Source: Haladaptatus caseinilyticus
GTDB lineage: Archaea > Halobacteriota > Halobacteria > Halobacteriales > Haladaptataceae
DNA length: 64,000 nucleotides
Reading direction: 5' to 3'
Assembly: GCF_026248685.1 (NCBI RefSeq)
Contig: NZ_CP111040.1
Span: forward strand, 496,001 to 560,000
Part shown: in pieces, positions 1 to 64,000 of the stretch
How the letters are laid out: each line of letters starts with the position of its first letter
Position numbering within the stretch: position 1 is the first letter of the stretch
Program-made: the position numbers and the translations under genes
The notes under the pieces: model-generated
Seen by the model: only the letters and a program-made list of their open reading frames with translations
What the model was told of the DNA's origin: nothing
The model's database searches: none

Positions 1-605
1 TTTCCGGGAGACGCATCGAGTGCATCATCAAGACCACTTTCCAGTGACTTGCGGATAGATTGGCTAGGTCCCGAGTCAGCAAGCGCAGCTTCGAATCGCT
101 GTTGATATTGATGATCAACGGCAGCAGCGGCCTGTTCAGAATCGAGGATCCTGTGATATCTTCTAACTGTACTCTCGCTCACATTGAGTGTTTCAGCAAT
201 CATCTCGGTTGAGCTCTCATTCTCACGGAGATCTCGAAGCTGGTCTAGATCAAAAGGGGAATCAAAATCTGTCTCGCGTAGTAAGTGAAGATGAATTCGT
301 GCACGTGTGACGGTTTTGTCTCGGCTCGCATTCCCCAGTTCACGTGCAATCGCTGTATCAGTATATTCGTCGTAGAATAGTTGGACAAGCGTTACTAGTT
401 CTTCTAATTCGAGTGAAGTTCGAAATTCATATTCCTGCTTTATCTCCTGAATGATGGTTCGCAGTGACTCATTGGGTCCAGAATTGTCTCCAAGCGTTCC
501 GGGAGCCTCTTTTTGATCCTCGGTAAATGTAGGATTGTCAGCGATATCCAGAAATATCTCGCGGAGTTGCTCAGTTTTATCCTGTGTAAAATCTGTTTTA
601 GCCAT
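1..605 (-). CDS. HTH-domain protein, Cmi4-like (partial, 3' end outside window)
   Basis: An open frame starts at the ATG at 605 and runs off the window edge. The visible ~200 residues begin MAKTDFTQDKTEQLREIF. They contain two helix-turn-helix-like stretches, one around DEYTDTAIARELGNASRDKTV and one around STEMIAETLNVSESTVRRYH. The N-terminal layout resembles the haloarchaeal family named 'conditioned medium-induced protein 4'; I recall that name from memory and have not searched it. A DNA-binding role is inferred from the paired HTH motifs. The C-terminus is not visible, so length and final domain cannot be judged. Confidence 0.6.
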   Translation of the reverse strand, partial: MAKTDFTQDKTEQLREIFLDIADNPTFTEDQKEAPGTLGDNSGPNESLRTIIQEIKQEYEFRTSLELEELVTLVQLFYDEYTDTAIARELGNASRDKTVTRARIHLHLLRETDFDSPFDLDQLRDLRENESSTEMIAETLNVSESTVRRYHRILDSEQAAAAVDHQYQQRFEAALADSGPSQSIRKSLESGLDDALDASPG

Positions 606-744
606 TTCAGGCTAGAAAACTAGTCACTGTATCCATATCAAACTGTCGAACATGATCTCCAAAGAAGTATTCGTAGTAGAAATTAGTCCTCATTATTGAT
701 ATCCTCCTTGCGCTCAAGCGCGAAGATTCCCCCGAGTTAGGATA

Positions 745-1142
745 TTACGTTTCACAGTCAAACAACCGGTTCTCGTGAAACGAAACAGCCCCCATGGCGG
801 TCGAATAAGCGAACCGCTGTATCACAAAGAGGCGTTTCACGCGTGGATTGTTGCTGTAAACAACACCGAAGTGCGGACACATGCTCACTACGTGCTGAAC
901 TCACACGGAACTACGGTTGATGTCAACCACTGGAAACAGGTAGATCTGAATCTCAAATGACGAGACAACGTCTGAGATCATTTGGGTCTGCTCACCACCA
1001 GTAAATGGATTTCGAACAGAGTGTGATTTCTCCGCACTGCCAATTCCAATGATCTTCTCATCAACGTCCGCCGCTATTTGCTCGAGAAGAGAGAGATGTC
1101 CAGTATGAAATGGTTGGACCGACCAATCAGCAGTCCCCGCAT
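745..1142 (-). pseudogene. nadM: nicotinamide-nucleotide adenylyltransferase, decayed
   Basis: Read on the minus strand from the ATG at 1142 the product begins MRGLLIGR. The frame then slips, and the next frame continues QPFHTGHLSLLEQIAADV with GIGSAEKSHSVRNPFTGGE, then YLFPVVDINR and HVVSMCPHFGVVYSNNP. These are hallmarks of archaeal NMN adenylyltransferase: the HxGH nucleotide-binding loop, the SxxPFTxGER loop and the YSNNP segment. Two lesions are visible. One base is missing where GRFQPFH should be encoded (near 1120). A TGA stands where the family usually has Trp, just before VQHVVSMC. The C-terminal third after RLF is unrecognisable and ends at a TAA at 745. The gene cannot make active enzyme; a working copy presumably lies elsewhere. 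Confidence 0.85.
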
Positions 1143-1289
1143 TATTCAGTTGTTCGAATCAAGGGATAAATAGACTCTGTTACGGGCGATTGTTTGACTT
1201 AGCAGCCATCTTAGATAGATTCACAACTAGAAGAATAATATAGGAACACTCAGCCACGTGAAGAGAGGTTATTCAACCAATTGTTTATC

Positions 1290-1748
1290 TTAGTTCTCCG
1301 CTTCAATTTCGAACTGTTCGTGCTCACTAGCGGCATTCAGGACCACGCTAGTATTGCTTTCATTAATGTCTGCATCACTAAGCAGCGTTTTGATCTGTTG
1401 ATTCATGTCATCGGTATCTGTGTACTTTCCGACCGCGATAATGTCATGGTCGCCAGTGACTTCGTACACGCTGATCATTTGTGGTTGTTCTTGGAGTCGT
1501 GCAGTGACGTCCGGCAATGCCGTTCCTTCTACTTTGAGTTGGATGACAGCAGTTACATCATAGCCTAACGAATCATAATCAATCCGAGAAGTGTAACCGA
1601 CAATGATACCTGCGTTTTGCAAATTTTCGAGATGATTTGAGACAGTAGTCACCGAAACATCCAATTCTTTGGCAATGCTACGGAGGCTAGCTCGACCGTC
1701 GTTCAACAAGACATTGATTAATTCTGTATCTAAATTTTCGTAGGTCAT
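1290..1748 (-). CDS. Lrp/AsnC family transcriptional regulator
   Basis: About 152 residues, the usual length for the family. An N-terminal winged HTH ([20 protein letters not shown], then [16 protein letters not shown]) is followed by the RAM/AsnC ligand-binding domain, with the typical [16 protein letters not shown] core. I chose the ATG at 1748 ([10 protein letters not shown]) rather than one 27 bases upstream, because family members start just before the HTH. Such proteins form octamers and bind an amino acid or similar small effector; the effector here is unknown. It is a single gene with no operon partner, and the adjacent nadM is dead. Confidence 0.9.
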
Positions 1749-2128
1749 TACGCATATGATGTCTTTCCAGGACATTATTTCTTAGCCAGTGTCCAAATAC
1801 TGCCGGTTAAAATACATCCCATCAATTGTCCTACTACACACCGAACAGTCTCCCTGTGTTTGTCGATGGGTTTAGTACTCATACGATCCATTTAGAAATT
1901 AACTTGCACAAATCAACAAGTCCCGTGTCGCGTGGATATACAATGACAATGTCGTCGGCAATACAGATCTAACGACTCACGATGCACTACAATTCATCCT
2001 GACTACCTTACTACAGTGCGTCCGCATAGGGAACGACAATCGTACGACTGGCCATGGCATCAGTATCCATCACCTAATCCTTGTGAATTGATATAATGCT
2101 TATGTCGTTGCATTATATGGCATAAAGC
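1749..2128. other. intergenic spacer
   Basis: About 380 bases between the divergent Lrp and TRAM genes. I see AT-rich segments suitable for promoters of both genes but no coding potential, RNA gene or convincing repeat. Confidence 0.5.
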
Positions 2129-2527
2129 ATGGAAATTCCCGATACGTTACTCTGCTTGTTCAGCGAATCCATCGAAGAACAGCAAGGATCCTATACAATA
2201 ACTGTCCCTAAGCAAGAGGTGACAGACGGAGATATTCACGAAAATGGCTCGTATCGAGTCGCACTAATTGGCTCTCGAGAGACACGTACAGATAGCTCAG
2301 ACGGATCTGACGAGTGGCTTGAACCACCCGTCGAGGAGGGAGATCGACGGAATGTTGAAATCGACGATATTGGGAACCAAGGCGATGGAATCGCCAGTGT
2401 TGAACGTGGCTACATTGTGATCGTCCCCGATACAGATCCCCAAGAGCAAGTAACGGTTGAAATTACGTCTGTGACTTCCAGATTTGCGTTTGCCGAGGTT
2501 GTCGACCGCGAGATAGATGAAGAATAG
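2129..2527 (+). CDS. TRAM domain-containing protein
   Basis: A 132-residue acidic protein. Residues ~70-128 form a TRAM domain: RRNVEIDDIGNQGDGIASVE, then GYIVIVPDTDPQEQVTVEIT and SRFAFAEVV, matching the family pattern GxGxxGDGIA...VFVPGAxxGDxVxVxI. TRAM domains are small beta-barrels that bind RNA. Haloarchaea carry several stand-alone or near stand-alone versions thought to act as RNA chaperones or regulators. The N-terminal ~60 residues contain an acidic DSSDGSDE linker and have no recognised fold. It is monocistronic, with a start at ATG 2129 close behind an AT-rich stretch. Confidence 0.88.
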   Translation: MEIPDTLLCLFSESIEEQQGSYTITVPKQEVTDGDIHENGSYRVALIGSRETRTDSSDGSDEWLEPPVEEGDRRNVEIDDIGNQGDGIASVERGYIVIVPDTDPQEQVTVEITSVTSRFAFAEVVDREIDEE

Positions 2528-2736
2528 TCACTGGACGACTTACTCACGGGAATCTAAGTCGTTGAACTCGGCTGCAGTGATCATCTCAAGAAATTCAACA
2601 CAGATATACCGATACTGGATGCTGTTTGTAAATCCACGGCTGATGTATGGCTTTTCTTACCTACAAATTTATAATAATAATCCAAAGAGTGTGGGTTGTT
2701 AATTTGTTCAGGTAAATAGCGGGAAGACCATGTCCG

Positions 2737-4170
2737 CTACTCTCCGGCGCGTTTGACGAGGCGCTTCAGGTTGAGGTGGCCAGCACCGTGGTAGGTCTCC
2801 CCACCGGGCGCGCTATTCGCAGTTTCCTGAATGAGTGATTCGACCTCTTCGACACTAGCGTTGGGCCGAAGCGAGCGAACAAGTGCAACCGCACCTGCGA
2901 TTTGGGGAGCGGCCATCGAAGTACCTGCCTTCCAGCCGTAGCCAGGGACGGTATTACCGCTCTCGTCGGTCTCGTAAATGGTGGAGTAGACAAGGTCATT
3001 TTCCGAACCGGGAACTTCGTTATCGAGTGCCTCGAGGTCGGCATTACCGCCGGCAGCGCTGACATCGACTGCACCGCCGTAGTTAGTGTAGAAGGCTGGC
3101 TCGGTCGTTGGCTCTTCCAGTCGATTGCCTGTGAGCCACTTTTCTTCATTGTCACTGTGCTTGTTCCCCCAGCCAACACCGATAGGGCCGGTTGCAGCGA
3201 CGCCGAAGACGCCCTCAGCCTCTGTTGGGATGCTGAGGGTGTTTTCGGGACTCATGTCGAGCGAGTCATTACCTGCGGAGTTTACGATGACCGTTCCTTG
3301 TGAGCGGACGTACTCCGCGACTTGTTCTGCGATGCGGAGTTCTTCCGTCAAGAATGGATACTGGTCGACGTATACATATGGCGCGGGGAAGCCGACGCTG
3401 TAGTTGATAGCATCACAGCCCGCTTCGGCGGCTTTCACCCACCCGGCGTAGCCGTCACCTTGTTTCCCTTCCTCGCCAGAGAACATCCGGTAGGAAACAA
3501 TTTCAGTGTTGGGAGCTGTCCCGAGAACACCGCCGCCGGGACCGTCGTTGCTATTGGTTGCGGCGATGATGCCAGCCACATGTGTTCCATGGCTGCCCGC
3601 GCCGTTGGGGCGCCAATCGTACTCATCTTCTGAGACGTTCTCAGAGAGCTCATCATTGACGACGTCCGCGAGATCAGGGTGACCGTCATAGACGCCGGTA
3701 TCGACGACGGCGACTCGGGTACCTGCACCAGTCGTCACGTCGTGGATAGTCTTGCCGTTGCCGGGTTTGTCCGTCAAGTCGTTGTTGATGTTCTGTACAC
3801 GTTTGTCCCACTGATACTCGCTGTTTGAGGCTGAGCCGTCGTGATTGTGGTTCGAACCCTTGCCGCTGATCGCTGGTCCGTCCCGCGATCGGACAGCACC
3901 GATGCGGTCATCCCCTCGGTTGATAACACGATCGGCGACCGTTGTGCCATTCACGCGCTCTTGGTCGCCGCGTGCAACAAGTACATCCGCCTGCGAGAGG
4001 TCATGGATGATCTCGATGTCGTCGGGGATTTCTGAGCGATCGACATCACGGAGGTTGATAAAGAATCGCGAGTCTGAGGTGGTTGATGTCGCAGTACTGA
4101 CGCCGAATGTCGCCGCTCCAAGTGTTGTACCAGTTAATTGGAGAAATGTCCGCCGGTTATGTTGTGGCAT
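2737..4170 (-). CDS. Tat-exported subtilisin-like serine protease (halolysin-like, S8)
   Basis: 477 residues. The N-terminus NRRTFLQLTGTTLGAATFGV is a twin-arginine signal, so the protein is likely exported folded. A short I9-like propeptide region (about 30-130) precedes the subtilase domain. The catalytic triad is visible: Asp157 in VAVVDTGVYDGHPDL, His197 in GSHGTHVAG, and Ser418 in GTSMAAPQIAG, with oxyanion Asn in VNSAGND (~297-301). The C-terminus stops soon after the catalytic domain, so the extra C-terminal domain of classical halolysins is absent. It is monocistronic, with an AT-rich promoter region upstream of 4170. The likely role is extracellular protein degradation. Start codon choice is secure because it places the RR motif at residues 6-7. 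Confidence 0.93.
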   Translation of the reverse strand: MPQHNRRTFLQLTGTTLGAATFGVSTATSTTSDSRFFINLRDVDRSEIPDDIEIIHDLSQADVLVARGDQERVNGTTVADRVINRGDDRIGAVRSRDGPAISGKGSNHNHDGSASNSEYQWDKRVQNINNDLTDKPGNGKTIHDVTTGAGTRVAVVDTGVYDGHPDLADVVNDELSENVSEDEYDWRPNGAGSHGTHVAGIIAATNSNDGPGGGVLGTAPNTEIVSYRMFSGEEGKQGDGYAGWVKAAEAGCDAINYSVGFPAPYVYVDQYPFLTEELRIAEQVAEYVRSQGTVIVNSAGNDSLDMSPENTLSIPTEAEGVFGVAATGPIGVGWGNKHSDNEEKWLTGNRLEEPTTEPAFYTNYGGAVDVSAAGGNADLEALDNEVPGSENDLVYSTIYETDESGNTVPGYGWKAGTSMAAPQIAGAVALVRSLRPNASVEEVESLIQETANSAPGGETYHGAGHLNLKRLVKRAGE

Positions 4171-4846
4171 GACATATTCATTTATGAATTTCTTATTATT
4201 AAATATTTCTATTTATCTAATAAATTTGATTGTTAATAAGTGTGATTTGGTTCTTACGCGCCTTATTTGAGGTCAAGATTAGCTGTTCAGCAACGTTTCT
4301 CAAGACGTAACGTGGAGGAGCAACAAAAGACGAAAGCCGAACAGCTTCATGACAGAAACAGTTAGAATTGTCCGTTAGAGGGCAAGGGCTAATCAGCAAT
4401 CTCGTTTGATTGTGTAATTATTGACTGGGAACGTGTGAGAATGGATCTCCGGGAGGGAGGCTACGCTGGATTCGAGTTTGAGGGTGGGGAAACCGCTGTG
4501 CCGGGGTTATCCGGTGCAATAGCACCGCACAGAAAAGAAAACTAGTGGCAGTGCGATACTAGGGGACAGTACGCAGCGGAAGCGACTGACAACGATATTT
4601 CCACAGCGATGCATGAGTCGGATTTTCCGGCGGTAACCACTCGAACGAGATCCGGCATAGAGTGAAAAGCGACTTTACTGCGTCCGACCGCTATATCGAT
4701 ATCGCAGAATAGCGCAAGCGTATCGCACCAAGGAAGCAAAGGTGAGCGAGGCAGAGCTGCAGAATCTCACTTAGAATCTTCGCCTCGAGTCAGAGGAGAT
4801 ATCCGAGATATGTGAGTGCGTATTTCAAAATACAGCTACCGCGACA
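4171..4846. other. intergenic region, no recognised gene
   Basis: 676 bases between two minus-strand units. The first ~100 bases are very AT-rich and hold the protease promoter. Open frames here have no recognisable motif and are poorly supported. A small GTGC...GCAC hairpin lies near 4519-4530. I see no IS ends or RNA gene. Confidence 0.4.
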
Positions 4847-5107
4847 TCACTGGGATTCACTTGGTATGGACCATTCGTAATTATCAAGTTGGGAAAGAGT
4901 CAGGGGGATGTCAGTCGATAGAGTCAGATAGTCGAAAATGCGGCCCAGGATAATCCAGAGCAGAAGTGTTACCGGTAGGCCGATTATAACCGGGAGAAGT
5001 ACAGTACCAGGACTCCGCCCTCGTACGAGGACATCCTGGGAGACAGGCACGATCCACATCGCAACAAGTGCAATTGTAAACCAGTGTCGTTGGGAGAGTA
5101 CAGTCAT
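4847..5107 (-). CDS. small membrane protein downstream of O-antigen-ligase-like gene
   Basis: 86 residues with two predicted transmembrane segments (around WFTIALVAMWIVPV and TVLLPVIIGLPVTLLLWIIL) separated by a charged RGRSPG loop. Its start overlaps the stop of the upstream ligase-like gene by 4 bases, so the two are translationally coupled. I recognise no family. By position it probably serves the same surface-polysaccharide function, but that is inference from context only. Confidence 0.6.
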   Translation of the reverse strand: MTVLSQRHWFTIALVAMWIVPVSQDVLVRGRSPGTVLLPVIIGLPVTLLLWIILGRIFDYLTLSTDIPLTLSQLDNYEWSIPSESQ

Positions 5108-6432
5108 TCCCAGTCCCCCTCTGCAGAGGGTAATCGAGAGACGGCAATCGCAAGAAACAGAAACACCCAGAAGGAATGCGTTAACACAGCATTCGAAGGT
5201 GCAAGGGCATTCAGGGGAAAGACAAGCAGCATAGCAAACATCCCGATGAAGAGTGCGCTTCCAGAGTTGAGTGCGCGAATCCCTAACTCATAGCACGTAA
5301 TGGCAAGCGTCGTGAGAAACGTCACAACGCCGACAATGCCGAATGCACTGGCGAAATACAGAAGCCAGTTATGCAACTCACCGGTTTGTCGGGTGGCAAT
5401 CTCACCGCTTGCGACTGCGGCTTGCGTATTTCCGACTCCGACGCCCACACCATACGAATCCACAAAGAGACTGGCACCAGCACGAGCGAGCTGCCAGCGT
5501 TTCCAGAGCGAAAGGGTTGACTCTGAAAAAGGATTCGGCAGGACGACCAATAGGAGAATGATTGCAAATCCGGCGAAAACACTCCCGACAACGACGTTTC
5601 GTTTTAGACGTTGCGACCATTCGACTCGGTCGATGGTTCGGCGAAGCACGACCAGACAGACCACGAGACATACGGTGAGTAGCATCGAGACGAGCGCCAG
5701 CCGAGAGCGGTTTGCCCAGGCAACGACCACCGAAAGGAAGACAAGACCGATACATCCGGCCCGAGCGATTGTGGGATAATTCCGATCGGGAACAATGCCA
5801 TATGCAGTGAGTGGCCCAACTGCAAACGCCAAGAAATATGAGAGGTTGTTTTGGTTATTAAACCACGCAGAGGCTGCATCAGACCCGAGGCGAGCATGGC
5901 GGGGCAGAACCTCCTTAACAAAGAGCCGACTTGTGTGTAGGTGTGAATCAGTAAAGATTTCCCAAAAGGCGATGAGTTGGGCGCTCGCCACAAGTGCGAA
6001 TATGACGACGAGATATCGCTTGACAGCAGCTTGCGAATCTGCAGTGAGACAAAGCATTGTTCCGACGAACAGTGCCGTGAGAAGGGTGATGAGTTCGAAT
6101 AGCGCGCGTGAAAGTCCAGATACAAAGACGAGACTAAGTGTTGCATACCCGCCTAATCCGATCAACAACCACACTGGAATTGGAATGGTCATGATGAGAG
6201 GTTGTACTCGGTTATGAGTATAGAGATAACGAGCGAGTAAAAGGCCGTAAATCGGGGCATAGAGCCGGAATACGGAGACGGAGATTCCGCTAATTGTGAC
6301 GATGGTGAGAAGTGGTCCGAGGATAGCCGTGACCATAAGGAGGGCTGTTGCGGCGGTGAGTTTTGTGGTGATTTGGCTATCCCACAGGTAGCGTGCGGGC
6401 AAGGTTTGGCTTTCGAAGTGCCCAGACTTCAT
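5104..6432 (-). CDS. O-antigen ligase/polymerase-like membrane protein
   Basis: 442 residues with about 10-12 hydrophobic segments and a large outward loop in the second half containing RQTGELHNWLLYFASAFGIV, the HNxxL-type signature of the Wzy/WaaL (O-antigen ligase) family. Such proteins polymerise or transfer lipid-linked glycans at the outer face of the membrane. In haloarchaea they sit in surface-glycan or exopolysaccharide loci. No glycosyltransferase genes accompany it here, which is unusual. It is followed by an overlapping small membrane gene. The spacer upstream is 1.3 kb of largely non-coding sequence that may be the debris of a former glycan cluster. Confidence 0.8.
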   Translation of the reverse strand: MKSGHFESQTLPARYLWDSQITTKLTAATALLMVTAILGPLLTIVTISGISVSVFRLYAPIYGLLLARYLYTHNRVQPLIMTIPIPVWLLIGLGGYATLSLVFVSGLSRALFELITLLTALFVGTMLCLTADSQAAVKRYLVVIFALVASAQLIAFWEIFTDSHLHTSRLFVKEVLPRHARLGSDAASAWFNNQNNLSYFLAFAVGPLTAYGIVPDRNYPTIARAGCIGLVFLSVVVAWANRSRLALVSMLLTVCLVVCLVVLRRTIDRVEWSQRLKRNVVVGSVFAGFAIILLLVVLPNPFSESTLSLWKRWQLARAGASLFVDSYGVGVGVGNTQAAVASGEIATRQTGELHNWLLYFASAFGIVGVVTFLTTLAITCYELGIRALNSGSALFIGMFAMLLVFPLNALAPSNAVLTHSFWVFLFLAIAVSRLPSAEGDWE

Positions 6433-7670
6433 GCGTCACACGCCTCAATACGATCTAACAAACCGGCGATCGCCTCATTTGAGTTATCAAAGCTGTGAGC
6501 TACGCGGTAAATATACAATCGCCGTATGATATCTGGTCCCAATTGGAGACGCGATGAGTTTTGTCGTTCGATCATAATTGTACCATTGATACTTCTATTG
6601 TGTGTGTACTTTAGATATTAATATAAAGCTAATGCCAGTGATCACGTGAGTTTCGAGGACAAATTTCGAATACCATCAGTCCAGACAAGTCTCATAATTA
6701 GCAAGTCAGAACCTCTACGCCCCCAGGCGTACAAAATGATCGACGTTCCGCGTCACTACAAACTCATCAACACTTTCCAGTCGCCGTTCGCGGAATTAAG
6801 GGAACAGGATGGGTGTATTTCCTCGCAAGTGGAATGATGGCCTATATTATTGATAGTCTCGGGGTTGTCCTCCTTGTCGCCTCCATGGTTGCAACACAGG
6901 TTGTTGGCAAAATCGCGCGAACCGCTCCCTATCGGTATGACCTTGACTCACCGATAACTAAATCAGGTCCCAGCCATGTCTCCAAAGGAAAGTTCACTGG
7001 TCACGGACTGAGTCTGGGAATCTTCGTCCAATTCAAAGTGGAGATACTGCATTCGAACCTGACTCCGGAAAACTTCCAATTCAAAAATTGACGGTATGGG
7101 TAACTAAATTGGTCACCATCTACCTTTTGCCCAAGGTAGTGGGGAGAAGTTAGCCAGAGTATTTGAAAATTATGACCTAGTGTACATTAGACAATCATAC
7201 ATAAAAACTGACTGTTTATAGATCCTAATGGTTGTGTACATAATATACAATACCATGGAGGAATTTAAAGAGCTAGTTTATAAGTGTACGACCATTATAT
7301 GAATATATCCAGTTAGATTATAGAATTGTGATAGAATTAGAAATCTATTCCCATGCCAGTATATAATAGGAGTAAATTGTTAGAGGTAAAGCTCACGATC
7401 TGATCGTCAAGGTAGATCTCGGAGGGGAAATAATGGAACAGAGTTTAACGTCAAACATATCATCTGTCATCATAACTTGCTCTAAAAATCGGGAGCAGTC
7501 ATTCACAAACATACAATATAGAACCATTGTGGAAATGTTATTTTCTACCGTCAATAATATAATATTACGAGGATCGTTTGCAACGGGTAGCTACAAAATG
7601 GGTTTCTGGTTCTGTTAATTCTTATTGTTTCGTCGTAGGACCCAAGATCAATCCCCTAAGAGTAGAAAGA
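6433..7670. other. gene-poor spacer with a possible membrane-protein remnant
   Basis: About 1.2 kb, AT-rich toward its right half. A plus-strand open stretch around 6740-6930 encodes VRGIKGTGWVYFLASG followed by a hydrophobic helix (IIDSLGVVLLVASMVA). It lacks a proper start and could be a membrane-protein remnant, perhaps from the glycan locus. From 7100 to 7670 I see only AT-rich sequence and no gene. Confidence 0.35.
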
Positions 7671-7680
7671 ACTTATATAC
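7671..7680 (+). promoter_or_regulatory. TATA box of the UbiD operon
   Basis: The sequence ACTTATATAC, preceded by a purine-rich AGAAAG element, fits an archaeal BRE plus TATA box. Transcription would be expected to start about 25 bases downstream, near 7700. That lies almost exactly at the ATG of a short upstream frame (7702) and ~30 bases before the GTG of the first structural gene. Confidence 0.5.
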
Positions 7681-7701
7681 TATCACACGGTGTTCATTGA
7701 C

Positions 7702-7746
7702 ATGGACTATATTTCTTCCAAAAGCGCAAAAAGGTGGGAACGGTGA
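7702..7746 (+). CDS. candidate 14-residue leader peptide overlapping the next start
   Basis: ATG 7702 opens a 14-codon frame (MDYISSKSAKRWER) ending at TGA 7744-7746, in a different frame from the gene that starts with GTG at 7734. The frame overlaps that start by 13 bases. The predicted transcription start lies at the ATG itself, so the peptide could be translated from a leaderless mRNA, common in haloarchaea. Ribosomes finishing it would then reinitiate at the GTG. It may equally be a chance frame. Confidence 0.3.
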   Translation: MDYISSKSAKRWER

Positions 7747-8243
7747 CCGCTTACACTACCTCGGAGGAGCATCTCCCAGAGGATCCTAATGGGGAGGTGA
7801 CTTTACAAGTCACAGATGGGGACACGAAAGAGATATTCACAACACGAGCGTATATTTCACAAGATCCAGAGGAACTCGCCGATCCAGAGTCACTTACAAT
7901 CGTTCGAGGTCCACATGAGAGTGTCGAAGAGGAGTGGTTCATCGAGATTATAGAAACAGAGATCAATGAGATTGAAATCGACCAAGAAGTATTGAGCGAG
8001 TGCATTAAGCAAAGTAAAGAGAATTCAAATGTTGTTAACGCCCGATCGGATGAAGTTCGAGCGCTATTACTGTATTTAGTCGAAACGAATAGATACGGCT
8101 CCGTCTCAGAGGCTGTTCGGGGTTTGTTAGAAGATCACCTCGCTGATCACTATCCGGATCTCGTGAACGAATACGTCGACATCCGGACAGAGCTTGAGCG
8201 AGAAGAGCTGTCCTCTCAATTAGGTGGCAACCGAAACAAATGA
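7734..8243 (+). CDS. conserved-context protein with RHH-like C-terminus, first gene of UbiD operon
   Basis: 169 residues, strongly acidic, starting at GTG 7734. I recognise no named family. Residues ~100-150 (ARSDEVRALLLYLVETNRYG and SVSEAVRGLLEDHLADHYPDLV) look like a ribbon-helix-helix or similar all-helical DNA-binding or dimerisation segment. The N-terminal ~90 residues have an alternating pattern suggestive of beta strands (GEVTLQVTDGDTKEIFTT). The stop overlaps the ATG of the first UbiD gene (ATGA at 8240), so the products are made together. It may be the operon's own regulator or a small subunit of the decarboxylase. Function not assigned. Confidence 0.65.
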   Translation: MGTVTAYTTSEEHLPEDPNGEVTLQVTDGDTKEIFTTRAYISQDPEELADPESLTIVRGPHESVEEEWFIEIIETEINEIEIDQEVLSECIKQSKENSNVVNARSDEVRALLLYLVETNRYGSVSEAVRGLLEDHLADHYPDLVNEYVDIRTELEREELSSQLGGNRNK

Positions 8244-9742
8244 GCGCAGAAAGTTTTCGCGATTATCTTTCGCTTCTCGATGCCGCAAACAAGACAACAC
8301 GGATCTCTCAGCCGGTGTCTTGGAATCTTGAGGCAAGTGCCCTCACGATGAAGGCAGATCTCACTGATGCCGAGATTCCGATTTTCGAGAATGTCGGAGG
8401 TCAAGGATCTGCCGATGCACGACTCGTTGGCGACCCCTATCGTGGTCCAAGAGGCCGTCCATGGGATCGAATGGCTATAGCACTTGACGTCCCAACGGGA
8501 TTAACCGGTGATCAGTACTACAAGGCGATTATCGATCGGCTACAATCACCGATTCCACCCACGACTGTTGATAGCGGATCAGCCCCTTGCAAGGAAGTTG
8601 TACGGACAGGCTCTGAAATCGACCTATTTGATTTTCCGTGGCCATATATTCATGAAGGTGATGGAGGACGATATTCGAATCTACATACCGCAATTACAAC
8701 CGACCCTGATTCGGAATGGACAGACTGGTCGTACCACCGTGCGATGATCCATTCTCAAAAGAAAGCGAGCATTCTCCTTCTTGCTGGTGAACAGACGCCA
8801 AATCTCTACTATTACAAATACGAACGACGCAACGAACCCATGCCGATCGCAATTGCGCTCGGATCAGAACCGGCAGTATATTTTTCGTCGGTGATGTGGA
8901 TTCCAACCGGTCGTGATGAGGCAGACTTTGCAGGAGCATTAAAACAAGAACCAATTGAACTCGTCAAGTGTGAAACCAACGATCTTTTGGTTCCTGCCAG
9001 TGCAGAATTCATCATCGAGGGAACGGTATTGCCTGACGAACGATTAGACGAGGGCCCGTTTGGAGATTATTTTGGATATATGAATGGCCCTAGGCGATCA
9101 ATGCCCGCATTAGAGGTCGATGCTATTACACACCGTAAGCGACCGTATATCCCGTTTTGCGTAGAAGGGGCCGGTGTCGGCCACACACACAACTCAAGCT
9201 CGACTATGGAAGTGGGTTGTGTTGGGCCCGATGCAACGCTTGGGCTTCGAGCTGCGGGATTTAATGTGGAAAAATGTGTTCCTTGGCGGTTCACTCCACG
9301 GACGGCGTACACAGTTTCTACTGAAAATCCACGACCAGGCTATCTCCATGAACTCGCGAATTTTATTTTCACGACCTGGGGAATGCTCCATATCGATTTC
9401 TTTGTCTTCGTTGATTCAGATATCGATCCATTGGACCAGCGTGCTGTTCTCGAAGCGATTACTATCAACGCAGACCCAAATCAAGACTTCCATCAATTCG
9501 GTGTAGAAACGATGCCGAAAGTACCACTCAACATCTACCAAACCCCTGAAGAAAAAGGAAACGTTGAAACGGGGACTTCAAAGACAAAGACAGCAAAGGC
9601 ATACATCGATGCCACAAGCGATTCTTCTCAAGTAAAGTCCGGATATCTCGACGATGATGAGATCATAGATGAAGCACGAAAAACCCTAGAGGAGGCGGGG
9701 TTAGCGTTCAAAGCAGTATCTTCTCCGGAGACCTCACGATGA
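8240..9742 (+). CDS. UbiD-family prenylated-FMN-dependent (de)carboxylase, catalytic copy
   Basis: 500 residues, normal for UbiD. UbiD enzymes use prenylated FMN to remove or add a carboxylate on unsaturated or aromatic acids. Visible signatures are the NLHTAITTDPDSEWTDWSYHR block with Arg167 in the prFMN/substrate region, EFIIEGTVLPDERL with its Glu, and EGPFGDYFGY (271-276), which carries the catalytic Glu of the family's E-R-E network. The start overlaps the upstream gene by 4 bases, and the stop overlaps the second UbiD-like gene by 4 bases. No UbiX prenyltransferase gene is in the window, so prFMN must come from elsewhere. The substrate is not evident; the setting suggests an aromatic acid. 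Confidence 0.9.
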   Translation: MSAESFRDYLSLLDAANKTTRISQPVSWNLEASALTMKADLTDAEIPIFENVGGQGSADARLVGDPYRGPRGRPWDRMAIALDVPTGLTGDQYYKAIIDRLQSPIPPTTVDSGSAPCKEVVRTGSEIDLFDFPWPYIHEGDGGRYSNLHTAITTDPDSEWTDWSYHRAMIHSQKKASILLLAGEQTPNLYYYKYERRNEPMPIAIALGSEPAVYFSSVMWIPTGRDEADFAGALKQEPIELVKCETNDLLVPASAEFIIEGTVLPDERLDEGPFGDYFGYMNGPRRSMPALEVDAITHRKRPYIPFCVEGAGVGHTHNSSSTMEVGCVGPDATLGLRAAGFNVEKCVPWRFTPRTAYTVSTENPRPGYLHELANFIFTTWGMLHIDFFVFVDSDIDPLDQRAVLEAITINADPNQDFHQFGVETMPKVPLNIYQTPEEKGNVETGTSKTKTAKAYIDATSDSSQVKSGYLDDDEIIDEARKTLEEAGLAFKAVSSPETSR

Positions 9743-11124
9743 CTGTTCGAAACCTCATTTCGATGCTTGAGTCACAGGATGATCTCCTCCACATAGAACA
9801 GTCTGTTCACTGGGCTAATGAAGCACCGGCAATTGGAGCACAAGCAGCGAAGGAAAACGGATCAGCAATCCTTTTCGAAAATGTTCCAGGAAAGACACGG
9901 TTGGTGAGTGGGGCGTACGGTGGACCGGATCGAATGCTCCCGAGGAATCGAACCCCATGGTCACGACTTGCGATGGGAGTGGGGTTGGATAGTGACATAC
10001 CATACGATCAGTTCGCTCATTGGTTTACGAAGCCATCAACCAGAGATTCATTGCCTGATTCTGTGTCTCTTGAGGCGAATCCAGTTGGAGTCGACATGTA
10101 CTCACTTGGATTGCCAGCCCTTTCGGGCGAAGCACCAACAATCACCCTTGGACTGTGTGCGGGACCTATCGACGATAAAACGGTGTGGGCGCCAATCCAC
10201 GCGCGTGTAGAGGACCATGATAGCCTCATCGCCTCAATTCCTGCAGCACTCGGAAAACAATTGACTCATGGTACCGAAATCACTATTGCGATTGGAGTAC
10301 CCACCGCATGCCTCATCGCTGCGAAATTATCGTGGATTGGTGAGACAAACACAGGAAATGCCCTCTCAATGGCACGAACGTATAGCGATATAGCATTCGC
10401 CGATGAACAAGGTGGTCTCATTCCGGCAAGTTCCGAGGGTGTCATTAGTGGAACGGTAGGTGAGAGATCCGACTATCAACCACGGCACAGAGAAGGATGG
10501 GAGAAAGCGACCGAAACTACGACCCTGAAAATTCACGTCACCGATCTAGCGCTACGTGAGGAAGCAATACTCCCCTTTTCACCACTTGGAGCCCCTCTTG
10601 CAGACGATATTCATTTGGCAAGCATCGTAGAGTCGGTTCGGTTGCTACGGCGATTGAATAACTATTGGGGAGTGAGTCCCGTCAAATGGATCCACCTTCC
10701 AGCGGAAACCCACCTCGGGATGTGTCTCGTGGCGACAGAGATCCTCTATGCAGGATTCGAGTGGCAACTCGCGAATACCCTCTTTGCGTTTTCACAGTTG
10801 TTCGACAAAGTACTCATCCTCGACGAAGATACACCACCTGGAAACTTGGCGAGAGCATTCGACGATATGTGGATCAAAGCACATCCATCCCATGATTGGC
10901 ATTTCAGCGAACCACAGGCACCTGCTGCAACAGCAACTGCCTACCGGCGCGATGGGAGGACTGGATCAAGGTTATTTATCGACGCAACATGGGATCCCCG
11001 ATGGGATGACGAGTTCATCGCACCGCGAGTAGATTTCGAATCTTCGTATCCAGAAGACATTAGAGCGTTCGTGCTCGACAATTGGGATGAGATGGGATTT
11101 TCAACGGATCCAGGAGGGCAGTGA
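9739..11124 (+). CDS. UbiD-like protein lacking catalytic motif (probable partner subunit)
   Basis: 461 residues, clearly UbiD-fold by its N-terminus (FENVPGKTRLVSGAYGGPDR, then RNRTPWSRLAMGVGL) and by the AIGVPTACLIAAKLSW and DEQGGLIPASSEGVISGTV blocks. The expected EGPFGD motif after the E-V-x-x-G strand is absent; the sequence there is GERSDYQPRHREGWE. The YRMM/YHR Arg region is also lost (VWAPIHARVEDHD). It therefore probably cannot catalyse decarboxylation alone. The 4-base overlap with the catalytic copy suggests a hetero-oligomer, with this subunit structural or substrate-specifying. It could instead have evolved another role. It is not a decayed gene, since the frame is fully open and composition matches its neighbours. 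Confidence 0.82.
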   Translation: MTVRNLISMLESQDDLLHIEQSVHWANEAPAIGAQAAKENGSAILFENVPGKTRLVSGAYGGPDRMLPRNRTPWSRLAMGVGLDSDIPYDQFAHWFTKPSTRDSLPDSVSLEANPVGVDMYSLGLPALSGEAPTITLGLCAGPIDDKTVWAPIHARVEDHDSLIASIPAALGKQLTHGTEITIAIGVPTACLIAAKLSWIGETNTGNALSMARTYSDIAFADEQGGLIPASSEGVISGTVGERSDYQPRHREGWEKATETTTLKIHVTDLALREEAILPFSPLGAPLADDIHLASIVESVRLLRRLNNYWGVSPVKWIHLPAETHLGMCLVATEILYAGFEWQLANTLFAFSQLFDKVLILDEDTPPGNLARAFDDMWIKAHPSHDWHFSEPQAPAATATAYRRDGRTGSRLFIDATWDPRWDDEFIAPRVDFESSYPEDIRAFVLDNWDEMGFSTDPGGQ

Positions 11125-11127
11125 CAG

Positions 11128-12036
11128 ATGGAACGAATCGGTGTCGGCAAGGGAAGCCCCGAGGGAACGAACAGCGCATATGTCTTCCCAGAACGGAAAG
11201 TGGTGATAGACCCAGGGCCACCAGGTAAAGACTCGTGGCAACAACTGAAAGATGGCATTTCTGCTGCGGGTTTGCAACCGGCAGACGTCTCAACAATATT
11301 TGTTACCCATTGGCATATTGATCACGCTGGACTCGCCCCTCGGCTAGCCAAGATAGCCGATGCTAACATTGCTATGCATAAAGCAGATGCACAACTCGTT
11401 GCGGAATATGGGGATGAACGAGAGCGCCGGGTTGAACGTGACATGCAGAATCTTGAGCAATGGGGAGTTCCAGAGAATATCATCCGGTCAGTACGGGACC
11501 AAGATACACCTTCACCTCTCCCAGACCGAATTCCAGTTCGAGAACTATCCGATGGAGACCAATTCAACGGGTTAGAGGTGATTCATACACCGGGTCATAC
11601 TAGTGGACATGCATCAGTGACAGTTGATGGGCAGCTATTCGTTGGTGATGCTGTCCTCCCAACCTACACTCCGAACGTAGGTGGGAGCGATACACGAATC
11701 AAACAACCACTCCAAACATATTATCAGACACTCGACCGGCTCCAAACACGTGAAGAAATTGCGTATCCAGGCCACGGGAAAAATGTCTCTCTTGGGGATC
11801 GGATTGACGAAATATTTGCCCACCACAAGAAGCGCTCAGAGCAAGTTTTGGGACTTGTTCAGAAACAGGGACCGGTGACACCATGGGAAATCGCAACAAT
11901 TCTCTTCGGGGATATGAGCGGAATTCACGTTAAGCTTGGCGCTGGAGAAGCAGCTGCCCATCTTACCGACCTCGCTGAGAAGGAAGATATCGAATTCGTT
12001 GCAGAGGATCCAGATACGTATTCCTCCAAGAAATAG
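11128..12036 (+). CDS. MBL-fold metallo-hydrolase
   Basis: 302 residues. The beta-lactamase-type metal motif THWHIDHAG gives His61, His63, Asp65 and His66. Further ligands are in HTPGHTSGH, FVGDAVL and AYPGHG, and a helical C-terminal extension follows (HHKKRSEQVLGLV, then LFGDMSGIHVKLGAGEAAAHL). This architecture is typical of hydrolases that act on thioesters or other small acyl compounds. It is the last gene of the UbiD operon, 3 bases after the second UbiD-like gene. It shares the YTPNVGG...PL..Y..TL and LFGD..GIH blocks with the gene at 28736, so the two are paralogs. A role in hydrolysing a CoA thioester or lactone intermediate is inference. Confidence 0.87.
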   Translation: MERIGVGKGSPEGTNSAYVFPERKVVIDPGPPGKDSWQQLKDGISAAGLQPADVSTIFVTHWHIDHAGLAPRLAKIADANIAMHKADAQLVAEYGDERERRVERDMQNLEQWGVPENIIRSVRDQDTPSPLPDRIPVRELSDGDQFNGLEVIHTPGHTSGHASVTVDGQLFVGDAVLPTYTPNVGGSDTRIKQPLQTYYQTLDRLQTREEIAYPGHGKNVSLGDRIDEIFAHHKKRSEQVLGLVQKQGPVTPWEIATILFGDMSGIHVKLGAGEAAAHLTDLAEKEDIEFVAEDPDTYSSKK

Positions 12037-12047
12037 AAAATTGCAGT

Positions 12048-13463
12048 CTATGATTCAACCGGGCTGAACTTAACACCGTATCGTGGAACACCTTCTTGTG
12101 TGTAGATCCGTCGAATTAGCGCCCGAACATCGTCACCGACAGCAACCGTCGTAGGATCAGTGTCTGTGAGCTGTGCTGGCAGTGTAATGCTATCATCTTT
12201 TGCGAAACCAACCTCAATAATTGCAACCCCGTACTCTCCATTTCGTCGCTGTTGTTCAGTGAACTCAGGTGGTGCCCCTCCTTGTCCAATGACCGTCACT
12301 GCTCGAATAGTACCTTGACGTGGGAGTTCGACCTGCTCGAATTCAACGCTACAGTGGCACTCTGGACAGGTTCCTTCCGGTGGAAACGCAAGCCCAGAAC
12401 ATTCCGGACATCGACCAGCTACAAGACGATACCGCTGGTCGAGCGTTCGTCGCCAAGAGGGTAGACTAACGTGAGCACCTCCGCCGGAGACATCAATAGT
12501 CCCAATGTAACCCCGGTTGCGGAGATACGTCGAGTAGGAGATCTCTTCGGTATGGGATTCTTGCATCCAGTTATTGTCGATAGCTCCGCAGAATAGCATT
12601 GCAGTGACGCCACCACCACTCCCAAAGAATATGGCGAGAGTTCTCTCATCACGATCAATTGCAGAGAAACTCTTAGTCAATGCGAGTGGTACACCGGCAG
12701 CACCAACATCGCCAAACTGGTCTGCAATAATACCTCTATTTACGGCTGTTTCATCGATCCGGGTACCACTTATGATCCGAGAGGGAAATCGAGCGTCAGG
12801 CTGATGAATCGCTGCTGCAGCGATGTCATCAACATCACGATCAAATTGCGAGATGGCTTCCGTGACACACCGTTTGATCTCACTGCGTTCATACGACGTT
12901 ATCTCAAGCTCTTCGACTGATTCAGTACCTTGCTCCCGATATCGAATACCGGGAAGTTCATCGACAACAGTAGCTGTTTCGAGGTGCTCTACCTGTGCCG
13001 AATCAGTGATGAGAAATGCCGCAGCACCGGCTCCAAACGGATGATCTATGTCCGCTGGATCGCCTCGTGGTGCATCTGCTGCAATAACAAGCGCAACTCC
13101 ATCGGTTTGGAGCGCTGTGGATAATGCTGGTGCTCCCGAACGAGTACTTTGGGTAAACGTTCGTGCCGAGATAGTCTCAGAAAGTCCCAGCATACGAACG
13201 AACCGTGGAATGAGTTCTTCCTCTTCAAGAGGAGGAGAAGTCGTCGCAAAATGAACAGATGAAACAGTATCGACATCAAACGAACTGTGATCAATCGCAG
13301 ATTCAGCTGCGGCAACAGCCATCGTCAAAACGTCTTCGTCCGCTGTTGGTACACGCTTTGTCTTGATACCAGAACCATTGTATTGGCCCCACGAATCAGC
13401 GACTGTTTTGGAACTAATCTCGTAGCGAGGGAGATATCGGCCTACGGTTGCAATTCCCCTCAT
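12048..13463 (-). CDS. condensing-enzyme (HMG-CoA synthase-like) fused to DUF35 zinc-ribbon/OB-fold
   Basis: 471 residues. Residues 1-~330 follow the thiolase/KAS-III fold of HMG-CoA synthase, including SVHFATTSPPLEE, a substrate His region AIHQPDARFPSR and FFGSGGGVTAMLF. Residues ~335-471 are a DUF35 domain: a CPECSGLAFPPEGTCPEC zinc ribbon with four Cys, then an OB fold. The nucleophilic Cys expected in the ACKxG segment is replaced by Thr107 (TQSTRSGAP), so the condensing half is probably not a classical synthase. In archaea a thiolase, an HMG-CoA synthase and a DUF35 protein form one complex. Here the last two are fused and the thiolase is the overlapping upstream gene. A 4-base ATGA overlap links them. 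Confidence 0.85.
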   Translation of the reverse strand: MRGIATVGRYLPRYEISSKTVADSWGQYNGSGIKTKRVPTADEDVLTMAVAAAESAIDHSSFDVDTVSSVHFATTSPPLEEEELIPRFVRMLGLSETISARTFTQSTRSGAPALSTALQTDGVALVIAADAPRGDPADIDHPFGAGAAAFLITDSAQVEHLETATVVDELPGIRYREQGTESVEELEITSYERSEIKRCVTEAISQFDRDVDDIAAAAIHQPDARFPSRIISGTRIDETAVNRGIIADQFGDVGAAGVPLALTKSFSAIDRDERTLAIFFGSGGGVTAMLFCGAIDNNWMQESHTEEISYSTYLRNRGYIGTIDVSGGGAHVSLPSWRRTLDQRYRLVAGRCPECSGLAFPPEGTCPECHCSVEFEQVELPRQGTIRAVTVIGQGGAPPEFTEQQRRNGEYGVAIIEVGFAKDDSITLPAQLTDTDPTTVAVGDDVRALIRRIYTQEGVPRYGVKFSPVES

Positions 13464-14635
13464 ACTACGCCCTCCTGCATGCGTTCGAAGACATGGACGG
13501 TCGCACTTCCACCACTCCCTCCGACGTTATGGGCGAGCCCATAGCGTGGCTCTTCGACTTGTGTGTGTGCCTCACCGCGGAGCTGTTCGAAGATTTCTAC
13601 GATCTGGCCAGTGCCAGTTGCACCGATGGGATGACCTTTCGATTTCAACCCGCCGCTTGTATTGACTGGCAGTCGCCCAGTGGGATGCGTTACTTCATCA
13701 CGAAGAAGTTTCCCTCCCTCGCCACGGTCACAGAAGCCTAGATCTTCATATGCCATGATTTCTGCAATGGCAAAACAGTCGTGGACCTCTGCAAAATCGA
13801 TGTCATCAGGACCAATTCCAGCATCATCATACGCGCGTTCTGCCGCACGTCTGCTCGCGGGAATGTCTGTGAATGTATCCCGTTGGAATAGGCCGACTCG
13901 ATCGCTCGAAGCACCCATACCTGAAACACGAACTGAGATTTCATCGAGTTCGTTTGCCACCTTCTCGCTTGCAACCAGTACAGCACTTGCACCGTCCGTC
14001 GTTGGGCAGCAGTGATACAGATTGAGTGGATCAGCGACGGTCGGTGCTCCTATAGCGTCTTCCAGAGTACACTCGAAACCCAGTTGCGCATTTGGATTTG
14101 CTGCTCCATTCCGATGGTTCTTGACTGCAACGCGTGAGAGATCCTCAATAGTTGTTCCATACGCGGCCATGTGCGCACTTGCCATCTGTGCATAGACCCC
14201 AGCAAATGTCGTGCCAGAAAGCCGTTCCCACTCAGTCTCGCCACTCACCCCGAGCCACCATTTTGTATGGTCGGAGCTCATATCGGTCATGATCTCGTAT
14301 CCACCGGCCAGTACGAGATCTGCGATACCGGCTCGAACAGCCGTTACGGCATTTCTGAATGCATAGCCGCTGGCAGCGCAAGCATTTTCGACACGGGTAG
14401 TTGGAATCCCATGAAGTCCGATATACTCAGTTACCGCTGGACCACTCAGACCAAGTTGACGTCCGCCAACTCCGAGCGTTCCGATAAACGCCTCATCAAT
14501 ACGATTTCGGTCGATACCAGTACCGACACTTGCAAGCGCACGATCAAATGCAGTTGCAAACAAGGATCGATAGCTCTCATTGGGGAAGGAGCCAAACGGT
14601 GATTGGCCAGCCCCGATAACATATGCCTCCGTCAC
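13460..14635 (-). CDS. thiolase-family protein (SCP-x type)
   Basis: 391 residues starting at GTG 14635. The active Cys lies in VENACAASGYAFRNA and the acid/base His in SKGHPIGATGTGQ. The second Cys motif of degradative thiolases is replaced by HNVGGSGG, as in sterol-carrier-protein-type thiolases. It would cleave or form a C-C bond on a 3-oxoacyl-CoA. It is the first gene of a two-gene unit with the DUF35 fusion, an arrangement like BbsAB or the archaeal thiolase/DUF35 complexes, where DUF35 forms the CoA-binding cap. The minus-strand transcript converges on the UbiD operon. It fits beta-oxidation of ring-cleavage products. Confidence 0.9.
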   Translation of the reverse strand: MTEAYVIGAGQSPFGSFPNESYRSLFATAFDRALASVGTGIDRNRIDEAFIGTLGVGGRQLGLSGPAVTEYIGLHGIPTTRVENACAASGYAFRNAVTAVRAGIADLVLAGGYEIMTDMSSDHTKWWLGVSGETEWERLSGTTFAGVYAQMASAHMAAYGTTIEDLSRVAVKNHRNGAANPNAQLGFECTLEDAIGAPTVADPLNLYHCCPTTDGASAVLVASEKVANELDEISVRVSGMGASSDRVGLFQRDTFTDIPASRRAAERAYDDAGIGPDDIDFAEVHDCFAIAEIMAYEDLGFCDRGEGGKLLRDEVTHPTGRLPVNTSGGLKSKGHPIGATGTGQIVEIFEQLRGEAHTQVEEPRYGLAHNVGGSGGSATVHVFERMQEGVV

Positions 14636-14703
14636 ACTCGTTGAAGGGGATGAAAGATAAAAAATATACTGGATAGCTGCCCTGTTTCAGTTGATCACTT
14701 AGG

Positions 14704-15240
14704 TTGATACTTAGATGGAAGCTCGTCGTACTAGCCAGCCGGGCAGAGGGTACGCTACTCGGAAGCGGTATCCATGATAGTGCTCGAATGGGTCTCGTTG
14801 TCAGCGAAGACCAGCGCCAAGAAATCCTTGGATATATCGAAACAGGAAAGGAGGAAGGAGCAACGCTTGTCACGGGCGGCGATGTTCCAGTCAAGAAAGA
14901 GTGGGACTTTTTCGTCGAGCCAACAGTGTTCATGACGTCACAAACGAGATGACCATCGCTCGTGAGAAGATTTTCGGCCCAATTCTCTCGGTAATACCGT
15001 TCGAAGATAGAAAAGAAGCGCCCGAGATTGCGAATGAGTCTCCATACGGACTTCTGGCCGGTATCTGGACGTCTGATTTGACCCGCGCTCATACAGTCGC
15101 AGAGTATCTTGAATAGAGGATGATAAGTGTCAATAAATAACCGGTGACGTTCCCACAGACTCCGTTCGGTGGATACAGAGAAAGTGACTATGTCGAAACA
15201 TGGTCGTGAAGCAATCCACGAGTACACACAGATGAAAATG
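14704..15240 (+). pseudogene. aldehyde dehydrogenase, C-terminal remnant with frameshifts
   Basis: Three pieces of an NAD(P)-dependent aldehyde dehydrogenase lie in successive frames. The first is GSGIHDSARMGLVVSEDQRQ with EEGATLVTGGD. The second, after a frameshift near 14935, is TNEMTIAREKIFGPILSVIPF, then NESPYGLLAGIWTSDLTRAH. The third, after stops near 15116-15145, is PQTPFGGYRESD and EAIHEYTQMK. These match, in order, the second half of the family, including the conserved EIFGP and SPYGL motifs. The N-terminal half with the catalytic Cys and Glu is missing. In this setting the intact gene may have been a PaaZ-like or aromatic-aldehyde dehydrogenase, which cannot be decided from the remnant. 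Confidence 0.87.
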
Positions 15241-15330
15241 TCAACGTCAATTTTAGATAAGCTAGAATCTTACTTGAAATCGTATCTCGAAAGGTGAGGT
15301 TTTATTCGCTGTACCATACTATAGATACAT

Positions 15331-16485
15331 ATGGCTCTCATCGAGAGTGCGTTATCAACAGAGAACCGAGAGATACGTGACCGAGCAGCGGAGTTTGCAA
15401 CGGACGTCGTTGCCCCACGCGCAGAAGAGATCGAGGTAACCGACGAGTTTCCACGAGACATAATGGAGGCCGCTGGAGACTACGATCTGCTTGGAATATT
15501 GTTACCGGAAGAATACGGTGGGTTGAACTCAGATTTCGTGTCGTATTGCCTTGCTGTTGAAGAGGTCGCCCAAGAGAGTGGTGCTGTAGCAGAAAGCATC
15601 CAGGGGCACACATTCGCGGCAGTCCCCATCGCGCAGTTTGGAACGGAACAACAATGCGACGAATATCTTCCATCGATGATTGAAGGCGACATGATGGGGG
15701 CAATGCTATTGACCGAGCCAGGAGCAGGAAGCTCTCCATCTGAACTCTCCACTACTGCGGAAACACACGCCGGAGATTATATCATTTCCGGTGAGAAGGC
15801 GTTCGGGACAAACGCAGGGGTTGCTGATCTTCATCTCGTCGTTGCTCGTGTCCAACCGTCCCCCGATGACTCACACGGTGTGAGCGTCTTTCTCGTCCCG
15901 GGGATCAACGAAACATCCGGGTTCACATTCGATCGAACAGAATTCATGGGGATGCGTGGTCACGTGACAGGTGACTCGACGCTTGAAGGCGTTGTAGTAC
16001 CGGACAATGGACTCCTTGGCGAGATTGGGCAGGGCTTCCGCATTGCAATGGGAACAATAGATATGGCCCGAACAGGGCTCGGTGCCATTGGGACTGGAAT
16101 TGCTACTGCAGCATTCGATCACGCAGTTGAATATGCTGGTGAGCGTGAACAGGGTGGTCAACCTGTCGGAACCTACCAGGCCGTTCAGGTTCTGATTGCC
16201 GAGATGGATGCTCAGCTCGATGGTGCTCGACACCTTGTGTATAATTCCGCTACAACGATCGCTCATGAATCGGGCGATACACGAGCGTCGAGTAAGGCAA
16301 AGTTCGTCGCTAGCGATGTCGCTGAGTTTGTCACGCGAAATGCCTTGCAGGTTCACGGCGGGAGAGGCTATAGAAAGGATCTCCCACTTGAGCGCTATTA
16401 TCGCGATGCGAAGATCCTTAGCATCATCGGAGGAACGACGGAAATCCAAAAGACGACTGTCGCTAGTGCTGTGCTTGGGCTATAA
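15331..16485 (+). CDS. acyl-CoA dehydrogenase
   Basis: 384 residues, the standard ACAD length. Visible blocks are the N-terminal helical domain (GILLPEEYGGLNSDFVSYCL), the FAD-contacting MLLTEPGAGSSPSEL and SGEKAFGTNAGVADL, and the C-terminal helices with QVHGGRGYRKDLPLERYYRD and IGGTTEIQ. The enzyme would use FAD to oxidise an acyl-CoA or CoA-activated aromatic side chain to the enoyl-CoA and pass electrons to ETF. It is transcribed alone, starting at ATG 15331 with an AT-rich region upstream. It lies between the dead ALDH gene and the convergent enoyl-CoA hydratase, within the catabolic island. Substrate unknown. Confidence 0.93.
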   Translation: MALIESALSTENREIRDRAAEFATDVVAPRAEEIEVTDEFPRDIMEAAGDYDLLGILLPEEYGGLNSDFVSYCLAVEEVAQESGAVAESIQGHTFAAVPIAQFGTEQQCDEYLPSMIEGDMMGAMLLTEPGAGSSPSELSTTAETHAGDYIISGEKAFGTNAGVADLHLVVARVQPSPDDSHGVSVFLVPGINETSGFTFDRTEFMGMRGHVTGDSTLEGVVVPDNGLLGEIGQGFRIAMGTIDMARTGLGAIGTGIATAAFDHAVEYAGEREQGGQPVGTYQAVQVLIAEMDAQLDGARHLVYNSATTIAHESGDTRASSKAKFVASDVAEFVTRNALQVHGGRGYRKDLPLERYYRDAKILSIIGGTTEIQKTTVASAVLGL

Positions 16486-16799
16486 TTGGTGAGCTAAAGG
16501 GATTCCAGGATGATGGTCCCTTTCACTACTACAAAGGCTACGCCACTGAAGTCGGGTTCGCAACCATAATTTAGAGTTTTGGTACATAATTTTAGCGAGA
16601 TTGATATACAATGTCGACTCAATGAATAATACGGTGACGTAGTGTCCGATGGCGAGAAAGAAAATAAATACCCCAGCATAAGTTAGCTCTCCACTATTCG
16701 CCAGTCGGAGAGCAGTTACTGAGCTACGACGTCTGGGAGCTTTGACGGTATTTGATTGATGGATGAGTACTGGGGTATTTGACTCGTGGGATCACTGAC
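16486..16799. other. convergent intergenic spacer
   Basis: 314 bases between the convergent acyl-CoA dehydrogenase and enoyl-CoA hydratase. I see no gene and no strong terminator hairpin. Confidence 0.4.
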
Positions 16800-17654
16800 T
16801 TAGCGTTCGGATTCAACCTGGGAGAGTTTCTTAACTTCTTTGTCACCGAGTTCAGCACCAACGAAATCCGGATCACGTTTTTCGAGGAATGCGGCAATTC
16901 CTTCTTTTGCACCTGGAGTGTCAAAGAGTTGGTTCTGGAGTTCACGTTCGTGCGCTAGTGCGTCCCAGAGGGACAACTCCATACCTTCGTTGACAGCTAG
17001 CTTGTCGAATCCAACTGCCTTGTTCGGGAGTTGGGCGACCTCCTGTGCAAATTCGAGTGCTTCTTTTTCTGCGTCGCCTGCCGAGACCAATTCATCGAAC
17101 AATCCGATGTCGTGGCCCTCTTCTGGATCGAGTGTTTCACCACTGATCATCATTTTCAACGCTTTCGAGCGACCAACATAACGGGGGAGGAGTTGTGTCC
17201 CTGCCTCTCCGGGGATAAGTCCGAGATCAACTTCGGGCACACCAATGTTGTACTCCTCATCGTTACCGATGTATCGCAAGTCGCATGCGAGTGCGAACTC
17301 GAGACCGCCACCCATACAGTGGCCATCGACGGCAGCGATGAACAGCGTGTCCGTCGTTCGCATCTTCATGATCGCCTCTTTGCTCGTCTGGCTCGCTTTT
17401 CCAATGTGATCGGCACTCTCGTCCTGGAGCACATTAATGTCAAACCCGGTCGAGAAGAACCGGTCGTTCCCGCTAGCAAGAACGGCAACACGAACCGTTT
17501 CGTCGAATCGAACGCTTTCAACAGCCGACTGCAACTCGATGATCATATCGAGGTCGTGTGCGTTCGCCGGCGGGCGGTCGATACGAAGGATGCCAACGTG
17601 GCCATCCATTTCTGTGCTAAAGTTCTCTAGCTCTAAGTCTTCGAATGACTCCAT
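16800..17654 (-). CDS. enoyl-CoA hydratase/isomerase (crotonase) family protein
   Basis: About 284 residues from ATG 17654 (MESFEDLELENF). An alternative start 27 bases upstream would add an unlikely tail. The crotonase fold is shown by GILRIDRPPANAH, oxyanion-hole segments FFSTGFDINV and HCMGGGLEFALACD, and the catalytic-loop Glu in PEVDLGLIPGEAGTQLLPR. The usual second Glu region is somewhat changed (GEAGTQ). It would hydrate or isomerise an enoyl-CoA, analogous to PaaF/PaaG. It is transcribed toward the acyl-CoA dehydrogenase and lies downstream of the epoxidase operon in the same direction, but ~320 bases separate them, so it probably has its own promoter. Confidence 0.92.
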   Translation of the reverse strand: MESFEDLELENFSTEMDGHVGILRIDRPPANAHDLDMIIELQSAVESVRFDETVRVAVLASGNDRFFSTGFDINVLQDESADHIGKASQTSKEAIMKMRTTDTLFIAAVDGHCMGGGLEFALACDLRYIGNDEEYNIGVPEVDLGLIPGEAGTQLLPRYVGRSKALKMMISGETLDPEEGHDIGLFDELVSAGDAEKEALEFAQEVAQLPNKAVGFDKLAVNEGMELSLWDALAHERELQNQLFDTPGAKEGIAAFLEKRDPDFVGAELGDKEVKKLSQVESER

Positions 17655-17970
17655 ACAATTATACAGTAAACGCCCATCCACATATAGGTTTGGAAGGAAG
17701 ATTGATGATAATTCTCAGTTCAAAAAAGCAGTATCGAGATGAGACAGCGATCAGGGCTCACTTGAGGGAAATCCAACCACAGTATTCGATCACCAACTCG
17801 GAATCTGTGTCGAAATTGATACCTCGGTAAACAATAACCCCAGGTCGATTGGTAGGGAGCATTGCCGACTATCGAATGTAGGGGGCGAATTCGAAGTGAA
17901 GGTGACAAAATGTCACGTGAGCACGTGAGATGGGACGTGGAGTGGTTGGGAGTGTCCGAATACCGTTGTG
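17655..17970. other. spacer between epoxidase operon and enoyl-CoA hydratase gene
   Basis: 316 bases. It should hold the terminator of the epoxidase operon and the promoter of the hydratase gene. I see an AT-rich stretch just upstream of 17654 but no gene. Confidence 0.35.
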
Positions 17971-18162
17971 TTATCGATTCGTATCCGGGCGCTTGCCATC
18001 ATACTTGAGCCGTTCAAACATGGTTTGACAGTTGTCACAGTAGTACTGGGCCTTCGAGATCTCGGACCCAAACGCGGACTCTTGCTTGACGTTGGTTGAC
18101 ATGCAGAAAGGGCAGGTCGGGGTGAACTCCTCCTGCGTCGTGGGGTCATTCATGGTACTCAT
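17971..18162 (-). CDS. stand-alone PaaD C-terminal zinc-ribbon protein
   Basis: 63 residues. Two CxxC pairs (TCPFCMSTN and YYCDNCQTMF) bracket SAFGSEISKAQ, matching the zinc ribbon that forms the C-terminus of bacterial PaaD (CPRCGS...S.FGST.CKA.Y.C..C..PF). In bacteria PaaD is one protein with an N-terminal MIP18/DUF59 domain and this ribbon, and it is needed for maturation of the phenylacetyl-CoA epoxidase. Here the ribbon is a separate gene at the 3' end of the operon, and its ATG overlaps the paaC stop (ATGA). The MIP18 part is encoded at 19126. The likely role is assembly of the epoxidase metal site. Confidence 0.85.
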   Translation of the reverse strand: MSTMNDPTTQEEFTPTCPFCMSTNVKQESAFGSEISKAQYYCDNCQTMFERLKYDGKRPDTNR

Positions 18163-18923
18163 TGCATGGCGAACTCCTTGTTATGTTCACCAGTGAGGGA
18201 TTCGATAACAGACGAAGCGATCGTTTCACTTCCCACGCGTCGTCGAGTCGAGTTCCAATCATCTTGGGAAGGACCCGTACTGTCGATAGCTACAATCGAC
18301 ACTGCAGTATCGTTGAAAAGGTCTTCATAGTGTGAGAGGATGGCAGTCCGAAGTTCCATAGCAGACCGATCAACAAACCCATTCTGTACCAAGGGATCTT
18401 GCTCATCAGTATACGATTCCGGACCAATGAACGATAGGACTGCTGGGAGTGTTTGTTCCAGGGCTTCTTGAAGCTCATCGGGTTGGCTTTCTGCAAGCGT
18501 CGTTAGACGTGCATCGTGGTAGTCGAGATGGAAGTATTCGTCTTCTCCAATCTTTTTCACGAGCCCGTCGAAATCATCTACGGTGATTGATTCGAGCATA
18601 TACCATGCTGCGCGATCAGTAGTTGCAACGGCCACGATATACTCAAGCCAAGTTTCGTTCGATGAATCCAACGGTGGTGGGTTCTGAAATTCCTCTGGTT
18701 CACGAGCTCCTTCGAGCCAATCAGAGTCTCGACCTTGCTGTTCAAGCAGACGCATCAGCTGTCGAATGTGCCCTGCTTCATCTTGGGCAGCACTGGCACC
18801 ACCGATATTGTCCTCGAGAGACGGTCCCGCCAACATCCACTCGGCGTAGCGGTGGGACAACAAGAGCTTCGTATCGGTGATTGATTGAACATATTCCAGT
18901 GCTTCTGTAGACCATTCACTCAT
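18159..18923 (-). CDS. paaC: 1,2-phenylacetyl-CoA epoxidase structural subunit PaaC
   Basis: 254 residues, typical for PaaC. The ferritin-like four-helix bundle shows the QDEAGHIRQLMRLL segment with (D)E-x-x-H and the GEDEYFHLDYHDARL segment; remnants of metal ligands survive although the family subunit is not catalytic. PaaC forms a heterodimer with PaaA and is required for its stability and activity. It overlaps paaB upstream and the zinc-ribbon gene downstream by 4 bases each. Together the operon would convert phenylacetyl-CoA or a related aryl-CoA to the ring epoxide with O2. Confidence 0.92.
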   Translation of the reverse strand: MSEWSTEALEYVQSITDTKLLLSHRYAEWMLAGPSLEDNIGGASAAQDEAGHIRQLMRLLEQQGRDSDWLEGAREPEEFQNPPPLDSSNETWLEYIVAVATTDRAAWYMLESITVDDFDGLVKKIGEDEYFHLDYHDARLTTLAESQPDELQEALEQTLPAVLSFIGPESYTDEQDPLVQNGFVDRSAMELRTAILSHYEDLFNDTAVSIVAIDSTGPSQDDWNSTRRRVGSETIASSVIESLTGEHNKEFAMQ

Positions 18924-19129
18924 AACTCTCCCTCCGGGGTTGGTATATCATGCTCGCCAGTAACCTCCAAGAGGTTTTCTTCCGCGACGACTGCCATGTA
19001 GTTCCAGTCCTCTTCATTGAACGTTGTTCTCGCGTACGATTTTGCTAGACGGCTGTTATCCGCTTCAACCCTACCAACGTGATTAATCTCGTCTCCAGGT
19101 TTGATCTGTGCAAACACTTCGTATCTCAT
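18920..19129 (-). CDS. paaB: phenylacetyl-CoA epoxidase subunit PaaB
   Basis: 69 residues from ATG 19129 (MRYEVFAQIKPGDEINHVG). A longer open frame upstream is the antisense-phase shadow of the preceding gene. The product matches short PaaB proteins: the N-terminal strand YEVFxQ, GRVEADNSRLAKSYARTTFN with the conserved A..YA...F segment, and a C-terminal WNYMAVVAEENLLEV. PaaB bridges PaaAC heterodimers in the bacterial complex. It overlaps the MIP18-type gene (stop/start at 19126-19129) and paaC (18920-18923), so all are co-translated. At 69 residues it is shorter than most bacterial PaaB (~95). Confidence 0.88.
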   Translation of the reverse strand: MRYEVFAQIKPGDEINHVGRVEADNSRLAKSYARTTFNEEDWNYMAVVAEENLLEVTGEHDIPTPEGEL

Positions 19130-19500
19130 AGACTGATTCCGGCGTTCCGCATTTTTTCCTGGACTTCTGGTTCGAGCATGTCTTTCGACCACACGGGGTC
19201 CCAGACGATATCTATCGTAACGGATTCGACCCCTTCGACTGGACGAAGGATACTCTTGATATCGGTCTGAATGAACTCGTATGCCGGACAGCCCATACAT
19301 GGGAACGTCATCTCGACTGTGACATCACCATCTGTTTCGTTGACTTCATAGATCATCCCCATTTCAACCAAACTAACCGGAATATGTGGGTCGGGAATCT
19401 CGTCAATCAACGTCCAGAGTTCCTGCTCGAAGGTCGATGTTTCCTCATCTGGCCCAAGCGTGAATTTGTCAGTATTCGTCGGTGCGGTGTTTATGCTCAT
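19126..19500 (-). CDS. paaD: PaaD-like MIP18/DUF59 maturation protein (ribbon-less)
   Basis: 124 residues. The MIP18 (DUF59) domain is shown by LWTLIDEIPDPHIPVSLVEM, IYEVNETDGDVTVEMTF and the conserved FPCMGCPAYEFIQTDI with two Cys. This is the N-terminal domain of PaaD, an assembly factor for the epoxidase diiron centre. The C-terminal zinc ribbon of bacterial PaaD is missing and is encoded separately at 17971. The gene sits second in the operon, overlapping paaA upstream and paaB downstream by 4 bases. The order A-D-B-C-ribbon differs from bacterial paaABCDE. Confidence 0.9.
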   Translation of the reverse strand: MSINTAPTNTDKFTLGPDEETSTFEQELWTLIDEIPDPHIPVSLVEMGMIYEVNETDGDVTVEMTFPCMGCPAYEFIQTDIKSILRPVEGVESVTIDIVWDPVWSKDMLEPEVQEKMRNAGISL

Positions 19501-20417
19501 GTGAGTGCCTCCAATTTCCCGGACTGGATCATGTTAACGTATTTTTCGTTTGCTGGCCCACGAGACCGCCAACGGTCGATGACATCAGACCACGAAATTG
19601 GTTCGTCGAACAGCCATTGTTTGTTTTCCTCGTCAAAGGCAACCGGAAAGTCATACTCAAGGACGTACTCGCCTGTTTCATCGTCATAATGCGCTGGAAC
19701 TTCGAGATCGAGTTCATTGCACAACGGAACCGTTCGTTCCATCCATGCTTGGCGGAGTTCATCGTTGGTCAAGCCCTTGATTTGATAGTCGATTTGATCG
19801 CTATGCTTTTTCTTGTCGTCCGGGAGTCCAAACCATTCGATAGCGATCGGGAACATCCAGTCGACTGCTGACTGAAGTTTTTGTTTCGTCTTGTCGTTTT
19901 TCGTCGCAAGCCTGCGCATCCACGTTTCACCATGTCGGAGGTGGAATTGTTCTTCTTTGCTTACCTTGGTGAGGGCGCGCTTCCACGGTGCATACGAGGT
20001 ATTTTCGTGGATATCGCCGAGGAGCACGATCCCTGCTCGGTCAAACATCCCGTGTGCGGACACTAGTTCTGCGAAGTTATCGATGTGTTGGTCGAAGCCG
20101 TACGTATTGCGAAACTCATGAGGTTCGCGTCCGTAGACGAGCTCTTCCCGGTTCATACCGAGATCCTCGAGTAATCGGTAGGCGATATGACCATGGCCAA
20201 GTTCGTCCTGAATCACACTCACACAGGAAGTTCGAGCATTCAAACTCGGTGCATTTAACGACTGCTCGTAATAGGCTGGGGCACTCATCAGTTCAGTGTC
20301 TCCGGACACTTTGAGGATCGTGATCAGCGCATCTCGATAGCCATCCGTCATTTCATCTGTCGATTCAATCATTCGCCCATTTTGCAGTTCTTCCTTGAAC
20401 TGCCGTTCGCTAACCAT
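19497..20417 (-). CDS. paaA: 1,2-phenylacetyl-CoA epoxidase catalytic subunit PaaA
   Basis: 306 residues, close to bacterial PaaA (~310). The diiron ligands are visible in the ferritin-like fold: VIQDELGHGHIAYRLLED and SKEEQFHLRHGETWM, both E-x-x-H type. PaaA uses O2 and two electrons to epoxidise the aromatic ring of phenylacetyl-CoA. It is the first gene of a five-gene operon with 4-base overlaps throughout. A GAGGT Shine-Dalgarno sequence lies 8 bases before the ATG at 20417, and a TATA element sits at 20453-20460. No PaaE reductase follows; the ferredoxin at 21448 is the nearest electron-transfer candidate. Confidence 0.94.
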   Translation of the reverse strand: MVSERQFKEELQNGRMIESTDEMTDGYRDALITILKVSGDTELMSAPAYYEQSLNAPSLNARTSCVSVIQDELGHGHIAYRLLEDLGMNREELVYGREPHEFRNTYGFDQHIDNFAELVSAHGMFDRAGIVLLGDIHENTSYAPWKRALTKVSKEEQFHLRHGETWMRRLATKNDKTKQKLQSAVDWMFPIAIEWFGLPDDKKKHSDQIDYQIKGLTNDELRQAWMERTVPLCNELDLEVPAHYDDETGEYVLEYDFPVAFDEENKQWLFDEPISWSDVIDRWRSRGPANEKYVNMIQSGKLEALT

Positions 20418-20452
20418 CGTGATTACCTCGTATTCCCATTATTTACGGTAAC

Positions 20453-20460
20453 ATATAATA
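20453..20460 (-). promoter_or_regulatory. TATA box of the epoxidase operon
   Basis: On the minus strand TATTATAT lies 36 bases before the paaA ATG. That spacing leaves room for a short leader carrying the GAGGT ribosome-binding site at 20425-20429. The near-palindrome immediately upstream (20467-20478) covers the expected BRE position. Confidence 0.55.
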
Positions 20461-20466
20461 CTTGCC

Positions 20467-20478
20467 ATGCCATAGCAT
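20467..20478. promoter_or_regulatory. near-palindrome at BRE of paaA promoter, candidate operator
   Basis: ATGCCATAGCAT is a palindrome with one mismatched pair, placed directly upstream of the paaA TATA box. A regulator bound here would compete with or recruit transcription factor B. This is sequence-based inference from one site; no matching copy was found at the other catabolic promoters. Confidence 0.3.
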
Positions 20479-20962
20479 ATTTCGACAAATTTCTGTTCGA
20501 TAATACATTTTTGAAGGCATGAGATGCCGATCACAGTGGTATGAGTTTCCCGGTCAGCCACCGATTGTCACCATTGATATGTATGTTCACACAAATTCGT
20601 TCTGGTGGCTCGAAGACGGAATTCATTCACCAATGCCAACGCAAACGATCATCACGAGAATCCAGATATACGCGGCCTCGTGGGATAACGAGTTCTGTAT
20701 GAACGCTGTGAACTAGCTAGCATCCCGATAATGATCCACACTGGAATTAGAACCAATATTCAGGCGATTCAAAACCTCGAGCTGCCACAACAACCGATCG
20801 ATGTAACTCTTCGCGGCAATGCAGAGCAACAATAGGGCCGTGAATGATTCTGCCCTGTTCAGCATCGCCTTGCAATGTCCGTGGAGGAGTGTGGAACGCC
20901 TCATTTTACGTCTCGGATTGAGGGGGATAACTTATTTACCCCACGTATTCAATTTCATACTC
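20479..20962. other. divergent intergenic region, no recognised gene
   Basis: About 480 bases between paaA and the acetyltransferase gene. Short open frames on both strands (for example minus strand 20713-20904, with CIAAKSYIDRLLWQLEVL) lack recognisable domains. They could be debris of a mobile element, but I cannot support that. An AT-rich stretch (TAACTTATTTAC near 20928) likely serves the acetyltransferase promoter. Confidence 0.35.
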
Positions 20963-21445
20963 ATGGATGTAACAACCAGACATGCAGATGCTGAAGATGG
21001 TACTGCACTTCTTGACCTCTGGCACGGCTTTACCGACCATCTCTCAGAATACGATGATCGATATCGTCACAAGGAGAACGCAGACGAACGATGGCTCACC
21101 TATTTCGAGAATCAGTTAGTCGATTCGAAATACGGAACCGTCGTAGTTGCAGAATCTGACGGTGAGCTTGTTGGTGTCGTCGAAGCCAGGATCATGGGCA
21201 ACCACCCCATCTTCCGTCTCGAAGATCATGGCTATGTTAACGGTCTCTATGTAATCGAACCTTATCGCAATGAGGGGGTTGCAAGATCAATGCTCGAGGC
21301 TGCGGTGGAGTGGTTTCGTGCCTCGCCTCGGCATGTGAACTTCTATCGGATCAATGCGATAGAGGGTGATGAGACAGCACAAGAAACGTACGAGGCGCTT
21401 GGGTTCACGCCCGTCGAACACGTCTATGAAAAGCAACTGGAGTAA
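20963..21445 (+). CDS. GNAT-family N-acetyltransferase
   Basis: 160 residues from ATG 20963 (MDVTTRHADAEDG). An upstream in-frame start would lack family similarity. GNAT features are the strand TVVVAESDGELVGVVEARI, the GLYVIEPYRNEGVARSMLEAA motif A with its RxxGxA-type acetyl-CoA loop (here RNEGVA), and NFYRINAIEGDETAQETYEALGF. It transfers an acetyl group from acetyl-CoA to an unknown amine. It lies 2 bases before the ferredoxin gene, so the two are probably one transcript, divergent from the epoxidase operon. The functional link to aromatic catabolism is unclear. Confidence 0.9.
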   Translation: MDVTTRHADAEDGTALLDLWHGFTDHLSEYDDRYRHKENADERWLTYFENQLVDSKYGTVVVAESDGELVGVVEARIMGNHPIFRLEDHGYVNGLYVIEPYRNEGVARSMLEAAVEWFRASPRHVNFYRINAIEGDETAQETYEALGFTPVEHVYEKQLE

Positions 21446-21447
21446 TC

Positions 21448-21729
21448 ATGAAAGAGAAACATGAAGTAGAATTCATTAACGAAGAGACCACCATCGAGGT
21501 TTCCGAGAACCAATCAATTCTGGAGGCCGCAGAGGAATCTGGTCTCGATCTTCCCTATCAGTGCCGCATGGGCGTTTGTGGTGTCTGTTCTGGGCTCGTC
21601 ATTCAAGGCGAAGTTGATCAGACTGAAGCAATGTTTCTCTCTGATTCGGAGCAAGATGAAGGATATGTGCTTACCTGCGTCGCTAAACCGCGTTCCGATG
21701 TGAAAATAAAGACGAATACCGGCCCATAG
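21448..21729 (+). CDS. plant-type [2Fe-2S] ferredoxin, candidate electron donor to the epoxidase
   Basis: 93 residues. Four cluster Cys are visible at positions 39, 44, 47 and 77 (CRMGVCGVC...C), in the plant-type C-x4-C-x2-C-xn-C pattern. SILEAAEESGLDLPYQCRMG resembles the ferredoxin domain at the C-terminus of PaaE. No FAD/NAD(P)H reductase domain is attached, and none is seen in the window. Given its position divergent from paaA, it may carry electrons to the epoxidase using an unlinked reductase. It could also serve other redox enzymes. It has a 2-base spacing after the GNAT gene. Confidence 0.92.
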   Translation: MKEKHEVEFINEETTIEVSENQSILEAAEESGLDLPYQCRMGVCGVCSGLVIQGEVDQTEAMFLSDSEQDEGYVLTCVAKPRSDVKIKTNTGP

Positions 21730-21796
21730 CTCCCTCTTACGTTGAAATTTTTGGTTTTCGGTATCATAGTGAAGAGGAGAGATTATGGAACCCATC

Positions 21797-21817
21797 TGTT
21801 TACAGGAAGTGTAAACA
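21797..21817. repeat. TGTTTAC/GTAAACA inverted repeat, second half-site at 22053
   Basis: TGTTTAC and GTAAACA face each other across 7 bases. The right arm sits inside AGTGTAAACACCAA (21809-21822), which recurs exactly at 22053-22066 in the same intergenic region. It is a candidate hairpin or regulator-binding repeat between the ferredoxin and the acyl-CoA ligase gene. Confidence 0.45.
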
Positions 21818-21867
21818 CCAACTAACGGTGTGATACTCTGCTTAGGGGAAGAACCAAAGAGAGCCAT

Positions 21868-21955
21868 CCATTACATAATTAGTGTTGTAATTCCCTCTCG
21901 ACCCACCCATTACAAATCTAAAACTGTAATGGGGAATGGTGGTAGAACCATTACA
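21868..21955. promoter_or_regulatory. cluster of CATTACA boxes, candidate operator array
   Basis: CCATTACA occurs at 21868-21875, CCCATTACA at 21906-21914 facing TGTAATGGG at 21925-21933 (perfect 9-base arms, 10-base spacer), and CCATTACA again at 21948-21955. A TTGTAATT lies at 21885-21892. Four or five copies within 90 bases exceed what I would expect by chance. The array lies downstream of the ferredoxin and past the 3' end of the ligase gene, so it may be a terminator/attenuator pair or a protein-binding site. No gene was seen in the 434-base spacer. Confidence 0.4.
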
Positions 21956-22163
21956 AAGAGATGAGGGTGAAGAAGTAGCAAGCGTGAGTTCGGAGGAATA
22001 TGAGAGCTTCCTTTATTGAAAACAATAGGCATAAACAGATGTGTAATCAAAAAGTGTAAACACCAATGAAACCCCTCAAAATCGGTGCTATCCAGGTGAT
22101 TGAGAACAAACTACGGATGCACTATTCAAGGAGTAAAATGGAACTCTGGAGTCGTTACTTCAC

Positions 22164-23816
22164 TCAGGCTGGGTTTTCAGCATGATCTTGTTCCTGTTCC
22201 CGGAGCTTTATTCGTTGTATCTTTCCTGTCTCAGTTCTGGGGAGTTTATCAACGAATTCGATTTCGCGGGGATACTTGTACGGCGCTAGCGTTTTCTTGA
22301 CCGAATTTTGCAATTCGACTATAAGGTCGTTATCCGCGCTTATCTCATCGTTTGGCACGATGACTGCTTTAACGATCTGTCCCCGCTGTTCATGTGGGCT
22401 ACCAATCACGGCAACTTCACTCACTGATTCATGTTCTTCAAGAATTGCCTCAACTTCGGGGCCAGGGATATTGTATCCGCTAGAGATAATCAGGTCATCA
22501 TAGCGGGATTTATACTCAAAACGGCCATCCTCACGTTGAACGAAGATATCCCCTGGAAGACTCCATCCATCATCAACAACTTCTGTCTGCTTGTCTGGCC
22601 GATTCCAATATGTCATACCGGTTGGCCCACGTACAGCAAGTAACCCTGGTGTTCCGTGGGGAAGATCTTCACCCGTATCCGGATCGACAATCTTGCACTC
22701 ATATCCTGGTACTGGGAATCCAGTAGCAGTCGGATCAATTTCGTCAGTGTGGCGGTGACTGACAAAGATGTGCAGCATCTCAGTAGTACCAATGCCATCG
22801 AGAATTTCGATTCCATACTCTTGCTTTATTTGTTCGAATGTCTGCGGTGTGAGCGGCTCACCGGCGCTTACACCCAGTCTGAGAGAAGAGATATCGTACT
22901 CTTTAGGTCCATTTGGATGCTTCGATAAAATCTGATTGTACGCTGTTGGAATTGAACAGAATACGGTGATGCCGTGGTTTTCGATGGCTTCAAGCAGTGT
23001 TTGGGGGTTGGCATTCTCGACAAGACTCGTACTCGCACCGAACCGTAACGGGAACGTCACTAGATCTCCATACCCGTAGGCAAACGGAAGCGGTGGATTA
23101 CCACCGAAAACGTCGTCCTCCGTTGGTTCAATACAATACCGGGCATAAGTGTCGGCGGTCGCCAATAGTTGTCGATGGGTATGGTACGTCCCTTTTGATT
23201 TTCCCGTCGTTCCACTGGTGTATAACATGAGCGCAGGATCTCCCCGGTGTGTCTCGTGTCCACTGAGTTCAGGGGAAGCGTCGTTGATCAAGTCATTATA
23301 ACTGTGAAAGTCATGGCCGATACCATTGCGTTCGGCGACAATAATCTCCTCAAGCGTCTCGAGATTATCGTGAGCCGCCTCTATCTCATCCAAGAGGTCA
23401 TCGTAGACAACGGCTGCGATTGCTTTCGCATCGTTGATGATATAGGTGAGCTCTTTTGCTCGCAACAATTTCATCGATGGGAGTGGTACAGCGCCAATTT
23501 TTTGAGTCGCAAGGCAGGAGACGATCGCTTCTGGTCGGTTCGTAAATCGAACAACGACTCTATCACCTGGCTCAACTCCTAGTTCTAAGAGCGCATTTCC
23601 TAATCGGTTAACTTGCTCTTGGAGCTCACTGTATGTGATTTTCTCGCTCTCAAAGTGAATTGCGACGTTATCTCCACGTCCCTCGGTTACATGTCGATCG
23701 ACGAGTTCAGTTGCAGCGTTGACCGTCTCAGGGTAGTGAACCTCCGGTACTGCGTGTATCAGGTCAGGATGCTCCGCTTCACTCGGGAGATATGACTGTG
23801 GAATTTTGGCTTGCAT
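22164..23816 (-). CDS. acyl-CoA synthetase (benzoate/2-aminobenzoate-CoA ligase-like)
   Basis: 550 residues of the ANL adenylate-forming superfamily. Signatures include the phosphate loop LMLYTSGTTGKSKGTYHTHR, the adenine region DGIGTTEMLHIFVS, the hinge GRFEYKSRYDDLIISSGYNI and the C-terminal catalytic Lys in LPRTETGKIQRIKL. The N-terminus (PETVNAATELVDRHV...ITYSELQEQVNRLGNAL) and overall length resemble benzoate- and 2-aminobenzoate-CoA ligases more than the ~430-residue PaaK. It would activate an aromatic carboxylate with ATP and CoA, feeding the epoxidase or UbiD branch. It is transcribed alone from a TATA at 23844-23853. Substrate identity is inference. Confidence 0.88.
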   Translation of the reverse strand: MQAKIPQSYLPSEAEHPDLIHAVPEVHYPETVNAATELVDRHVTEGRGDNVAIHFESEKITYSELQEQVNRLGNALLELGVEPGDRVVVRFTNRPEAIVSCLATQKIGAVPLPSMKLLRAKELTYIINDAKAIAAVVYDDLLDEIEAAHDNLETLEEIIVAERNGIGHDFHSYNDLINDASPELSGHETHRGDPALMLYTSGTTGKSKGTYHTHRQLLATADTYARYCIEPTEDDVFGGNPPLPFAYGYGDLVTFPLRFGASTSLVENANPQTLLEAIENHGITVFCSIPTAYNQILSKHPNGPKEYDISSLRLGVSAGEPLTPQTFEQIKQEYGIEILDGIGTTEMLHIFVSHRHTDEIDPTATGFPVPGYECKIVDPDTGEDLPHGTPGLLAVRGPTGMTYWNRPDKQTEVVDDGWSLPGDIFVQREDGRFEYKSRYDDLIISSGYNIPGPEVEAILEEHESVSEVAVIGSPHEQRGQIVKAVIVPNDEISADNDLIVELQNSVKKTLAPYKYPREIEFVDKLPRTETGKIQRIKLREQEQDHAENPA

Positions 23817-23843
23817 AACGCTAGATTGTTTATTATGGTTTCA

Positions 23844-23853
23844 GATAAAATAC
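23844..23853 (-). promoter_or_regulatory. TATA box of acyl-CoA ligase gene
   Basis: On the minus strand GTATTTTATC, preceded by CCGGAAG (BRE-like), lies ~30 bases upstream of the ATG at 23816. Confidence 0.5.
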
Positions 23854-24142
23854 CTTCCGGTTGGAATCGTATTTTAACCATACGAAAACAACCATCTAGA
23901 TCAAAACCAGTCTGGATTAAACTCTGAGCCACAGGTTACATATCGTCCGTAAGAACCTCATTCCCGGCAAAACACGTTCTATACAGCGCATCCCAGGGGT
24001 GTTATCTCATCCACATCGCGTCAAACACTGAGGATGCGGTCAAAAGACGGCCGCTATGAATCACTTAAAGAATTATTATTTTTGCAATTGTAGATCTTCT
24101 GGAAACAGAATGTGCACTCCTGGATTCGAGGTACGGTAATTG
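23854..24142. other. spacer between thioesterase and ligase genes
   Basis: About 290 bases separating two minus-strand genes, 326 in all with the ligase leader. I see no gene, repeat or clear terminator. Confidence 0.35.
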
Positions 24143-24985
24143 TCACTCCCCAAATGGCGCGAGCATTGGCGTATCAAACAAGACGGGTTGTCCTGACTGA
24201 TCGTAACACCCATATTCGGTAATACCTTTGATATTCGTCTGACCCCCGCTCGTAAACTCGTGTGCGATTCGAATCGTTTCCTGATTAACTTCGAGGACAT
24301 CAGACGAGACGGATAATGTCGACTCGAAATACACAGGCGATAAAAATTCCCAGCTCCAATTGCGAAGGAGATACGGTTGTTTTTCGCCTCGCAATTCGTT
24401 CTGGCTTGTTCCCTGTTCGCCGAGGAACTCTTCAAGCGAGATATCCGCAAACCGGGGATATTCTTCGAAATATGCTAACTCCGCTCCCTCAATATGGGGA
24501 CTACGGATCTCGAATGACGTCGAAAACGAAGGCAGTTGTTCGCCGCTAGAAGTCTTTGTATGAACACCAACTGTGGCATCGCGATCATCACAAGCCTTGA
24601 TGAAATCCGAACGCGCCCTTTTAGGTAATGCCAACGCAGTTCCGGTTGGTGAAATCGTGACGTGGGTCATTTGGGCCGTTGCCAACCGCTCACCATTACC
24701 GTCTATCATCTCATACAACAATTCAATACTTGAGTCGCCTACGGTTTGTGGTGTCGTTTCAACGGATACTGTTTCACCGATCGTGGGATAACGGTCAACT
24801 GACGTATCGACAATCACTGGTGCGTATGGAATTCCATCAGCAGCAAGGATTTGTTCAAACGAATAATCGAATGCCGCTGCAATCTTCTGTGTCGAGATCA
24901 GCTGCCAGTCAAAAAACGTTGCGCCATGGACAAGCGGTCCTGCAAGTTCGCCGAATTGCACTGGCTTATCAACGATAGTTTGCAT
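24143..24985 (-). CDS. tandem hotdog-fold acyl-CoA thioesterase
   Basis: About 280 residues from ATG 24985 (MQTIVDKPVQFGELAG). Two repeats of the hotdog thioesterase fold can be seen. The first half has DWQLISTQKIAAAFDYSFEQ (the catalytic DWxxH-like position reads DWQLI) and VDRYPTIGETVSVETTP. The second half has FEIRSPHIEGAELAYFEEYP, then SPVYFESTLSVSSDVLEV. The repeats resemble 4-hydroxybenzoyl-CoA or acyl-ACP thioesterases. It could rescue trapped CoA by hydrolysing dead-end aryl-CoA esters, the role PaaI plays in phenylacetate catabolism. It is monocistronic and upstream of no other gene on the strand. Exact substrate unknown. Confidence 0.8.
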   Translation of the reverse strand: MQTIVDKPVQFGELAGPLVHGATFFDWQLISTQKIAAAFDYSFEQILAADGIPYAPVIVDTSVDRYPTIGETVSVETTPQTVGDSSIELLYEMIDGNGERLATAQMTHVTISPTGTALALPKRARSDFIKACDDRDATVGVHTKTSSGEQLPSFSTSFEIRSPHIEGAELAYFEEYPRFADISLEEFLGEQGTSQNELRGEKQPYLLRNWSWEFLSPVYFESTLSVSSDVLEVNQETIRIAHEFTSGGQTNIKGITEYGCYDQSGQPVLFDTPMLAPFGE

Positions 24986-25209
24986 GTTTCGATACGTTGC
25001 GATCAATGATTATTAAGGTATGGATCCTAAATTTAGATATCAAGATCTTGCTGTCGTTGTGACTTCTCTCCCGTGCGTACAAAGGCGATTAATACGACGG
25101 TACATACGTAGAGGACTCGAGCACAAACTGTGTCTCGCTTTGGCCCGTTCTTGCCAGGTGAAGCAGTGTAATGTCAAAGGTTAAGTTGGCGGCAGTACCG
25201 TTCATCGAT

Positions 25210-26094
25210 ATGCGAATGACAGTACTAGGCGCAGGTACAATGGGTCATGGCATCGCACAAGTCAGTGCAATGGCTGGGCACGAAGTAGTCCTGCGGGATC
25301 TCGACGAGGAGTTAGTCTCAGAGGGAATCGATGCCATCCGGGCAAACCTAGAGGGGGGTGTCGAACGGGACAAAGTAACCAGAGAGGAAATGAGATCGAC
25401 GCTCGACCGCATTGCCAGCAAAACAGATCTGCAGTCAGCAATCGAGGGTGCCGATCTCGTGATTGAGGCGGTACCAGAGGACCTCTCTCTAAAAAAGAAC
25501 GTATTGTCAAATTCCGAGGGATTTCTCGACGAGGAAGCAATACTCGCGACAAACACCTCATCGATTTCTGTGACTGAGCTGGCTAGCGCACTCGAACGGT
25601 CTAGCCGGTTCGTCGGGTTACACTTCTTCAATCCGGTGCACGTCATGGCGCTTGTCGAAGTTATCATCGCCGAACGAACAAGCGACAAGACCCATACGTT
25701 CGTAACGGACTATGTTGCTAGTCTCGAGAAAACACCGGTCACTGTGCAAGACTCGCCAGGATTCGCCTCATCCCGACTTGGAGTTGCTCTCGGTGTTGAG
25801 GCGATTCGAATGGTCGAAGAAGGAGTGGCATCACCGCAAGATATCGACACTGCAATGGAACTTGGATACAATCATCCGATGGGACCACTTGAGCTGACGG
25901 ATGTCGTAGGGTTGGACGTGCGCCTCGATATTCTCGAATATCTTCGGGAGGAACTTGGAGAGCGGTTTAAGCCACCGCAATTGCTTAAACGGAAGGTGCG
26001 GGCTGGCAAGACCGGGAAAAAGTCCGGCGAGGGATTTTACGTTTGGAAAAATGGCGACCGTATCGCGATGAGCGACGAATGGCACTTCCAATGA
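25210..26094 (+). CDS. 3-hydroxyacyl-CoA dehydrogenase
   Basis: About 294 residues from ATG 25210 (MRMTVLGAGTMGHGIAQVSA). An in-frame ATG 39 bases upstream is possible but adds residues before the NAD-binding strand. The Rossmann GxGxMGxGIA motif is at the N-terminus. The catalytic His is in GLHFFNPVHVMALVEVI, and the C-terminal helical domain holds NHPMGPLELTDVVGLDV. It oxidises a 3-hydroxyacyl-CoA with NAD+, the PaaH-type step of beta-oxidation. Immediately downstream lies a dead enoyl-CoA hydratase gene and then an intact one, so this was once a longer fatty/aryl-acyl oxidation run. Confidence 0.93.
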   Translation: MRMTVLGAGTMGHGIAQVSAMAGHEVVLRDLDEELVSEGIDAIRANLEGGVERDKVTREEMRSTLDRIASKTDLQSAIEGADLVIEAVPEDLSLKKNVLSNSEGFLDEEAILATNTSSISVTELASALERSSRFVGLHFFNPVHVMALVEVIIAERTSDKTHTFVTDYVASLEKTPVTVQDSPGFASSRLGVALGVEAIRMVEEGVASPQDIDTAMELGYNHPMGPLELTDVVGLDVRLDILEYLREELGERFKPPQLLKRKVRAGKTGKKSGEGFYVWKNGDRIAMSDEWHFQ

Positions 26095-26117
26095 CGAACA
26101 ACACAGTTACCATATTG

Positions 26118-26466
26118 GCTGCGGATGCTGTCTCGAATCATTGGTGTGGGGCAAGCGATGAAGTTTATCGTGTCGGGTGGTCTTATCGATACCGAAGAGG
26201 CTGCTGAGATTGGCTTCGTTGATACAGTTTGTACATAGGAAGATATCGAACGTTGTGTGAACAGTCTCGCCGTGTCGATCGCGGAAAAGAGTCCTGTTGC
26301 ACTGGAAGTTGCTAAAGAAAGTATTCGTGTGGCCTCGCGAATGGGAATCGATGTGGGTATTGATAATGAGGTAGAACTGTTTATCCGACTGTTTACCACT
26401 GTTGGTAAAGACAAGGGTATCGACGCCTTTTTCGAGGGATTTGATACACAGTGGAAGAGGAGGTAG
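26118..26466 (+). pseudogene. enoyl-CoA hydratase, C-terminal remnant with internal stop
   Basis: The frame beginning near 26118 reads LSRIIGVGQAMKFIVSGGLI, then EEAAEIGFVDTVCT, then a TAG at 26236-26238. The same frame continues SVSIAEKSPVALEVAKESIR-like sequence to the TAG after WKRR at 26466. This is the C-terminal ~115 residues of a crotonase. The N-terminal half with both oxyanion-hole motifs is absent. It follows the 3-hydroxyacyl-CoA dehydrogenase gene and precedes an intact paralog, so it is likely a duplicated hydratase that was deleted in part. Confidence 0.85.
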
Positions 26467-26518
26467 GGGCGATTTTCGTCAGGATCATTCCCATAAAACC
26501 ATATAGTTTGACCCTCGT

Positions 26519-27304
26519 ATGAGCACTATGCAGTTTGAAACGCTTACTGTCGAGATATCCGATGGCATTGCAACGGTGGCGTTATGCAACGAGCCTGTGA
26601 ATACTATCAGCCAACATGTTCGTCATGAACTCGCAGACATCCTCGAGATACTCCGCGAAGAGCGAGTACGAGTCGTCGTCTTCCATGGCGCTGAAGATGT
26701 CTTTTCTGTGGGTGCTGATATCGGACTCTTCGAAGAAGCCCAAAACTGGACAACACAGGAATTTCGGACAAACTCTCGCATCCTTGGCCGCGTATTTGAG
26801 GGTCTTACCCAACTCGAAAAACCAGTTATTGCAGCCATCGATGGCACTTGCGTTGGTGGGGGACTCGAGCTTGCATTAGCCTGTGATGTGCGAATTACAG
26901 CACCCGATGCAACCTTTGGATTTCCCGAACACAATATTGGTCTGATCCCTGGACTCGGTGGCTGTTCTCGCTTTGTACAATTAGTTGGCCCTGGTAAGGC
27001 AAAAGATTTCATCTTTACCGGAAAATTGTTTGATGGCGAACGTGCCTGTGAGTTAGGAGTCGTTGAACGGATTGCAGATGATCCGATGGATGCAGCCGAG
27101 GACTATGCACGGGACCTTCTTCAGCAACCCCCACAGGCCCTCGGTTTAGCAAAGCGCGTGATTGATTCGAATACGAATCAGAACCCACAAACAGCAAGCT
27201 TGCTCGAATCGCTTGCCCAGAGCACGCTTTTGCAAACCCAGGATCATGAAGAAGGAATCAAAGCGTTTCGAGAGAAGCGAGATCCCAAATTTACGGGAAA
27301 ATAG
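26519..27304 (+). CDS. enoyl-CoA hydratase/isomerase family protein
   Basis: 261 residues, the usual crotonase length. Oxyanion-hole motifs are DVFSVGADIGLF and GTCVGGGLELALACDVRI; the catalytic-loop Glu is in PEHNIGLIPGLGGCSRF; the C-terminal helices end EGIKAFREKRDPKFTGK. It would act as a PaaF/PaaG-type hydratase or isomerase on ring-opened or chain intermediates. It is distinct from the paralog at 16800 and from the adjacent pseudogene. Either ATG 26519 or the one 9 bases downstream could serve as start; I kept the first because the spacing to an upstream AT-rich stretch (ATATAG near 26500) suits a short leader. Confidence 0.92.
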   Translation: MSTMQFETLTVEISDGIATVALCNEPVNTISQHVRHELADILEILREERVRVVVFHGAEDVFSVGADIGLFEEAQNWTTQEFRTNSRILGRVFEGLTQLEKPVIAAIDGTCVGGGLELALACDVRITAPDATFGFPEHNIGLIPGLGGCSRFVQLVGPGKAKDFIFTGKLFDGERACELGVVERIADDPMDAAEDYARDLLQQPPQALGLAKRVIDSNTNQNPQTASLLESLAQSTLLQTQDHEEGIKAFREKRDPKFTGK

Positions 27305-27416
27305 CTGGGATTCCCTTTTGGTCAACTAAATAATAGCAGTTGCGTAATAGCTGCCAAAATCGAGGATAAACCAGACTCCATCAGAATATAACAGGCACAT
27401 ATAGCCGTTAGCATAA

Positions 27417-27430
27417 GGTATATCTATACC
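27417..27430. promoter_or_regulatory. perfect palindrome upstream of transporter gene
   Basis: GGTATATCTATACC has 6-base arms around TC and lies 28 bases before the ATG at 27459, about where a TATA box or transcription start would be. It is a good candidate operator for a dimeric regulator, though one copy only. Confidence 0.4.
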
Positions 27431-27458
27431 ATTACCAATTATTGGGTCGTGTTGAATC

Positions 27459-28043
27459 ATGACACAAAGTAAGTCCGTCAATCCTGGAATCTTTCCCCTA
27501 CTACTATTCGGATATTCGCTTGCCGTATTAGGGGCAGAGCTACTCATCGCGCATGAAGCAGCAGGCGCATTAGTATTCGCCATCTTCATTGCAGCAATTG
27601 GAGAAAGTATCGGTGGATTATGGGAAATTTCACAGGGCAAAACCTATCTCGGGTCAGTTGTCACGACATTTGGCATCTGGTTATTCGGCTTATTCATGCT
27701 CGAGACGGTCGGTCAAGTCTTGGGGTTAGTAACATCACAAGCATTGGCGACCTATTTTCTGGTTCTGCTCGTTCCAATTATTCTCTTAGGCTATCCAGCC
27801 TTCAAAAATCAATTAGGATGGCAGATCCAAGGTGCATTCGTATTCTTGTTTCTGCTCGTGTTATTCGCTGGTGTAAACTTCATTATCACGAGCTCAGTAC
27901 TCAATCTTGCAGCCGGCACGTCTGCATGGTTAGCGGCAATTTGCATCTGGTTGCTTGCCGCAGAAGATATCTTTGCCATTGATATTGGATCAGATATCGA
28001 AACAACATCCGCAGAAATAGGTGAGACACAGCATCTTGAGTGA
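27459..28043 (+). CDS. AceTr (GPR1/FUN34/YaaH)-type acetate/carboxylate transporter-like membrane protein
   Basis: 194 residues with six hydrophobic segments. The N-terminal VNPGIFPLLLFGYSLAVLGA, then GESIGGLWEISQGKTYLGSV and TTFGIWLFGLFML, parallel the NPxxxG entry motif and the second-third helices of the AceTr family (SatP/YaaH). These small channels take up acetate, succinate or other short carboxylates. In this island it could move an acid substrate or excrete acetate from ring cleavage. It is monocistronic with a palindrome at its promoter. The family call is moderate; the motifs are diverged. Confidence 0.65.
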   Translation: MTQSKSVNPGIFPLLLFGYSLAVLGAELLIAHEAAGALVFAIFIAAIGESIGGLWEISQGKTYLGSVVTTFGIWLFGLFMLETVGQVLGLVTSQALATYFLVLLVPIILLGYPAFKNQLGWQIQGAFVFLFLLVLFAGVNFIITSSVLNLAAGTSAWLAAICIWLLAAEDIFAIDIGSDIETTSAEIGETQHLE

Positions 28044-28175
28044 ACAAACGATAGTTCCAACAAACACTGAGCACGTCACATATAGACCGTGAAGTAGGCA
28101 TTTATCCCACGAAGAACAATAATGCCGAATCTTTTCCCGATACAACTTTATTACTCGGCTAATGGTACTCAGCAT

Positions 28176-28682
28176 ATGCAAGAATCAATCTTTGGTGTGA
28201 AACCAATCGTAGCAGAATCTGCATTTGTTTCAAAGATGGCTTACCTGATTGGTGATGTAACTGTGGGTGAACGATCCAGCCTGTGGCCGTTTGTATGTTT
28301 GCGCGGCGGTGAACGAAGCAATCCGACAATAGTCGGCGAGGAATGTAACGTACAGGAGTTTACGATGCTTCATGGAGCGTCGATTGGAGATCAAGTCTCG
28401 ATCGGGCATAATGCCGTTGTAGATTATGCAACCGTTGAAGATCATACACTCATTGGAATGCAAAGTACAGTTCTCGCCGATGCAACCATTGAGTCGAATT
28501 GTTTAGTTGCAGCAGGTAGTGTCGTTCTACAAGGTCAAACGGTTCCAGAAGGGCATTTAGCATATGGAGCGCCCGCTCAAACACGACCGCTGACTGATGA
28601 TCAGCGAAATGAGATCTCACGGGTCCACCAACACTATGTCGATCTTGGACAGGAATATAAAGACACAGAAAGATATGAATGA
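28176..28682 (+). CDS. paaY: gamma-carbonic-anhydrase-fold protein, PaaY-like
   Basis: 168 residues from ATG 28176 (MQESIFGVKPIVAESAFVSK). An in-frame ATG 54 bases upstream is less likely. Left-handed beta-helix hexapeptide repeats run through residues ~15-140, with metal-site His in TMLHGASIG and SIGHNAVVDYA, as in the gamma-CA/PaaY/CaiE family. PaaY in phenylacetate clusters acts as a CoA thioesterase on dead-end ring-epoxide derivatives. Its location at the edge of the paa island supports that role, but members outside the pathway also exist. It lies between the transporter gene and the convergent MBL hydrolase. Confidence 0.8.
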   Translation: MQESIFGVKPIVAESAFVSKMAYLIGDVTVGERSSLWPFVCLRGGERSNPTIVGEECNVQEFTMLHGASIGDQVSIGHNAVVDYATVEDHTLIGMQSTVLADATIESNCLVAAGSVVLQGQTVPEGHLAYGAPAQTRPLTDDQRNEISRVHQHYVDLGQEYKDTERYE

Positions 28683-28735
28683 AATACGCTTAACGTATAC
28701 GAATTATTTGTAAGATACAAACTATTTACAATAGA

Positions 28736-29725
28736 CTATAATTCAGCAGTATCGAAAAGATCGTCAAGATGAGCTGCTGCATTTGGTTTTGTTGTATACG
28801 TCCCTTCTTTTTCAGTCAATAAGTTGTTATTAGTAAGATGGTTCAAATGAGCGTACGCCTCACCCGGACCATGAAGGATATGAATGCCTTCTAGATCCCC
28901 GAATAGCTCTGCACTAACTGTCCATGCGTCCATAGCAGAATTCTCAGATAAGATGTCGATAATGCGTTGACTCCGCTCATAATGATGATTGATGATTTCC
29001 TGAGCACGAGCTGTGGGATCATCTATGACGTATCGATGTCCCGGGTAAGCACGTATGTAACCACTATCTCGAATCCGGTAAAGTGTTGTAAGATATGATT
29101 CGAGCGGATCTGAAACGCGCACATCTGCTCCACCAACGTTCGGCGTATAATGTGGTAAAAGTGAATCACCAGCAAACAGTGCCGTTCCATTATCGGTTTC
29201 GAACGTAAATCCAATATGACCAGCTGTATGTCCAGGCATATGGACGACAGTAAGCTGCTGATCTCCGAGCGTAATAATGTCACCATCAGTGTGTGTTATT
29301 GGAGTAGGTGGTTCACCACGAAGTTCATCATGGTGGTCCATGAAGTCAAGCAACTCGCGCTGTGCGGTCGTTGGCATTCCCCAGCTATTGAAAAATGCAC
29401 GCTGTTGTTCGCGAAATTGGTCAACTGCCTCCGGTTCTCGTGATATGAGTGGCGCATCAATAGGATGAGCATGGACAACTGCCCCGCTCTCTTGTTGGAA
29501 AGAGCCCGCAAGGCCAATATGATCTTCATGTAAGTGTGTCAATAGAATGTGGTCGAGATCGGCCACTTTTACACCGTGATCGGCGAGTCCCTTTCGAAGT
29601 GCCTCCTCTGTTCGAGGCAATGAGACGCCTGTATCAATAAGGGCGGTTTCGCTACCACGCAATAGGTAAGCATTGTTCTTTCCCTCAAACTCTGTATTGC
29701 TCAATTGGACTGCGTCAATGTTCAC
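28736..29725 (-). CDS. MBL-fold metallo-hydrolase, paralog of the UbiD-operon hydrolase
   Basis: 329 residues. The metal motif THLHEDHIGLAG, HMPGHTAGHIGF, LFAGDSLLPHYTPNVGG and YPGHRYVI supply the expected His/Asp ligands. A C-terminal helical region (HHYERSQRIIDIL, then LFGDLEGIHILHGPGEAYAHL) matches the hydrolase at 11128 block for block. Family members cleave thioesters, lactones or related bonds. The two paralogs lie at the two ends of the aromatic island, which suggests related substrates in the same pathway. It is transcribed alone, converging on the PaaY-like gene. Confidence 0.87.
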   Translation of the reverse strand: MNIDAVQLSNTEFEGKNNAYLLRGSETALIDTGVSLPRTEEALRKGLADHGVKVADLDHILLTHLHEDHIGLAGSFQQESGAVVHAHPIDAPLISREPEAVDQFREQQRAFFNSWGMPTTAQRELLDFMDHHDELRGEPPTPITHTDGDIITLGDQQLTVVHMPGHTAGHIGFTFETDNGTALFAGDSLLPHYTPNVGGADVRVSDPLESYLTTLYRIRDSGYIRAYPGHRYVIDDPTARAQEIINHHYERSQRIIDILSENSAMDAWTVSAELFGDLEGIHILHGPGEAYAHLNHLTNNNLLTEKEGTYTTKPNAAAHLDDLFDTAEL

Positions 29726-30928
29726 GATTAGTGAGATGCCTTACTCCGTAATAATAGTCTGGGGATTATTAGAAATAGGAGGCCAGGAACAGTCTAGTTA
29801 TATTACATTGAGAAGCAAGCAATATTTTGCACTTATATGTAGACAAGTATGTGAAGGCCAGTTGGGAATATAGATTAGACCACTACCATTGTTGCCCTAT
29901 GATTGTATAATTCATACAATATTGGTGAGGGAGCTATCTTCTATATTTCACTAAATCATCAGCCAGACAATAATCCAGTGATCGGATTATCTAAACTGGC
30001 CGAGATGAAATCGCTTTTTAGCTGTCCATAATGAATTGCCAATATTATGATCACCCACTTAGTTTTCATTGAACTATAATATTTTATATATTAAAATATT
30101 TATTCTTATTTTAAATTATTATACTGGAGTATTAATTCTAGAATTAATTATTTATTTAAAGAATTTCATAGACGGAATTGTTGTATATGTCCATTACTAT
30201 AGTCAGCAAAGAGGGCACGATATTATTTATAATTTATATAAGTGTTTGGCATATTCGGGCTAACTCACTACGCATGTTCGCATTGAAGAGCTCTAAACAA
30301 TATTATTCGAACGTACTGATTCGATTCAGATTCACACGGAAAGGCACACGCTCACGGGCGTTGTCTATCATGTGTGAGCATTGCGACCCGGAACTCACCT
30401 GTCGAGGGCCAAAGTCGGTCGAGCACGTCTTGTACATCGCCACCCTAACTCCCGGTCTATAGAGACGACAGCGACGGTGGTGAATGCTAGAGGTCTAAGG
30501 GAGAATAACACCGTTGCAAGGAGAACACAGAACGAAAAGTGGCCAATCGTCGGAGCTTACAACAGTAGTCATATTGTGAAATAATTCTCAATAATACATA
30601 ATATTTGTTCGATGAACCCATCTGCTAACCCGTTTGGTTTTTCGCTTACCACAAAGCATTGCCATTAAATGGATCGAAAACGAATTTCCAACATATTGAC
30701 AATCAAGAGAAGGGCGAGGTCTGCGAATTTTCTAGTGAAGCTAAAAGCTCGTCAGTAAGAATTCAGAGATGATCAACAACTTCTAGTCTTATCAGGGAAC
30801 CAATACAGCTACTAGTACTAAGGTGAGAGAAGATGAAAATCATACACAGTTACAAAAAACGGTGCGTTATTTAATCAGGTTTGTCTAACATTTAAACAAT
30901 TTGACCAACTCCAAACTCACAATAGTAT
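29726..30928. other. AT-rich gene-free spacer
   Basis: 1.2 kb with long A/T runs, especially 30060-30180. Short open frames have no recognisable motif. A GC-richer patch at 30330-30480 reads LTCRGPKSVEHVLYIATL on the plus strand and may be a gene remnant I cannot identify. No RNA gene, IS end or CRISPR repeat seen. Confidence 0.4.
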
Positions 30929-31285
30929 CTATGCGATCTGCTCATCTCTTTGAACTAATTCGTTCATAACCCCAACAGCAATCCCTGCACCAATACTCGT
31001 TAGAAGAACTTCTGCTTGAGGGGGGTGAAACAATAATCCATTCACGAAAACAAACAAAACGCTAAATCCAATTGAAAAGATGATTGCCAGAACCACTGAA
31101 TTTTTGATGAGCAGTGGACCAGACATATAAAATGATAAGCAACCTAGCAATAAAAAATCAATTGCAAACACGATTTCACCCGTTGAGATATGTTTTCCAT
31201 TGTTATATGCGATTTTAAGGCCGTGATATCGCCTTTCGTACCTCGAAAAAGTCCAAAGAAAGGGGGAGGTACGAAGAGCGAACAA
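30929..31285 (-). CDS. small membrane protein of unknown function
   Basis: 118 residues with three to four hydrophobic segments (FAIDFLLLGCLSFYMSG, SVVLAIIFSIGFSVLFVFV, AEVLLTSIGAGIAVGVM) after a basic N-terminus. The C-terminus is charged (NELVQRDEQIA). I recognise no family. It stands alone between the AT-rich spacer and the divergently transcribed gene at 31499. It might be a genuine haloarchaeal orphan. The start may be internal, as the first ~30 residues look unlike a membrane-protein N-terminus. Confidence 0.45.
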   Translation of the reverse strand: MFALRTSPFLWTFSRYERRYHGLKIAYNNGKHISTGEIVFAIDFLLLGCLSFYMSGPLLIKNSVVLAIIFSIGFSVLFVFVNGLLFHPPQAEVLLTSIGAGIAVGVMNELVQRDEQIA

Positions 31286-31498
31286 GCAGATGTGACGAGT
31301 GGGCGTTCACGGAAACTCAAAGATTACCGAGATCGCATAATAGTCAGTTTCAGAGTATAGATCAAACAGACGGTGGACGCGATGCACGAACTCTCGAATG
31401 GACGTCTCGGGAAAACCAAGCGCCATCGATTCAAGTCGTCAATAACCTGTTCCACCACCCAAATAGCAAAGATACTACACACTAATGATTCCGGTACA

Positions 31499-32134
31499 AT
31501 GCCTTCACTCCTCGAACGACTCCTCGGCAGTGACACTCCAGACGAGCAAGTCGATTTGGAATCGCGACAGAACAAAGCGGATGAAGCACTCCACGAAGCC
31601 GTTGAACATGACGGCTATGCCGTTGAAGATTGTGGTGTGACAGGTGTCGCGGTTGTCAACGAAGGGCCTGACGGAGAACCAATCGTCGTGCCAATCGCTC
31701 GGTTTTCTCTCGGAGAGGATGTCGAGAATCCCGATCAAGATCTCGTGTGGGATCTCGTCGGCGAAGCTGCACTCGCGATGCAAGCCCCCTTCGACGATAT
31801 CTTCGTCCGTCACTATGATATCCAATTCACGTTTGATGGCGACAAGCTCTTCGAGGCAGAGGAGTGTCGGCGCGTTCTCCTAACAGACGAACTCGTTGAC
31901 CGATATGCAACTGACGCTAGCTTTATGCTCGCAGATCTGCGTGACGCTGTATTCGCTGCGGATGATATTGACGATGAAATTGCACCAGTCGCATGGAGCG
32001 AGTGTACGAACTATAGCCAGACGAACAATGCAGCGATCATTGTTGCCGGGACGACTGCAGCGGCGAGCGCAAGTGCGAGTGCAGCGAGCTGTGCTGGTGC
32101 CGGAGCGGCTGGTGGTGCAGGTGGCACGTGCTGA
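31499..32134 (+). CDS. acidic protein with Ala/Ser/Gly-rich, Cys-containing C-terminal tail
   Basis: 211 residues from ATG 31499 (MPSLLERLLGSDTPDEQVD). The main part is acidic and unrecognised (residues ~20-180; one block is EDCGVTGVAVVNEGPDGEPI). The last ~30 residues are low complexity, AAASASASAASCAGAGAAGG followed by AGGTC, with two Cys, one at the very end. No signal peptide or membrane segment is evident. The tail could anchor, cap or polymerise the protein, or be a modification substrate; this is speculation. It lies 91 bases before the MNT-type gene in the same direction, so the two may share a transcript. Confidence 0.6.
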   Translation: MPSLLERLLGSDTPDEQVDLESRQNKADEALHEAVEHDGYAVEDCGVTGVAVVNEGPDGEPIVVPIARFSLGEDVENPDQDLVWDLVGEAALAMQAPFDDIFVRHYDIQFTFDGDKLFEAEECRRVLLTDELVDRYATDASFMLADLRDAVFAADDIDDEIAPVAWSECTNYSQTNNAAIIVAGTTAAASASASAASCAGAGAAGGAGGTC

Positions 32135-32225
32135 CTGGTTGCTCTCTGACCTGCCTACAGAGCGATTAGGTGCCATAAGCACAACAAATATATGGGACGT
32201 AAACGTTTATGCCACACATAACAGT

Positions 32226-32882
32226 ATGCGTGTAGAGTTACGCCTCCCATTGCCAGACGAACAGATATTCAGGTATGAAGCGATGGACGATATCCTCGAA
32301 ATTACGGCTCAAAACCCGACACAAGAATTCTCGAATCGTGAGTTACAAACACTCACCGGATTCGGCGGTCCAAGCGTTTCGAAGGCACTCACACTGCTTG
32401 CCGCACTTGGGTTGGTCACACGCCGGAACGCTGGTCGAAAAACCCTCTACCAAATCAACGATGATCATTTGCAGGAAGCCGACGACCCATTGCTGGAAAT
32501 TCCCCAGACTACCTTCCGACAACCGCTCGAACGATTCAGAGACCGCGTCACCAAGGAACTCTCATCAATCGCTGGCATTGTTTGCTTTGGCAGCGTTGCA
32601 CGCGGCGAGGCGGATCGCGTCAGCGATATCGATCTGTTCGTGCTAACAGACGACGACAACGAACTCGTAGCCACACGACGAACAATTTCGAAGATTAAAT
32701 CGGATCTCGAAACACAGGCGATCAACGGGCAGCGATACGAATTCGAAACCTTCGTCGAATCACCTGCCAGTGCCCGCCGACGAGGCGAAGATCTTCGACC
32801 GATCTTCCAAGAAGGAGTCGAACTCTACACAACAGACATGCTCCAGGACGTCAAACAAGGGATCTTCGGAGGGAATGAATGA
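32226..32882 (+). CDS. HTH plus MNT-type nucleotidyltransferase (antitoxin of MNT/HEPN pair)
   Basis: 218 residues from ATG 32226 (MRVELRLPLPDEQIF). An N-terminal winged HTH (NRELQTLTGFGGPSVSKALT, ALGLVTRRNAGRKTLYQIN) is followed by a minimal nucleotidyltransferase with GIVCFGSVARGEADRVSDIDLFV, the GS-x-ARGE-x(n)-SDIDL active-site motif. In MNT/HEPN toxin-antitoxin systems this enzyme AMPylates the HEPN RNase to silence it. Its stop overlaps the HEPN gene's ATG (ATGA at 32879). That partner is truncated, so the antitoxin may be an orphan. Confidence 0.87.
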   Translation: MRVELRLPLPDEQIFRYEAMDDILEITAQNPTQEFSNRELQTLTGFGGPSVSKALTLLAALGLVTRRNAGRKTLYQINDDHLQEADDPLLEIPQTTFRQPLERFRDRVTKELSSIAGIVCFGSVARGEADRVSDIDLFVLTDDDNELVATRRTISKIKSDLETQAINGQRYEFETFVESPASARRRGEDLRPIFQEGVELYTTDMLQDVKQGIFGGNE

Positions 32883-33172
32883 CGTCGAAAGAAATCGAGA
32901 ACGCACTCGCTAATGCTGAAGACGCGTTCCAACGCTCACCTGACAATCCAGAAACAGGGTTGGAATTCGTGACCGATCCAACTATTCTCCAATTGCGGAA
33001 GGCCTGTCGGTTGCTCGATGCAGCCCAATTCCTTATCGATCGCAATGGCCACTACACGGTGATCATCGAAGCATCATTCGTTGCAATCGAGCGCTCAATC
33101 CAATTCTATGTCGAAGCAAGTGGGTACGATACCGAAGTATTTCGTCAATACACCAGCATCCGAATCACGTAA
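32879..33172 (+). pseudogene. HEPN-domain toxin, C-terminally truncated by a polB fragment
   Basis: Only 97 residues. The start (MTSKEIENALANAEDAF) and helical core (TILQLRKACRLLDAAQFLID, then SFVAIERSIQFYVEASGYD) fit the HEPN fold. The C-terminal helix that carries the RNase motif (R-x4-6-H/Y) is replaced. From about 33142 the DNA matches the reverse of a DNA-polymerase gene at ~40460-40500, so the last ~10 codons (QYTSIRIT) are polymerase sequence read in antisense. The RNase is very probably dead. Overlap with the MNT gene by 4 bases confirms the original operon. Confidence 0.82.
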
Positions 33173-33370
33173 CGGGACGAACGATATCCAGTCGTAGTGA
33201 GCTTCATGCTCAAGCCGAATTGCCACCTCTTCAGAAATCTCAGAGACAAGCGCAGACAGCGATGTCTGTTCCTCCCCGTCGATCGGTGTCACCCACACGC
33301 TATCGACGATGCCGTGCACAACGCGCCAGCCATGCTCCTCGAGCACTGCTTTCGTCTCCAATAGATCGTC
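33142..33370 (-). pseudogene. duplicated internal fragment of family-B DNA polymerase
   Basis: Minus-strand frame reading LETKAVLEEHGWRVVHGIVD, SVWVTPIDGEEQTSLSALV and ISFVPLRDSDAGVLTKYFG. It matches the polymerase gene at ~40466-40690 at nearly every residue, with a few conservative differences (I/V, A/E). It includes the degenerate motif C (GIVDS) and nothing else of the protein. The nucleotide match extends into the HEPN gene. A segment of polB has been copied or recombined here and is now drifting. Confidence 0.88.
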
Positions 33371-33421
33371 TGTGTTAGTATTAGGTACTAACAACCGGTC
33401 AGTCGAGAACCGACCGTAGAA

Positions 33422-33826
33422 TCAATCATCCACTTCTGACGGAGCAAGCGGTACCCGTTCAAGACCAACAGTATCGTAATCTAGTTCGGTTGAGAGTACC
33501 TGCTCGCCCTTTGTCGCGACAAGACCAGCGTGGAGAGCATCGAATGGCGTCATATGATACTCGTCGATATACGTTGCAGCTGCAAGAATCGCATCTTCGT
33601 GAATTTCTGGGACGATAGGAACCAGTTCGAGCAAGTTCGTAATAGCTCGCGGCGCATCGATCTCATACTCTGCCTCAATGTGGTCATAGAAAAGGACCAG
33701 AACCTCGGCGTACGAAAGAATGGAGGTGTGGATGTCATCGTACTCTTCGAGGGCCCCCAGTGCCGAGTCTTGGAGCCAGTCGTCGTCTTTCACTAAGGCG
33801 GTGAGAAAATCGGTCTCAACGTACAC
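33422..33826 (-). CDS. vapC: PIN-domain RNase toxin (VapC-like)
   Basis: 134 residues. PIN acidic residues are seen in YVETDFLTALVKDD, SILSYAEVLVLFYDH (Glu) and YHMTPFDALHAGLVATKG (Asp), ending with a STELDYD strand. PIN RNases cleave tRNA or mRNA when free of antitoxin. It lies 3 bases downstream of the AbrB-type gene (33830), the usual order antitoxin then toxin. The frame is full length and no key residue is lost, so the pair is probably active. Confidence 0.9.
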   Translation of the reverse strand: MYVETDFLTALVKDDDWLQDSALGALEEYDDIHTSILSYAEVLVLFYDHIEAEYEIDAPRAITNLLELVPIVPEIHEDAILAAATYIDEYHMTPFDALHAGLVATKGEQVLSTELDYDTVGLERVPLAPSEVDD

Positions 33827-33829
33827 AAG

Positions 33830-34111
33830 CTATTCCTCACTCTGTTCGTGTTCTGCCTTGCTGCGATCACGGTGACGCTCGTTGATCTGTTGAGTCGCAG
33901 ACGTTCGAGCCGCTTCTTTCAGCTCGGCGGCGTCTTTGTCAGCAAACGCATCCCCGACAGCGTCTCGAAGGCCTTCGAGCGGATTGTCATCAATCGGAAT
34001 GAGTTTGATCCCGTTCTCTAATTCGACGAGACGATAATGCTCGCCAAATCGTTCGCGTGTTTTTTTCGGTATCGTGATACGACCGCGTTCATCAGTAGCT
34101 ATTTCGGACAT
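33830..34111 (-). CDS. AbrB/MazE-type (SpoVT) antitoxin
   Basis: 93 residues from ATG 34111 (MSEIATDERGRITIPKKTRE). The swapped-hairpin DNA-binding domain is evident (DERGRITIPKKTRERFGEHY, then RLVELENGIKLIPID). The C-terminus is a charged helix (DAFADKDAAELKEAARTSAT) expected to wrap the PIN toxin. Earlier in-frame starts upstream would add residues absent from the family. It would repress its own operon and neutralise the VapC-like protein at 33422. It has a TATA-like ATATACATAT upstream around 34174-34183. Confidence 0.88.
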   Translation of the reverse strand: MSEIATDERGRITIPKKTRERFGEHYRLVELENGIKLIPIDDNPLEGLRDAVGDAFADKDAAELKEAARTSATQQINERHRDRSKAEHEQSEE

Positions 34112-34255
34112 ACCCATTATTAGACTAGAAGTGGGCATGTATAACTCTGTTCCCACACCAGTGGCAAGTACCCATATACATATCTAGTCAAGGTCGACGC
34201 GAGAAGCGCACGGAGAGCCAGCAAGTCGACGATAGAAATCTCAACATCGTTGAAC

Positions 34256-34537
34256 ATGAAGAACGTCGCCAAGACAAACGACGAGATGGTCGCACGACTC
34301 GGATATCGCGAAGTCGCGACGCACTACGGGTGTGCGTACAAGAACGATGGCTATCGGGTCATGGAAGAGATGGCCGAGCGCGTTCCTGGCGTGACCTACA
34401 AGGAATCTCGAACGTTGTCAGTGGACGATGCAATGGGCGTCGGTGGGTATCACATCGAAATCACGTTCGCCCATCCCGACCTCGCCGGGTGGATACGAGC
34501 ACACGAAGCAAACGCGGAACAAAACGGAGGACGCTAA
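34256..34537 (+). CDS. small protein of unknown function
   Basis: 94 residues from ATG 34256 (MKNVAKTNDEMVARLGYREV). The sequence is well balanced and predicted soluble (KNDGYRVMEEMAERVPGVTY, then GVGGYHIEITFAHPDLAGWI), with no family I recognise. It lies divergent from the VapC/AbrB pair and upstream of a reductase gene in a patch that is more GC-rich than its surroundings. It could be recently acquired together with that gene. Confidence 0.55.
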   Translation: MKNVAKTNDEMVARLGYREVATHYGCAYKNDGYRVMEEMAERVPGVTYKESRTLSVDDAMGVGGYHIEITFAHPDLAGWIRAHEANAEQNGGR

Positions 34538-34703
34538 TTAGAGCGTTGTAATCACGGGGGTTCGTCGAACCCCCGCTCGAACGCGGTCCCATCCGGCCTC
34601 GTGGCTGCCTTCGAGCAGGTGCGCGACGTAGATACATACCGTTAATCAGTTCCCGGCCCTTCTGTCGTCTATATTGAATAGTCGTGACGATCAAGAGGAT
34701 ACC

Positions 34704-35258
34704 ATGGCCAACCTCATCTACGTTATCAACACATCACTCGACGGCTACATCGCCGACGAGAACGGCGACTTCGACTGGACAGAGCCATCTGAGGACGCGC
34801 ATGCCTTCTTCAACGATTTCCAACGATCGGTCGGTACCTCCCTTATCGGCCGTCGCATGTATGAAACGATGCGGGTGTGGGACACCTTTAACCTCGACGA
34901 CCTCTCCGAGGTAGAACGCGAGTTCGCCCAGGCGTGGCGGGATACCAGCAAGGTTGTCTATTCAACCACCCTGGACACTGTGCCGGAACCACGGACCCGT
35001 CTGGAGCAAACGTTCGACCCCGAAGTGGTACAGGCCATGAAAGACCAAGCCGACCGCGACCTGTCCATCGGTGGTCCCGGTCTCGCTTCCGAGGCCATCC
35101 GCGCAGGTCTGGTCGACCGGTATATACTGCGCTTGGTCCCGACGATCGTCGGAGGGGGAACCCGATCCCTCCCCGACGCAACGCGGGCCGACCTCGCTCT
35201 CAACACGACACGTCGTTTCGACGACGGCTCCGTCCTCGTCGATTACAGCCTCCGATAA
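34704..35258 (+). CDS. RibD C-terminal/dihydrofolate-reductase-fold protein
   Basis: 184 residues from ATG 34704 (MANLIYVINTSLDGYIADEN). The DHFR-like fold of the RibD-C family shows in the N-terminal strand, SLIGRRMYETMRVWDTF, LSIGGPGLASEAIRAGLVDR and LVPTIVGGGTRSLP. Family members are NADPH-dependent reductases of mostly unknown substrates; some are deaminase-linked riboflavin enzymes. Local GC content (about 60%) is clearly above the window average, and codon choice follows, hinting at lateral transfer from a higher-GC haloarchaeon. It is probably monocistronic. Confidence 0.9.
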   Translation: MANLIYVINTSLDGYIADENGDFDWTEPSEDAHAFFNDFQRSVGTSLIGRRMYETMRVWDTFNLDDLSEVEREFAQAWRDTSKVVYSTTLDTVPEPRTRLEQTFDPEVVQAMKDQADRDLSIGGPGLASEAIRAGLVDRYILRLVPTIVGGGTRSLPDATRADLALNTTRRFDDGSVLVDYSLR

Positions 35259-35380
35259 CCAAATTGCCCTCTAAACAGGCAGTGGGATAGACCACCAGTC
35301 AGTTCAACGGACCGGATCACCTTCACCTAGAAACTACGCGGGGCTATCTACGGACAATCTGCGACCATCGGCCGTGCAAG

Positions 35381-35399
35381 ATATGCGCTCTGTATCTTG
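35381..35399 (+). repeat. 19-base intergenic motif, copy 1
   Basis: ATATGCGCTCTGTATCTTG recurs with three changes at 37281-37299. The two copies lie downstream of unrelated genes (the reductase and the hydrolase), so the repeat could be a terminal sequence of a small mobile element or a processing/regulatory site. Confidence 0.35.
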
Positions 35400-35532
35400 C
35401 AGCCACTCAACAAATTGACGAGCTGCTGGCACAAACGACGATCTGGACATTGAGGCTAAATTCAACAGAACTAGACCGACTCCGGAATAGTAGTTCGGAT
35501 AGGGCTATACACTTTGCCAACGTATTCATTTT

Positions 35533-35991
35533 ATGGCACCGAAAAGGTCACAGACAAACGAATCGAGAGTGATTACTAGGCCTGGTGTCCAAATGACACT
35601 GCTCGCCACCAGTGACGATACCAATGGTGCGTGGAGTCTAATCGAGAACGAGGCCGACCCCGGCCAAGGCCCCGCACCCCACTGGCACGAGGAGATGACG
35701 GAGGGAATCTACATTCTAGAGGGGGAGGTCAATTTCGAAATCGATGGCGAAGACCGGCAAGCGGGGCCAAGCGAATTCATCTTAATACTACCTCGGAAGG
35801 TTCACACGTTCACCGTAGTTTCGAACGAACCGGCGAGGTATCTGATCCTGGCCTCACCCGGTGGATTCGAAGGATACTTCGAGGAACTCCAGGAGCTAAG
35901 AGCCGAAAAAGACGAGTGGCCTCCGTCGGATATGACCCCCGTCATTGAGGTGATGGAACGCTACGACACCTACCTCCCACCCGTCGAGTAA
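35533..35991 (+). CDS. cupin-domain protein
   Basis: 152 residues. A single cupin beta-barrel spans residues ~40-115. Motif 1 contains GPAPHWHEEMTEGIYILEGE, with metal-binding His-x-His and Glu, and motif 2 contains LPRKVHTF with the last His. The C-terminal ~40 residues (FEGYFEELQELRAEKDEWPP) form a charged tail seen in quercetinase- and isomerase-like cupins. The metal sites look intact, so an enzyme or small-molecule sensor is possible. Function not assigned. It is monocistronic with AT-rich sequence upstream. Confidence 0.88.
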   Translation: MAPKRSQTNESRVITRPGVQMTLLATSDDTNGAWSLIENEADPGQGPAPHWHEEMTEGIYILEGEVNFEIDGEDRQAGPSEFILILPRKVHTFTVVSNEPARYLILASPGGFEGYFEELQELRAEKDEWPPSDMTPVIEVMERYDTYLPPVE

Positions 35992-36479
35992 TACATACCA
36001 ATGGACAGTTCCGCAATCGAATGTCTTAGTTGGTGACTGGTCCATGCCTTGTATTCAGCGATACCAATAGCTCATCACTGATCGAGAGTTTCGACACAGG
36101 TTTGATTTTGGTTCTATGAAGATGCAGACGTGCAACAGCTCCTTCCTTTAACCTTATACTCGTTAGAGAAATGATTTGATAATCGCCTGTATCGAGGTAC
36201 CGTCGGTGACGTGTTTTCTCCGAGAGAATCAACTCACAGCGGGAAATCCGTCACCGGAATGACGGTGCATTCTCGAACTGCTGAAACGTCTCTTGGAGCG
36301 CTTCGCGAAAGAACTCGAGACCATCCGTTCGGTCGGAGCGAACGTGCCACTTGATACTATCATCGCCCATCGGAAGCTCGACGTCGAACGTCGCCCACCA
36401 TTCACCAGTCAGAATAGTGGGCCAGAGAGAATGCAATCATCACAAACGATTTTCGATGCGCAACGCGAACTTCGAGGTC
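35992..36479. other. intergenic region with a possible small minus-strand gene
   Basis: 488 bases. A minus-strand frame at 36251-36436 (61 residues, containing ILTGEWWATFDVELPMGDDS) has an amino-acid mix like a real protein, with no family I recognise. It overlaps the expected promoter of the hydrolase gene and may be a remnant. Nothing else seen. Confidence 0.35.
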
Positions 36480-37280
36480 ATGGCAGTTATCCAGTGTAAT
36501 GGAGCGACCCTCTATTACGAGGAATACGGAGATGGGCAAACGATCATATTTCTCCATGGGGCGTGGGCGGGACTCAGGTATTTCGAACCACAGCTGACGG
36601 CACTTTCGAACCAGTATCGGACGGTCGCCCTCGATTTCAGAGGGCACGGTCGATCGGAGAAAACAGAGCAGGGCCACACGGTACGACAATATGCCCGCGA
36701 TGTCCACGAGTTTCTCGATCGATGTCACTTTGATAATGTTGTGCTCGTCGGCTGGTCAATGGGCGCGGCCGTGACCTGGGAGTATGTCGACCAGTTTGGG
36801 ACCGAGCAGATTCGAGGGCTGGTAAACATTGACGCCGAGCCATCCCCATTGCAGCAACAGGACGACAAATTTGGACGAATGAATCTAGAGGAACTCAGTA
36901 CCGTGTTCGTCGACATCCAAACCGACCACCTAAATCTCATCGAGCGGGAAAACCAATTACTGGTAAAAGATTCTCCGTCGCGGGATCTCGAAACGATGAT
37001 GTTCGACGAGGCGTCGCGTACCCCGCCACCGATTAAGAGCGCGATATTTGCCGATGTCCTACGGAAACCGCCGTACAATCTCAGCGATATTGATGTCCCA
37101 ACGCTGGTGTGCGCTGGCGCGGATGAAAAGTGGCGGAGCGTCGCCTCCGTGGAGCACGTCGCAAATCTCATCCCGGATAGCAGGTTCGAACTGTTCGAAG
37201 AAAGTGGCCACTGTATCACCGTTGAGGAGCCAAAGCGTTTTAATCGAGTCCTGAGCGATTTCGTCGACTCTGTTTGCTGA
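36480..37280 (+). CDS. alpha/beta-hydrolase
   Basis: 266 residues from ATG 36480 (MAVIQCNGATLYYEEYGDGQ). The fold's signature parts are present: oxyanion loop IIFLHGAWAG, nucleophile elbow VGWSMGAAV, acid DEKW in LVCAGADEKW and His in ESGHCITVEEP. It resembles haloperoxidase/esterase-type hydrolases that act on small esters or lactones. A longer upstream frame exists, but its sequence does not look coding. It is monocistronic, with no clear tie to neighbours. Confidence 0.92.
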   Translation: MAVIQCNGATLYYEEYGDGQTIIFLHGAWAGLRYFEPQLTALSNQYRTVALDFRGHGRSEKTEQGHTVRQYARDVHEFLDRCHFDNVVLVGWSMGAAVTWEYVDQFGTEQIRGLVNIDAEPSPLQQQDDKFGRMNLEELSTVFVDIQTDHLNLIERENQLLVKDSPSRDLETMMFDEASRTPPPIKSAIFADVLRKPPYNLSDIDVPTLVCAGADEKWRSVASVEHVANLIPDSRFELFEESGHCITVEEPKRFNRVLSDFVDSVC

Positions 37281-37299
37281 ATACGCGCTTTGTATATTG
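37281..37299 (+). repeat. 19-base intergenic motif, copy 2
   Basis: ATACGCGCTTTGTATATTG matches copy 1 at 35381 at 16 of 19 positions. It begins at the first base after the hydrolase stop codon. Confidence 0.35.
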
Positions 37300-37613
37300 G
37301 CCGATGAATTGAACAGCAAAACTACGGACGATAGTCCGGGCCACAGACGGGTTGCCGGAGATTAGCGTGGCCGGGACGAAAACACGCCCGAGAGCGATAC
37401 GAATCTAACACAAAATCACACAAACGCGGTTGTTGACGTCCCGAATTGACACAGTTCGGGACAGACGCCGTTCGGCTACTCGTAAGTACGGCAGTTGTAT
37501 CGGCAGCTATCGGCTAGAAGTTAGCGGGAAGGAGAGGGGCGATGCTGACCATCGCGTCTGTGGTCGGAGAGAAGCAAGATGGAGGTCACACACTGGAAAA
37601 ATTCGGACGAAAT
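37300..37613. other. intergenic spacer
   Basis: About 310 bases, GC-rich at first, between the hydrolase gene and a convergent regulator. I see no gene or clear terminator. Confidence 0.35.
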
Positions 37614-37943
37614 TTATGCTGAGCAATCACTGATAGGGATAACTTCGAGAAAATCTTCAAGTAGCATGCCATTGCGATAGCGGACGTCCTCATTTCGTCG
37701 ATCGTATTCGATAACCCCATGATCAGCGAGCTTTGGAATATGGGTATGGATGAGTGAGAGCCGGACTTGTTCAGCCGTCGTGGCTTCATCACTTTCCTCA
37801 GAGAGGTATGTAACAAGCTCGTTGAGATCCGCTACATCAGTGTCTTCCGCCATTAGATACCAGAGAAGCTGGCGTCGGCGATGGTGAGCGAGTATCCGAC
37901 AAATTTCGTCCAGTGTATGCAATGAACGATTTTCTGAAACCAT
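37614..37943 (-). CDS. DUF7344-type winged-helix regulator
   Basis: 109 residues from ATG 37943 (MVSENRSLHTLDEICRILAH). The haloarchaeal winged-helix pattern is seen in HRRRQLLWYLMAEDTDVADL, RLSLIHTHIPKLADHGVIEY and DVRYRNGMLLEDFLEVI. These small regulators typically occur near HalOD1 and HTH genes, as here. The target is unknown. An in-frame upstream start would add 38 residues without family support. It is close to, and on the same strand as, the BOA-type regulator at 38032, 88 bases apart. Confidence 0.82.
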   Translation of the reverse strand: MVSENRSLHTLDEICRILAHHRRRQLLWYLMAEDTDVADLNELVTYLSEESDEATTAEQVRLSLIHTHIPKLADHGVIEYDRRNEDVRYRNGMLLEDFLEVIPISDCSA

Positions 37944-38031
37944 ATTGCTGGATGTATCAGGGTAAGATACACAAGCAGTAGGGCTGTTCACACGGGGTAT
38001 CTTTAACCAATAATGAACAGAACCCCCTCCT

Positions 38032-38700
38032 TCAGATGGCATCGTCCCCTGATGCATTAAGCAATGCGTGTTCGAGCAGCGCCTCGTTCCCGCGTCGGAT
38101 GAGATCGGAGAGCGACTGCTGACTGATATCGAGCTCCGCAGCTAACTCAGAGAGCGTGATTTGCCTGGGCGTCCGAAAATACCCACGTTGAAGCGCGAGT
38201 ACCAGTGCATCCCGCTGTTTTTCGGTGAGCACACTGTCAAGGAAATGGTCACCCGCTTCGGTGAGCGTGTGCAGCTGGCCAAGTGTATACTGGATATCGT
38301 TCTCACGACAGTGGTTGTGGAATGTGGTAAGATCCTCCTGAGTGGGAAAGAGAATTTCGAACTCCCACGCGTGGGAGTTATACCCATATGCACTTCGAAT
38401 GATTGTCTCTGCGGCGGTAAATCCTTCAAAGAAGCCGTCTTCGGGAATATTCCAGTTTAGGAGATACAGACGGCGATCATCCACCTCCTCGATTGCCACG
38501 AGTTCTTGGACCTGCTCATGAGCCCGGACGCGTTGTTCAAATCCGTCCAAATCCGTATTCCATGCCCAAAATAAGGGGATGACATTCGTCCCAACAGGGA
38601 CGATGCGCTCGAATTCGATGTGGGTTTCTGTCCCTGCGGTGAGGAGACGACCAAGCGGGAAATTCGTCGCTGGAAGAGAGAGTTCAATAATGGTTGCCAT
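38032..38700 (-). CDS. bacterio-opsin-activator-type HTH regulator
   Basis: 222 residues. An N-terminal sensory domain (MATIIELSLPATNFPLGRLL, with ELVAIEEVDDRRLYLLNW) is followed by the C-terminal HTH_10 domain: LTEKQRDALVLALQRGYFRT, ITLSELAAELDISQQSLSDL and IRRGNEALLEHAL. This architecture is widespread in haloarchaea and modelled on Bat. The ligand or signal is unknown. It is followed on the same strand by the DUF7344 gene, so the two may be co-expressed. Target genes cannot be inferred from sequence. Confidence 0.9.
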   Translation of the reverse strand: MATIIELSLPATNFPLGRLLTAGTETHIEFERIVPVGTNVIPLFWAWNTDLDGFEQRVRAHEQVQELVAIEEVDDRRLYLLNWNIPEDGFFEGFTAAETIIRSAYGYNSHAWEFEILFPTQEDLTTFHNHCRENDIQYTLGQLHTLTEAGDHFLDSVLTEKQRDALVLALQRGYFRTPRQITLSELAAELDISQQSLSDLIRRGNEALLEHALLNASGDDAI

Positions 38701-38849
38701 CGATCCGTCCGGTATTCATTCCACAACTCCTTAATCGCTCGTATGGAACCGAGTTTAGCGGATTCCGATTCGAAACTGTAGACGGAAAGGTCGAACTGTT
38801 ATGTGCCATAGCCTGGAAAACCAGCGAACACGGCACTTCGTCGTCGTAT

Positions 38850-39170
38850 CTATCGGTCAGGAGCGTCGATTTCAACAGCGCCCTCACTCGACACAGTCAC
38901 CCAATAGCCTGCATACTCAAACGAAACTTCGCCACCAGTATGTGGCGACCCATCTGCTCGCGGTGCAAAGAATGCAGTGAATGCGTCTGGATCGATCGCC
39001 TCGTATAACGGTTGTAGTTCCTCCCTGGATTGTTCGTCTGATTCTGCAACCATTCGAAGAATTTGCTCAGTTACCGAGCGAGGTCTACTATTGTGCGATG
39101 GTCTATTCTCGATATCAATTGAGCCCGGTTTTATGAGTTCCTCACAAAAGAACAGCCACGGTGATGTCAC
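38850..39170 (-). CDS. HalOD1 output-domain protein
   Basis: 106 residues from GTG 39170. The HalOD1 fold is recognised by SVTEQILRMVAESDE, ELQPLYEAIDPDAFTAFF and the C-terminal EVSFEYAGYWVTVSSEGAVE. It is a small stand-alone output module thought to participate in signalling. It is surrounded by other haloarchaeal regulators. The start codon is a GTG with no better in-frame ATG. Confidence 0.85.
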   Translation of the reverse strand: MTSPWLFFCEELIKPGSIDIENRPSHNSRPRSVTEQILRMVAESDEQSREELQPLYEAIDPDAFTAFFAPRADGSPHTGGEVSFEYAGYWVTVSSEGAVEIDAPDR

Positions 39171-39286
39171 AAGGTCTTATTGTGGCAACTGTTCTCAACG
39201 AGTCCATAAACTGGAACCACGAATAAGGAATTATTGAGGTTTTCTAAACATTTGGGCACAGCATCGTCTCTGGGAAGACTAGACTC

Positions 39287-39670
39287 TCATTCCGTCGTGC
39301 GATTACTCCTACTCCTTCGTTCGCTAACTTCTAGCAGTGCCTCAAGCCGATCATTGCTCTGATAGCGAATGGTTCCTTCCTGCCAATTATATTTGATTAG
39401 ACCGTAATTAGCCATCTTCGGCAAATGACGGTGGCGCAGATTCATCCGAAGACGATCACGAGATATCTCAAGATCGTCGATGAGCACATCAACGAGTACT
39501 GAGACTGCAGTTGAGACCCCGTCCATCTCCGAGAGGAGGCAGAGAGTATAGCGGCGCTGTTGGTTGGCGAGGATTTCAAACAGTGCGTCGAGCGATAGTT
39601 CCGCTGGATCGGTGGTATCACGTGTCATTGTCTGTTGCTCAGTAAAATACTGACGAACATCTGTAGCCAT
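39287..39670 (-). CDS. DUF7344-type winged-helix regulator
   Basis: 127 residues. The winged-helix blocks are LSLDALFEILANQQRRYTLC, RLRMNLRHRHLPKMANYGLI and YNWQEGTIRYQSNDRLEALL. It is related to the regulator at 37614 but diverged. It has an AT-rich region upstream, and its gene is separated from HalOD1 by ~115 bases on the same strand. Regulon unknown. Confidence 0.84.
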   Translation of the reverse strand: MATDVRQYFTEQQTMTRDTTDPAELSLDALFEILANQQRRYTLCLLSEMDGVSTAVSVLVDVLIDDLEISRDRLRMNLRHRHLPKMANYGLIKYNWQEGTIRYQSNDRLEALLEVSERRSRSNRTTE

Positions 39671-39936
39671 AAGTTTTCTTTTTGATATTTTTGGAGCATG
39701 GGTCGATATCCGCCGAGTGGTGTTTTTTCATAGGAATGTTAGCTAGCATTTTAATCTTTTGGCTAATAATATATAAATACTTATTTGTAAGCAATAATGT
39801 GAAGGAGATCATTTAACCGATTAATTTCACCACATCACTCTGTGCTGCAAGAAATCGGGGTGCCATCTGTCTTATTAGCTGAGGTCTTCCTTACTTTCGA
39901 TGGACCCTGAGTTACTGAATGGAGACATTCCTCTAA

Positions 39937-42036
39937 TCATCCAAACGACGCCAAGCTAGACTCGGTATACTGCCCTAACTCCTGCTCGATATCCGATTCG
40001 CGCCACCCAAGCGGTGACAATACACTCGCTGCTGCCCGAACCAACAACTCTTGATAAAACCCGACATCATACTCGTCCACCTCTTCATTTGCCAACATTA
40101 CCCGCTCCCGCAATTTCTTCGCATCATCAACCACCACATACGACACACTCTGACCAGGCGCACGCGCCAACCCCAAATCAGACGCCCGCTCCAGCGCTGC
40201 TACACTCCGCGTTGATTGCGTATAATCCTCCTTCTTCTTCGAAACGCGATTCGTGATCACCAACTCATTCGGATCAACCGCTCCACGCTCAAGGCGATCG
40301 ACCCACGACCGCAGTTCCTCACAAACCATTTCCGGATCACGATATTCATCCACTGCCTGAATCAACGCTTTCTGCGCATCGTCGATGTACGACGGCGTAC
40401 TCCTTTGACGACACTCAATGCCCCGATATTTGTACTCGTCTTCAGCAGCGACTTTCCCGAAGTACTTCGTCAACGCACCGGCATCCGAATCACGTAACGG
40501 CACAAACGATATCCAGTCGTAGTGGGCTTCATGCTCAAGCCGAATCTCTACCTCCTCGGAAATCTCCGAGACAAGCTCCGAAAGTGACGTCTGTTCCTCG
40601 CCTTCAATCGGCGTCACCCACACGCTATCGACGATACCATGCACAATCCGCCATCCATGCTCCTCGAGTACCGCTTTTGTCTCTAACAGGATCTCCCGAG
40701 CAAACGCGTTAATCGCTTCGTGGCACTCGATCCGCCCGAACTTCGCATTTGAAAAGCCCTGATAGCCGAAACAAGACACCAGAATCCACTTGATCGCACT
40801 GGATTGGCCTTCCAATTCATCACGACGCTCTTCGTCCTCAGTCTCTCGAATCTCAGCTTTGATTGCATCCCTGTCTTCAATCAGCGGCTCAAGCACATCC
40901 GGAAGATAGCCCCGCTCGTTACAAATTGAATACCCGATGCCCGGCACGTCCCCTCGACCAGCATGGCACTCACACCGAATCTTTTCCGGACTCACGTTCC
41001 GCGTGACGATGATATTCGGATACAACGACGAGAAATCGAGTTCATGAACGTTCTCGTGCATGCCGACATCCGGTGCAAAGGTGAACCCACCACGGTCGGC
41101 GTCGTGCAGCTGGCGCATCGTTTTGAACTTCTCGTGACGCCACGATCGCCAGGGCACGAGCACATCTCGCCTACATGCTTCCTGAATTTGAATTCCGGTC
41201 AAGATGTTCCCAATCGACGACCACGCCAACTCCTGCAGTGGTTTTCCCGACTGTTCGACGAGATATAGACAGCCATCGAGGTTGGTCTGATTCCACATGA
41301 ACGTGTTCGAGCCGTCGATGATAACTCGTCCAGGAAGATTGTACCGTGCTGGTGAGTGCCCGACCTGTCCGTAGCTTTCGTAGGTCGATTCACCTGCCAA
41401 CTGCTGCCATCCGGGCCGTCGTCCAAGCTGGAATTCCATGTCGAGTCGATCAGCCTGCTGGAAGAGAACCGGAATGAGATCGCTGGTATTCAAGAAAAGA
41501 ACGTCCGGGTCAACCGACTCAACACGAGTCGAAAGCGTCGTTAGCACGTCCTCCCCACTCCCAGTCACCGTCTCATCGTCAATTGTGAGTTCAGTAACCC
41601 GCTCACTCGCGAGTTCTGTCTCCGAAACAGCAATCTGCATCTCCGAGAGTTCGTGGGTCGGCAGTGGGTCAATTTCCTCTTCGAGACAGTAGCGGAACTC
41701 CCGCGAGAAGTCGACGTTGTAGCAGCGATACTCACCGGGCGAGCCCCACTTACTTACCATTCGTGCCACCGAATTCACCGCCTTGAGGTCGACTACAGCC
41801 ACTTGGAGTACTTGCTCGGGGTCGTGCCGGAAGCTCACGCGTTCTTCGACGATAGCAACCCGAGCAACAGCGGGATGATCACGGAGTGCAGCACGTGCCA
41901 TGGAAAACTCACCATCGTTATGCACAGAGACGTAGATCGTCGGCGTATACGAGTCATCGACCTCGCAGGTCACCCCCGTCTCGGTTAGCGACCATTTGAG
42001 CACGTCGTCGTTGACGTAATCGATTTTGTACACCAT
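39937..42036 (-). CDS. divergent family-B DNA polymerase (PolB2-like)
   Basis: 699 residues. Motif A is intact (DFSSLYPNIIVTRN, catalytic Asp). Motif B keeps its Lys but reads KWILVSCFGYQGF, with Val where Asn is usual. Motif C reads GIVDSVWV: the first Asp of the canonical YGDTDS is Ile and the second Asp remains. No exonuclease DxE or (N)x2-3(F/Y)D motif is evident in the N-terminal half, so proofreading is probably absent. Haloarchaeal megaplasmids often carry such divergent PolB2 genes. The role may be translesion, structural or regulatory. A small gene 5 bases upstream on the same strand (42041) forms an operon with it. A piece of this gene is duplicated at 33142. Confidence 0.85.
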   Translation of the reverse strand: MVYKIDYVNDDVLKWSLTETGVTCEVDDSYTPTIYVSVHNDGEFSMARAALRDHPAVARVAIVEERVSFRHDPEQVLQVAVVDLKAVNSVARMVSKWGSPGEYRCYNVDFSREFRYCLEEEIDPLPTHELSEMQIAVSETELASERVTELTIDDETVTGSGEDVLTTLSTRVESVDPDVLFLNTSDLIPVLFQQADRLDMEFQLGRRPGWQQLAGESTYESYGQVGHSPARYNLPGRVIIDGSNTFMWNQTNLDGCLYLVEQSGKPLQELAWSSIGNILTGIQIQEACRRDVLVPWRSWRHEKFKTMRQLHDADRGGFTFAPDVGMHENVHELDFSSLYPNIIVTRNVSPEKIRCECHAGRGDVPGIGYSICNERGYLPDVLEPLIEDRDAIKAEIRETEDEERRDELEGQSSAIKWILVSCFGYQGFSNAKFGRIECHEAINAFAREILLETKAVLEEHGWRIVHGIVDSVWVTPIEGEEQTSLSELVSEISEEVEIRLEHEAHYDWISFVPLRDSDAGALTKYFGKVAAEDEYKYRGIECRQRSTPSYIDDAQKALIQAVDEYRDPEMVCEELRSWVDRLERGAVDPNELVITNRVSKKKEDYTQSTRSVAALERASDLGLARAPGQSVSYVVVDDAKKLRERVMLANEEVDEYDVGFYQELLVRAAASVLSPLGWRESDIEQELGQYTESSLASFG

Positions 42037-42040
42037 CGCC

Positions 42041-42289
42041 TCATCCCTGATCGTTCAAATCGTCCTCTAAGTGATCGAGTCGATCCACCAAGTCGTCGAT
42101 TTGGGTCTGTTGTTCGATCAAGATCGAGATGAGGGTCGGCGTCTCGACAAACAGAGGTTTGTGGACCGTGCTGGGGTCGGTATGCAGCTGTGCGTACTCC
42201 AAGAGTCGATCGAGGACTACTCGATCAGTTGGTCGAAGTGACCGGCGATACTCGTCCCATCCTGCCTTGATGTGGTTGGTGTAGCTCAT
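42041..42289 (-). CDS. small helical partner of the PolB2-like gene
   Basis: 82 residues from ATG 42289 (MSYTNHIKAGWDEYRRSLRP). The start is supported by the change from unlikely to well-formed sequence. It is mostly helical and ends in a coiled-coil-like stretch (LISILIEQQTQIDDLVDRLD, then HLEDDLNDQG). It lies 5 bases upstream of the polymerase gene and so is co-transcribed. It may be an oligomerisation or loading partner; I do not recognise its family. Confidence 0.7.
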   Translation of the reverse strand: MSYTNHIKAGWDEYRRSLRPTDRVVLDRLLEYAQLHTDPSTVHKPLFVETPTLISILIEQQTQIDDLVDRLDHLEDDLNDQG

Positions 42290-43092
42290 TACAAGTAGAC
42301 ATAACCACCGACATACCCTTAGGCAAGCCAGGGTCGCTTCCGAATGTTCCAATACCAGAAAGTTCGATAGTAATCGGTGTGGGTGTCGGTCGTGCTGGTC
42401 ACCATATTGGAGAAAGAAAACACTCTGCTCACTCGCTATTGTCTGCCGGTCGAATACAGCAATAAGAACCCACTGGAAACTCGAGATATCCCTGGAATTT
42501 GGCGGGGTGAATTTCATATTCTGTTCGTAAAATATCGATGCGGGCGTAATGTTGTCGAATGTATTGGTGGATGAGCTGGTGGTGAATATCACGCTACTTC
42601 AGGATCGTACGAAAGATGATTGCAGATGGTTCGGTACCTCCTCAATTGACGGAATGTACCCTAATCTGCTATCGTCAGTCACGATCCGAGAGACCAGCTA
42701 ATAGCCACGAAATTCGACCTATTCCGTTCGTTTCCGATTCAGGTTTCCGAAACTCCAGTTCTCAATACGGGTTCACTGACCAACAGATGTGCTCACGTAT
42801 CGAAAGAGACAGCGGGGGAAAGGGAGAACTAGCCCTCACAACCACGCACCACCACACAATTGGGTGATGGCGCCAGACGGTGTCGTGGTGCTGGCCTGTG
42901 TGAGAGCGTATCTCCACCAATGGGCCAAGAGATAAAATAAGTTTGTCAGACATAGATTGATTTTATTATATAAATTGTTCAAATAACTAGACAGCAACCA
43001 CCACACACGATTTCTAGTGTCGCTTTCTTTCAATCCAGTGAATTCTGGGGTAAGCGGGCGTTACTCAAGGTTCTGGAGAGCTAGTAGAAAGT
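42290..43092. other. divergent intergenic region, no recognised gene
   Basis: 803 bases between the polymerase operon and a HalOD1 gene. It contains an AT-rich block at 42930-42985. Open frames are weak. No IS end, repeat array or RNA gene identified. Confidence 0.35.
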
Positions 43093-43485
43093 ATGAACAG
43101 CAAATCAATGAGAACCAAAACGACCAGCTGGTTCGGCACCACCACAGAGCACTCTGGACTGAGTCAACCCCAATATACACTGGTCGCCTTCGAGACGATC
43201 GACCTCGAATCATCGACGTCGGAGCTTGTTACTAGTGTCGTCGACACACTCATTGACGTGATCGAGCCAGCAGACGGTCAGACCACGCTCTCGCTGTACG
43301 AATATGTGAATCCAGATGCACTCGAAGATATCATCGCAGCAAGCGCATCAAAAAAGAGTGATGTCGAAGTTCGATTCACGGTTGAGGACTATCTCGTTAC
43401 TATCCGAAGTAACCATACCGTTCTTATCTACGAACCGCTCAGAGCACAACGCGATACTGGTGAAAACTCATTCCCGGCTAGTTGA
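43093..43485 (+). CDS. HalOD1 output-domain protein
   Basis: 130 residues. The HalOD1 domain occupies ~40-115: SELVTSVVDTLIDVIEP, TTLSLYEYVNPDALEDIIAA and VEVRFTVEDYLVTIRSNHTV. The first ~35 residues are polar and unlikely to be structured. A stand-alone signalling output module, one of three HalOD1 genes in the window. It is monocistronic. Confidence 0.85.
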   Translation: MNSKSMRTKTTSWFGTTTEHSGLSQPQYTLVAFETIDLESSTSELVTSVVDTLIDVIEPADGQTTLSLYEYVNPDALEDIIAASASKKSDVEVRFTVEDYLVTIRSNHTVLIYEPLRAQRDTGENSFPAS

Positions 43486-44107
43486 TCGAGGGAAGCGATA
43501 CAAGCTACTCGATTACCCTTACCCGCGTTCACAGATGAAATCGACCTAGCCATTCAGAGCCGTAATCAATGAGTCGGCGTTTTACCCTCAACTTCGTAGA
43601 GCTGGCTCCTTATTGTACAGCCGTTCGATAATATCTTCCGCAGCAGGCCGCTCGAGATCTTTTTCTCAGCCAGAACAGCATAGCTTACTCGTAAGTAGAT
43701 CTACCACTTAGTAGAGTTGTTCTCGCAAGCGCCTCAAGCGCTTCTTGTATAAGTAGTGTTCAACACGTGTCTCAAACACCCTCTGCTGAGTTCCAGTATT
43801 TGCTTCGTTGTCTTGTAACCCGATCAAGAGGCCCGATCCGTAGTCAGAGCCATTCACTGTATGGCTCCGATATTTTCTGAGACTCTCTTTCGAGAATCGT
43901 ATCCCCCCAGATTTCAGCGGAAAACCCTCCTGTACTGGCGGTACGGGTTTTGTGCTTCGCAGAGGGTGTCGACCTGGTCATTTCCACTTCCCATTACTAA
44001 ACTAAGCGGAAGTAGATCCCAAAAGAACCGATCTATCGAAAACACGCGATAGACGCCAATACGCGCAGAAATTAGAAAGTATGAATTATATAATGCTATA
44101 TCAAATT
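43486..44107. other. gene-free stretch bordering an IS remnant
   Basis: About 620 bases between the HalOD1 gene and the first IS4-type remnant. I recognise no genes. It may have been disrupted by insertions. Confidence 0.35.
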
Positions 44108-44508
44108 CTGATTTTCGGAAGTTGAGACTACAGTAGGTATAGAGGGTCCAGAATGTACGATTTGAGGTAATCCCCCTTTGCCAGCGTCTCAAACTGAACC
44201 ACAGAAGCCGACTCCAATCAATCATCTAACCATTTGGCGAATTAACGACGATTTAAACCAGAGCTGCCGCTGCTCATCCAGCGTTCATTACCTTGAAACA
44301 GGGTTTCTAGCCAATTCCAGTCCGTTTCAGTAGTGTGAGCACTGTGTTTGCCGTCACAATCGGTGATTGTTCGTACTCACCGGTCACGTCGATCTGCACC
44401 AATAGATCAACAGCACGCTAAATCGAATACAGCAAACAGGCAAACACGAGGTAGAAGAATCGCAGCACGAAGTTTTTCGACGTTGTCGCAGTCATGAACC
44501 GTTTGATT
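44108..44508 (-). mobile_element. IS4-type element remnant 1 (3' end)
   Basis: Minus strand. Outer sequence at 44108-44165 matches the terminus of the copy at 45836. Coding sequence reads LRFFYLVFACLLYSI, then an in-frame TAG, then RAVDLLVQIDVTGEYEQSPI. Only the C-terminal part of the transposase is present. The TAG replaces a Trp codon present in the copy at 46036, and the remnant at 50525 has the same TAG. Confidence 0.8.
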
Positions 44509-44575
44509 GATCTATATCATATTAACGGGGAGAGCACTACTATCCATTATATCACAGATATGGTGTTAATCTGAA

Positions 44576-45010
44576 TCACTCATCACTTGGTAAATCGAGA
44601 GTCATCGTCTCCACCTCCCACTCACCATCAGGGAGACGTGCTTCCACTTCGAGTTCAACAAGCATCCCATCGTCAATTAGGTCCGCGACGCCGACCATCG
44701 TACTTGCGGGGAAATGAGGAAGCGAAAAGAATTCATGACGTACCTCATGGATTCGTGCTCTTGTTTCTGCGGTAAGAACCGACTCCCGAATGTAAAAACG
44801 GGTGACGGTCACGTCGTCCATCGACCCATCCAAATGATCCACAAGAAGTACCTTTAGGAACTCGAGTAGTGTGCGAACCTGCTTGGGCGCAGTATCGTCC
44901 TCAGGCCAAGCGAGGCCCGAGAATTCGACATGACGGTGGTCATCGTGATGGGTGATAACCGCAAGTGATGACGCGGTGGTCTCGGCCGATCCGTGTTCGA
45001 GATCGCTCAA
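44576..45010 (-). CDS. RidA (YjgF/UK114)-family protein
   Basis: 144 residues from TTG 45010. The RidA fold is supported by VEFSGLAWPEDDTAPKQVRT, ARIHEVRHEFFSLPHFPAST and MVGVADLIDDGMLVELEVEA; the family signature S(T)-V-(V)-A-L and the conserved Glu are recognisable. RidA enzymes hydrolyse reactive enamines/imines. A possible better start ATG lies ~25 bases upstream but in another frame: six As at 45031-45036 would need to be seven to read ATGAAAAAAACC in frame. This is either a real frameshift or a sequencing error. The gene lies between two IS4 remnants. Confidence 0.75.
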   Translation of the reverse strand: MSDLEHGSAETTASSLAVITHHDDHRHVEFSGLAWPEDDTAPKQVRTLLEFLKVLLVDHLDGSMDDVTVTRFYIRESVLTAETRARIHEVRHEFFSLPHFPASTMVGVADLIDDGMLVELEVEARLPDGEWEVETMTLDLPSDE

Positions 45011-45484
45011 CTCAGGCGCGAGGATGGTTTTTTCATATCGATTTCACGCGGTGACGATAGAAAAAGATACCCCACAGACATTAGCAGGGAAGACTCTCAC
45101 GCTTCCATCTCACAGAGCAGAACAGCCTCCATGCTGAGTGGATCCATTATATGCTGCACAACGCTGTGAATTCTCCCTTGGGCGTACAAGGTACTCTGAC
45201 AATACATAGCCCCAGTTACCGAGTAGCTGATTCAGTAGCAAGCACCTCGAACGAAACCTCGGAGTCGCCCTGCCCGTTTGCATTGAGACCAGCCATCTCA
45301 ACTTCTGGCGCCAAGTGGAAGATGAGACTATACCGGCAAGAGCATTGTAGATTACTCCAGACAGCCAGTCATGTTTCTGTATGCACGGGAATCAATCGGA
45401 TATGATTCTTGTTTTTACTGGAGGCCAAATGTAAACTCGTCACCCATACATAATATTCATTTATCGCATGGTCTTATTGTGAAT
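45011..45484. other. spacer with possible gene fragment
   Basis: 474 bases. On the minus strand at ~45230-45310 a frame reads AGLNANGQGDSEVSFEVLAT, which looks protein-like but has no recognised family or start. Nothing else is visible. Confidence 0.3.
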
Positions 45485-45697
45485 ATGAATAATTCGGCAG
45501 AGAAGCGTGTAGATCAGACGATCACGATAGGAGCTGCTGTCCTATTGGCTGTGATGGGTCTCCCTGCAGTACTTTATTTTACTCTCTCACACTTTATTGG
45601 GGCATTCACCGCGAATATCGTCGCGTTAGCAACTTCGTTACTGGCCGCCCTAGCGGTAATATATGCATTCAGAAGAACAGGCACTTTCTCGGGATAA
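45485..45697 (+). CDS. small membrane protein with two helices
   Basis: 70 residues from ATG 45485 (MNNSAEKRVDQTITIGAAVL). Two transmembrane segments (IGAAVLLAVMGLPAVLYFT and IVALATSLLAALAVIYAF) with a basic C-terminus. No family recognised. It is preceded by an AT-rich stretch (ATAATATTCATTTATCGC, near 45450-45467) suitable as a promoter. Confidence 0.55.
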   Translation: MNNSAEKRVDQTITIGAAVLLAVMGLPAVLYFTLSHFIGAFTANIVALATSLLAALAVIYAFRRTGTFSG

Positions 45698-45835
45698 AAT
45701 CTGTCTCGTTTCGACCACTAATGAGCTGGCTGTCGATTCTAGAGTACTTCTCAACTCCGCCAGCAAATATTATTGAAATTGATAAGCGATAATAGCTCCT
45801 TCTCTATGCATTGAGCGCACTAGTCTCATCTTCTG

Positions 45836-46644
45836 CTGATTTTGGAAGTTGCGACTATACGGGCTATAGCACCGCCAGAATGCACGATTTTAGCCGAACC
45901 AACGACTCAACCCGCTTCAAACTCCGGTCGAGACACCGGTTCTAGTTAGTATCCCAACTAGAATTGCATATTTAAAGAAATCAGGCCAGCGCTGCCGCTC
46001 ATCACCCCAATTATCTCTGGCTCAATACAGAGTGATTACCCGATTCCAGTCTCCTTCTTCAACAGCGTGAGCGTATTGTCCGCAGTCACAATCGGGGAGT
46101 GCTCGTACTCACCAATCAACTCAACTAGAACGAGTAGATCAATTGCCCGCCAGATCGAGTAGAGAAGACAGGCGAATGCAAAGTAAAAGAAGCGGAGTCC
46201 AAAATCCTTCGACGTAGTGGCGGCCATGAACCGCTTGATACTCCGATAGCCACTTTCGATCTCCCAGTGATACCCGTACTCGCTGAGATATCTCTCGCCA
46301 CCGTTCGACATGAACACCGAGTACTGGCGATGATCAGTGTACTCGGTATCCTCTTTCCGGCGATAGATTAGTGTCGTACTGTGCCACTCGTCGCTGCCGA
46401 GATGGGGATTTCGGTCGGTTACATACCGGTTTTGATCCCACTGGAGGAGCCGTTTCGCTTGTGCTTTCTCGCTGGTCTGCATCCGCTTTGGGACGACGTA
46501 AGTGAGCCCACGCTGGCTGATCATCTCCAGCACATGCTGGCTGTCGAACTCACGATCCGCTCTCAGGGTTCTCGCGGTGCTCTCGTCGTCCCAGCACTCA
46601 AGCATCGGTTCCAAAGTGACGGTGAGCGGTTCTTGGGTGGTCAT
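45836..46644 (-). mobile_element. IS4-type element, left part truncated
   Basis: Outer sequence from 45836 matches the terminus of remnant 1, with many differences (CTGATTTT.GGAAGTTG, CCAGAATG.ACGATTT). The element is cut at 46644, where the N-terminal half of its transposase is missing. No second terminus was found. Unlike the other copies it keeps a long open transposase frame. Confidence 0.75.
46036..46644 (-). pseudogene. IS4-family transposase, C-terminal 202 residues
   Basis: The frame reads RADREFDSQHVLEMISQRGL, YVVPKRMQTSEKAQAKRLL, then DHRQYSVFMSNGGERYLSEY and HWEIESGYRSIKRFMAATTS with FFYFAFACLLYSIWRAIDLL. These include the DDE-type D and the YREK-like E (Y-x2-R-x-E-x-x-Y region) of IS4/DDE transposases. 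The N-terminal ~150 residues with the first Asp are missing, so it is inactive. It is the longest of four related remnants. Confidence 0.82.
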
Positions 46645-46718
46645 AACATCCGTCTCCGAGAACTGTTCGCTCTTTGCCTAAACAGTGCCAGCGTTCCCAT
46701 GCTATCACCGGCTACGGA

Positions 46719-47438
46719 TTATGAATCATCCAACGGTGTAACCAGTATCTGTGAGGCGAGTTTTTGTGGGAGACTCGTCTGTTCACCGACTTCTCCGATA
46801 GTGACGACCACCATTCCAATTGGCGTGATTTCATCGAGGTAAAGGCATTCAGTCGGTTCCAGCCCAATCGAAACAAGATATTCCAGCACCTCGTCATTCT
46901 GTGTCAGGATCCGTGTCACCACTACACTCGCCGATTCTTTGACCTCGACCAGCGAGGTAACGTCTTCTGACTGGGGGAGGTCAAGATTGCTGTCAGGTAT
47001 CGGATCGCCGTGCGGGTCGATCTCCGGCATATCGAGTTTCTGTTCGATTGCTCGACAAAACCGGGGACTGAGGTGATGTTCCAAGATATCGGCTTCGGTG
47101 TCGACCTCACTGATCGTGTACTCGAACAACTCCGAGAGCATCGTCTCCGCGAGGCGGTGTCTGCGGATCACTTGTAGTGCGAGTTCTTCACCCTCGGTCG
47201 TAAGACGAATGGGGCGATACCGTTCTCGGTCGATCAGCCCCCGATTCGAGAGCGTACTGAGCATACTCGTCACTGATGCTTGAGTGACGTCAAGCCGCTC
47301 AGCAATCTCCGAGTTGGAGACTCGGCCGTCGGCTTCCTTTTCAAGCCGGTAGATACGACGGAGATAATCCTCCATCTTTGGCGTGGCTGGTGGTGACAAC
47401 TCGGGCGTGTCCGGGGGGTCAGAATCGGCGGAACTCAT
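46719..47438 (-). CDS. DtxR-family metal-dependent regulator
   Basis: 239 residues. N-terminal winged HTH (MEDYLRRIYRLEKEADGRVS, NSEIAERLDVTQASVTSMLS), a dimerisation/metal-binding domain (GEELALQVIRRHRLAETMLS, HHLSPRFCRAIEQKLDMPEI with metal-ligand Glu/His/Cys) and a C-terminal FeoA/SH3-like domain. It uses Mn2+ or Fe2+ as corepressor. It lies 66 bases beyond the end of the ABC importer operon on the same strand and so probably regulates it. The short N-terminal extension (SSADSDPPDTPELSPP) is disordered-like. Confidence 0.93.
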   Translation of the reverse strand: MSSADSDPPDTPELSPPATPKMEDYLRRIYRLEKEADGRVSNSEIAERLDVTQASVTSMLSTLSNRGLIDRERYRPIRLTTEGEELALQVIRRHRLAETMLSELFEYTISEVDTEADILEHHLSPRFCRAIEQKLDMPEIDPHGDPIPDSNLDLPQSEDVTSLVEVKESASVVVTRILTQNDEVLEYLVSIGLEPTECLYLDEITPIGMVVVTIGEVGEQTSLPQKLASQILVTPLDDS

Positions 47439-47503
47439 TTAGTCTATTTATCATCGGATGGTCAATCTTCGCACTATTTCACTTTCTGGTCGGGGAGCAG
47501 TCG

Positions 47504-48514
47504 TCAGTCCCCACTCGATTCGGTTTCGCCGATGTCGATGCTCCCCATCTCAGGGGTTGCGTCCTCGCCGAAGGCAGTCTGGAGTTTTCCAAGTACGACG
47601 GCGATAACGTAAATCGCAACTGCGACGAGGACGATAACGCCCCCAGCAGTCGCCTCGCCGTAGTACGACGCTCCAATTCCGAGAATGACGGCCAGTTCGG
47701 CAAGCACGACCGACACGAGTAGGGACTCGTTGAAACTCCGAGCGACCTGACTCGCTCCCGCAACGGGGACGACGAGCATAGCGGCGACGAGGATGACGCC
47801 CATGATCTGCATCGCGCCGACCACGACCATCGCTGTCAGCATCACCATGATTCGATTGTACCAGCTCACCGAGAGGCCCGAGACCGCCGCGGCAGTTTCG
47901 TCGAAGGTGACATACAGTAACTGATTGCGTGTAAGTCCGACCACACCGATGATGATCATGAACAGCGTCAGCAATATCGCCGCGCTCTCGTTCGAGACCG
48001 TCGACAGGTTACCGAAGAGGAACTGATTCACGCCGACAGCAAGTCCGCCCGCGTTGATGCTAATCAGCGTCGTCCCCAACGCGAAGCCCGATGAGAGCAC
48101 GATGGCCATCGAGACGTCGTTGTAGGCGTCGGTCGCCTCCGAAATGAGCTCGATGAACAGGGCCGCGATCATCGCAACGATGACTGCCGTCAGATATGGG
48201 GAGACCCCGAGGTCGATGACGGCGTTGAGGAACAATCCCACGGCGACGCCAGCGAATCCAGTGTGCGCGAGTGCGTCACCAATTAGCGCCAGCTGACGGT
48301 GAACGAGGAAGGTTCCGATCAGGGGAGCCATCACACCGATACAGAGCCCCACCAGAATCGCCCGGTGCATGAAGCCATACTGGAGCAGTTCTAACCCGGT
48401 CACACCAGCGATCCAAGATATGAATCCCGACCAGAGCTCCAAGAACCAGTACAGTGGCCCAAAAACGGGATCCAACGGTCCCGCTTGAAGCGGAGTAATG
48501 GGTAGGTGGGTCAT
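47504..48514 (-). CDS. metal ABC transporter permease (ZnuB/MntB type)
   Basis: 336 residues with eight to nine transmembrane helices of the ABC-3 family: GLCIGVMAPLIGTFLVHRQLAL, LIGDALAHTGFAGVAVGLFL, LSSGFALGTTLISINAGGLA and MQIMGVILVAAMLVVPVAGA. It forms the membrane channel for Mn2+/Zn2+/Fe2+ import. Its start overlaps the ATPase stop by 4 bases, so the three-gene transporter is translationally coupled. The C-terminal tail is acidic. Paired with the DtxR gene at 46719. Confidence 0.92.
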   Translation of the reverse strand: MTHLPITPLQAGPLDPVFGPLYWFLELWSGFISWIAGVTGLELLQYGFMHRAILVGLCIGVMAPLIGTFLVHRQLALIGDALAHTGFAGVAVGLFLNAVIDLGVSPYLTAVIVAMIAALFIELISEATDAYNDVSMAIVLSSGFALGTTLISINAGGLAVGVNQFLFGNLSTVSNESAAILLTLFMIIIGVVGLTRNQLLYVTFDETAAAVSGLSVSWYNRIMVMLTAMVVVGAMQIMGVILVAAMLVVPVAGASQVARSFNESLLVSVVLAELAVILGIGASYYGEATAGGVIVLVAVAIYVIAVVLGKLQTAFGEDATPEMGSIDIGETESSGD

Positions 48515-49299
48515 CGAGAACCACCCAACAGGTTCGCCGTGGTGCCAAAGGCGCGAGCCAAGGCGTCACTCTCGACGAACTCACTGGCTGGTCCGTCGAA
48601 ATATATCTCACGGTTGAGACAGATGACGCGTTCGGCGTGTTCGGTGACCGCGCCCAGGTCGTGTTCGATGAGCAGGATCGTGATACCGTTGCTATTCAGC
48701 GAATCCAAGAGGTCGTAGAACGCTTCGACCGATTCCATGTCAACGCCGACGGTCGGTTCGTCAAGCACGAGCAGGTCGGCCTCGCTGGCGAGCGCTCGTG
48801 CGATAAACGCTCGCTGGCGCTGGCCGCCAGACAACTGTGTAACACGACGATTGGCAAACGCCGTCATGCCGACCGTGTCGAGCGCCCGGTCTACGATGTT
48901 CCAGTCCTCGCTGGAGAGGCGTCCGAAGCCAACATGCGGGAATCGTCCCATCTTCACGACTTCCCGGACGGTGATCGGCATCTCCTTCGAAGCGCTGGCA
49001 TGCTGGGCAACGTAACCGATGCGAGAGCCATCGTCAAACTGGTGTGAAAGGTCGCCAAACAGCCTTGCGATTCCATTGTCCGGTCGGAGCAACCCTAACA
49101 TCAACTTCATCAGCGTCGATTTCCCCGATCCGTTCGGACCTATGACCGCAGCGTACTCACCGTGGTCGATCCGAAGTGAGATGTCCTCAACGACCGGGGT
49201 AGACGTGTATCCAAAGTCAAGATTGGATAGCCTGATGACCGGTTCGACACTGCTCGCCGTCCTCGAATCCGTGGAAGTTGTAATATTCAGTGTACTCAT
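48511..49299 (-). CDS. metal ABC transporter ATP-binding protein
   Basis: 262 residues from ATG 49299 (MSTLNITTSTDSRTASSVEP). A longer upstream frame covers the substrate-binding gene and is not used. Walker A GPNGSGKSTLMKLML, Q-loop AQHASASKEM, signature LSGGQRQRAFIARALA and Walker B LLVLDEPTVGVD are intact, with the H-loop in LLIEHDLGAV. It energises metal uptake with the permease at 47504 and the binding protein at 49296. Start and stop each overlap the neighbours by 4 bases. Confidence 0.94.
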   Translation of the reverse strand: MSTLNITTSTDSRTASSVEPVIRLSNLDFGYTSTPVVEDISLRIDHGEYAAVIGPNGSGKSTLMKLMLGLLRPDNGIARLFGDLSHQFDDGSRIGYVAQHASASKEMPITVREVVKMGRFPHVGFGRLSSEDWNIVDRALDTVGMTAFANRRVTQLSGGQRQRAFIARALASEADLLVLDEPTVGVDMESVEAFYDLLDSLNSNGITILLIEHDLGAVTEHAERVICLNREIYFDGPASEFVESDALARAFGTTANLLGGSR

Positions 49300-50390
49300 T
49301 GGAAGTTCATCCACTCGTTGGCCCAGCCGTTGGGTCCGGCCTTTTCCGGCTGTTTGTTGCCAAGCACGACCTCGAACGTGGGCATGTTGATGTTGTAGGC
49401 GATCTCTTCGTACCCCCAGTTGTTCTGAACCCAATCTTTCCGGACGCCTGCGTACGGCGTTACAGGGAGGTATCCCTCGACCTGTGTTTCATTGAGCAGC
49501 TGCTTCGCGGGCTTACGCGACTCGAAGACACCATTGGCGATGTACTTGATGTTATTTTCTTTGATGACTTCTTTCGCCTCGGCGATGTCCGAGGGCTTGA
49601 CGTCACCACTGGCTGCGAGATTCGTAACAAGTGGAACCATCTCTGCGTCGTACTTGACGCCGATGTACTGGAAGGCGTTGTGCGCCGCCAGTTGAACCAC
49701 GTTTCGGTCAGCCGCGTCGAAGATTGCCTGGTAGTCCTGATCGATCCGTTCGAGGACGTCGGATTTGTACGTCTCAGCGTTGTCCCGGAGCGCACTTTCC
49801 TGATCGGGCGCGAGTTTGGCGAGCCCATCGGCGATGTTGTCGACCGATGCCTTCGCTCGGTTGGGGTCGAGCCAGAAGTGTGGATCCTTGCCTTGCTGCT
49901 CTCCGACACCTTCCTCTTCGGGATCCAGGGTTGCCGCGAGATCGACCAGTTCGACGCCCTTTCGGACGTTGATCAACTGCGTGTCGACATTGTCGTCTTT
50001 AAGCGTCTGAATCGCGCGGTCGGCCCACGGTTGGAATCCTGGACCGACGTGGAGAAACGCGTCCGCTTCAATGATGTCTTTCGTGACGCTCGCATTCGGC
50101 TCCCATCCGTGACCGTGCAATCCGGTTGGAACGAGGTTGTTCACTTGGATGGGCGTCTCGTCGACGATCTTCCGTGCAAAGTCGTAGAAACTGAAAAACG
50201 ACGCGACTGCGACGGCAGGGCCGTCTCCAGATGCACCCTCGTTGCCAGAGTCGCTCCTAGGTGTGGTATCATTGCTACCGCCACTGCTCGTACATCCGGC
50301 GAGACCAGTTGCAAGAAGTCCTGCACCGGCAGTAATGGCTCTTCTGCGTGAGAAACTGTACTGCGATTGCGACTGCTTCGTGTCGTCCAT
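49296..50390 (-). CDS. metal ABC transporter substrate-binding lipoprotein (TroA/ZnuA type)
   Basis: 364 residues. A Tat lipoprotein signal is clear: SRRRAITAGAGLLATGLAGC, lipobox LAGC. The cluster A-I binding-protein fold shows His ligands in GLHGHGWEPN, HFWLDPNRA and AAHNAFQYIG plus a C-terminal Asp/Glu region (YLPVTPYAGVRKD). It captures Mn2+ or Zn2+ outside the membrane and delivers it to the ZnuB-like permease. It is the first gene of the operon, with overlap to the ATPase gene. Confidence 0.93.
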   Translation of the reverse strand: MDDTKQSQSQYSFSRRRAITAGAGLLATGLAGCTSSGGSNDTTPRSDSGNEGASGDGPAVAVASFFSFYDFARKIVDETPIQVNNLVPTGLHGHGWEPNASVTKDIIEADAFLHVGPGFQPWADRAIQTLKDDNVDTQLINVRKGVELVDLAATLDPEEEGVGEQQGKDPHFWLDPNRAKASVDNIADGLAKLAPDQESALRDNAETYKSDVLERIDQDYQAIFDAADRNVVQLAAHNAFQYIGVKYDAEMVPLVTNLAASGDVKPSDIAEAKEVIKENNIKYIANGVFESRKPAKQLLNETQVEGYLPVTPYAGVRKDWVQNNWGYEEIAYNINMPTFEVVLGNKQPEKAGPNGWANEWMNFQ

Positions 50391-50524
50391 CGTCGGCTAG
50401 CCACTGATAGGGCAAATAATATAGTAGTTTCTATCAAAACTACAGTTTAGACTAGTCTAATTCTCTTTTTGTCGTAGCTCTTGTCGAAATTTCACTGCCA
50501 GCAGCGTCGTTAGTTTCGTGAGAG

Positions 50525-50720
50525 CAACAGCACGCTAAATCGAATACAGCAAGCACGCGAATGCGAAGTAGAAAAATCGCAAAACAAAGTTCTCCGATGT
50601 TGTTGCGGCCATAAGCCGCTTGATGCTCTTGTAGCCGCTCTCGATTTCCCACGGGTATTCATACTCACACAACAACCTCGGATTCCCGTTCGTCATGAAC
50701 ACCGAATACTGACGATGATC
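50525..50720 (-). mobile_element. IS4-type transposase fragment, remnant 3
   Basis: The minus frame reads DHRQYSVFMTNGNPRLLCEY, EYPWEIESGYKSIKRLMAAT and TSENFVLRFFYFAFACLLYSI, then TAG, then RAV. Same region as the C-terminal part of the transposase at 46036. The TAG is at the same codon as in the remnant at 44108. Both ends are truncated. Confidence 0.8.
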
Positions 50721-50867
50721 GTTCTATCCCACCAGAGACTTACTATTTGTTGGAACCGTCGTGCAAGGCATAGAGAATGTACGCAGCAGAAGACTTCTGT
50801 AATTGGTTTCCAGCGAAAACAGGTTGATTATCTGAAATCGAAACGAACTCAAACAAATTGGCGAACA

Positions 50868-51230
50868 TTAGTCGGCTCTCCGGGTGAACAAGTAGCCAAG
50901 GCTAGATATCACCAGTAGGTGAATGGCCACTCCCGTGAGGAGGAAGACCGGCCTCCCGAACGTAGCGATTGATCGTCGCTTCCCACCGTCGTAGCTTCCG
51001 GTCGTGTCCTTGCCGTTCGTGACTTCGAGTTCGTAGTGGCGGCCGTCGTCCATCCGCGAAATGTCCAAGGGGGTAACGCCGAGAACTTCGGTCACGCGAA
51101 GGCCGCAGTCGCCCATCAAACGAATGGCGATCTCGTGTTTGAACGAGTCGGCGGCGCGTGGAATGGCAAGATATTCCTCTCGACTGAGCCAGACGTTATA
51201 GGTGCCGTCTTTGTTCCGTTCCGTCCTCAT
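50868..51230 (-). pseudogene. tyrosine-recombinase (integrase) fragment
   Basis: The start region reads MRTERNKDGTYNVWLSREEY, HEIAIRLMGDCGLRVTEVLG and VTPLDISRMDDGRHYELEV with NGKDTTG. The CGLRVTEVL block carries the first catalytic Arg of phage-type integrases. After GGKRRSIATF the sequence changes to a hydrophobic segment (FLLTGVAIHLLVISSLGYLF), unlike an integrase; the H-x-x-R and Tyr motifs are missing. The gene is truncated or fused by rearrangement and cannot recombine DNA. It marks a former integrated element beside the IS remnant. Confidence 0.75.
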
Positions 51231-51440
51231 TGCGTGTTAGTCATGAGTTTCGTGCAATGTAGAGGCTGGGGACGGCGCTATCGAAATGGTGAATCGCGTG
51301 GTTTCGGGCGTTTCACGGGTTGGTGACTGTTTGGTTTGTATCTACACAAACACGAAATTGGGGCGACTCGCGGGTTCAGTTGTATCGCCTGTTGTAGTTG
51401 ATCACAACACTCATTGTGTTGGGGCACATAGCAACAGTAG

Positions 51441-51749
51441 ATGACACAGGACGATTCGGGCGCCGAATTGTTGTTCCGAGAAACGGAGACGTTTGCCGAA
51501 ACATACACCGACGTTCGTGCGTGGGACGTACCTGTGTCAGATCGCTATCCCGAAGGGGTGAAATATTCGATGCAATACGGCGAGCGCGATGGTGTAACCA
51601 TCATCCGGTACGACAATTTTCCTGACCATCCAGGAGCAGCCACCCACCACAAACATATCGGTGAAGATCGTGTCGTTGATATCGAGTTCACCGGTGTGTT
51701 CGACGTATACAAACAATTCAAACAGGAGGTAGACGAGCATGAACACTAA
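51441..51749 (+). CDS. TumE/DUF6516-like toxin candidate
   Basis: 102 residues. The sequence (SDRYPEGVKYSMQYGERDGV, TIIRYDNFPDHPGAATHHKH, IEFTGVFDVYKQFKQEVDE) resembles the DUF6516 family, whose bacterial member TumE is the toxin of a pair. The gene after it overlaps by 11 bases and encodes an HTH protein, a typical toxin-antitoxin arrangement. I assign the family with moderate confidence from the conserved R/YDN, HHKH and FTG blocks. Confidence 0.65.
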   Translation: MTQDDSGAELLFRETETFAETYTDVRAWDVPVSDRYPEGVKYSMQYGERDGVTIIRYDNFPDHPGAATHHKHIGEDRVVDIEFTGVFDVYKQFKQEVDEHEH

Positions 51750-52155
51750 TACCCAGTCCGATGAGCGAGTCCTGCACATTCGCTTCCAGCGAAGCGATAA
51801 GAAGCGTACCAAGGAGGCGCTGAAAGCGATTGATCGGGGCGAGTCTCCGAAGCCGTACTTCGAGACCGTCTTTCACGAGATCGAAGATCTCCAGACAGTG
51901 ACGCGTCCAACCAGCCTGACGCTGCTGCGAACAATCGCTCGCGAGCGGCCCGCAAGCATCCGAGCAACCGCCCGGCTCGTTGATCGCGACGTGCGCCAGG
52001 TCCATCGAAATTTGGAGGAGCTCGCCGAACTCGGTGTAATCGATCTCGAAATGGACGGCCAGACGAAACGCCCGACTGTCTGGTACGATTCCATCGAGGT
52101 TGATCTTCCTCTCTTCGACTTCGAGACAGACTCAGAAACGCCCGCCGAGGCGTGA
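51739..52155 (+). CDS. HVO_A0114-family HTH protein, antitoxin candidate
   Basis: 138 residues. A winged HTH is visible (SLTLLRTIARERPASIRATA, RLVDRDVRQVHRNLEELAEL, GVIDLEMDGQTKRPTVWYDS) after an N-terminal RFQRSDKKRTKEALKAIDRG segment. It matches the haloarchaeal HVO_A0114-type DNA-binding proteins, as far as I recall that family. It starts inside the upstream gene (11-base overlap), so both are translated together. As an antitoxin it would bind the DUF6516-like protein and repress the operon. Confidence 0.75.
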   Translation: MNTNTQSDERVLHIRFQRSDKKRTKEALKAIDRGESPKPYFETVFHEIEDLQTVTRPTSLTLLRTIARERPASIRATARLVDRDVRQVHRNLEELAELGVIDLEMDGQTKRPTVWYDSIEVDLPLFDFETDSETPAEA

Positions 52156-52301
52156 GGAAAAGCGTAATTAGCCTCCCCCCAGGTACGTATTTCTGGATGG
52201 GCTTGCAACTTGGTCTAGGGTGTATTCGCTAGGCCGTGGCAGGTATGGACGACACGTTTTGTATAGAAGTATTAGTTGTCGCGAGGGCATATCCAGAAAT
52301 A

Positions 52302-52541
52302 ATGACACACAATACCGTTAGTATGATTAGATACGGTCTCGGTGTTGGGATCGGACTGCTGCTTATGGGGTGGGCTCTTCAGACGTTTCTATGGACTGGG
52401 TATGCAAAAGCAAATCCTGCTTACCAATCAGTCTCTACATCAACTGGATTTGTTCCATTCTGGGCGGCGATATTTGTCATCGGAACCATTGTCACATATG
52501 TATACTTCATGGAGGGGTTGGATTACATTATCAATGGGTAG
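52302..52541 (+). CDS. small membrane protein
   Basis: 79 residues from ATG 52302 (MTHNTVSMIRYGLGVGIGLL). Two hydrophobic segments (IGLLLMGWALQTFLW and FVPFWAAIFVIGTIVTYVYF) are separated by a polar loop. No recognised family. It follows the putative toxin-antitoxin pair by ~150 bases. Its function is unknown. Confidence 0.55.
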   Translation: MTHNTVSMIRYGLGVGIGLLLMGWALQTFLWTGYAKANPAYQSVSTSTGFVPFWAAIFVIGTIVTYVYFMEGLDYIING

Positions 52542-52842
52542 CTCCAGAAGCCGTGTTGGTTCCTAAAAGCCAATATCTGGGAGTGAGAAATAACTAAACA
52601 AAGCGATTGTGCATGAACCACAGTGGCACACTGGAGAGTGTCTACTGCCCTATGTTGCACTAAGCAGCTGTCGGCATACAGGGAAATAACCCTAATACAT
52701 TGGGAAAGGTCGGAGCGTAGAGGATCCAGATTGAAAGAAGATGGATGACAATTATTCTGTACACGAGTCCAATCCCACCAAGATGATGGGCGGCGACACG
52801 CCCAACCGTATATCTTCGCTCTCAATATGCCTTCATCAAACT
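52542..52842. other. intergenic spacer
   Basis: 301 bases between the small membrane gene and the convergent signal peptidase gene. No gene seen. Confidence 0.35.
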
Positions 52843-53355
52843 CTAGAGTTCGTTGACGATCAAGAGACCCATTGGGAGTCCAACTAGAGCAAGGTTGCCG
52901 AGTGGTGTACTCGCAAAGGCGATGAAATAGCCAAGCAGCGGGATCTGGAACGTGACAACCCCGATCAGTGCTGAGGCGGGGATTGGAACTGGATCAACTT
53001 CTTCGTTCGCGTCACCTTTCGTCTGGAATTGTATCGTCCCATTTTTGTGTGAAATATTAGCAACCCGATGCGTAACAACCTGACCACTACCACTCGTCGT
53101 CGTGTTGTTCACTTGCTCAGAAAAGGTGATGATATCGCCTCTCTCAACTGCTTGAGGGGAAACACTATCCACAAAAATTGCATCGCCTTGTCCAACGGCA
53201 GGCTCCATACTTGAGGAGACGATGACGTAGCTGTGATCTGCTCCAACGACCTGTGGCACTGCAAAGATTGTGAGAGGCGTGAGACAGAGCAGCACGACGA
53301 CTGCGAGGATGATCGTTCCACAACGCTTTTGTAGTACTGTTGAAATTGAAACCAT
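52843..53355 (-). CDS. SipW/Sec11-type signal peptidase I
   Basis: 170 residues. Two membrane segments bracket the catalytic domain. The Ser is in IVSSSMEPAVGQGD, the general base is the His-type of Sec11/SipW in VVTHRVANIS, and the last conserved Asp is in FQTKGDANEEVDPVPI. This is the archaeal/eukaryotic-like ER type. Such genes in haloarchaea often lie next to secreted proteins they process; the gene 5' of it here is truncated. Confidence 0.92.
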   Translation of the reverse strand: MVSISTVLQKRCGTIILAVVVLLCLTPLTIFAVPQVVGADHSYVIVSSSMEPAVGQGDAIFVDSVSPQAVERGDIITFSEQVNNTTTSGSGQVVTHRVANISHKNGTIQFQTKGDANEEVDPVPIPASALIGVVTFQIPLLGYFIAFASTPLGNLALVGLPMGLLIVNEL

Positions 53356-53394
53356 GATATCGGTAATTTGGGTGTGATTAGTAGCTATTACTAT

Positions 53395-53790
53395 TCATGT
53401 GACTTGCCCTACTCGGAGCTCAACATACTGATTATTTGAACTTGGCTTGATCCCCGTCCATGTCATGCGTGCAGATCCTTGGAGGACAAATCCAGAGGCG
53501 AAGGGGACGTTGGTGATGCGTAAGACTCTGATCCCATTCGAAATCGAGAGCGATTCTGAGAGTGCTGTTCCATTTAATGTGAGGTTTGAAATCGTCATTG
53601 TCTCATTTGATGCACCACGAATCCTGATGAACAAATCATTATACGGTCCTCGATTTGATGGTGAGTAACTCACAGCATTCCCGTTTTGATTGACGAATTG
53701 CGCTTGATTGCTGGATCGTATGTATCGGAAAGTAAAGGGACGTGTTTCGCCATTGGACCAATCTTGATATGCTGTTTGTGTTGTCTGAGA
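53395..53790 (-). pseudogene. secreted-protein remnant, N-terminus removed by IS fragment
   Basis: An open frame without start reads NQAQFVNQNGNAVSYSPSNR, IRIRGASNETMTISNLTLNG and IRVLRITNVPFASGFVLQGS, ending ELRVGQVT at 53395. It is beta-rich and Asn/Thr-rich, like secreted haloarchaeal surface proteins that neighbour SipW-type peptidases. The reading frame continues upstream to ~53790, where it meets transposase sequence. A start with signal peptide is missing. The family cannot be named from the remnant. Confidence 0.65.
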
Positions 53791-54000
53791 TGGATTCGAG
53801 CAGGTGCTGGCTGGCGAACCCTCGATCCATCAGCATTCCGTCGATATGAACAAAATCTTTCACACTGTCAAGCAGATTTTCAACGATCTCGCGGCGGCTG
53901 TCTCCCATTTTGACCGACCGAGTCCAAAACCAGCAGAACCGCGTTGCCGACCAACTGCACTGTCGCCCACTGATAGGCATACTCGTTGCACCTGATGGAA
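53790..54000 (-). mobile_element. IS4-type transposase fragment, remnant 4 (middle part)
   Basis: Minus strand: AYQWATVQLVGNAVLLVLDS, then after a frameshift near 53935 SRREIVENLLDSVKDFVHID and GMLMDRGFASQHLLESISDN. The second block aligns with RADREFDSQHVLEMISQRG of the transposase at 46036 and contains its conserved D (here MDRGF). It represents the middle part missing from the other copies. It interrupts the secreted-protein gene. Confidence 0.75.
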
Positions 54001-54009
54001 ATAGCTAAG

Positions 54010-54035
54010 TCATTATCGTAATAATCATTATCGTA
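54010..54035 (+). repeat. direct repeats just upstream of ATPase start
   Basis: TCATTATCGTA occurs at 54010-54020 and again at 54025-54035, 15 bases apart centre to centre. The second copy ends 3 bases before the ATG at 54039. The repeats are AT-rich, so they may overlap the promoter, and could be sites for a regulator or for the ATPase-like protein itself. Confidence 0.4.
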
Positions 54036-54038
54036 CGA

Positions 54039-55430
54039 ATGTTCTACAATCGGAGTAGCGAACTCGATGCACTCCAGGCGGAACACAATCGCGACCAGTT
54101 CAGCCTCATTATTATCTACGGACGTCGGCGCGTCGGAAAAACAGAGCTCATTAAAGCGTTCTGTAACGGGAAAGAACATCTCTATCATCTTGCTACGCAG
54201 GACTCTGCGAAAGTTCAGCAAGAGAAACTCGCCGATGAACTCGCAACTCACCGTGATCAGCGGGTACCGCGACTTGACGACTGGTATGACGTGGCCGGCT
54301 ACCTCGAAGAGACGCTCGCCGACGGAAAACGACTAATCGCTCTCGACGAATTTCCATATCTCGTCGCGTCAAGTGACACGGTGCTCTCGGCGTTCCAAAC
54401 GCTCGTCGATAGCCTTCAAGGTGAGTCCTCCTCAACGCTCATTCTCTGTGGGTCGAGTATCAGTGTCATAGAGTCAGAGGTGATGGGTCACGAGAGTCCG
54501 CTCTACGGCCGTCGAACCGCCCAGATAGACCTCCAGCCGTTTTCGTTCGCCGGCGCGCTTGCTGTTATCGACTATTCGTTCGAAGAGAGCGTTCGCTCGT
54601 TCGCAGTCACGGGCGGCATGCCGATGTACCTCACCCTGTTCGACTACAACGAATCACTCAAATCGAACATCCTCCAGCAACCGCTCTCGAAAACGTCGAT
54701 ACTCTACGATGAACCCGAATTCCTCCTACGGACGGAGCTTCGGAATCCTTCCCGCTACATGAGCATCCTCGAAGCGATTGCGAACGGTCACACGACGCCG
54801 AACGAGATTGCAGGCCAAACCGACATCGGATCCGGACCGCTTTCGGGATACTTGCAACGACTTCGTCGCCTCCGGTTGGTAGATCGGGAAGTCCCGGTAA
54901 CCGCACAAGAAAAGAAGTCGAAGCGACCGCTGTACCGCATCGGCGACGAGTTTCTTCGATTCTGGTTTCGGTTCGTTGAGCCGAACCGGTCGGGTATCGA
55001 GCAAGCGCCCGGTCTCGTCCTCGAGGATCGTATCTTACCAGAACTCGATCAGTTTGTCGCGGCGACGTTCGAAGATGTGTGTCGGGAAGCGCTTTGGGAA
55101 CTCAACCGCACGGAACAGTTGAACGGCACATACGGCGCAGTCGGTCGGTGGTGGTACGGTGATCAGGAGATAAATCTCGTTGCACTCGACGACCGGACAC
55201 CGTCAGCACTGTTCGGCGAGTGCAAATGGACAACCACCCCAGTCGGGATAGGTCTTGTCGAGGATCTCCGCGAAAAGGTAGATGACGTGCGGTGGAAAAC
55301 GGGTGAGCGAGACGAGGAATTCGTGTTGTTTTCGAGAGCCGGTTTCGAGGACGGACTTGCGGACCAACTCGATAGTCGATGGTCGTTGTTTGATTTGGAA
55401 GCGATGGCAGCCGTGTTCAAAGACAATTAG
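54039..55430 (+). CDS. archaeal ATPase with DUF234 domain (AAA, NACHT-like)
   Basis: 463 residues. Walker A YGRRRVGKTELIKAF (residues ~27-41) follows MFYNRSSELDALQAEHN. Walker B is LIALDEFPYLVAS, with sensor-type LILCGSSISVIES. A winged HTH (NEIAGQTDIGSGPLSGYLQR) and the C-terminal DUF234 domain (FLRFWFRFVEPNR; WWYGDQEINLVALDDRTPSA; LFGECKWTTTPVG), which looks like a PD-(D/E)xK nuclease-type core (D...E-x-K). The architecture is common in archaea and often solitary, with a mobile or defence-like distribution; function unknown. It converges with the PIN gene remnant and is flanked by an IS fragment. Confidence 0.9.
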   Translation: MFYNRSSELDALQAEHNRDQFSLIIIYGRRRVGKTELIKAFCNGKEHLYHLATQDSAKVQQEKLADELATHRDQRVPRLDDWYDVAGYLEETLADGKRLIALDEFPYLVASSDTVLSAFQTLVDSLQGESSSTLILCGSSISVIESEVMGHESPLYGRRTAQIDLQPFSFAGALAVIDYSFEESVRSFAVTGGMPMYLTLFDYNESLKSNILQQPLSKTSILYDEPEFLLRTELRNPSRYMSILEAIANGHTTPNEIAGQTDIGSGPLSGYLQRLRRLRLVDREVPVTAQEKKSKRPLYRIGDEFLRFWFRFVEPNRSGIEQAPGLVLEDRILPELDQFVAATFEDVCREALWELNRTEQLNGTYGAVGRWWYGDQEINLVALDDRTPSALFGECKWTTTPVGIGLVEDLREKVDDVRWKTGERDEEFVLFSRAGFEDGLADQLDSRWSLFDLEAMAAVFKDN

Positions 55431-55437
55431 CTTCTGC

Positions 55438-55740
55438 CGATAGCGCTGCACGATATCCATCGTACTCGAAACGACCGGGTTTACATACGCAATCTCATCC
55501 GCGAATGTGGCCCACCCACGATCCAGGGCGAGATCAATCGGCTCATTTGCTGATGTGTATCCTCCCGGTCCACCACTCAACTCTTCGTACACTCGCTGTG
55601 GAATCGTGAACACGATATCGTGTTCCTGGACAATACGCTCTAGAAACGCGAATCGACCAGACTCGGGGCGTACGAAGGCAATGAAGATGTTGATGTCGGC
55701 GATATGTGTTTCAGTATCAGGGATAATTGAGAGAGGTATT
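55438..55740 (-). pseudogene. PIN-type toxin lacking a start codon and C-terminus
   Basis: The minus-strand frame reads IIPDTETHIADINIFIAFVR, FTIPQRVYEELSGGPGGYTS and NPVVSSTMDIVQRYRQK, as in haloarchaeal PIN-family proteins of ~180 residues (Asp in ADINIF, Glu in VYEEL). No ATG, GTG or TTG precedes IPDTETHI after the TAA that ends the upstream gene. The protein would end at the convergent ATPase stop, dropping its last third with the other acidic residues. So it is a truncated toxin, disabled at both ends. Confidence 0.75.
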
Positions 55741-55922
55741 TACTCAGAGTGCTCTGGAAGATCCTCGTCGTCAATATCCACCTGTGCGTCGATTGCATCG
55801 AGATCCAGATCGTCCTGGGCGTCTGGCTCTACATCGACAATGATCTCACGAAGTTCTTGAAGGATGGTTTCGGCCTCGAGTACAGAGAGATCCAACTCAC
55901 GAGCCATGATTCGCGACGTCAT
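55740..55922 (-). CDS. small acidic antitoxin-like protein
   Basis: 60 residues (MTSRIMARELDLSVLEAETI), or 55 from the second Met. A short helical DNA-binding-like N-terminus and an acidic C-terminal half (DAQDDLDLDAIDAQVDIDDE). Its stop abuts the PIN remnant downstream by 0-1 bases. It is probably the antitoxin of that dead toxin and may survive as an orphan. No named family recognised. Confidence 0.6.
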   Translation of the reverse strand: MTSRIMARELDLSVLEAETILQELREIIVDVEPDAQDDLDLDAIDAQVDIDDEDLPEHSE

Positions 55923-56159
55923 TTTGCATTTGACATACGCACGTGCATACTCAATCGCAATTGCGAGACCTGCTGTGCAGACTGCCCACCCGCCCGCGAC
56001 TTCCCCATCACTTGGCTTTCGAAGGTTCGAATCGGGATGATCAGTTCTCTAACGAGCCGACCGATGGCAGCGCCAAACGGTGTTCTTGGGCGTGTGTAGA
56101 AATGCACCGGGTGTTGTCGCACCCAGCACCAGTCTTCCAAATACCACGGCGGGAAGACC

Positions 56160-56555
56160 ATGAGTACAAAACAAATCGCAGCGCTTGAAGCTGACGAGAC
56201 GTCACAGAAACGCGCACAGGCCGAACAATTTGCCTTCGACGTCAATGGGCCTCGGACTCATCGAAATTACCAACGAGAGTCACGACAATCCCGCTGAGCA
56301 GCAACTTGTCGTCCTCATCGACGACCTGGCCGAGGAACTGATGGCCTGCACGTGCCCACATCACGTCCACCGAAACACTGACTGCAAGCGCATGGCCGCC
56401 GTCGAAACCGCAACCGACAATGGGACGCTCGATGCGTTCCCCTCCGAGGACGACAACGATACCGAACCCGAAAACTGCAACTATGAAGGCCTCGGTGACT
56501 TCCCGTGCTGGCCGTGCGTGCGAAGGGGCGGAAGGAACTACCGAACTGATTCTCT
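56160..56555 (+). pseudogene. SWIM zinc-finger protein, frameshifted
   Basis: From ATG 56160, MSTKQIAALEADETSQKRAQ with FAFDVNGP is the start of a haloarchaeal SWIM protein. Around 56250 the frame shifts, and another frame continues GLIEITNESHDNPAEQQLVV and DLAEELMACTCPHHVHRNTD, then CKRMAAVETATDNGTLDAFP and GDFPCWPCVRRGGRN. The SWIM motif CxCPxHx(n)CxH is near-complete, but the last His is Arg (CKRMAA). After 56555 the sequence enters the PIN-type gene at 56565. The gene looks dead by frameshift. SWIM domains bind DNA or proteins. Confidence 0.75.
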
Positions 56556-56564
56556 TCTATCTTC

Positions 56565-57005
56565 TTATTTCGTAGACATATGGGAGGGGTCTGTTCGATG
56601 GACGATTCCATCAAAATCTGAGTCAAAGCTGAGGATAGAATCGATATCATACCGTTCACAGAGCGTCACAAGGCTTGCGTCAGTCACACTTAGATCGTGG
56701 TCTTGATACTGGATCCATGTATCGACTGTCGCATTAAAGTCGTCGTGCCCCATCTGGATTATCTCGAATATCTCTGGAAATGATTTGCGTCCAAGAATGC
56801 GGTCGGAGACGGTTTTTGCAGACTCAAATGAACCAGTCCGCATTCGAGTTAATGTGACTGTTTCATCATAGACATAGTCACTGGTGTACGGTTGTCCATA
56901 CTCACCAGTAAGTACTGAATTCATCGCAGAAATAGCAACATCATGGCGTTCTGAGTCTTTATCGTGATGTGCGTAAAAAACACCAGTGTCGATAAGAACG
57001 CTCAT
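56565..57005 (-). CDS. vapC: PIN-domain toxin (VapC-like)
   Basis: 146 residues. PIN acidic residues: MSVLIDTGVFYAHHDKDSER (Asp), TSDYVYDETVTLTRMR (Glu), LSVTDASLVTLCERYDIDSI (Asp) and SFDSDFDGI (Asp). All the family's key positions seem present. It overlaps the antitoxin gene at 57002 by 4 bases. The pair lies between two SWIM-type fragments, as if inserted between them. Confidence 0.9.
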   Translation of the reverse strand: MSVLIDTGVFYAHHDKDSERHDVAISAMNSVLTGEYGQPYTSDYVYDETVTLTRMRTGSFESAKTVSDRILGRKSFPEIFEIIQMGHDDFNATVDTWIQYQDHDLSVTDASLVTLCERYDIDSILSFDSDFDGIVHRTDPSHMSTK

Positions 57006-57277
57006 CCGTACAACTCTTCGTCGATATCTGACTCCGATGTTTTCACGCCAGAAGAGACCATTCCTTGATGGAATGCTTCTCGCTCGCTCGGATCCAGTGT
57101 TGGCATTTCATCGCGAAACGAATCGATGAGATCTGCTTTCGAGTCAACCGCCTGTGCAACGATCCGGGCGAGAATTTCCTGCTGTGTAACTTGCTTTCCT
57201 GCTTTCAGACGAACCTCTGCTTGGAGTTTTTCCAAATCAGACTTCGTTCCTTCGTCCATTTTCACCGACGTTGCCAT
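57002..57277 (-). CDS. ribbon-helix-helix antitoxin (VapB-like)
   Basis: 91 residues. The N-terminus (MATSVKMDEGTKSDLEKLQA, then EVRLKAGKQVTQQEILARIV) fits a ribbon-helix-helix fold; the C-terminus is acidic (SSGVKTSESDIDEELYG) for toxin binding. It begins at ATG 57277, and its stop overlaps the PIN gene ATG by 4 bases. It would repress the pair's promoter and neutralise the PIN RNase. Confidence 0.86.
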   Translation of the reverse strand: MATSVKMDEGTKSDLEKLQAEVRLKAGKQVTQQEILARIVAQAVDSKADLIDSFRDEMPTLDPSEREAFHQGMVSSGVKTSESDIDEELYG

Positions 57278-57343
57278 GCTAGTAGATTCTTCTACTCAGC
57301 AATAAATGCTACTCTGTTCAGTAGTAGTATTGTGTCGTCTACT

Positions 57344-57535
57344 GCATAACACATGGCCGCCGTCGAAAGCGCAATCGAAGAAGGTACGCTCGAGGCATTC
57401 CCATCGGACGACGAGCGTGTCAGTGGCTCATACACCGGCTACGACAGGTACGGCAATATCGATCGCAAGTACTGGTAGTATGGTGGCTGTGGCGCGGAAG
57501 CCACTCAAAAGGCCACGCTCACCGACTGCCGCTAG
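57344..57535 (+). pseudogene. SWIM zinc-finger protein, C-terminal remnant
   Basis: The sequence from 57344 restores (with one inserted base) C-K-H-MAAVESAIEEGTLEAFP, then SGSYTGYDRYGNIDRKYW, a TAG, and YGGCGAEATQKATLTDCR. The first part is highly similar to CKRMAAVETATDNGTLDAFP at 56160-56555. This one keeps the His of the SWIM motif but is truncated at its 5' end and has an internal stop. The two fragments flank the VapBC-like pair. Confidence 0.65.
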
Positions 57536-57808
57536 CTCACTCGCTTCTTTCATTTGTGGCACGCCAAACGAAACTAAAGGAAGTGGTCCAGCGAACGCTC
57601 ATAAGGGGTGAATGCGTCGATTGATCGTACTCCAATGAGTTAGTTTCCATTTTAATACTCTTCTTCCAATCTTAAACTGCAATATTAGATATACCCTTCA
57701 ACAAAAAGATTGGCAAAGTCAATACTACTGTACTTATCACAACAAGCCACGATACCACACCCCACACCAACAAGCTTTCAGTCCCGCAACGCGATAAACG
57801 CTATTACT

Positions 57809-59074
57809 ATGGTCAGCGAGCAGCACACGATTCGCGATATCTTCCAATCAGAGCACTGTCAGCACTTCAGCCCAACTGAAGACAATGGTTCCCTCAGTAC
57901 TCAGCTCAGTGAAGCAATGGGAACTGTCATGGATATCGATCCACGGATACTTGATCCTCTCTACAACGAGATCAACCCCGAAGCGCTCAACGAAATATTC
58001 ACTCTTGATTCCACTCACCAACGTACACCCGAAGTCATCTTCTCGTGGCATGATCATGCGATCCAAGTTCGACAACCAGGTGAAATTTACATTACAAATG
58101 AACCGCTCGTCCCTGAGCTTGACGCAGATCTTCCACTAGCTACTGAATTCGCTGGCGCTCCATTCGGATCAACAGATGCTATCACATACGAATATGCTCC
58201 AACCGATGATCTCGGAACGGAAGTCGTCCTCGCTGTTACGAATGCAATTGGGATTGACTCTCAAGCAGTGACAGAACGGCTCGCCGACCGAATCAATCCA
58301 GATGCACTCAACGAGCTTTTCCAGCCGTTGGCTGATGGTACACCACGAACCAATGGCTATGTTTCGTTCGGATTTGAAGGGTACTTCGTTACGGTTTCAG
58401 GAAATGGGATGGTTACCATCCGATCTGAACTTGGACAACTCAAAGAGAAAGGCGGAAACATTCTAGTCGTCGGGGACGTTCCAAGTGATGTTTTCGATGC
58501 TGAACGTTCCTATCTCATGAACGATCCCGATTCGACCCGCTATGATCTATTTGCGTTACTCGATCGCTCTCCAACCGCGCTTCAACGCCAAGCGACACCA
58601 GCTCAGCCACCGCTGAACACTGTTGAAATTGTTGATTATCAAGCAGCAGTCCGATCAACGGCGGCGGCAGTAACCAGTCCACAAGAAAACGTCCAAATAA
58701 CTCCTATCAGTGGGACTCTAACCGATCTTCAAACTGCTCTCATTCATTCAGTAGCATTGCAGGAAGAGTATGTTAGGGATGATCGGCCAATTGACGTTCA
58801 ACTCTACGTCGATACGCTTCAACCGGTGGTGGAAGCAACGTCGACTGACATTGCGATGTTTCTAACTCCCATCTGTCGTGCCGTCCGTGGCGTTAGGGGA
58901 CTGGGCTATTACACGCTTCCACAGGATCGAGATTCATTCCCAATGGATGAAATCGAATCAGTATTCGATGCAACAATTGAGCTTCGTGTGAGTGAACGGG
59001 GTCCTGAGCAGCGGTGGATCCTCCCAAAAACAGGATACACGACGGAGTGGTTCCCAATAATCGAGAACAGATAG
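57809..59074 (+). CDS. HalOD1-HalOD1-DUF7504-like signalling protein
   Basis: 421 residues from ATG 57809 (MVSEQHTIRDIFQSEHCQHF). Two HalOD1 domains are visible at ~30-95 (DIDPRILDPLYNEINPEALN; VIFSWHDHAIQVRQPGEIYI) and ~130-210 (GIDSQAVTERLADRINPDAL; YVSFGFEGYFVTVSGNGMVT). A C-terminal module starts NILVVGDVPSDVFDAERSYL and ends GYYTLPQDRDSFPMDEIES, as in haloarchaeal RecA-like DUF7504 proteins. No Walker A is evident. It probably integrates or switches signals. A longer upstream frame would add residues with no family support. Confidence 0.8.
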   Translation: MVSEQHTIRDIFQSEHCQHFSPTEDNGSLSTQLSEAMGTVMDIDPRILDPLYNEINPEALNEIFTLDSTHQRTPEVIFSWHDHAIQVRQPGEIYITNEPLVPELDADLPLATEFAGAPFGSTDAITYEYAPTDDLGTEVVLAVTNAIGIDSQAVTERLADRINPDALNELFQPLADGTPRTNGYVSFGFEGYFVTVSGNGMVTIRSELGQLKEKGGNILVVGDVPSDVFDAERSYLMNDPDSTRYDLFALLDRSPTALQRQATPAQPPLNTVEIVDYQAAVRSTAAAVTSPQENVQITPISGTLTDLQTALIHSVALQEEYVRDDRPIDVQLYVDTLQPVVEATSTDIAMFLTPICRAVRGVRGLGYYTLPQDRDSFPMDEIESVFDATIELRVSERGPEQRWILPKTGYTTEWFPIIENR

Positions 59075-59209
59075 CGAGCGAAACATAGTCTGTTCATCTA
59101 ATTTATCTCGGAATACCTCTCTGAGTTCACCATCATTTTAATCCGCATATGAACCATCGAAAGCTAGTAACAAAAGGCCCCTTGTTAGATGACGCCGGGC
59201 CGTTTCCAG

Positions 59210-60088
59210 TTACTCCGTGACCTCGATCGACCCTTCAAGTGTTCGAACCGGATAGGGCATGTCAATCGCTTCGGCATCTAGCCGCTCTTTCACTGCTTGA
59301 ACTAGCTCTGACCGAATTCGTGTGAAGTTTCCTCGCCCGGGCTCACCGATCCAAAACCGAGTTTGCAACCCGACATACGAATCAGCGAGTTCCGTCACCC
59401 GAATATCGGGTGCTGGATCTGCGAGAATTTCATCGTGTTGTCGTGTCTCGTCGAGAATTACATCCTTTGCATGGTCGATGTCGTCATCATAGCCAATTCC
59501 AAAGACGAATTTCTGCCGGAGCTTATCATAGGCAACTGGATTCTTCACCGCATCATTCGCTAAGTCGCCGTTCGGAACGGTAATCCGCTCATTATCGAAC
59601 GTCCGCACTCGTGTTACACGTAAATCGATATCCTCGACTTGTCCCTCACCGCCACTCCATTCAATCCAATCACCGATCGTGAACGGCCGGTCCTTGAGAA
59701 TAAAGATTCCAGCAACAAAGTTGCCAAGGAGTTCCTGTGCGGCAAACCCAATCGCGAGGACAATTGCACCGGCAAACACACCGAATGCGGCGATAACGCC
59801 GCCAAAGCCAGCAACCGTGAACGCAAGCGCGATAGCGAGTACCCAGACGAGGATTCCTGCCACATTTTCTGCCAAACTCCGAACAGCTGGATCGTGCCCT
59901 TGTTCTTTCAGTACCCGTGTGAGCAGTGGAATGAGGACACTCCGTCCGATCAGATATACCACGACGAGTGTTACGAGGAACAGTACTGCGGGAATCACGT
60001 AATTGCCGACGATGGCCGAAGTTGAGAGTGTATTACTTGCCTGCAGTGGGATCATTGAACTCCAGTCCAACACTAAATTCAGTACCAT
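59210..60088 (-). CDS. MscS-family mechanosensitive channel
   Basis: About 292 residues from ATG 60088 (MVLNLVLDWSSMIPLQAS). A TTG 15 bases upstream is an alternative. Three to four membrane helices are followed by the MscS pore/beta domain: AFGVFAGAIVLAIGFAAQEL, LGNFVAGIFILKDRPFTIGD and WIEWSGGEGQVEDIDLRVTR with the NGDLANDAVKN motif. It opens under membrane tension to release solutes in hypo-osmotic shock. It lies 47 bases downstream of the YihY gene on the same strand; both concern membrane stress, so they may share a transcript. Confidence 0.93.
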   Translation of the reverse strand: MVLNLVLDWSSMIPLQASNTLSTSAIVGNYVIPAVLFLVTLVVVYLIGRSVLIPLLTRVLKEQGHDPAVRSLAENVAGILVWVLAIALAFTVAGFGGVIAAFGVFAGAIVLAIGFAAQELLGNFVAGIFILKDRPFTIGDWIEWSGGEGQVEDIDLRVTRVRTFDNERITVPNGDLANDAVKNPVAYDKLRQKFVFGIGYDDDIDHAKDVILDETRQHDEILADPAPDIRVTELADSYVGLQTRFWIGEPGRGNFTRIRSELVQAVKERLDAEAIDMPYPVRTLEGSIEVTE

Positions 60089-60135
60089 AGTTCGAATCGA
60101 CAATCGGAGAGACGTTTTATGAAGGTTTTCCCAAA

Positions 60136-61182
60136 TTAGACCTCTTTCTCATCGCTATTTTCGTTCCACCGCACTCGAATCTCATACTGGTTGCCATCAT
60201 CTGTTTTCGATATTTCCTCAACCAACTCAACTGTAGCAGGCCGCTCCGTGATCGAGTTCAAGAACGATTCATCGGCTGGAACTTCTATCGCTTCCATTCG
60301 CTCATAGCGTCCGAACATTCGTTCACGAACGAGGCGAGCATACCGAGCAGCTTCATCGCGGTTGAGTGATCGTTGTCGTGTTTCTGTCTGTGTGTCAGCT
60401 GTTTTCGTTTGGTGTGCGAGGACGGCATTTAGCACTGCTCCAGTGAGCAATACTAACCCACTAAAGTAGAGCCATGTCACCAAAAGAAGCACTGCACCGA
60501 GAACACCCGAAGCGCTTGAGCCAACTACGTGTACGTAAATCTGAAACAAGCCCTGAAGTGCTGTCCATCCCACTGCCGCAAATACCGTCCCAGGCAAGAC
60601 CGCACGTGGTGTGGTTTCGACCCCAGGGAAGAGATAATACATTGGGAAAAAAGCGATGACGAGTGCCACGATCAATACGATCGGGTTGAGCAATTCGATA
60701 AATGGAACTGCAGGAAAGAGGGCGAGCAGTGTGCCTGCAACAATCGTCGCAATCACCGCAAACCCAATCGCGAACAGGACGATAAGGCCGTCACGTATCT
60801 GGTCGAGAATGGATCCGTTTGTTTCAGCTGCGTAGATTTCGGAGAAGGCAGTATCCAATCCCCGGAAGAGTTTCAACGCCCCCCATGTGAGCGTTAGTAT
60901 TCCCACGATCGAAGCGCTTGCTTGTCCTTGTTCACTGTTGAGTGTTGTTTTAGCAAGCTGCCCAATCTCGGGAGAAAGAGATTTCGCAAAGCTGACCACC
61001 TGGGTCTGCAAGTTGGTGCTTCCAATCGCTGCAAATGCCAGAAATGCAAGGAGCAGGAGCGGTAGAAGGGAGATGAAGGCATGATATGCGATACTTCCTG
61101 CGAGAAACGTCACCTGTTTCTCCTGTATTTCGGTCCGAACCGACTGAGCGACTATGATACCGTTCTGAATTGATGGAGACAT
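60136..61182 (-). CDS. YihY/virulence-factor-BrkB family membrane protein
   Basis: About 348 residues from ATG 61182 (MSPSIQNGIIVAQSVRTEIQ). Six transmembrane helices, with YihY signatures FLAGSIAYHAFISLLPLLLL, LGAVLLLVTWLYFSGLVLLTG and a polar C-terminal ~80 residues (RQRSLNRDEAARYARLVRER). The family's function is not known; in some organisms it has been annotated, wrongly, as RNase BN. It is upstream of the MscS gene. The C-terminus is strongly acidic/polar, as common in haloarchaea. Confidence 0.9.
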   Translation of the reverse strand: MSPSIQNGIIVAQSVRTEIQEKQVTFLAGSIAYHAFISLLPLLLLAFLAFAAIGSTNLQTQVVSFAKSLSPEIGQLAKTTLNSEQGQASASIVGILTLTWGALKLFRGLDTAFSEIYAAETNGSILDQIRDGLIVLFAIGFAVIATIVAGTLLALFPAVPFIELLNPIVLIVALVIAFFPMYYLFPGVETTPRAVLPGTVFAAVGWTALQGLFQIYVHVVGSSASGVLGAVLLLVTWLYFSGLVLLTGAVLNAVLAHQTKTADTQTETRQRSLNRDEAARYARLVRERMFGRYERMEAIEVPADESFLNSITERPATVELVEEISKTDDGNQYEIRVRWNENSDEKEV

Positions 61183-61237
61183 AATCAATAAAGGTAGTCT
61201 AATCTCAAAGTGCTACCAACGATATACAATTGTTCTC

Positions 61238-61477
61238 CTATTTGGGTTTCCAGTCCAGTTTGATCGTCACCGACTCGCGACTCCCGCGGAGGACGGATGA
61301 AGATTCTCGAGTGCCGATTTCATACCCGACAGAGTCTGCTGGTGAGAGGGTCACCGTTTTATTTCCGACATCGATGTTGGCATCTCCACCTTCTCGAAGT
61401 TCATGTGCAATTGCTTGCAATCGATCAGCGACTTCTTCTCGCGATATTTTCTCTTCGTGGAGTGTTTTTTCGGACAT
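61238..61477 (-). CDS. amphi-Trp domain protein
   Basis: 79 residues from ATG 61477 (MSEKTLHEEKISREEVADRL). The amphi-Trp pattern is evident: EKISREEVADRLQAIAHELR, TVTLSPADSVGYEIGTRES and the final VTIKLDWKPK. These small, probably single-domain proteins are common in haloarchaea; function unknown. It is close to the YihY gene on the same strand. Confidence 0.9.
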   Translation of the reverse strand: MSEKTLHEEKISREEVADRLQAIAHELREGGDANIDVGNKTVTLSPADSVGYEIGTRESSSVLRGSRESVTIKLDWKPK

Positions 61478-61608
61478 CAAGAATACCTATCTCAAACAGT
61501 TCGGATAGGTGTTTTGGGCAAGGAGTTCGGGTGAAACGGATTCCTGTGCTGGTGCTCAACATCCAACTGGCCTATAGATTCATGCCAGAGTAGTCAAGTA
61601 TTCTTGTT

Positions 61609-62598
61609 GTGACTCGTGTACAGCAGGTAGTTGACCATCTTCAGAATCAGGAATCTCTGCTTATCGTCTGCCATAACAATCCCGACCCTGATTGTCTTGC
61701 GAGTGCACTTGCGCTTAAACGAATCGGAGAGTACTCTGGAGTTGAAACAGTCACTATTGCATATAATGGTGGCATTTCTCATCAACAAAATCGAGCCCTC
61801 GTCAATCGTCTTGACGTCCCATTGGTGAACTTTGACGACGAATTGTTAGAGAACCACGATAGTGTGGCATTTGTCGATCATTCGGTTCCTGGCGAAAACA
61901 ATGATGTCCCATCAACTGCTGGCATCAATATCGTTCTCGATCATCATCCAGCAACGCATGTAACAGCCGATGTTATTGACCGTCGTGAAAATGTAGGTTC
62001 GACCGCGACAATTTTGGTTGAATATCTACACGATCTTCAGATCGTCCCCGAAAGTGCTCTTGCAACCGCACTGTTGATCGGGATTCGCTCCGATACACTC
62101 GGGTTTACACGTAAAGTATCTGCCCAAGAATATGCTGCAGCAGAGTATCTCCATCCGTTTATTGATCAGGGCCTTTTCGCAAACCTATTGAATGTCCCGT
62201 ATACGTCAGAGACGATCGATGCACTGAGTGAAGCAATTGAAAATCGCAAGATCCAGCAATCATCCTTGGTCTCTTTTGCTGGAGTGACCACCGAGCGAGA
62301 CGCTCTTCCTCAGGCAGCTGATTTTCTGTTGAACCTACAAGGGATCAATATTACAGTCATTTTCGGCGTGATCAACGACGAGGTTCAGTTTAGCGCACGG
62401 TCGGCCGACCCAGCTACCCACGTCGGGGAATTGCTGGACCAAACGTTTGGCTCGATGGGTAGTTTGGGAGGTCATCAGCAAATGGCTGGTGGGTGTGTTC
62501 CTCTACTCAAAGGCGACAAAGACCATAGACAGATAGTTGAGATTGCAATCTCGATCATCACCAATCGCCTGTTCCACGAACTCACAGAGTTCGATTGA
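61609..62598 (+). CDS. DHH-family phosphoesterase (nanoRNase/pAp phosphatase-like)
   Basis: 329 residues from GTG 61609. Metal-binding motifs are clear: HNNPDPDCLASALAL, VAFVDHSVPGEN and VLDHHPATHVTAD (DHH motif), plus the DHHA1-type C-terminal domain ending GSMGSLGGHQQMAGGCVP (GGHxxA). The family hydrolyses oligoribonucleotides or 3'-phosphoadenosine 5'-phosphate. It is monocistronic and divergent from the amphi-Trp/YihY/MscS set. Confidence 0.92.
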   Translation: MTRVQQVVDHLQNQESLLIVCHNNPDPDCLASALALKRIGEYSGVETVTIAYNGGISHQQNRALVNRLDVPLVNFDDELLENHDSVAFVDHSVPGENNDVPSTAGINIVLDHHPATHVTADVIDRRENVGSTATILVEYLHDLQIVPESALATALLIGIRSDTLGFTRKVSAQEYAAAEYLHPFIDQGLFANLLNVPYTSETIDALSEAIENRKIQQSSLVSFAGVTTERDALPQAADFLLNLQGINITVIFGVINDEVQFSARSADPATHVGELLDQTFGSMGSLGGHQQMAGGCVPLLKGDKDHRQIVEIAISIITNRLFHELTEFD

Positions 62599-63127
62599 TT
62601 ACTGATAAAACCCGCTCAGCGAACCTGATAAGCGAGGTACTCGAAGGCTATTGCGCCCATGATACACACGGAAAATCTTAGTGAACTACCCTGCTCGGCT
62701 TGACAGCCTCGCTGAGGACAGGGCTTCCTGTTTCGATGACGGCGCTGTATCCCCCTCCCTACTCGATCGCGGTGCTCGTTCCTTGAGGAAGGGTCCTTAG
62801 CGCCTGTATTCAGGAAGGTGAAACACGTTCAAATGCAAAGCTAACCGAACACAAGCTCTCACTGTCTTCAGAATTCAGAGGGTTCTGGTGTGCGAATAAG
62901 ATGCGAAGCATCTTTTTAACGCTGTAAACGGTAGGGTAACCTCGCCATTACATGTATGACGGATAGCACAAACACCCATCAATAGATGGAAAACAAATAC
63001 TGAGACAGCGTACGAATCCACACGCTCAAAATATGCAGACTTTGGAATAGTGACGGAGAAGAATTGAAGTTTAGGATAGTGAATAACAGCAGGCTGGACA
63101 GTACAATCCCAGAGCTGGTTTCCGGAA
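62599..63127. other. intergenic region with a structured segment of possible IS200/IS605 origin
   Basis: About 530 bases before the PiT promoter. At 62676-62730 GTGAACTACCCTGCTCGGCT precedes GACAGCCTCGCTGAGGACAG and GGCTTCCTGTTTCG. This matches the style of haloarchaeal IS200/IS605 right ends, with short internal complementarity, but no TnpA/TnpB gene adjoins. Further on, hairpin-forming sequence at 62899-62917 may be a terminator. No gene seen. Confidence 0.3.
62899..62917. terminator. hairpin followed by T-run
   Basis: AGATGC GAA GCATCT makes a 6-base stem with a 3-base loop, followed immediately by four to five Ts. It lies ~300 bases downstream of the DHH gene, so it may terminate its transcript or belong to the residual IS sequence. 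Confidence 0.4.
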
Positions 63128-63136
63128 TTTTATATA
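63128..63136 (+). promoter_or_regulatory. TATA box of phosphate permease gene
   Basis: TTTTATATA lies ~33 bases before the ATG at 63169, so a transcript would start near 63158 with a short 10-15 base leader. Confidence 0.5.
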
Positions 63137-63168
63137 GGTGCTAGCAACGTTGATTTAGAGAGAAACCA

Positions 63169-64000
63169 ATGGTATCAGTGCTAACCGTCGCCGGGGTGGT
63201 CGTCGCCATATTCGTTGGCTTCAATATTGGTGGCTCATCGACGGGTGTCGCGTTCGGTCCAGCAGTCGGCTCACGCCTCCTACGGAAGGCAACCGCAGCA
63301 GCCCTGTTCGTTGGCTTTGCCTTTCTCGGAGCCTGGACCGTCGGTCGGAACGTCATCGCAACGATGAGCAGCAGTATCGTACCGGCAACCCAATTCACGC
63401 CTGCCGCAAGTGTTGCCGTCTTGTTCTTCACCGGTGCTTCGCTCCTTATTTCGAATCTCTATGGCGTTCCAGCCTCAACGTCAATGACAGCCGTTGGCGC
63501 TATTGTTGGATTGGGCCTTGCGACGAACACACTGAATAAGGCATTGATGTTTACTATCGTCTCAGCATGGATCGTCGCACCACTGATCAGCCTCAGCATT
63601 GGAATCGTTGTCGGGCGTTATATCTACCCGTATCTGGATCGCTATGTTGCGTTCACAAAGTTTGATCTCCACTTCATCCAGCTCGACCGTTCTGGGGCGA
63701 TTCCTCGACTCTACTTGAATCCAAACGCGACACGACAGGATATCATTGGATCGATTTCGGTGGTTGTCATTGCGTGTTACATGGCGTTTTCGGCGGGGGC
63801 GTCAAACGCGGCAAACGCTGTGGCTCCCCTCGTCGGCGAAGGAGGGACACTCACTGTCAGTCAGGGCGTCCTGCTTGCGGTAGTGGCCTTTGGTCTGGGT
63901 AGTTTCACCATCGCCCGACGCACACTGGAGACGGTCGGAGACGATATTACAGAGCTACCAATTCTCGCTTCATTGATTGTCTCCATAGTCGGTGGCACAG
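63169..64000 (+). CDS. PiT-family inorganic phosphate permease (partial, 3' end outside window)
   Basis: The visible ~277 residues from ATG 63169 (MVSVLTVAGVVVAIFVGFNI) carry the hallmark repeats of the PiT family: GFNIGGSSTGVAFGPAVGSR (first repeat) and SAGASNAANAVAPLVGEGGT (second), with six or more transmembrane helices and a VPASTSMTAVGAIVGL motif. PiT permeases take up phosphate with Na+ or H+. An acidic cytoplasmic loop (FTKFDLHFIQLDRSGAIPRL) separates the halves. The gene runs off the right window edge. It is probably monocistronic with its own promoter. Confidence 0.92.
   Translation, partial: MVSVLTVAGVVVAIFVGFNIGGSSTGVAFGPAVGSRLLRKATAAALFVGFAFLGAWTVGRNVIATMSSSIVPATQFTPAASVAVLFFTGASLLISNLYGVPASTSMTAVGAIVGLGLATNTLNKALMFTIVSAWIVAPLISLSIGIVVGRYIYPYLDRYVAFTKFDLHFIQLDRSGAIPRLYLNPNATRQDIIGSISVVVIACYMAFSAGASNAANAVAPLVGEGGTLTVSQGVLLAVVAFGLGSFTIARRTLETVGDDITELPILASLIVSIVGGT

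Follow-up and report, generated by a model that had tools for sequence, protein, structure and literature searches.

The genes S, A and B of Haladaptatus caseinilyticus, located in the 64,000-nucleotide stretch of DNA analysed here (the window; contig NZ_CP111040.1), probably encode one obligate heteromeric UbiD-type (de)carboxylase, which would share the alpha-beta-gamma architecture of the phenylphosphate carboxylase (Ppc) core and would be UbiX-free in haloarchaea. From sequence comparison we infer complex formation, the roles of B and S and the type of reaction as follows. A, the alpha subunit, would perform C-C bond chemistry via its Glu-Arg-Asp triad, and B, the beta subunit, appears to be an ancient paralogue with a decayed cofactor and active-site half and a retained oligomerisation half, and most likely packs against A in a structural or regulatory role. 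S, the gamma subunit, would probably clamp or mature A in the manner of VdcD and LpdD with their respective UbiDs. The assembly may serve catabolic clusters that handle acids as aryl- or acyl-CoA and in many cases are plasmid-borne, and in haloarchaea it would work without UbiX, on non-UbiX prFMN or on a different (flavin) cofactor.

The four reading frames S, A, B and M are open and tightly packed, and their coordinates and spacings are as given in a preliminary description of this DNA (end/start 8243/8240 for S/A; 9742/9739 for A/B, a 4-base overlap; 11124/11128 for B/M; Table 1). Among 391 haloarchaeal genomes surveyed, S-A-B is present in 85, and the gene order recurs in about 26 genera. 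A lies directly upstream of B in all 87 B-bearing loci (one A being truncated by a contig end), with a spacing of -4 in 77 of the 86 measurable loci and of -1 or -8 in 8 others, and S is found upstream in 85/87. None of the 87 loci has B away from A and the surveyed haloarchaeal genomes contain no case of A without B; the coupling of an active-type UbiD to one without catalytic residues, first noticed in the window, is conserved in the haloarchaea that carry the system, and by extension the two would form the obligate hetero-oligomer that had been suggested. The same order in about 26 genera, the 4-base overlap in most loci and the dN/dS of B (0.08-0.12, purifying selection) together place the arrangement far from chance.

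Table 1. Features of the S-A-B locus and its surroundings (window coordinates).
Feature	Position	Strand	Remarks
S	7734..8243	+	169 aa small subunit; upstream-most of S-A-B
A	8240..9742	+	500 aa catalytic-type UbiD (alpha-like)
B	9739..11124	+	461 aa non-catalytic UbiD paralogue (beta-like)
M	11128..12036	+	MBL-fold hydrolase, HxHxDH motif
HMG-CoA-synthase-like protein fused to ChsH2-type zinc ribbon/OB domain	12048..13463	-	
Thiolase (PRK06064 subfamily)	13460..14635	-	
Acyl-CoA dehydrogenase	15331..16485	+	
Enoyl-CoA hydratase/isomerase	16800..17681	-	
PaaA/PaaD/PaaB/PaaC-like di-iron epoxidase genes	18162..20417	-	94-98% identical to Haladaptatus pallidirubidus
Plant-type 2Fe-2S ferredoxin	21448..21726	+	position of tblastn match
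Benzoate-CoA ligase family protein	22170..23816	-	position of tblastn match

The surroundings of S-A-B are those of aryl-CoA/acyl-CoA catabolism. M accompanies S-A-B in 37/87 loci and only in the aryl-CoA context, while the other 50 loci, most of them in a different pathway, have no M-like gene nearby; the earlier proposal that M is a dedicated product hydrolase, and hence part of the core, was dropped on this ground. Among the neighbour genes probed, none apart from S, A and B is common to both types of neighbourhood. S and B were the only universal partners of A observed.

All three Pfam domains of UbiD are recognised in A (PF01977, 1.2e-69; PF20695, 1.8e-9; PF20696, 1.2e-11). With residues R173, E233, E277, D282, N168, H191 and P226 numbered as in A. 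niger Fdc1, the triad equivalents R173, E277 and D282 are present in 86/86 homologues (R167, E271 and D276 in the window), which agrees with the description of A as a UbiD that keeps its acids and arginine, and the E233 equivalent (E227 in the window) is likewise intact in 86/86. The divalent-metal ligands for the prFMN phosphate in Fdc1 are an Asn-His-Glu set, of which A has lost Asn and His and kept Glu. Asn168, which corresponds to D162 in the window, is lost in 84 of the 86 A proteins (Asp in 39, Arg in 19, else Thr, Ser or His; two still have Asn), compared with Asn in 36 of 39 comparison UbiDs, and all 39 A proteins from the aryl-CoA context have Asp. The H191 position is Gln in 86/86 (Q185 in the window), but His191, unlike Asn168, is variable in other UbiDs too and is unconserved in the A-like proteins of Archaeoglobi and in PpcA. 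At P226, A has an invariant Trp. In Fdc1 the Glu-Arg-Asp/Glu triad is needed for prFMN maturation and catalysis (PMC5818171), and the prFMN phosphate is held by Mn and K (PMC7976604).

B matches UbiD_N (4.6e-12) and UbiD_C (2e-13), while the central prFMN-binding domain reaches an E-value of 0.0063 only, under the curated cut-off. Both acids, E277 and E282, are gone in essentially all B proteins, and the E233 and N168 equivalents are lost as well. The preliminary description had allowed for shifted residues that would supply the missing Glu and Arg, but in no alignment of B with UbiDs are the acids restored. Its statement that B lacks the acids and the arginine is correct for the window protein, but the R173 position, His in the window, is Arg in 35 of 39 close orthologues, so that loss of the arginine is not family-wide whereas the double acid loss is. 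The AF2 model of B (mean pLDDT 78) has a UbiD fold, with Foldseek matches to HudA/Fdc1 (E ~1e-23) and also to VdcC, and conservation is concentrated in residues 301-450, in the C-terminal oligomerisation domain (about 300-450). Taken together, the linkage to A, the purifying selection, the kept oligomerisation domain and the lost acids make S-A-B look like an obligate heteromer. Against such a heteromer counts that translational coupling alone could have caused the conserved A-B overlap, operon overlap being by itself no proof of a complex, and B might work separately as a regulator, chaperone or substrate-binding protein that is merely co-translated with A, its prFMN half perhaps being re-used as a ligand pocket. 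We consider a separate function of B unlikely, since its most conserved part is the oligomerisation domain, since the A and B trees have several internal groupings in common and since both paralogues also occur together with gamma-like subunits in Archaeoglobi.

The N-terminal beta domain of S (about 6-75) resembles the PpcG/gamma subunit, and its C-terminal helical region (84-167) bears a weak, sub-threshold resemblance to ParD/CopG. Against a pooled gamma profile S scores an E-value of 9.6e-5, with 0/60 column shuffles equally good, while the match to PpcG alone is non-significant (0.032, 3/60 shuffles as good); the link passes through Archaeoglobi proteins, the small protein of genome L158 being matched by the PpcG profile at 5e-5. 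Based on these relatives and on its N-terminal half, S is likely a gamma subunit and not simply a ribbon-helix-helix (RHH) protein, so that the earlier label "RHH-like" finds weak support, in the C-terminal half. The notion that S is instead an RHH transcription factor autoregulating the operon draws on the antitoxin matches of the C-terminal region (0.29 in a PDB profile search; 0.025 against NCBIfam ParD for one homologue), all of which are sub-threshold. It appears improbable, as most invariant residues of S fall within the beta domain that matches the gamma profile and as a ribbon strand ahead of the helices is absent from the predicted structure, although this model is a monomer and ribbon formation may require dimerisation. 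A Foldseek search of the S model against the PDB gave no credible match, and the S profile found short C-terminal-type matches in frames of 57-141 aa in Archaeoglobi genomes, missing the gamma genes there.

In the Archaeoglobi-type genome L158, one cluster encodes an A-like protein (34% identity, 5e-87), a B-like protein (27%, 6e-48) and a small protein of gamma type, with an adjoining acyl-CoA ligase, and G565 likewise has A-like and B-like proteins, with two gamma-like ones. The Archaeoglobi clusters (L158, L183) resemble S-A-B in bringing together both UbiD paralogue lineages and gamma-like protein(s), but their gamma genes occupy positions other than that of S in haloarchaea. In a tree computed with the quick search version, haloarchaeal B groups with the L158 B-like protein (98) and haloarchaeal A with both A-likes (96), on which ground a recent origin of B by duplication of A was rejected; PpcB is not among the proteins that B groups with. 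Unlike haloarchaeal B, the B-likes of Archaeoglobi still keep E277, the second acid (E282) being already missing. B would represent a natural pseudoenzyme beta subunit with less decayed relatives surviving in Archaeoglobi, a series that could help to explain the multi-subunit phenol, benzene and naphthalene carboxylases, about which little is known.

The UbiD enzymes characterised so far are described as dependent on prFMN, which UbiX or its fungal homologue Pad1 makes. Of the 117 UbiD-positive haloarchaeal genomes, 32 have ordinary UbiD and 85 have S-A-B; UbiX is present in every one of the former and in no other, and searches with PF02441, TIGR00421 and UbiX protein detected UbiX in 0/85 S-A-B genomes. 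PF02441 matches one long frame each in 40 S-A-B genomes (383-653 aa), as expected of CoaBC and not of UbiX. That a recognisable UbiX was overlooked can be discounted, given profile and protein searches with a positive control and its detection in 32/32 genomes with ordinary UbiD; Haloferax volcanii was included as a control genome free of UbiX. The absence of UbiX was the main surprise of the analysis and is missing from the preliminary description, which had assumed a prFMN requirement that is now called into question for A. The literature collection that was searched gave no account of UbiD without UbiX, of UbiD pseudoenzymes or of haloarchaeal UbiD operons.

A would accordingly use either prFMN obtained by a route other than UbiX or another (flavin) cofactor. 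On balance we lean towards a UbiX-independent UbiD heteromer, with a prFMN-like cofactor from a novel route or an alpha subunit using another cofactor, and with the dead beta subunit and gamma holding the complex together. Two alternatives divide the cofactor question that this model leaves. One, which we entertain tentatively, takes A for a normal prFMN enzyme supplied by a strongly diverged or UbiX-unrelated flavin prenyltransferase or by scavenging; the invariant triad required by Fdc1 and the kept E233 speak for it, and the Asp of the aryl-CoA-context A proteins could still bind metal, but UbiX detection was complete in the set, the PF02441 matches are single CoaBC-like frames and no probed neighbour besides S, A and B is shared by both contexts. 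The other, conceivable though short of being favoured, holds that A has moved beyond prFMN chemistry; it would work with plain FMN, with some other cofactor or cofactor-free, and would catalyse a different reaction in acyl- or aryl-CoA pathways, on their intermediates. It fits the missing UbiX, the replaced Mn ligand Asn168 and the invariant Trp and Gln, and is in line with the Archaeoglobi, whose genomes, unlike the S-A-B haloarchaea, have UbiX and whose A-likes retain Asn168; however, an invariant triad and E233 are hard to explain under lost chemistry, and H191 is also unconserved in those A-likes and in PpcA. If the UbiX-independent heteromer is correct, a UbiD lineage with an intact triad and no UbiX would imply a second route of prFMN synthesis or UbiD chemistry without prFMN, in a widespread lineage (85/391 haloarchaeal genomes) whose metal site is changed and whose two partners are obligatory, and both options are directly testable in aerobic, genetically tractable haloarchaea.

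UbiD heteromers that include small subunits are already known, hence calling S-A-B an undescribed system, as was done initially, is too strong. PpcABCD of Thauera/Aromatoleum/Azoarcus likewise has two UbiD-family subunits and a small gamma, and this core alone exchanges CO2 (PMC6114531). S-A-B shares the joint encoding of two UbiD paralogues and a small gamma-like subunit (via the Archaeoglobi intermediates), and the Azoarcus cluster also has an AMP-binding ligase. In contrast to B, PpcB of Azoarcus keeps Glu/Arg/Glu and so is no dead subunit; relative to Ppc gamma, S is extended by a helical C-terminal half; and Ppc belongs to an anaerobic phenol pathway with the delta phosphatase and UbiX encoded alongside. 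Against the Ppc equivalog models (TIGR02723/4/5), A reaches 161 bits where the alpha cut-off is 564.6 and 92.5 bits where the beta cut-off is 468.95, far under the PpcA and other cut-offs, B reaches 52.7 and 16.4 bits, respectively, and S has no match. Neither a delta HAD-type phosphatase nor a phenylphosphate synthase is annotated within 15 kb on each side on the Haladaptatus and Haloterrigena plasmids. With scores below the cut-offs and these genes missing, S-A-B cannot be filed as a phenylphosphate carboxylase.

The vanillate (hydroxyarylic acid) decarboxylase VdcBCD/VdcCD also combines a catalytic UbiD with a small partner, which is strictly needed, VdcC being inactive without VdcD (PMC8379154). 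Vdc has no second UbiD-like subunit, however, and VdcD binds Zn and has four conserved cysteines, whereas the window S has one Cys and hence no such zinc site. As proposed for S, LpdD is a small UbiD-operon protein thought to aid enzyme loading or maturation, acting as prFMNH2 chaperone of the gallate decarboxylase LpdC (PMC10865409). LpdD resembles the proteasome chaperone Pba3/4, a likeness not seen for the S model, and binds prFMNH2, for which S-A-B genomes have no known means of synthesis. The carboxylases of naphthalene (N47 cluster) and benzene (AbcDA) are multi-subunit UbiD-like complexes that contain several UbiD paralogues (PMC12016498); unlike S-A-B, they are anaerobic and described as prFMN enzymes, and a UbiX-like gene has been reported in the benzene carboxylase cluster (PMC13101534).

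The degenerate UbiD-like protein (B) was detected in 85 of the 391 haloarchaeal genomes searched, spanning about 26 genera; three additional weak matches proved to be ordinary UbiDs and were rejected. Reading neighbourhoods of up to 20 kb around the homologues gave 87 loci, in all of which the catalytic-type UbiD (A) lies immediately upstream of B, one A being cut by a contig end. The pairing proposed in the preliminary description thus withstood a search for B genes standing mostly alone and away from any UbiD, as no locus lacks A upstream. The A and B genes overlap by 4 bases in 77 loci, by 1 in six and by 8 in two, the small protein S is encoded upstream of them in 85 of the 87 loci, and all PF01977 matches in the 85 genomes carrying the S-A-B set are A or, weakly, B. 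In the window, S, A, B and the MBL-fold hydrolase M succeed one another with spacings of -4, -4 and +3 bases, and the nearest relative found is a Haladaptatus pallidirubidus plasmid, whose B is 87% identical. One genome harbors two loci that constitute a natural test of the dispensability of S: in L038 (G213:C1, ~1.21 Mb) A and B are intact beside a short and strongly diverged S homologue (135 aa, 29% identity), and in L070 (G213:C1, ~1.39 Mb) no S was detected at a second A-B pair.

Genes of the S-A-B-M group and pathway neighbours in the window
Feature	Position	Strand	Product
S	7734-8243	+	169 aa
A	8240-9742	+	500 aa, complete UbiD protein
B	9739-11124	+	461 aa, UbiD-like
M	11128-12036	+	302 aa
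Epoxidase genes	18162-20417		PaaA/B/C/D-like
Benzoate-CoA ligase gene	22170-23816		

Two types of neighbourhood surround the set. Most of the 40 loci of the aryl-CoA context, which include the window, contain a PaaA/B/C/D-like epoxidase set; a ferredoxin and an enoyl-CoA hydratase usually accompany it, and the presence of a benzoate-CoA ligase, of an acyl-CoA dehydrogenase and of a thiolase/HMG-CoA-synthase-like pair varies. M is present in 37 of these 40 loci and absent from 45 others, where genes for acyl-CoA dehydrogenase and biotin-dependent acyl-CoA carboxylase surround the set, an AMP-forming acyl-CoA ligase is only rarely missing and a MaoC dehydratase is frequent; L036 and L038 belong to neither type. 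The core is therefore S-A-B and M is part of one pathway, rather than the dedicated hydrolase of the system that it had been taken for. From the neighbouring genes we infer that the window's S-A-B set may help to break down an aromatic acid or a phenylpropanoid via an aryl-CoA.

A domain search recovers the UbiD N- and C-terminal domains in B, whereas the central prFMN domain is matched only below threshold; an AlphaFold2 model (mean pLDDT 78) matches the structures of HudA, Fdc1 and VdcC (Foldseek E down to 1e-23). In an alignment with A. niger Fdc1, whose numbering is used here, R173, E233 and E277 are retained in all 86 A proteins, position 282 being Asp, and the 87 B proteins have lost E277, E282 and W166 and mostly also E233. 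The reported degeneracy of B is borne out by the loss of the acids E277/E282, but loss of the arginine is not general, since position 173 is His in the window protein and in 41/45 B proteins of the other context, and Arg in 35/39 of the aryl-CoA context. B is under purifying selection, with a dN/dS of 0.119 against H. pallidirubidus and of ~0.08 against H. salinisoli, where dS is near-saturated, and is a real but non-catalytic UbiD. Its conservation is focused on the oligomerisation half (residues 301-450), in contrast to that of A, which extends all along the first 450 residues. Residues ~382-434 of B include many invariant positions yet have the lowest confidence in the monomer model, which, given the shallow alignment behind it, offers only a hint of an interface that might fold upon assembly.

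In the AlphaFold2 model of S, five strands make up the N-terminal domain and the C-terminal half is helical. The latter resembles ParD/CopG only below threshold, which lends weak support to the earlier RHH-like assignment. The N-terminal 72 columns match a pooled gamma profile (E 9.6e-5), none of 60 column shuffles doing as well (best 17.0 versus 31.9); against PpcG alone, which is the gamma subunit in phenylphosphate carboxylase (Ppc), the match is not significant. The Thauera Ppc needs no more than its alpha, beta and gamma subunits for CO2 exchange (PMC6114531). VdcC shows no activity unless its small partner VdcD is present (PMC8379154), and LpdD acts as a chaperone that binds prFMNH2 (PMC10865409). 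By analogy with these precedents, S is likely a structural or maturation subunit.

Ppc, VdcCD and naphthalene carboxylase already provide examples of UbiD heteromers that include small subunits, hence the S-A-B architecture is a variant on a known theme, and calling it an undescribed system overstates the case. No report of a heteromeric UbiD in which one subunit is degenerate, or of a UbiD functioning without UbiX, was found in a literature search outside which most subscription papers lay. Identification as Ppc itself was rejected, as the scores fall short of the equivalog cut-offs and, in contrast to Ppc, the neighbourhoods read contain neither the delta nor the synthase gene.

Outside haloarchaea the B profile found one clear relative, in G593, a genome classed as Archaeoglobi-type from its relationships and the genes it carries. 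The cluster there, L158, encodes UbiDs of both kinds, one A-like (34% identity to A, 5e-87) and one B-like (27% identity to B, 6e-48), along with an acyl-CoA ligase and a small protein of 112 aa that resembles PpcG (hhalign 5e-5). In L183, from genome G565, an A-like UbiD occurs together with a partial B-like one and two small proteins. Both B-likes keep the first acid and lack the second. In a tree built by a quick method, haloarchaeal B joins the L158 B-like (SH-aLRT 98) and A joins both A-likes (96), which argues that alpha and beta are old paralogues. The two small gamma-like genes of L183 (G565:C38, 960-3052) differ and lie one on each side of the A-like gene, a layout that may hint that each UbiD paralogue has a gamma of its own. 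More UbiD genes occur in Archaeoglobi-type genomes at L184, L185 and L187, three of them within ~5 kb in L184.

PF01977 is present in 117 of the 391 haloarchaeal genomes, of which 85 carry S-A-B and 32 do not; TIGR00421 (UbiX) exceeds its cut-off in exactly those 32 and in none of the 85 (hypergeometric chance of zero overlap 2.7e-4, a figure that ignores kinship among genomes). PF02441, the family to which UbiX belongs, matched only once in each of 40 S-A-B genomes; every match lay in a long frame (383-653 aa), as a CoaBC would, and the window's genome gave the same CoaBC-type outcome. A haloarchaeal UbiX used as direct query on 79 S-A-B genomes reached at best E 0.003, versus 2e-45 in the positive control. 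UbiX is present in all six Archaeoglobi-type genomes tested, including the two with A-like/B-like clusters. Asn168, a Mn ligand, is kept by 36 of 39 UbiDs used for comparison, the Archaeoglobi A-likes among them, but in 84 of the 86 A proteins Asp, Arg, Thr, Ser or His takes its place. In HudA, prFMN is anchored by a Mn/K site (PMC7976604), and in Fdc1 the triad residues are required for prFMN maturation and catalysis (PMC5818171). A thus keeps its catalytic triad, while its anchor for the cofactor is altered and no source of that cofactor is known in these genomes; it may use prFMN from a source other than UbiX or, with about equal probability, perform other chemistry that is not prFMN-based. 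In the mechanism we propose, A would catalyse a reversible decarboxylation-type reaction through its intact triad (R167/E271/D276 in its own numbering), B, silent by its residue losses, would pair with A via the C-terminal domain, S would be a gamma-type subunit, as profile and gene order suggest, and the cofactor of A would not be UbiX-made, in keeping with the absence of UbiX from the genomes sampled.

Further features of the window were observed near the set. The protein encoded at 12048-13463, whose gene overlaps the thiolase gene by 4 bases, is HMG-CoA-synthase-like and fused with a ChsH2-type zinc ribbon and OB domain; it weakly resembles the BbsA/BbsB benzoylsuccinyl-CoA thiolase and is possibly a one-chain form of a thiolase accessory subunit. 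Between the thiolase and acyl-CoA dehydrogenase genes, 14722-15191 holds aldehyde dehydrogenase fragments (63-69% identity, pieces of a 483-aa protein), which look like a decayed remnant given the intact gene at the corresponding place in Haladaptatus salinisoli (L210:20015-21466). Pieces of another enoyl-CoA-hydratase-like gene lie at 26122-27310, near a 3-hydroxyacyl-CoA dehydrogenase match at 25210-26073.
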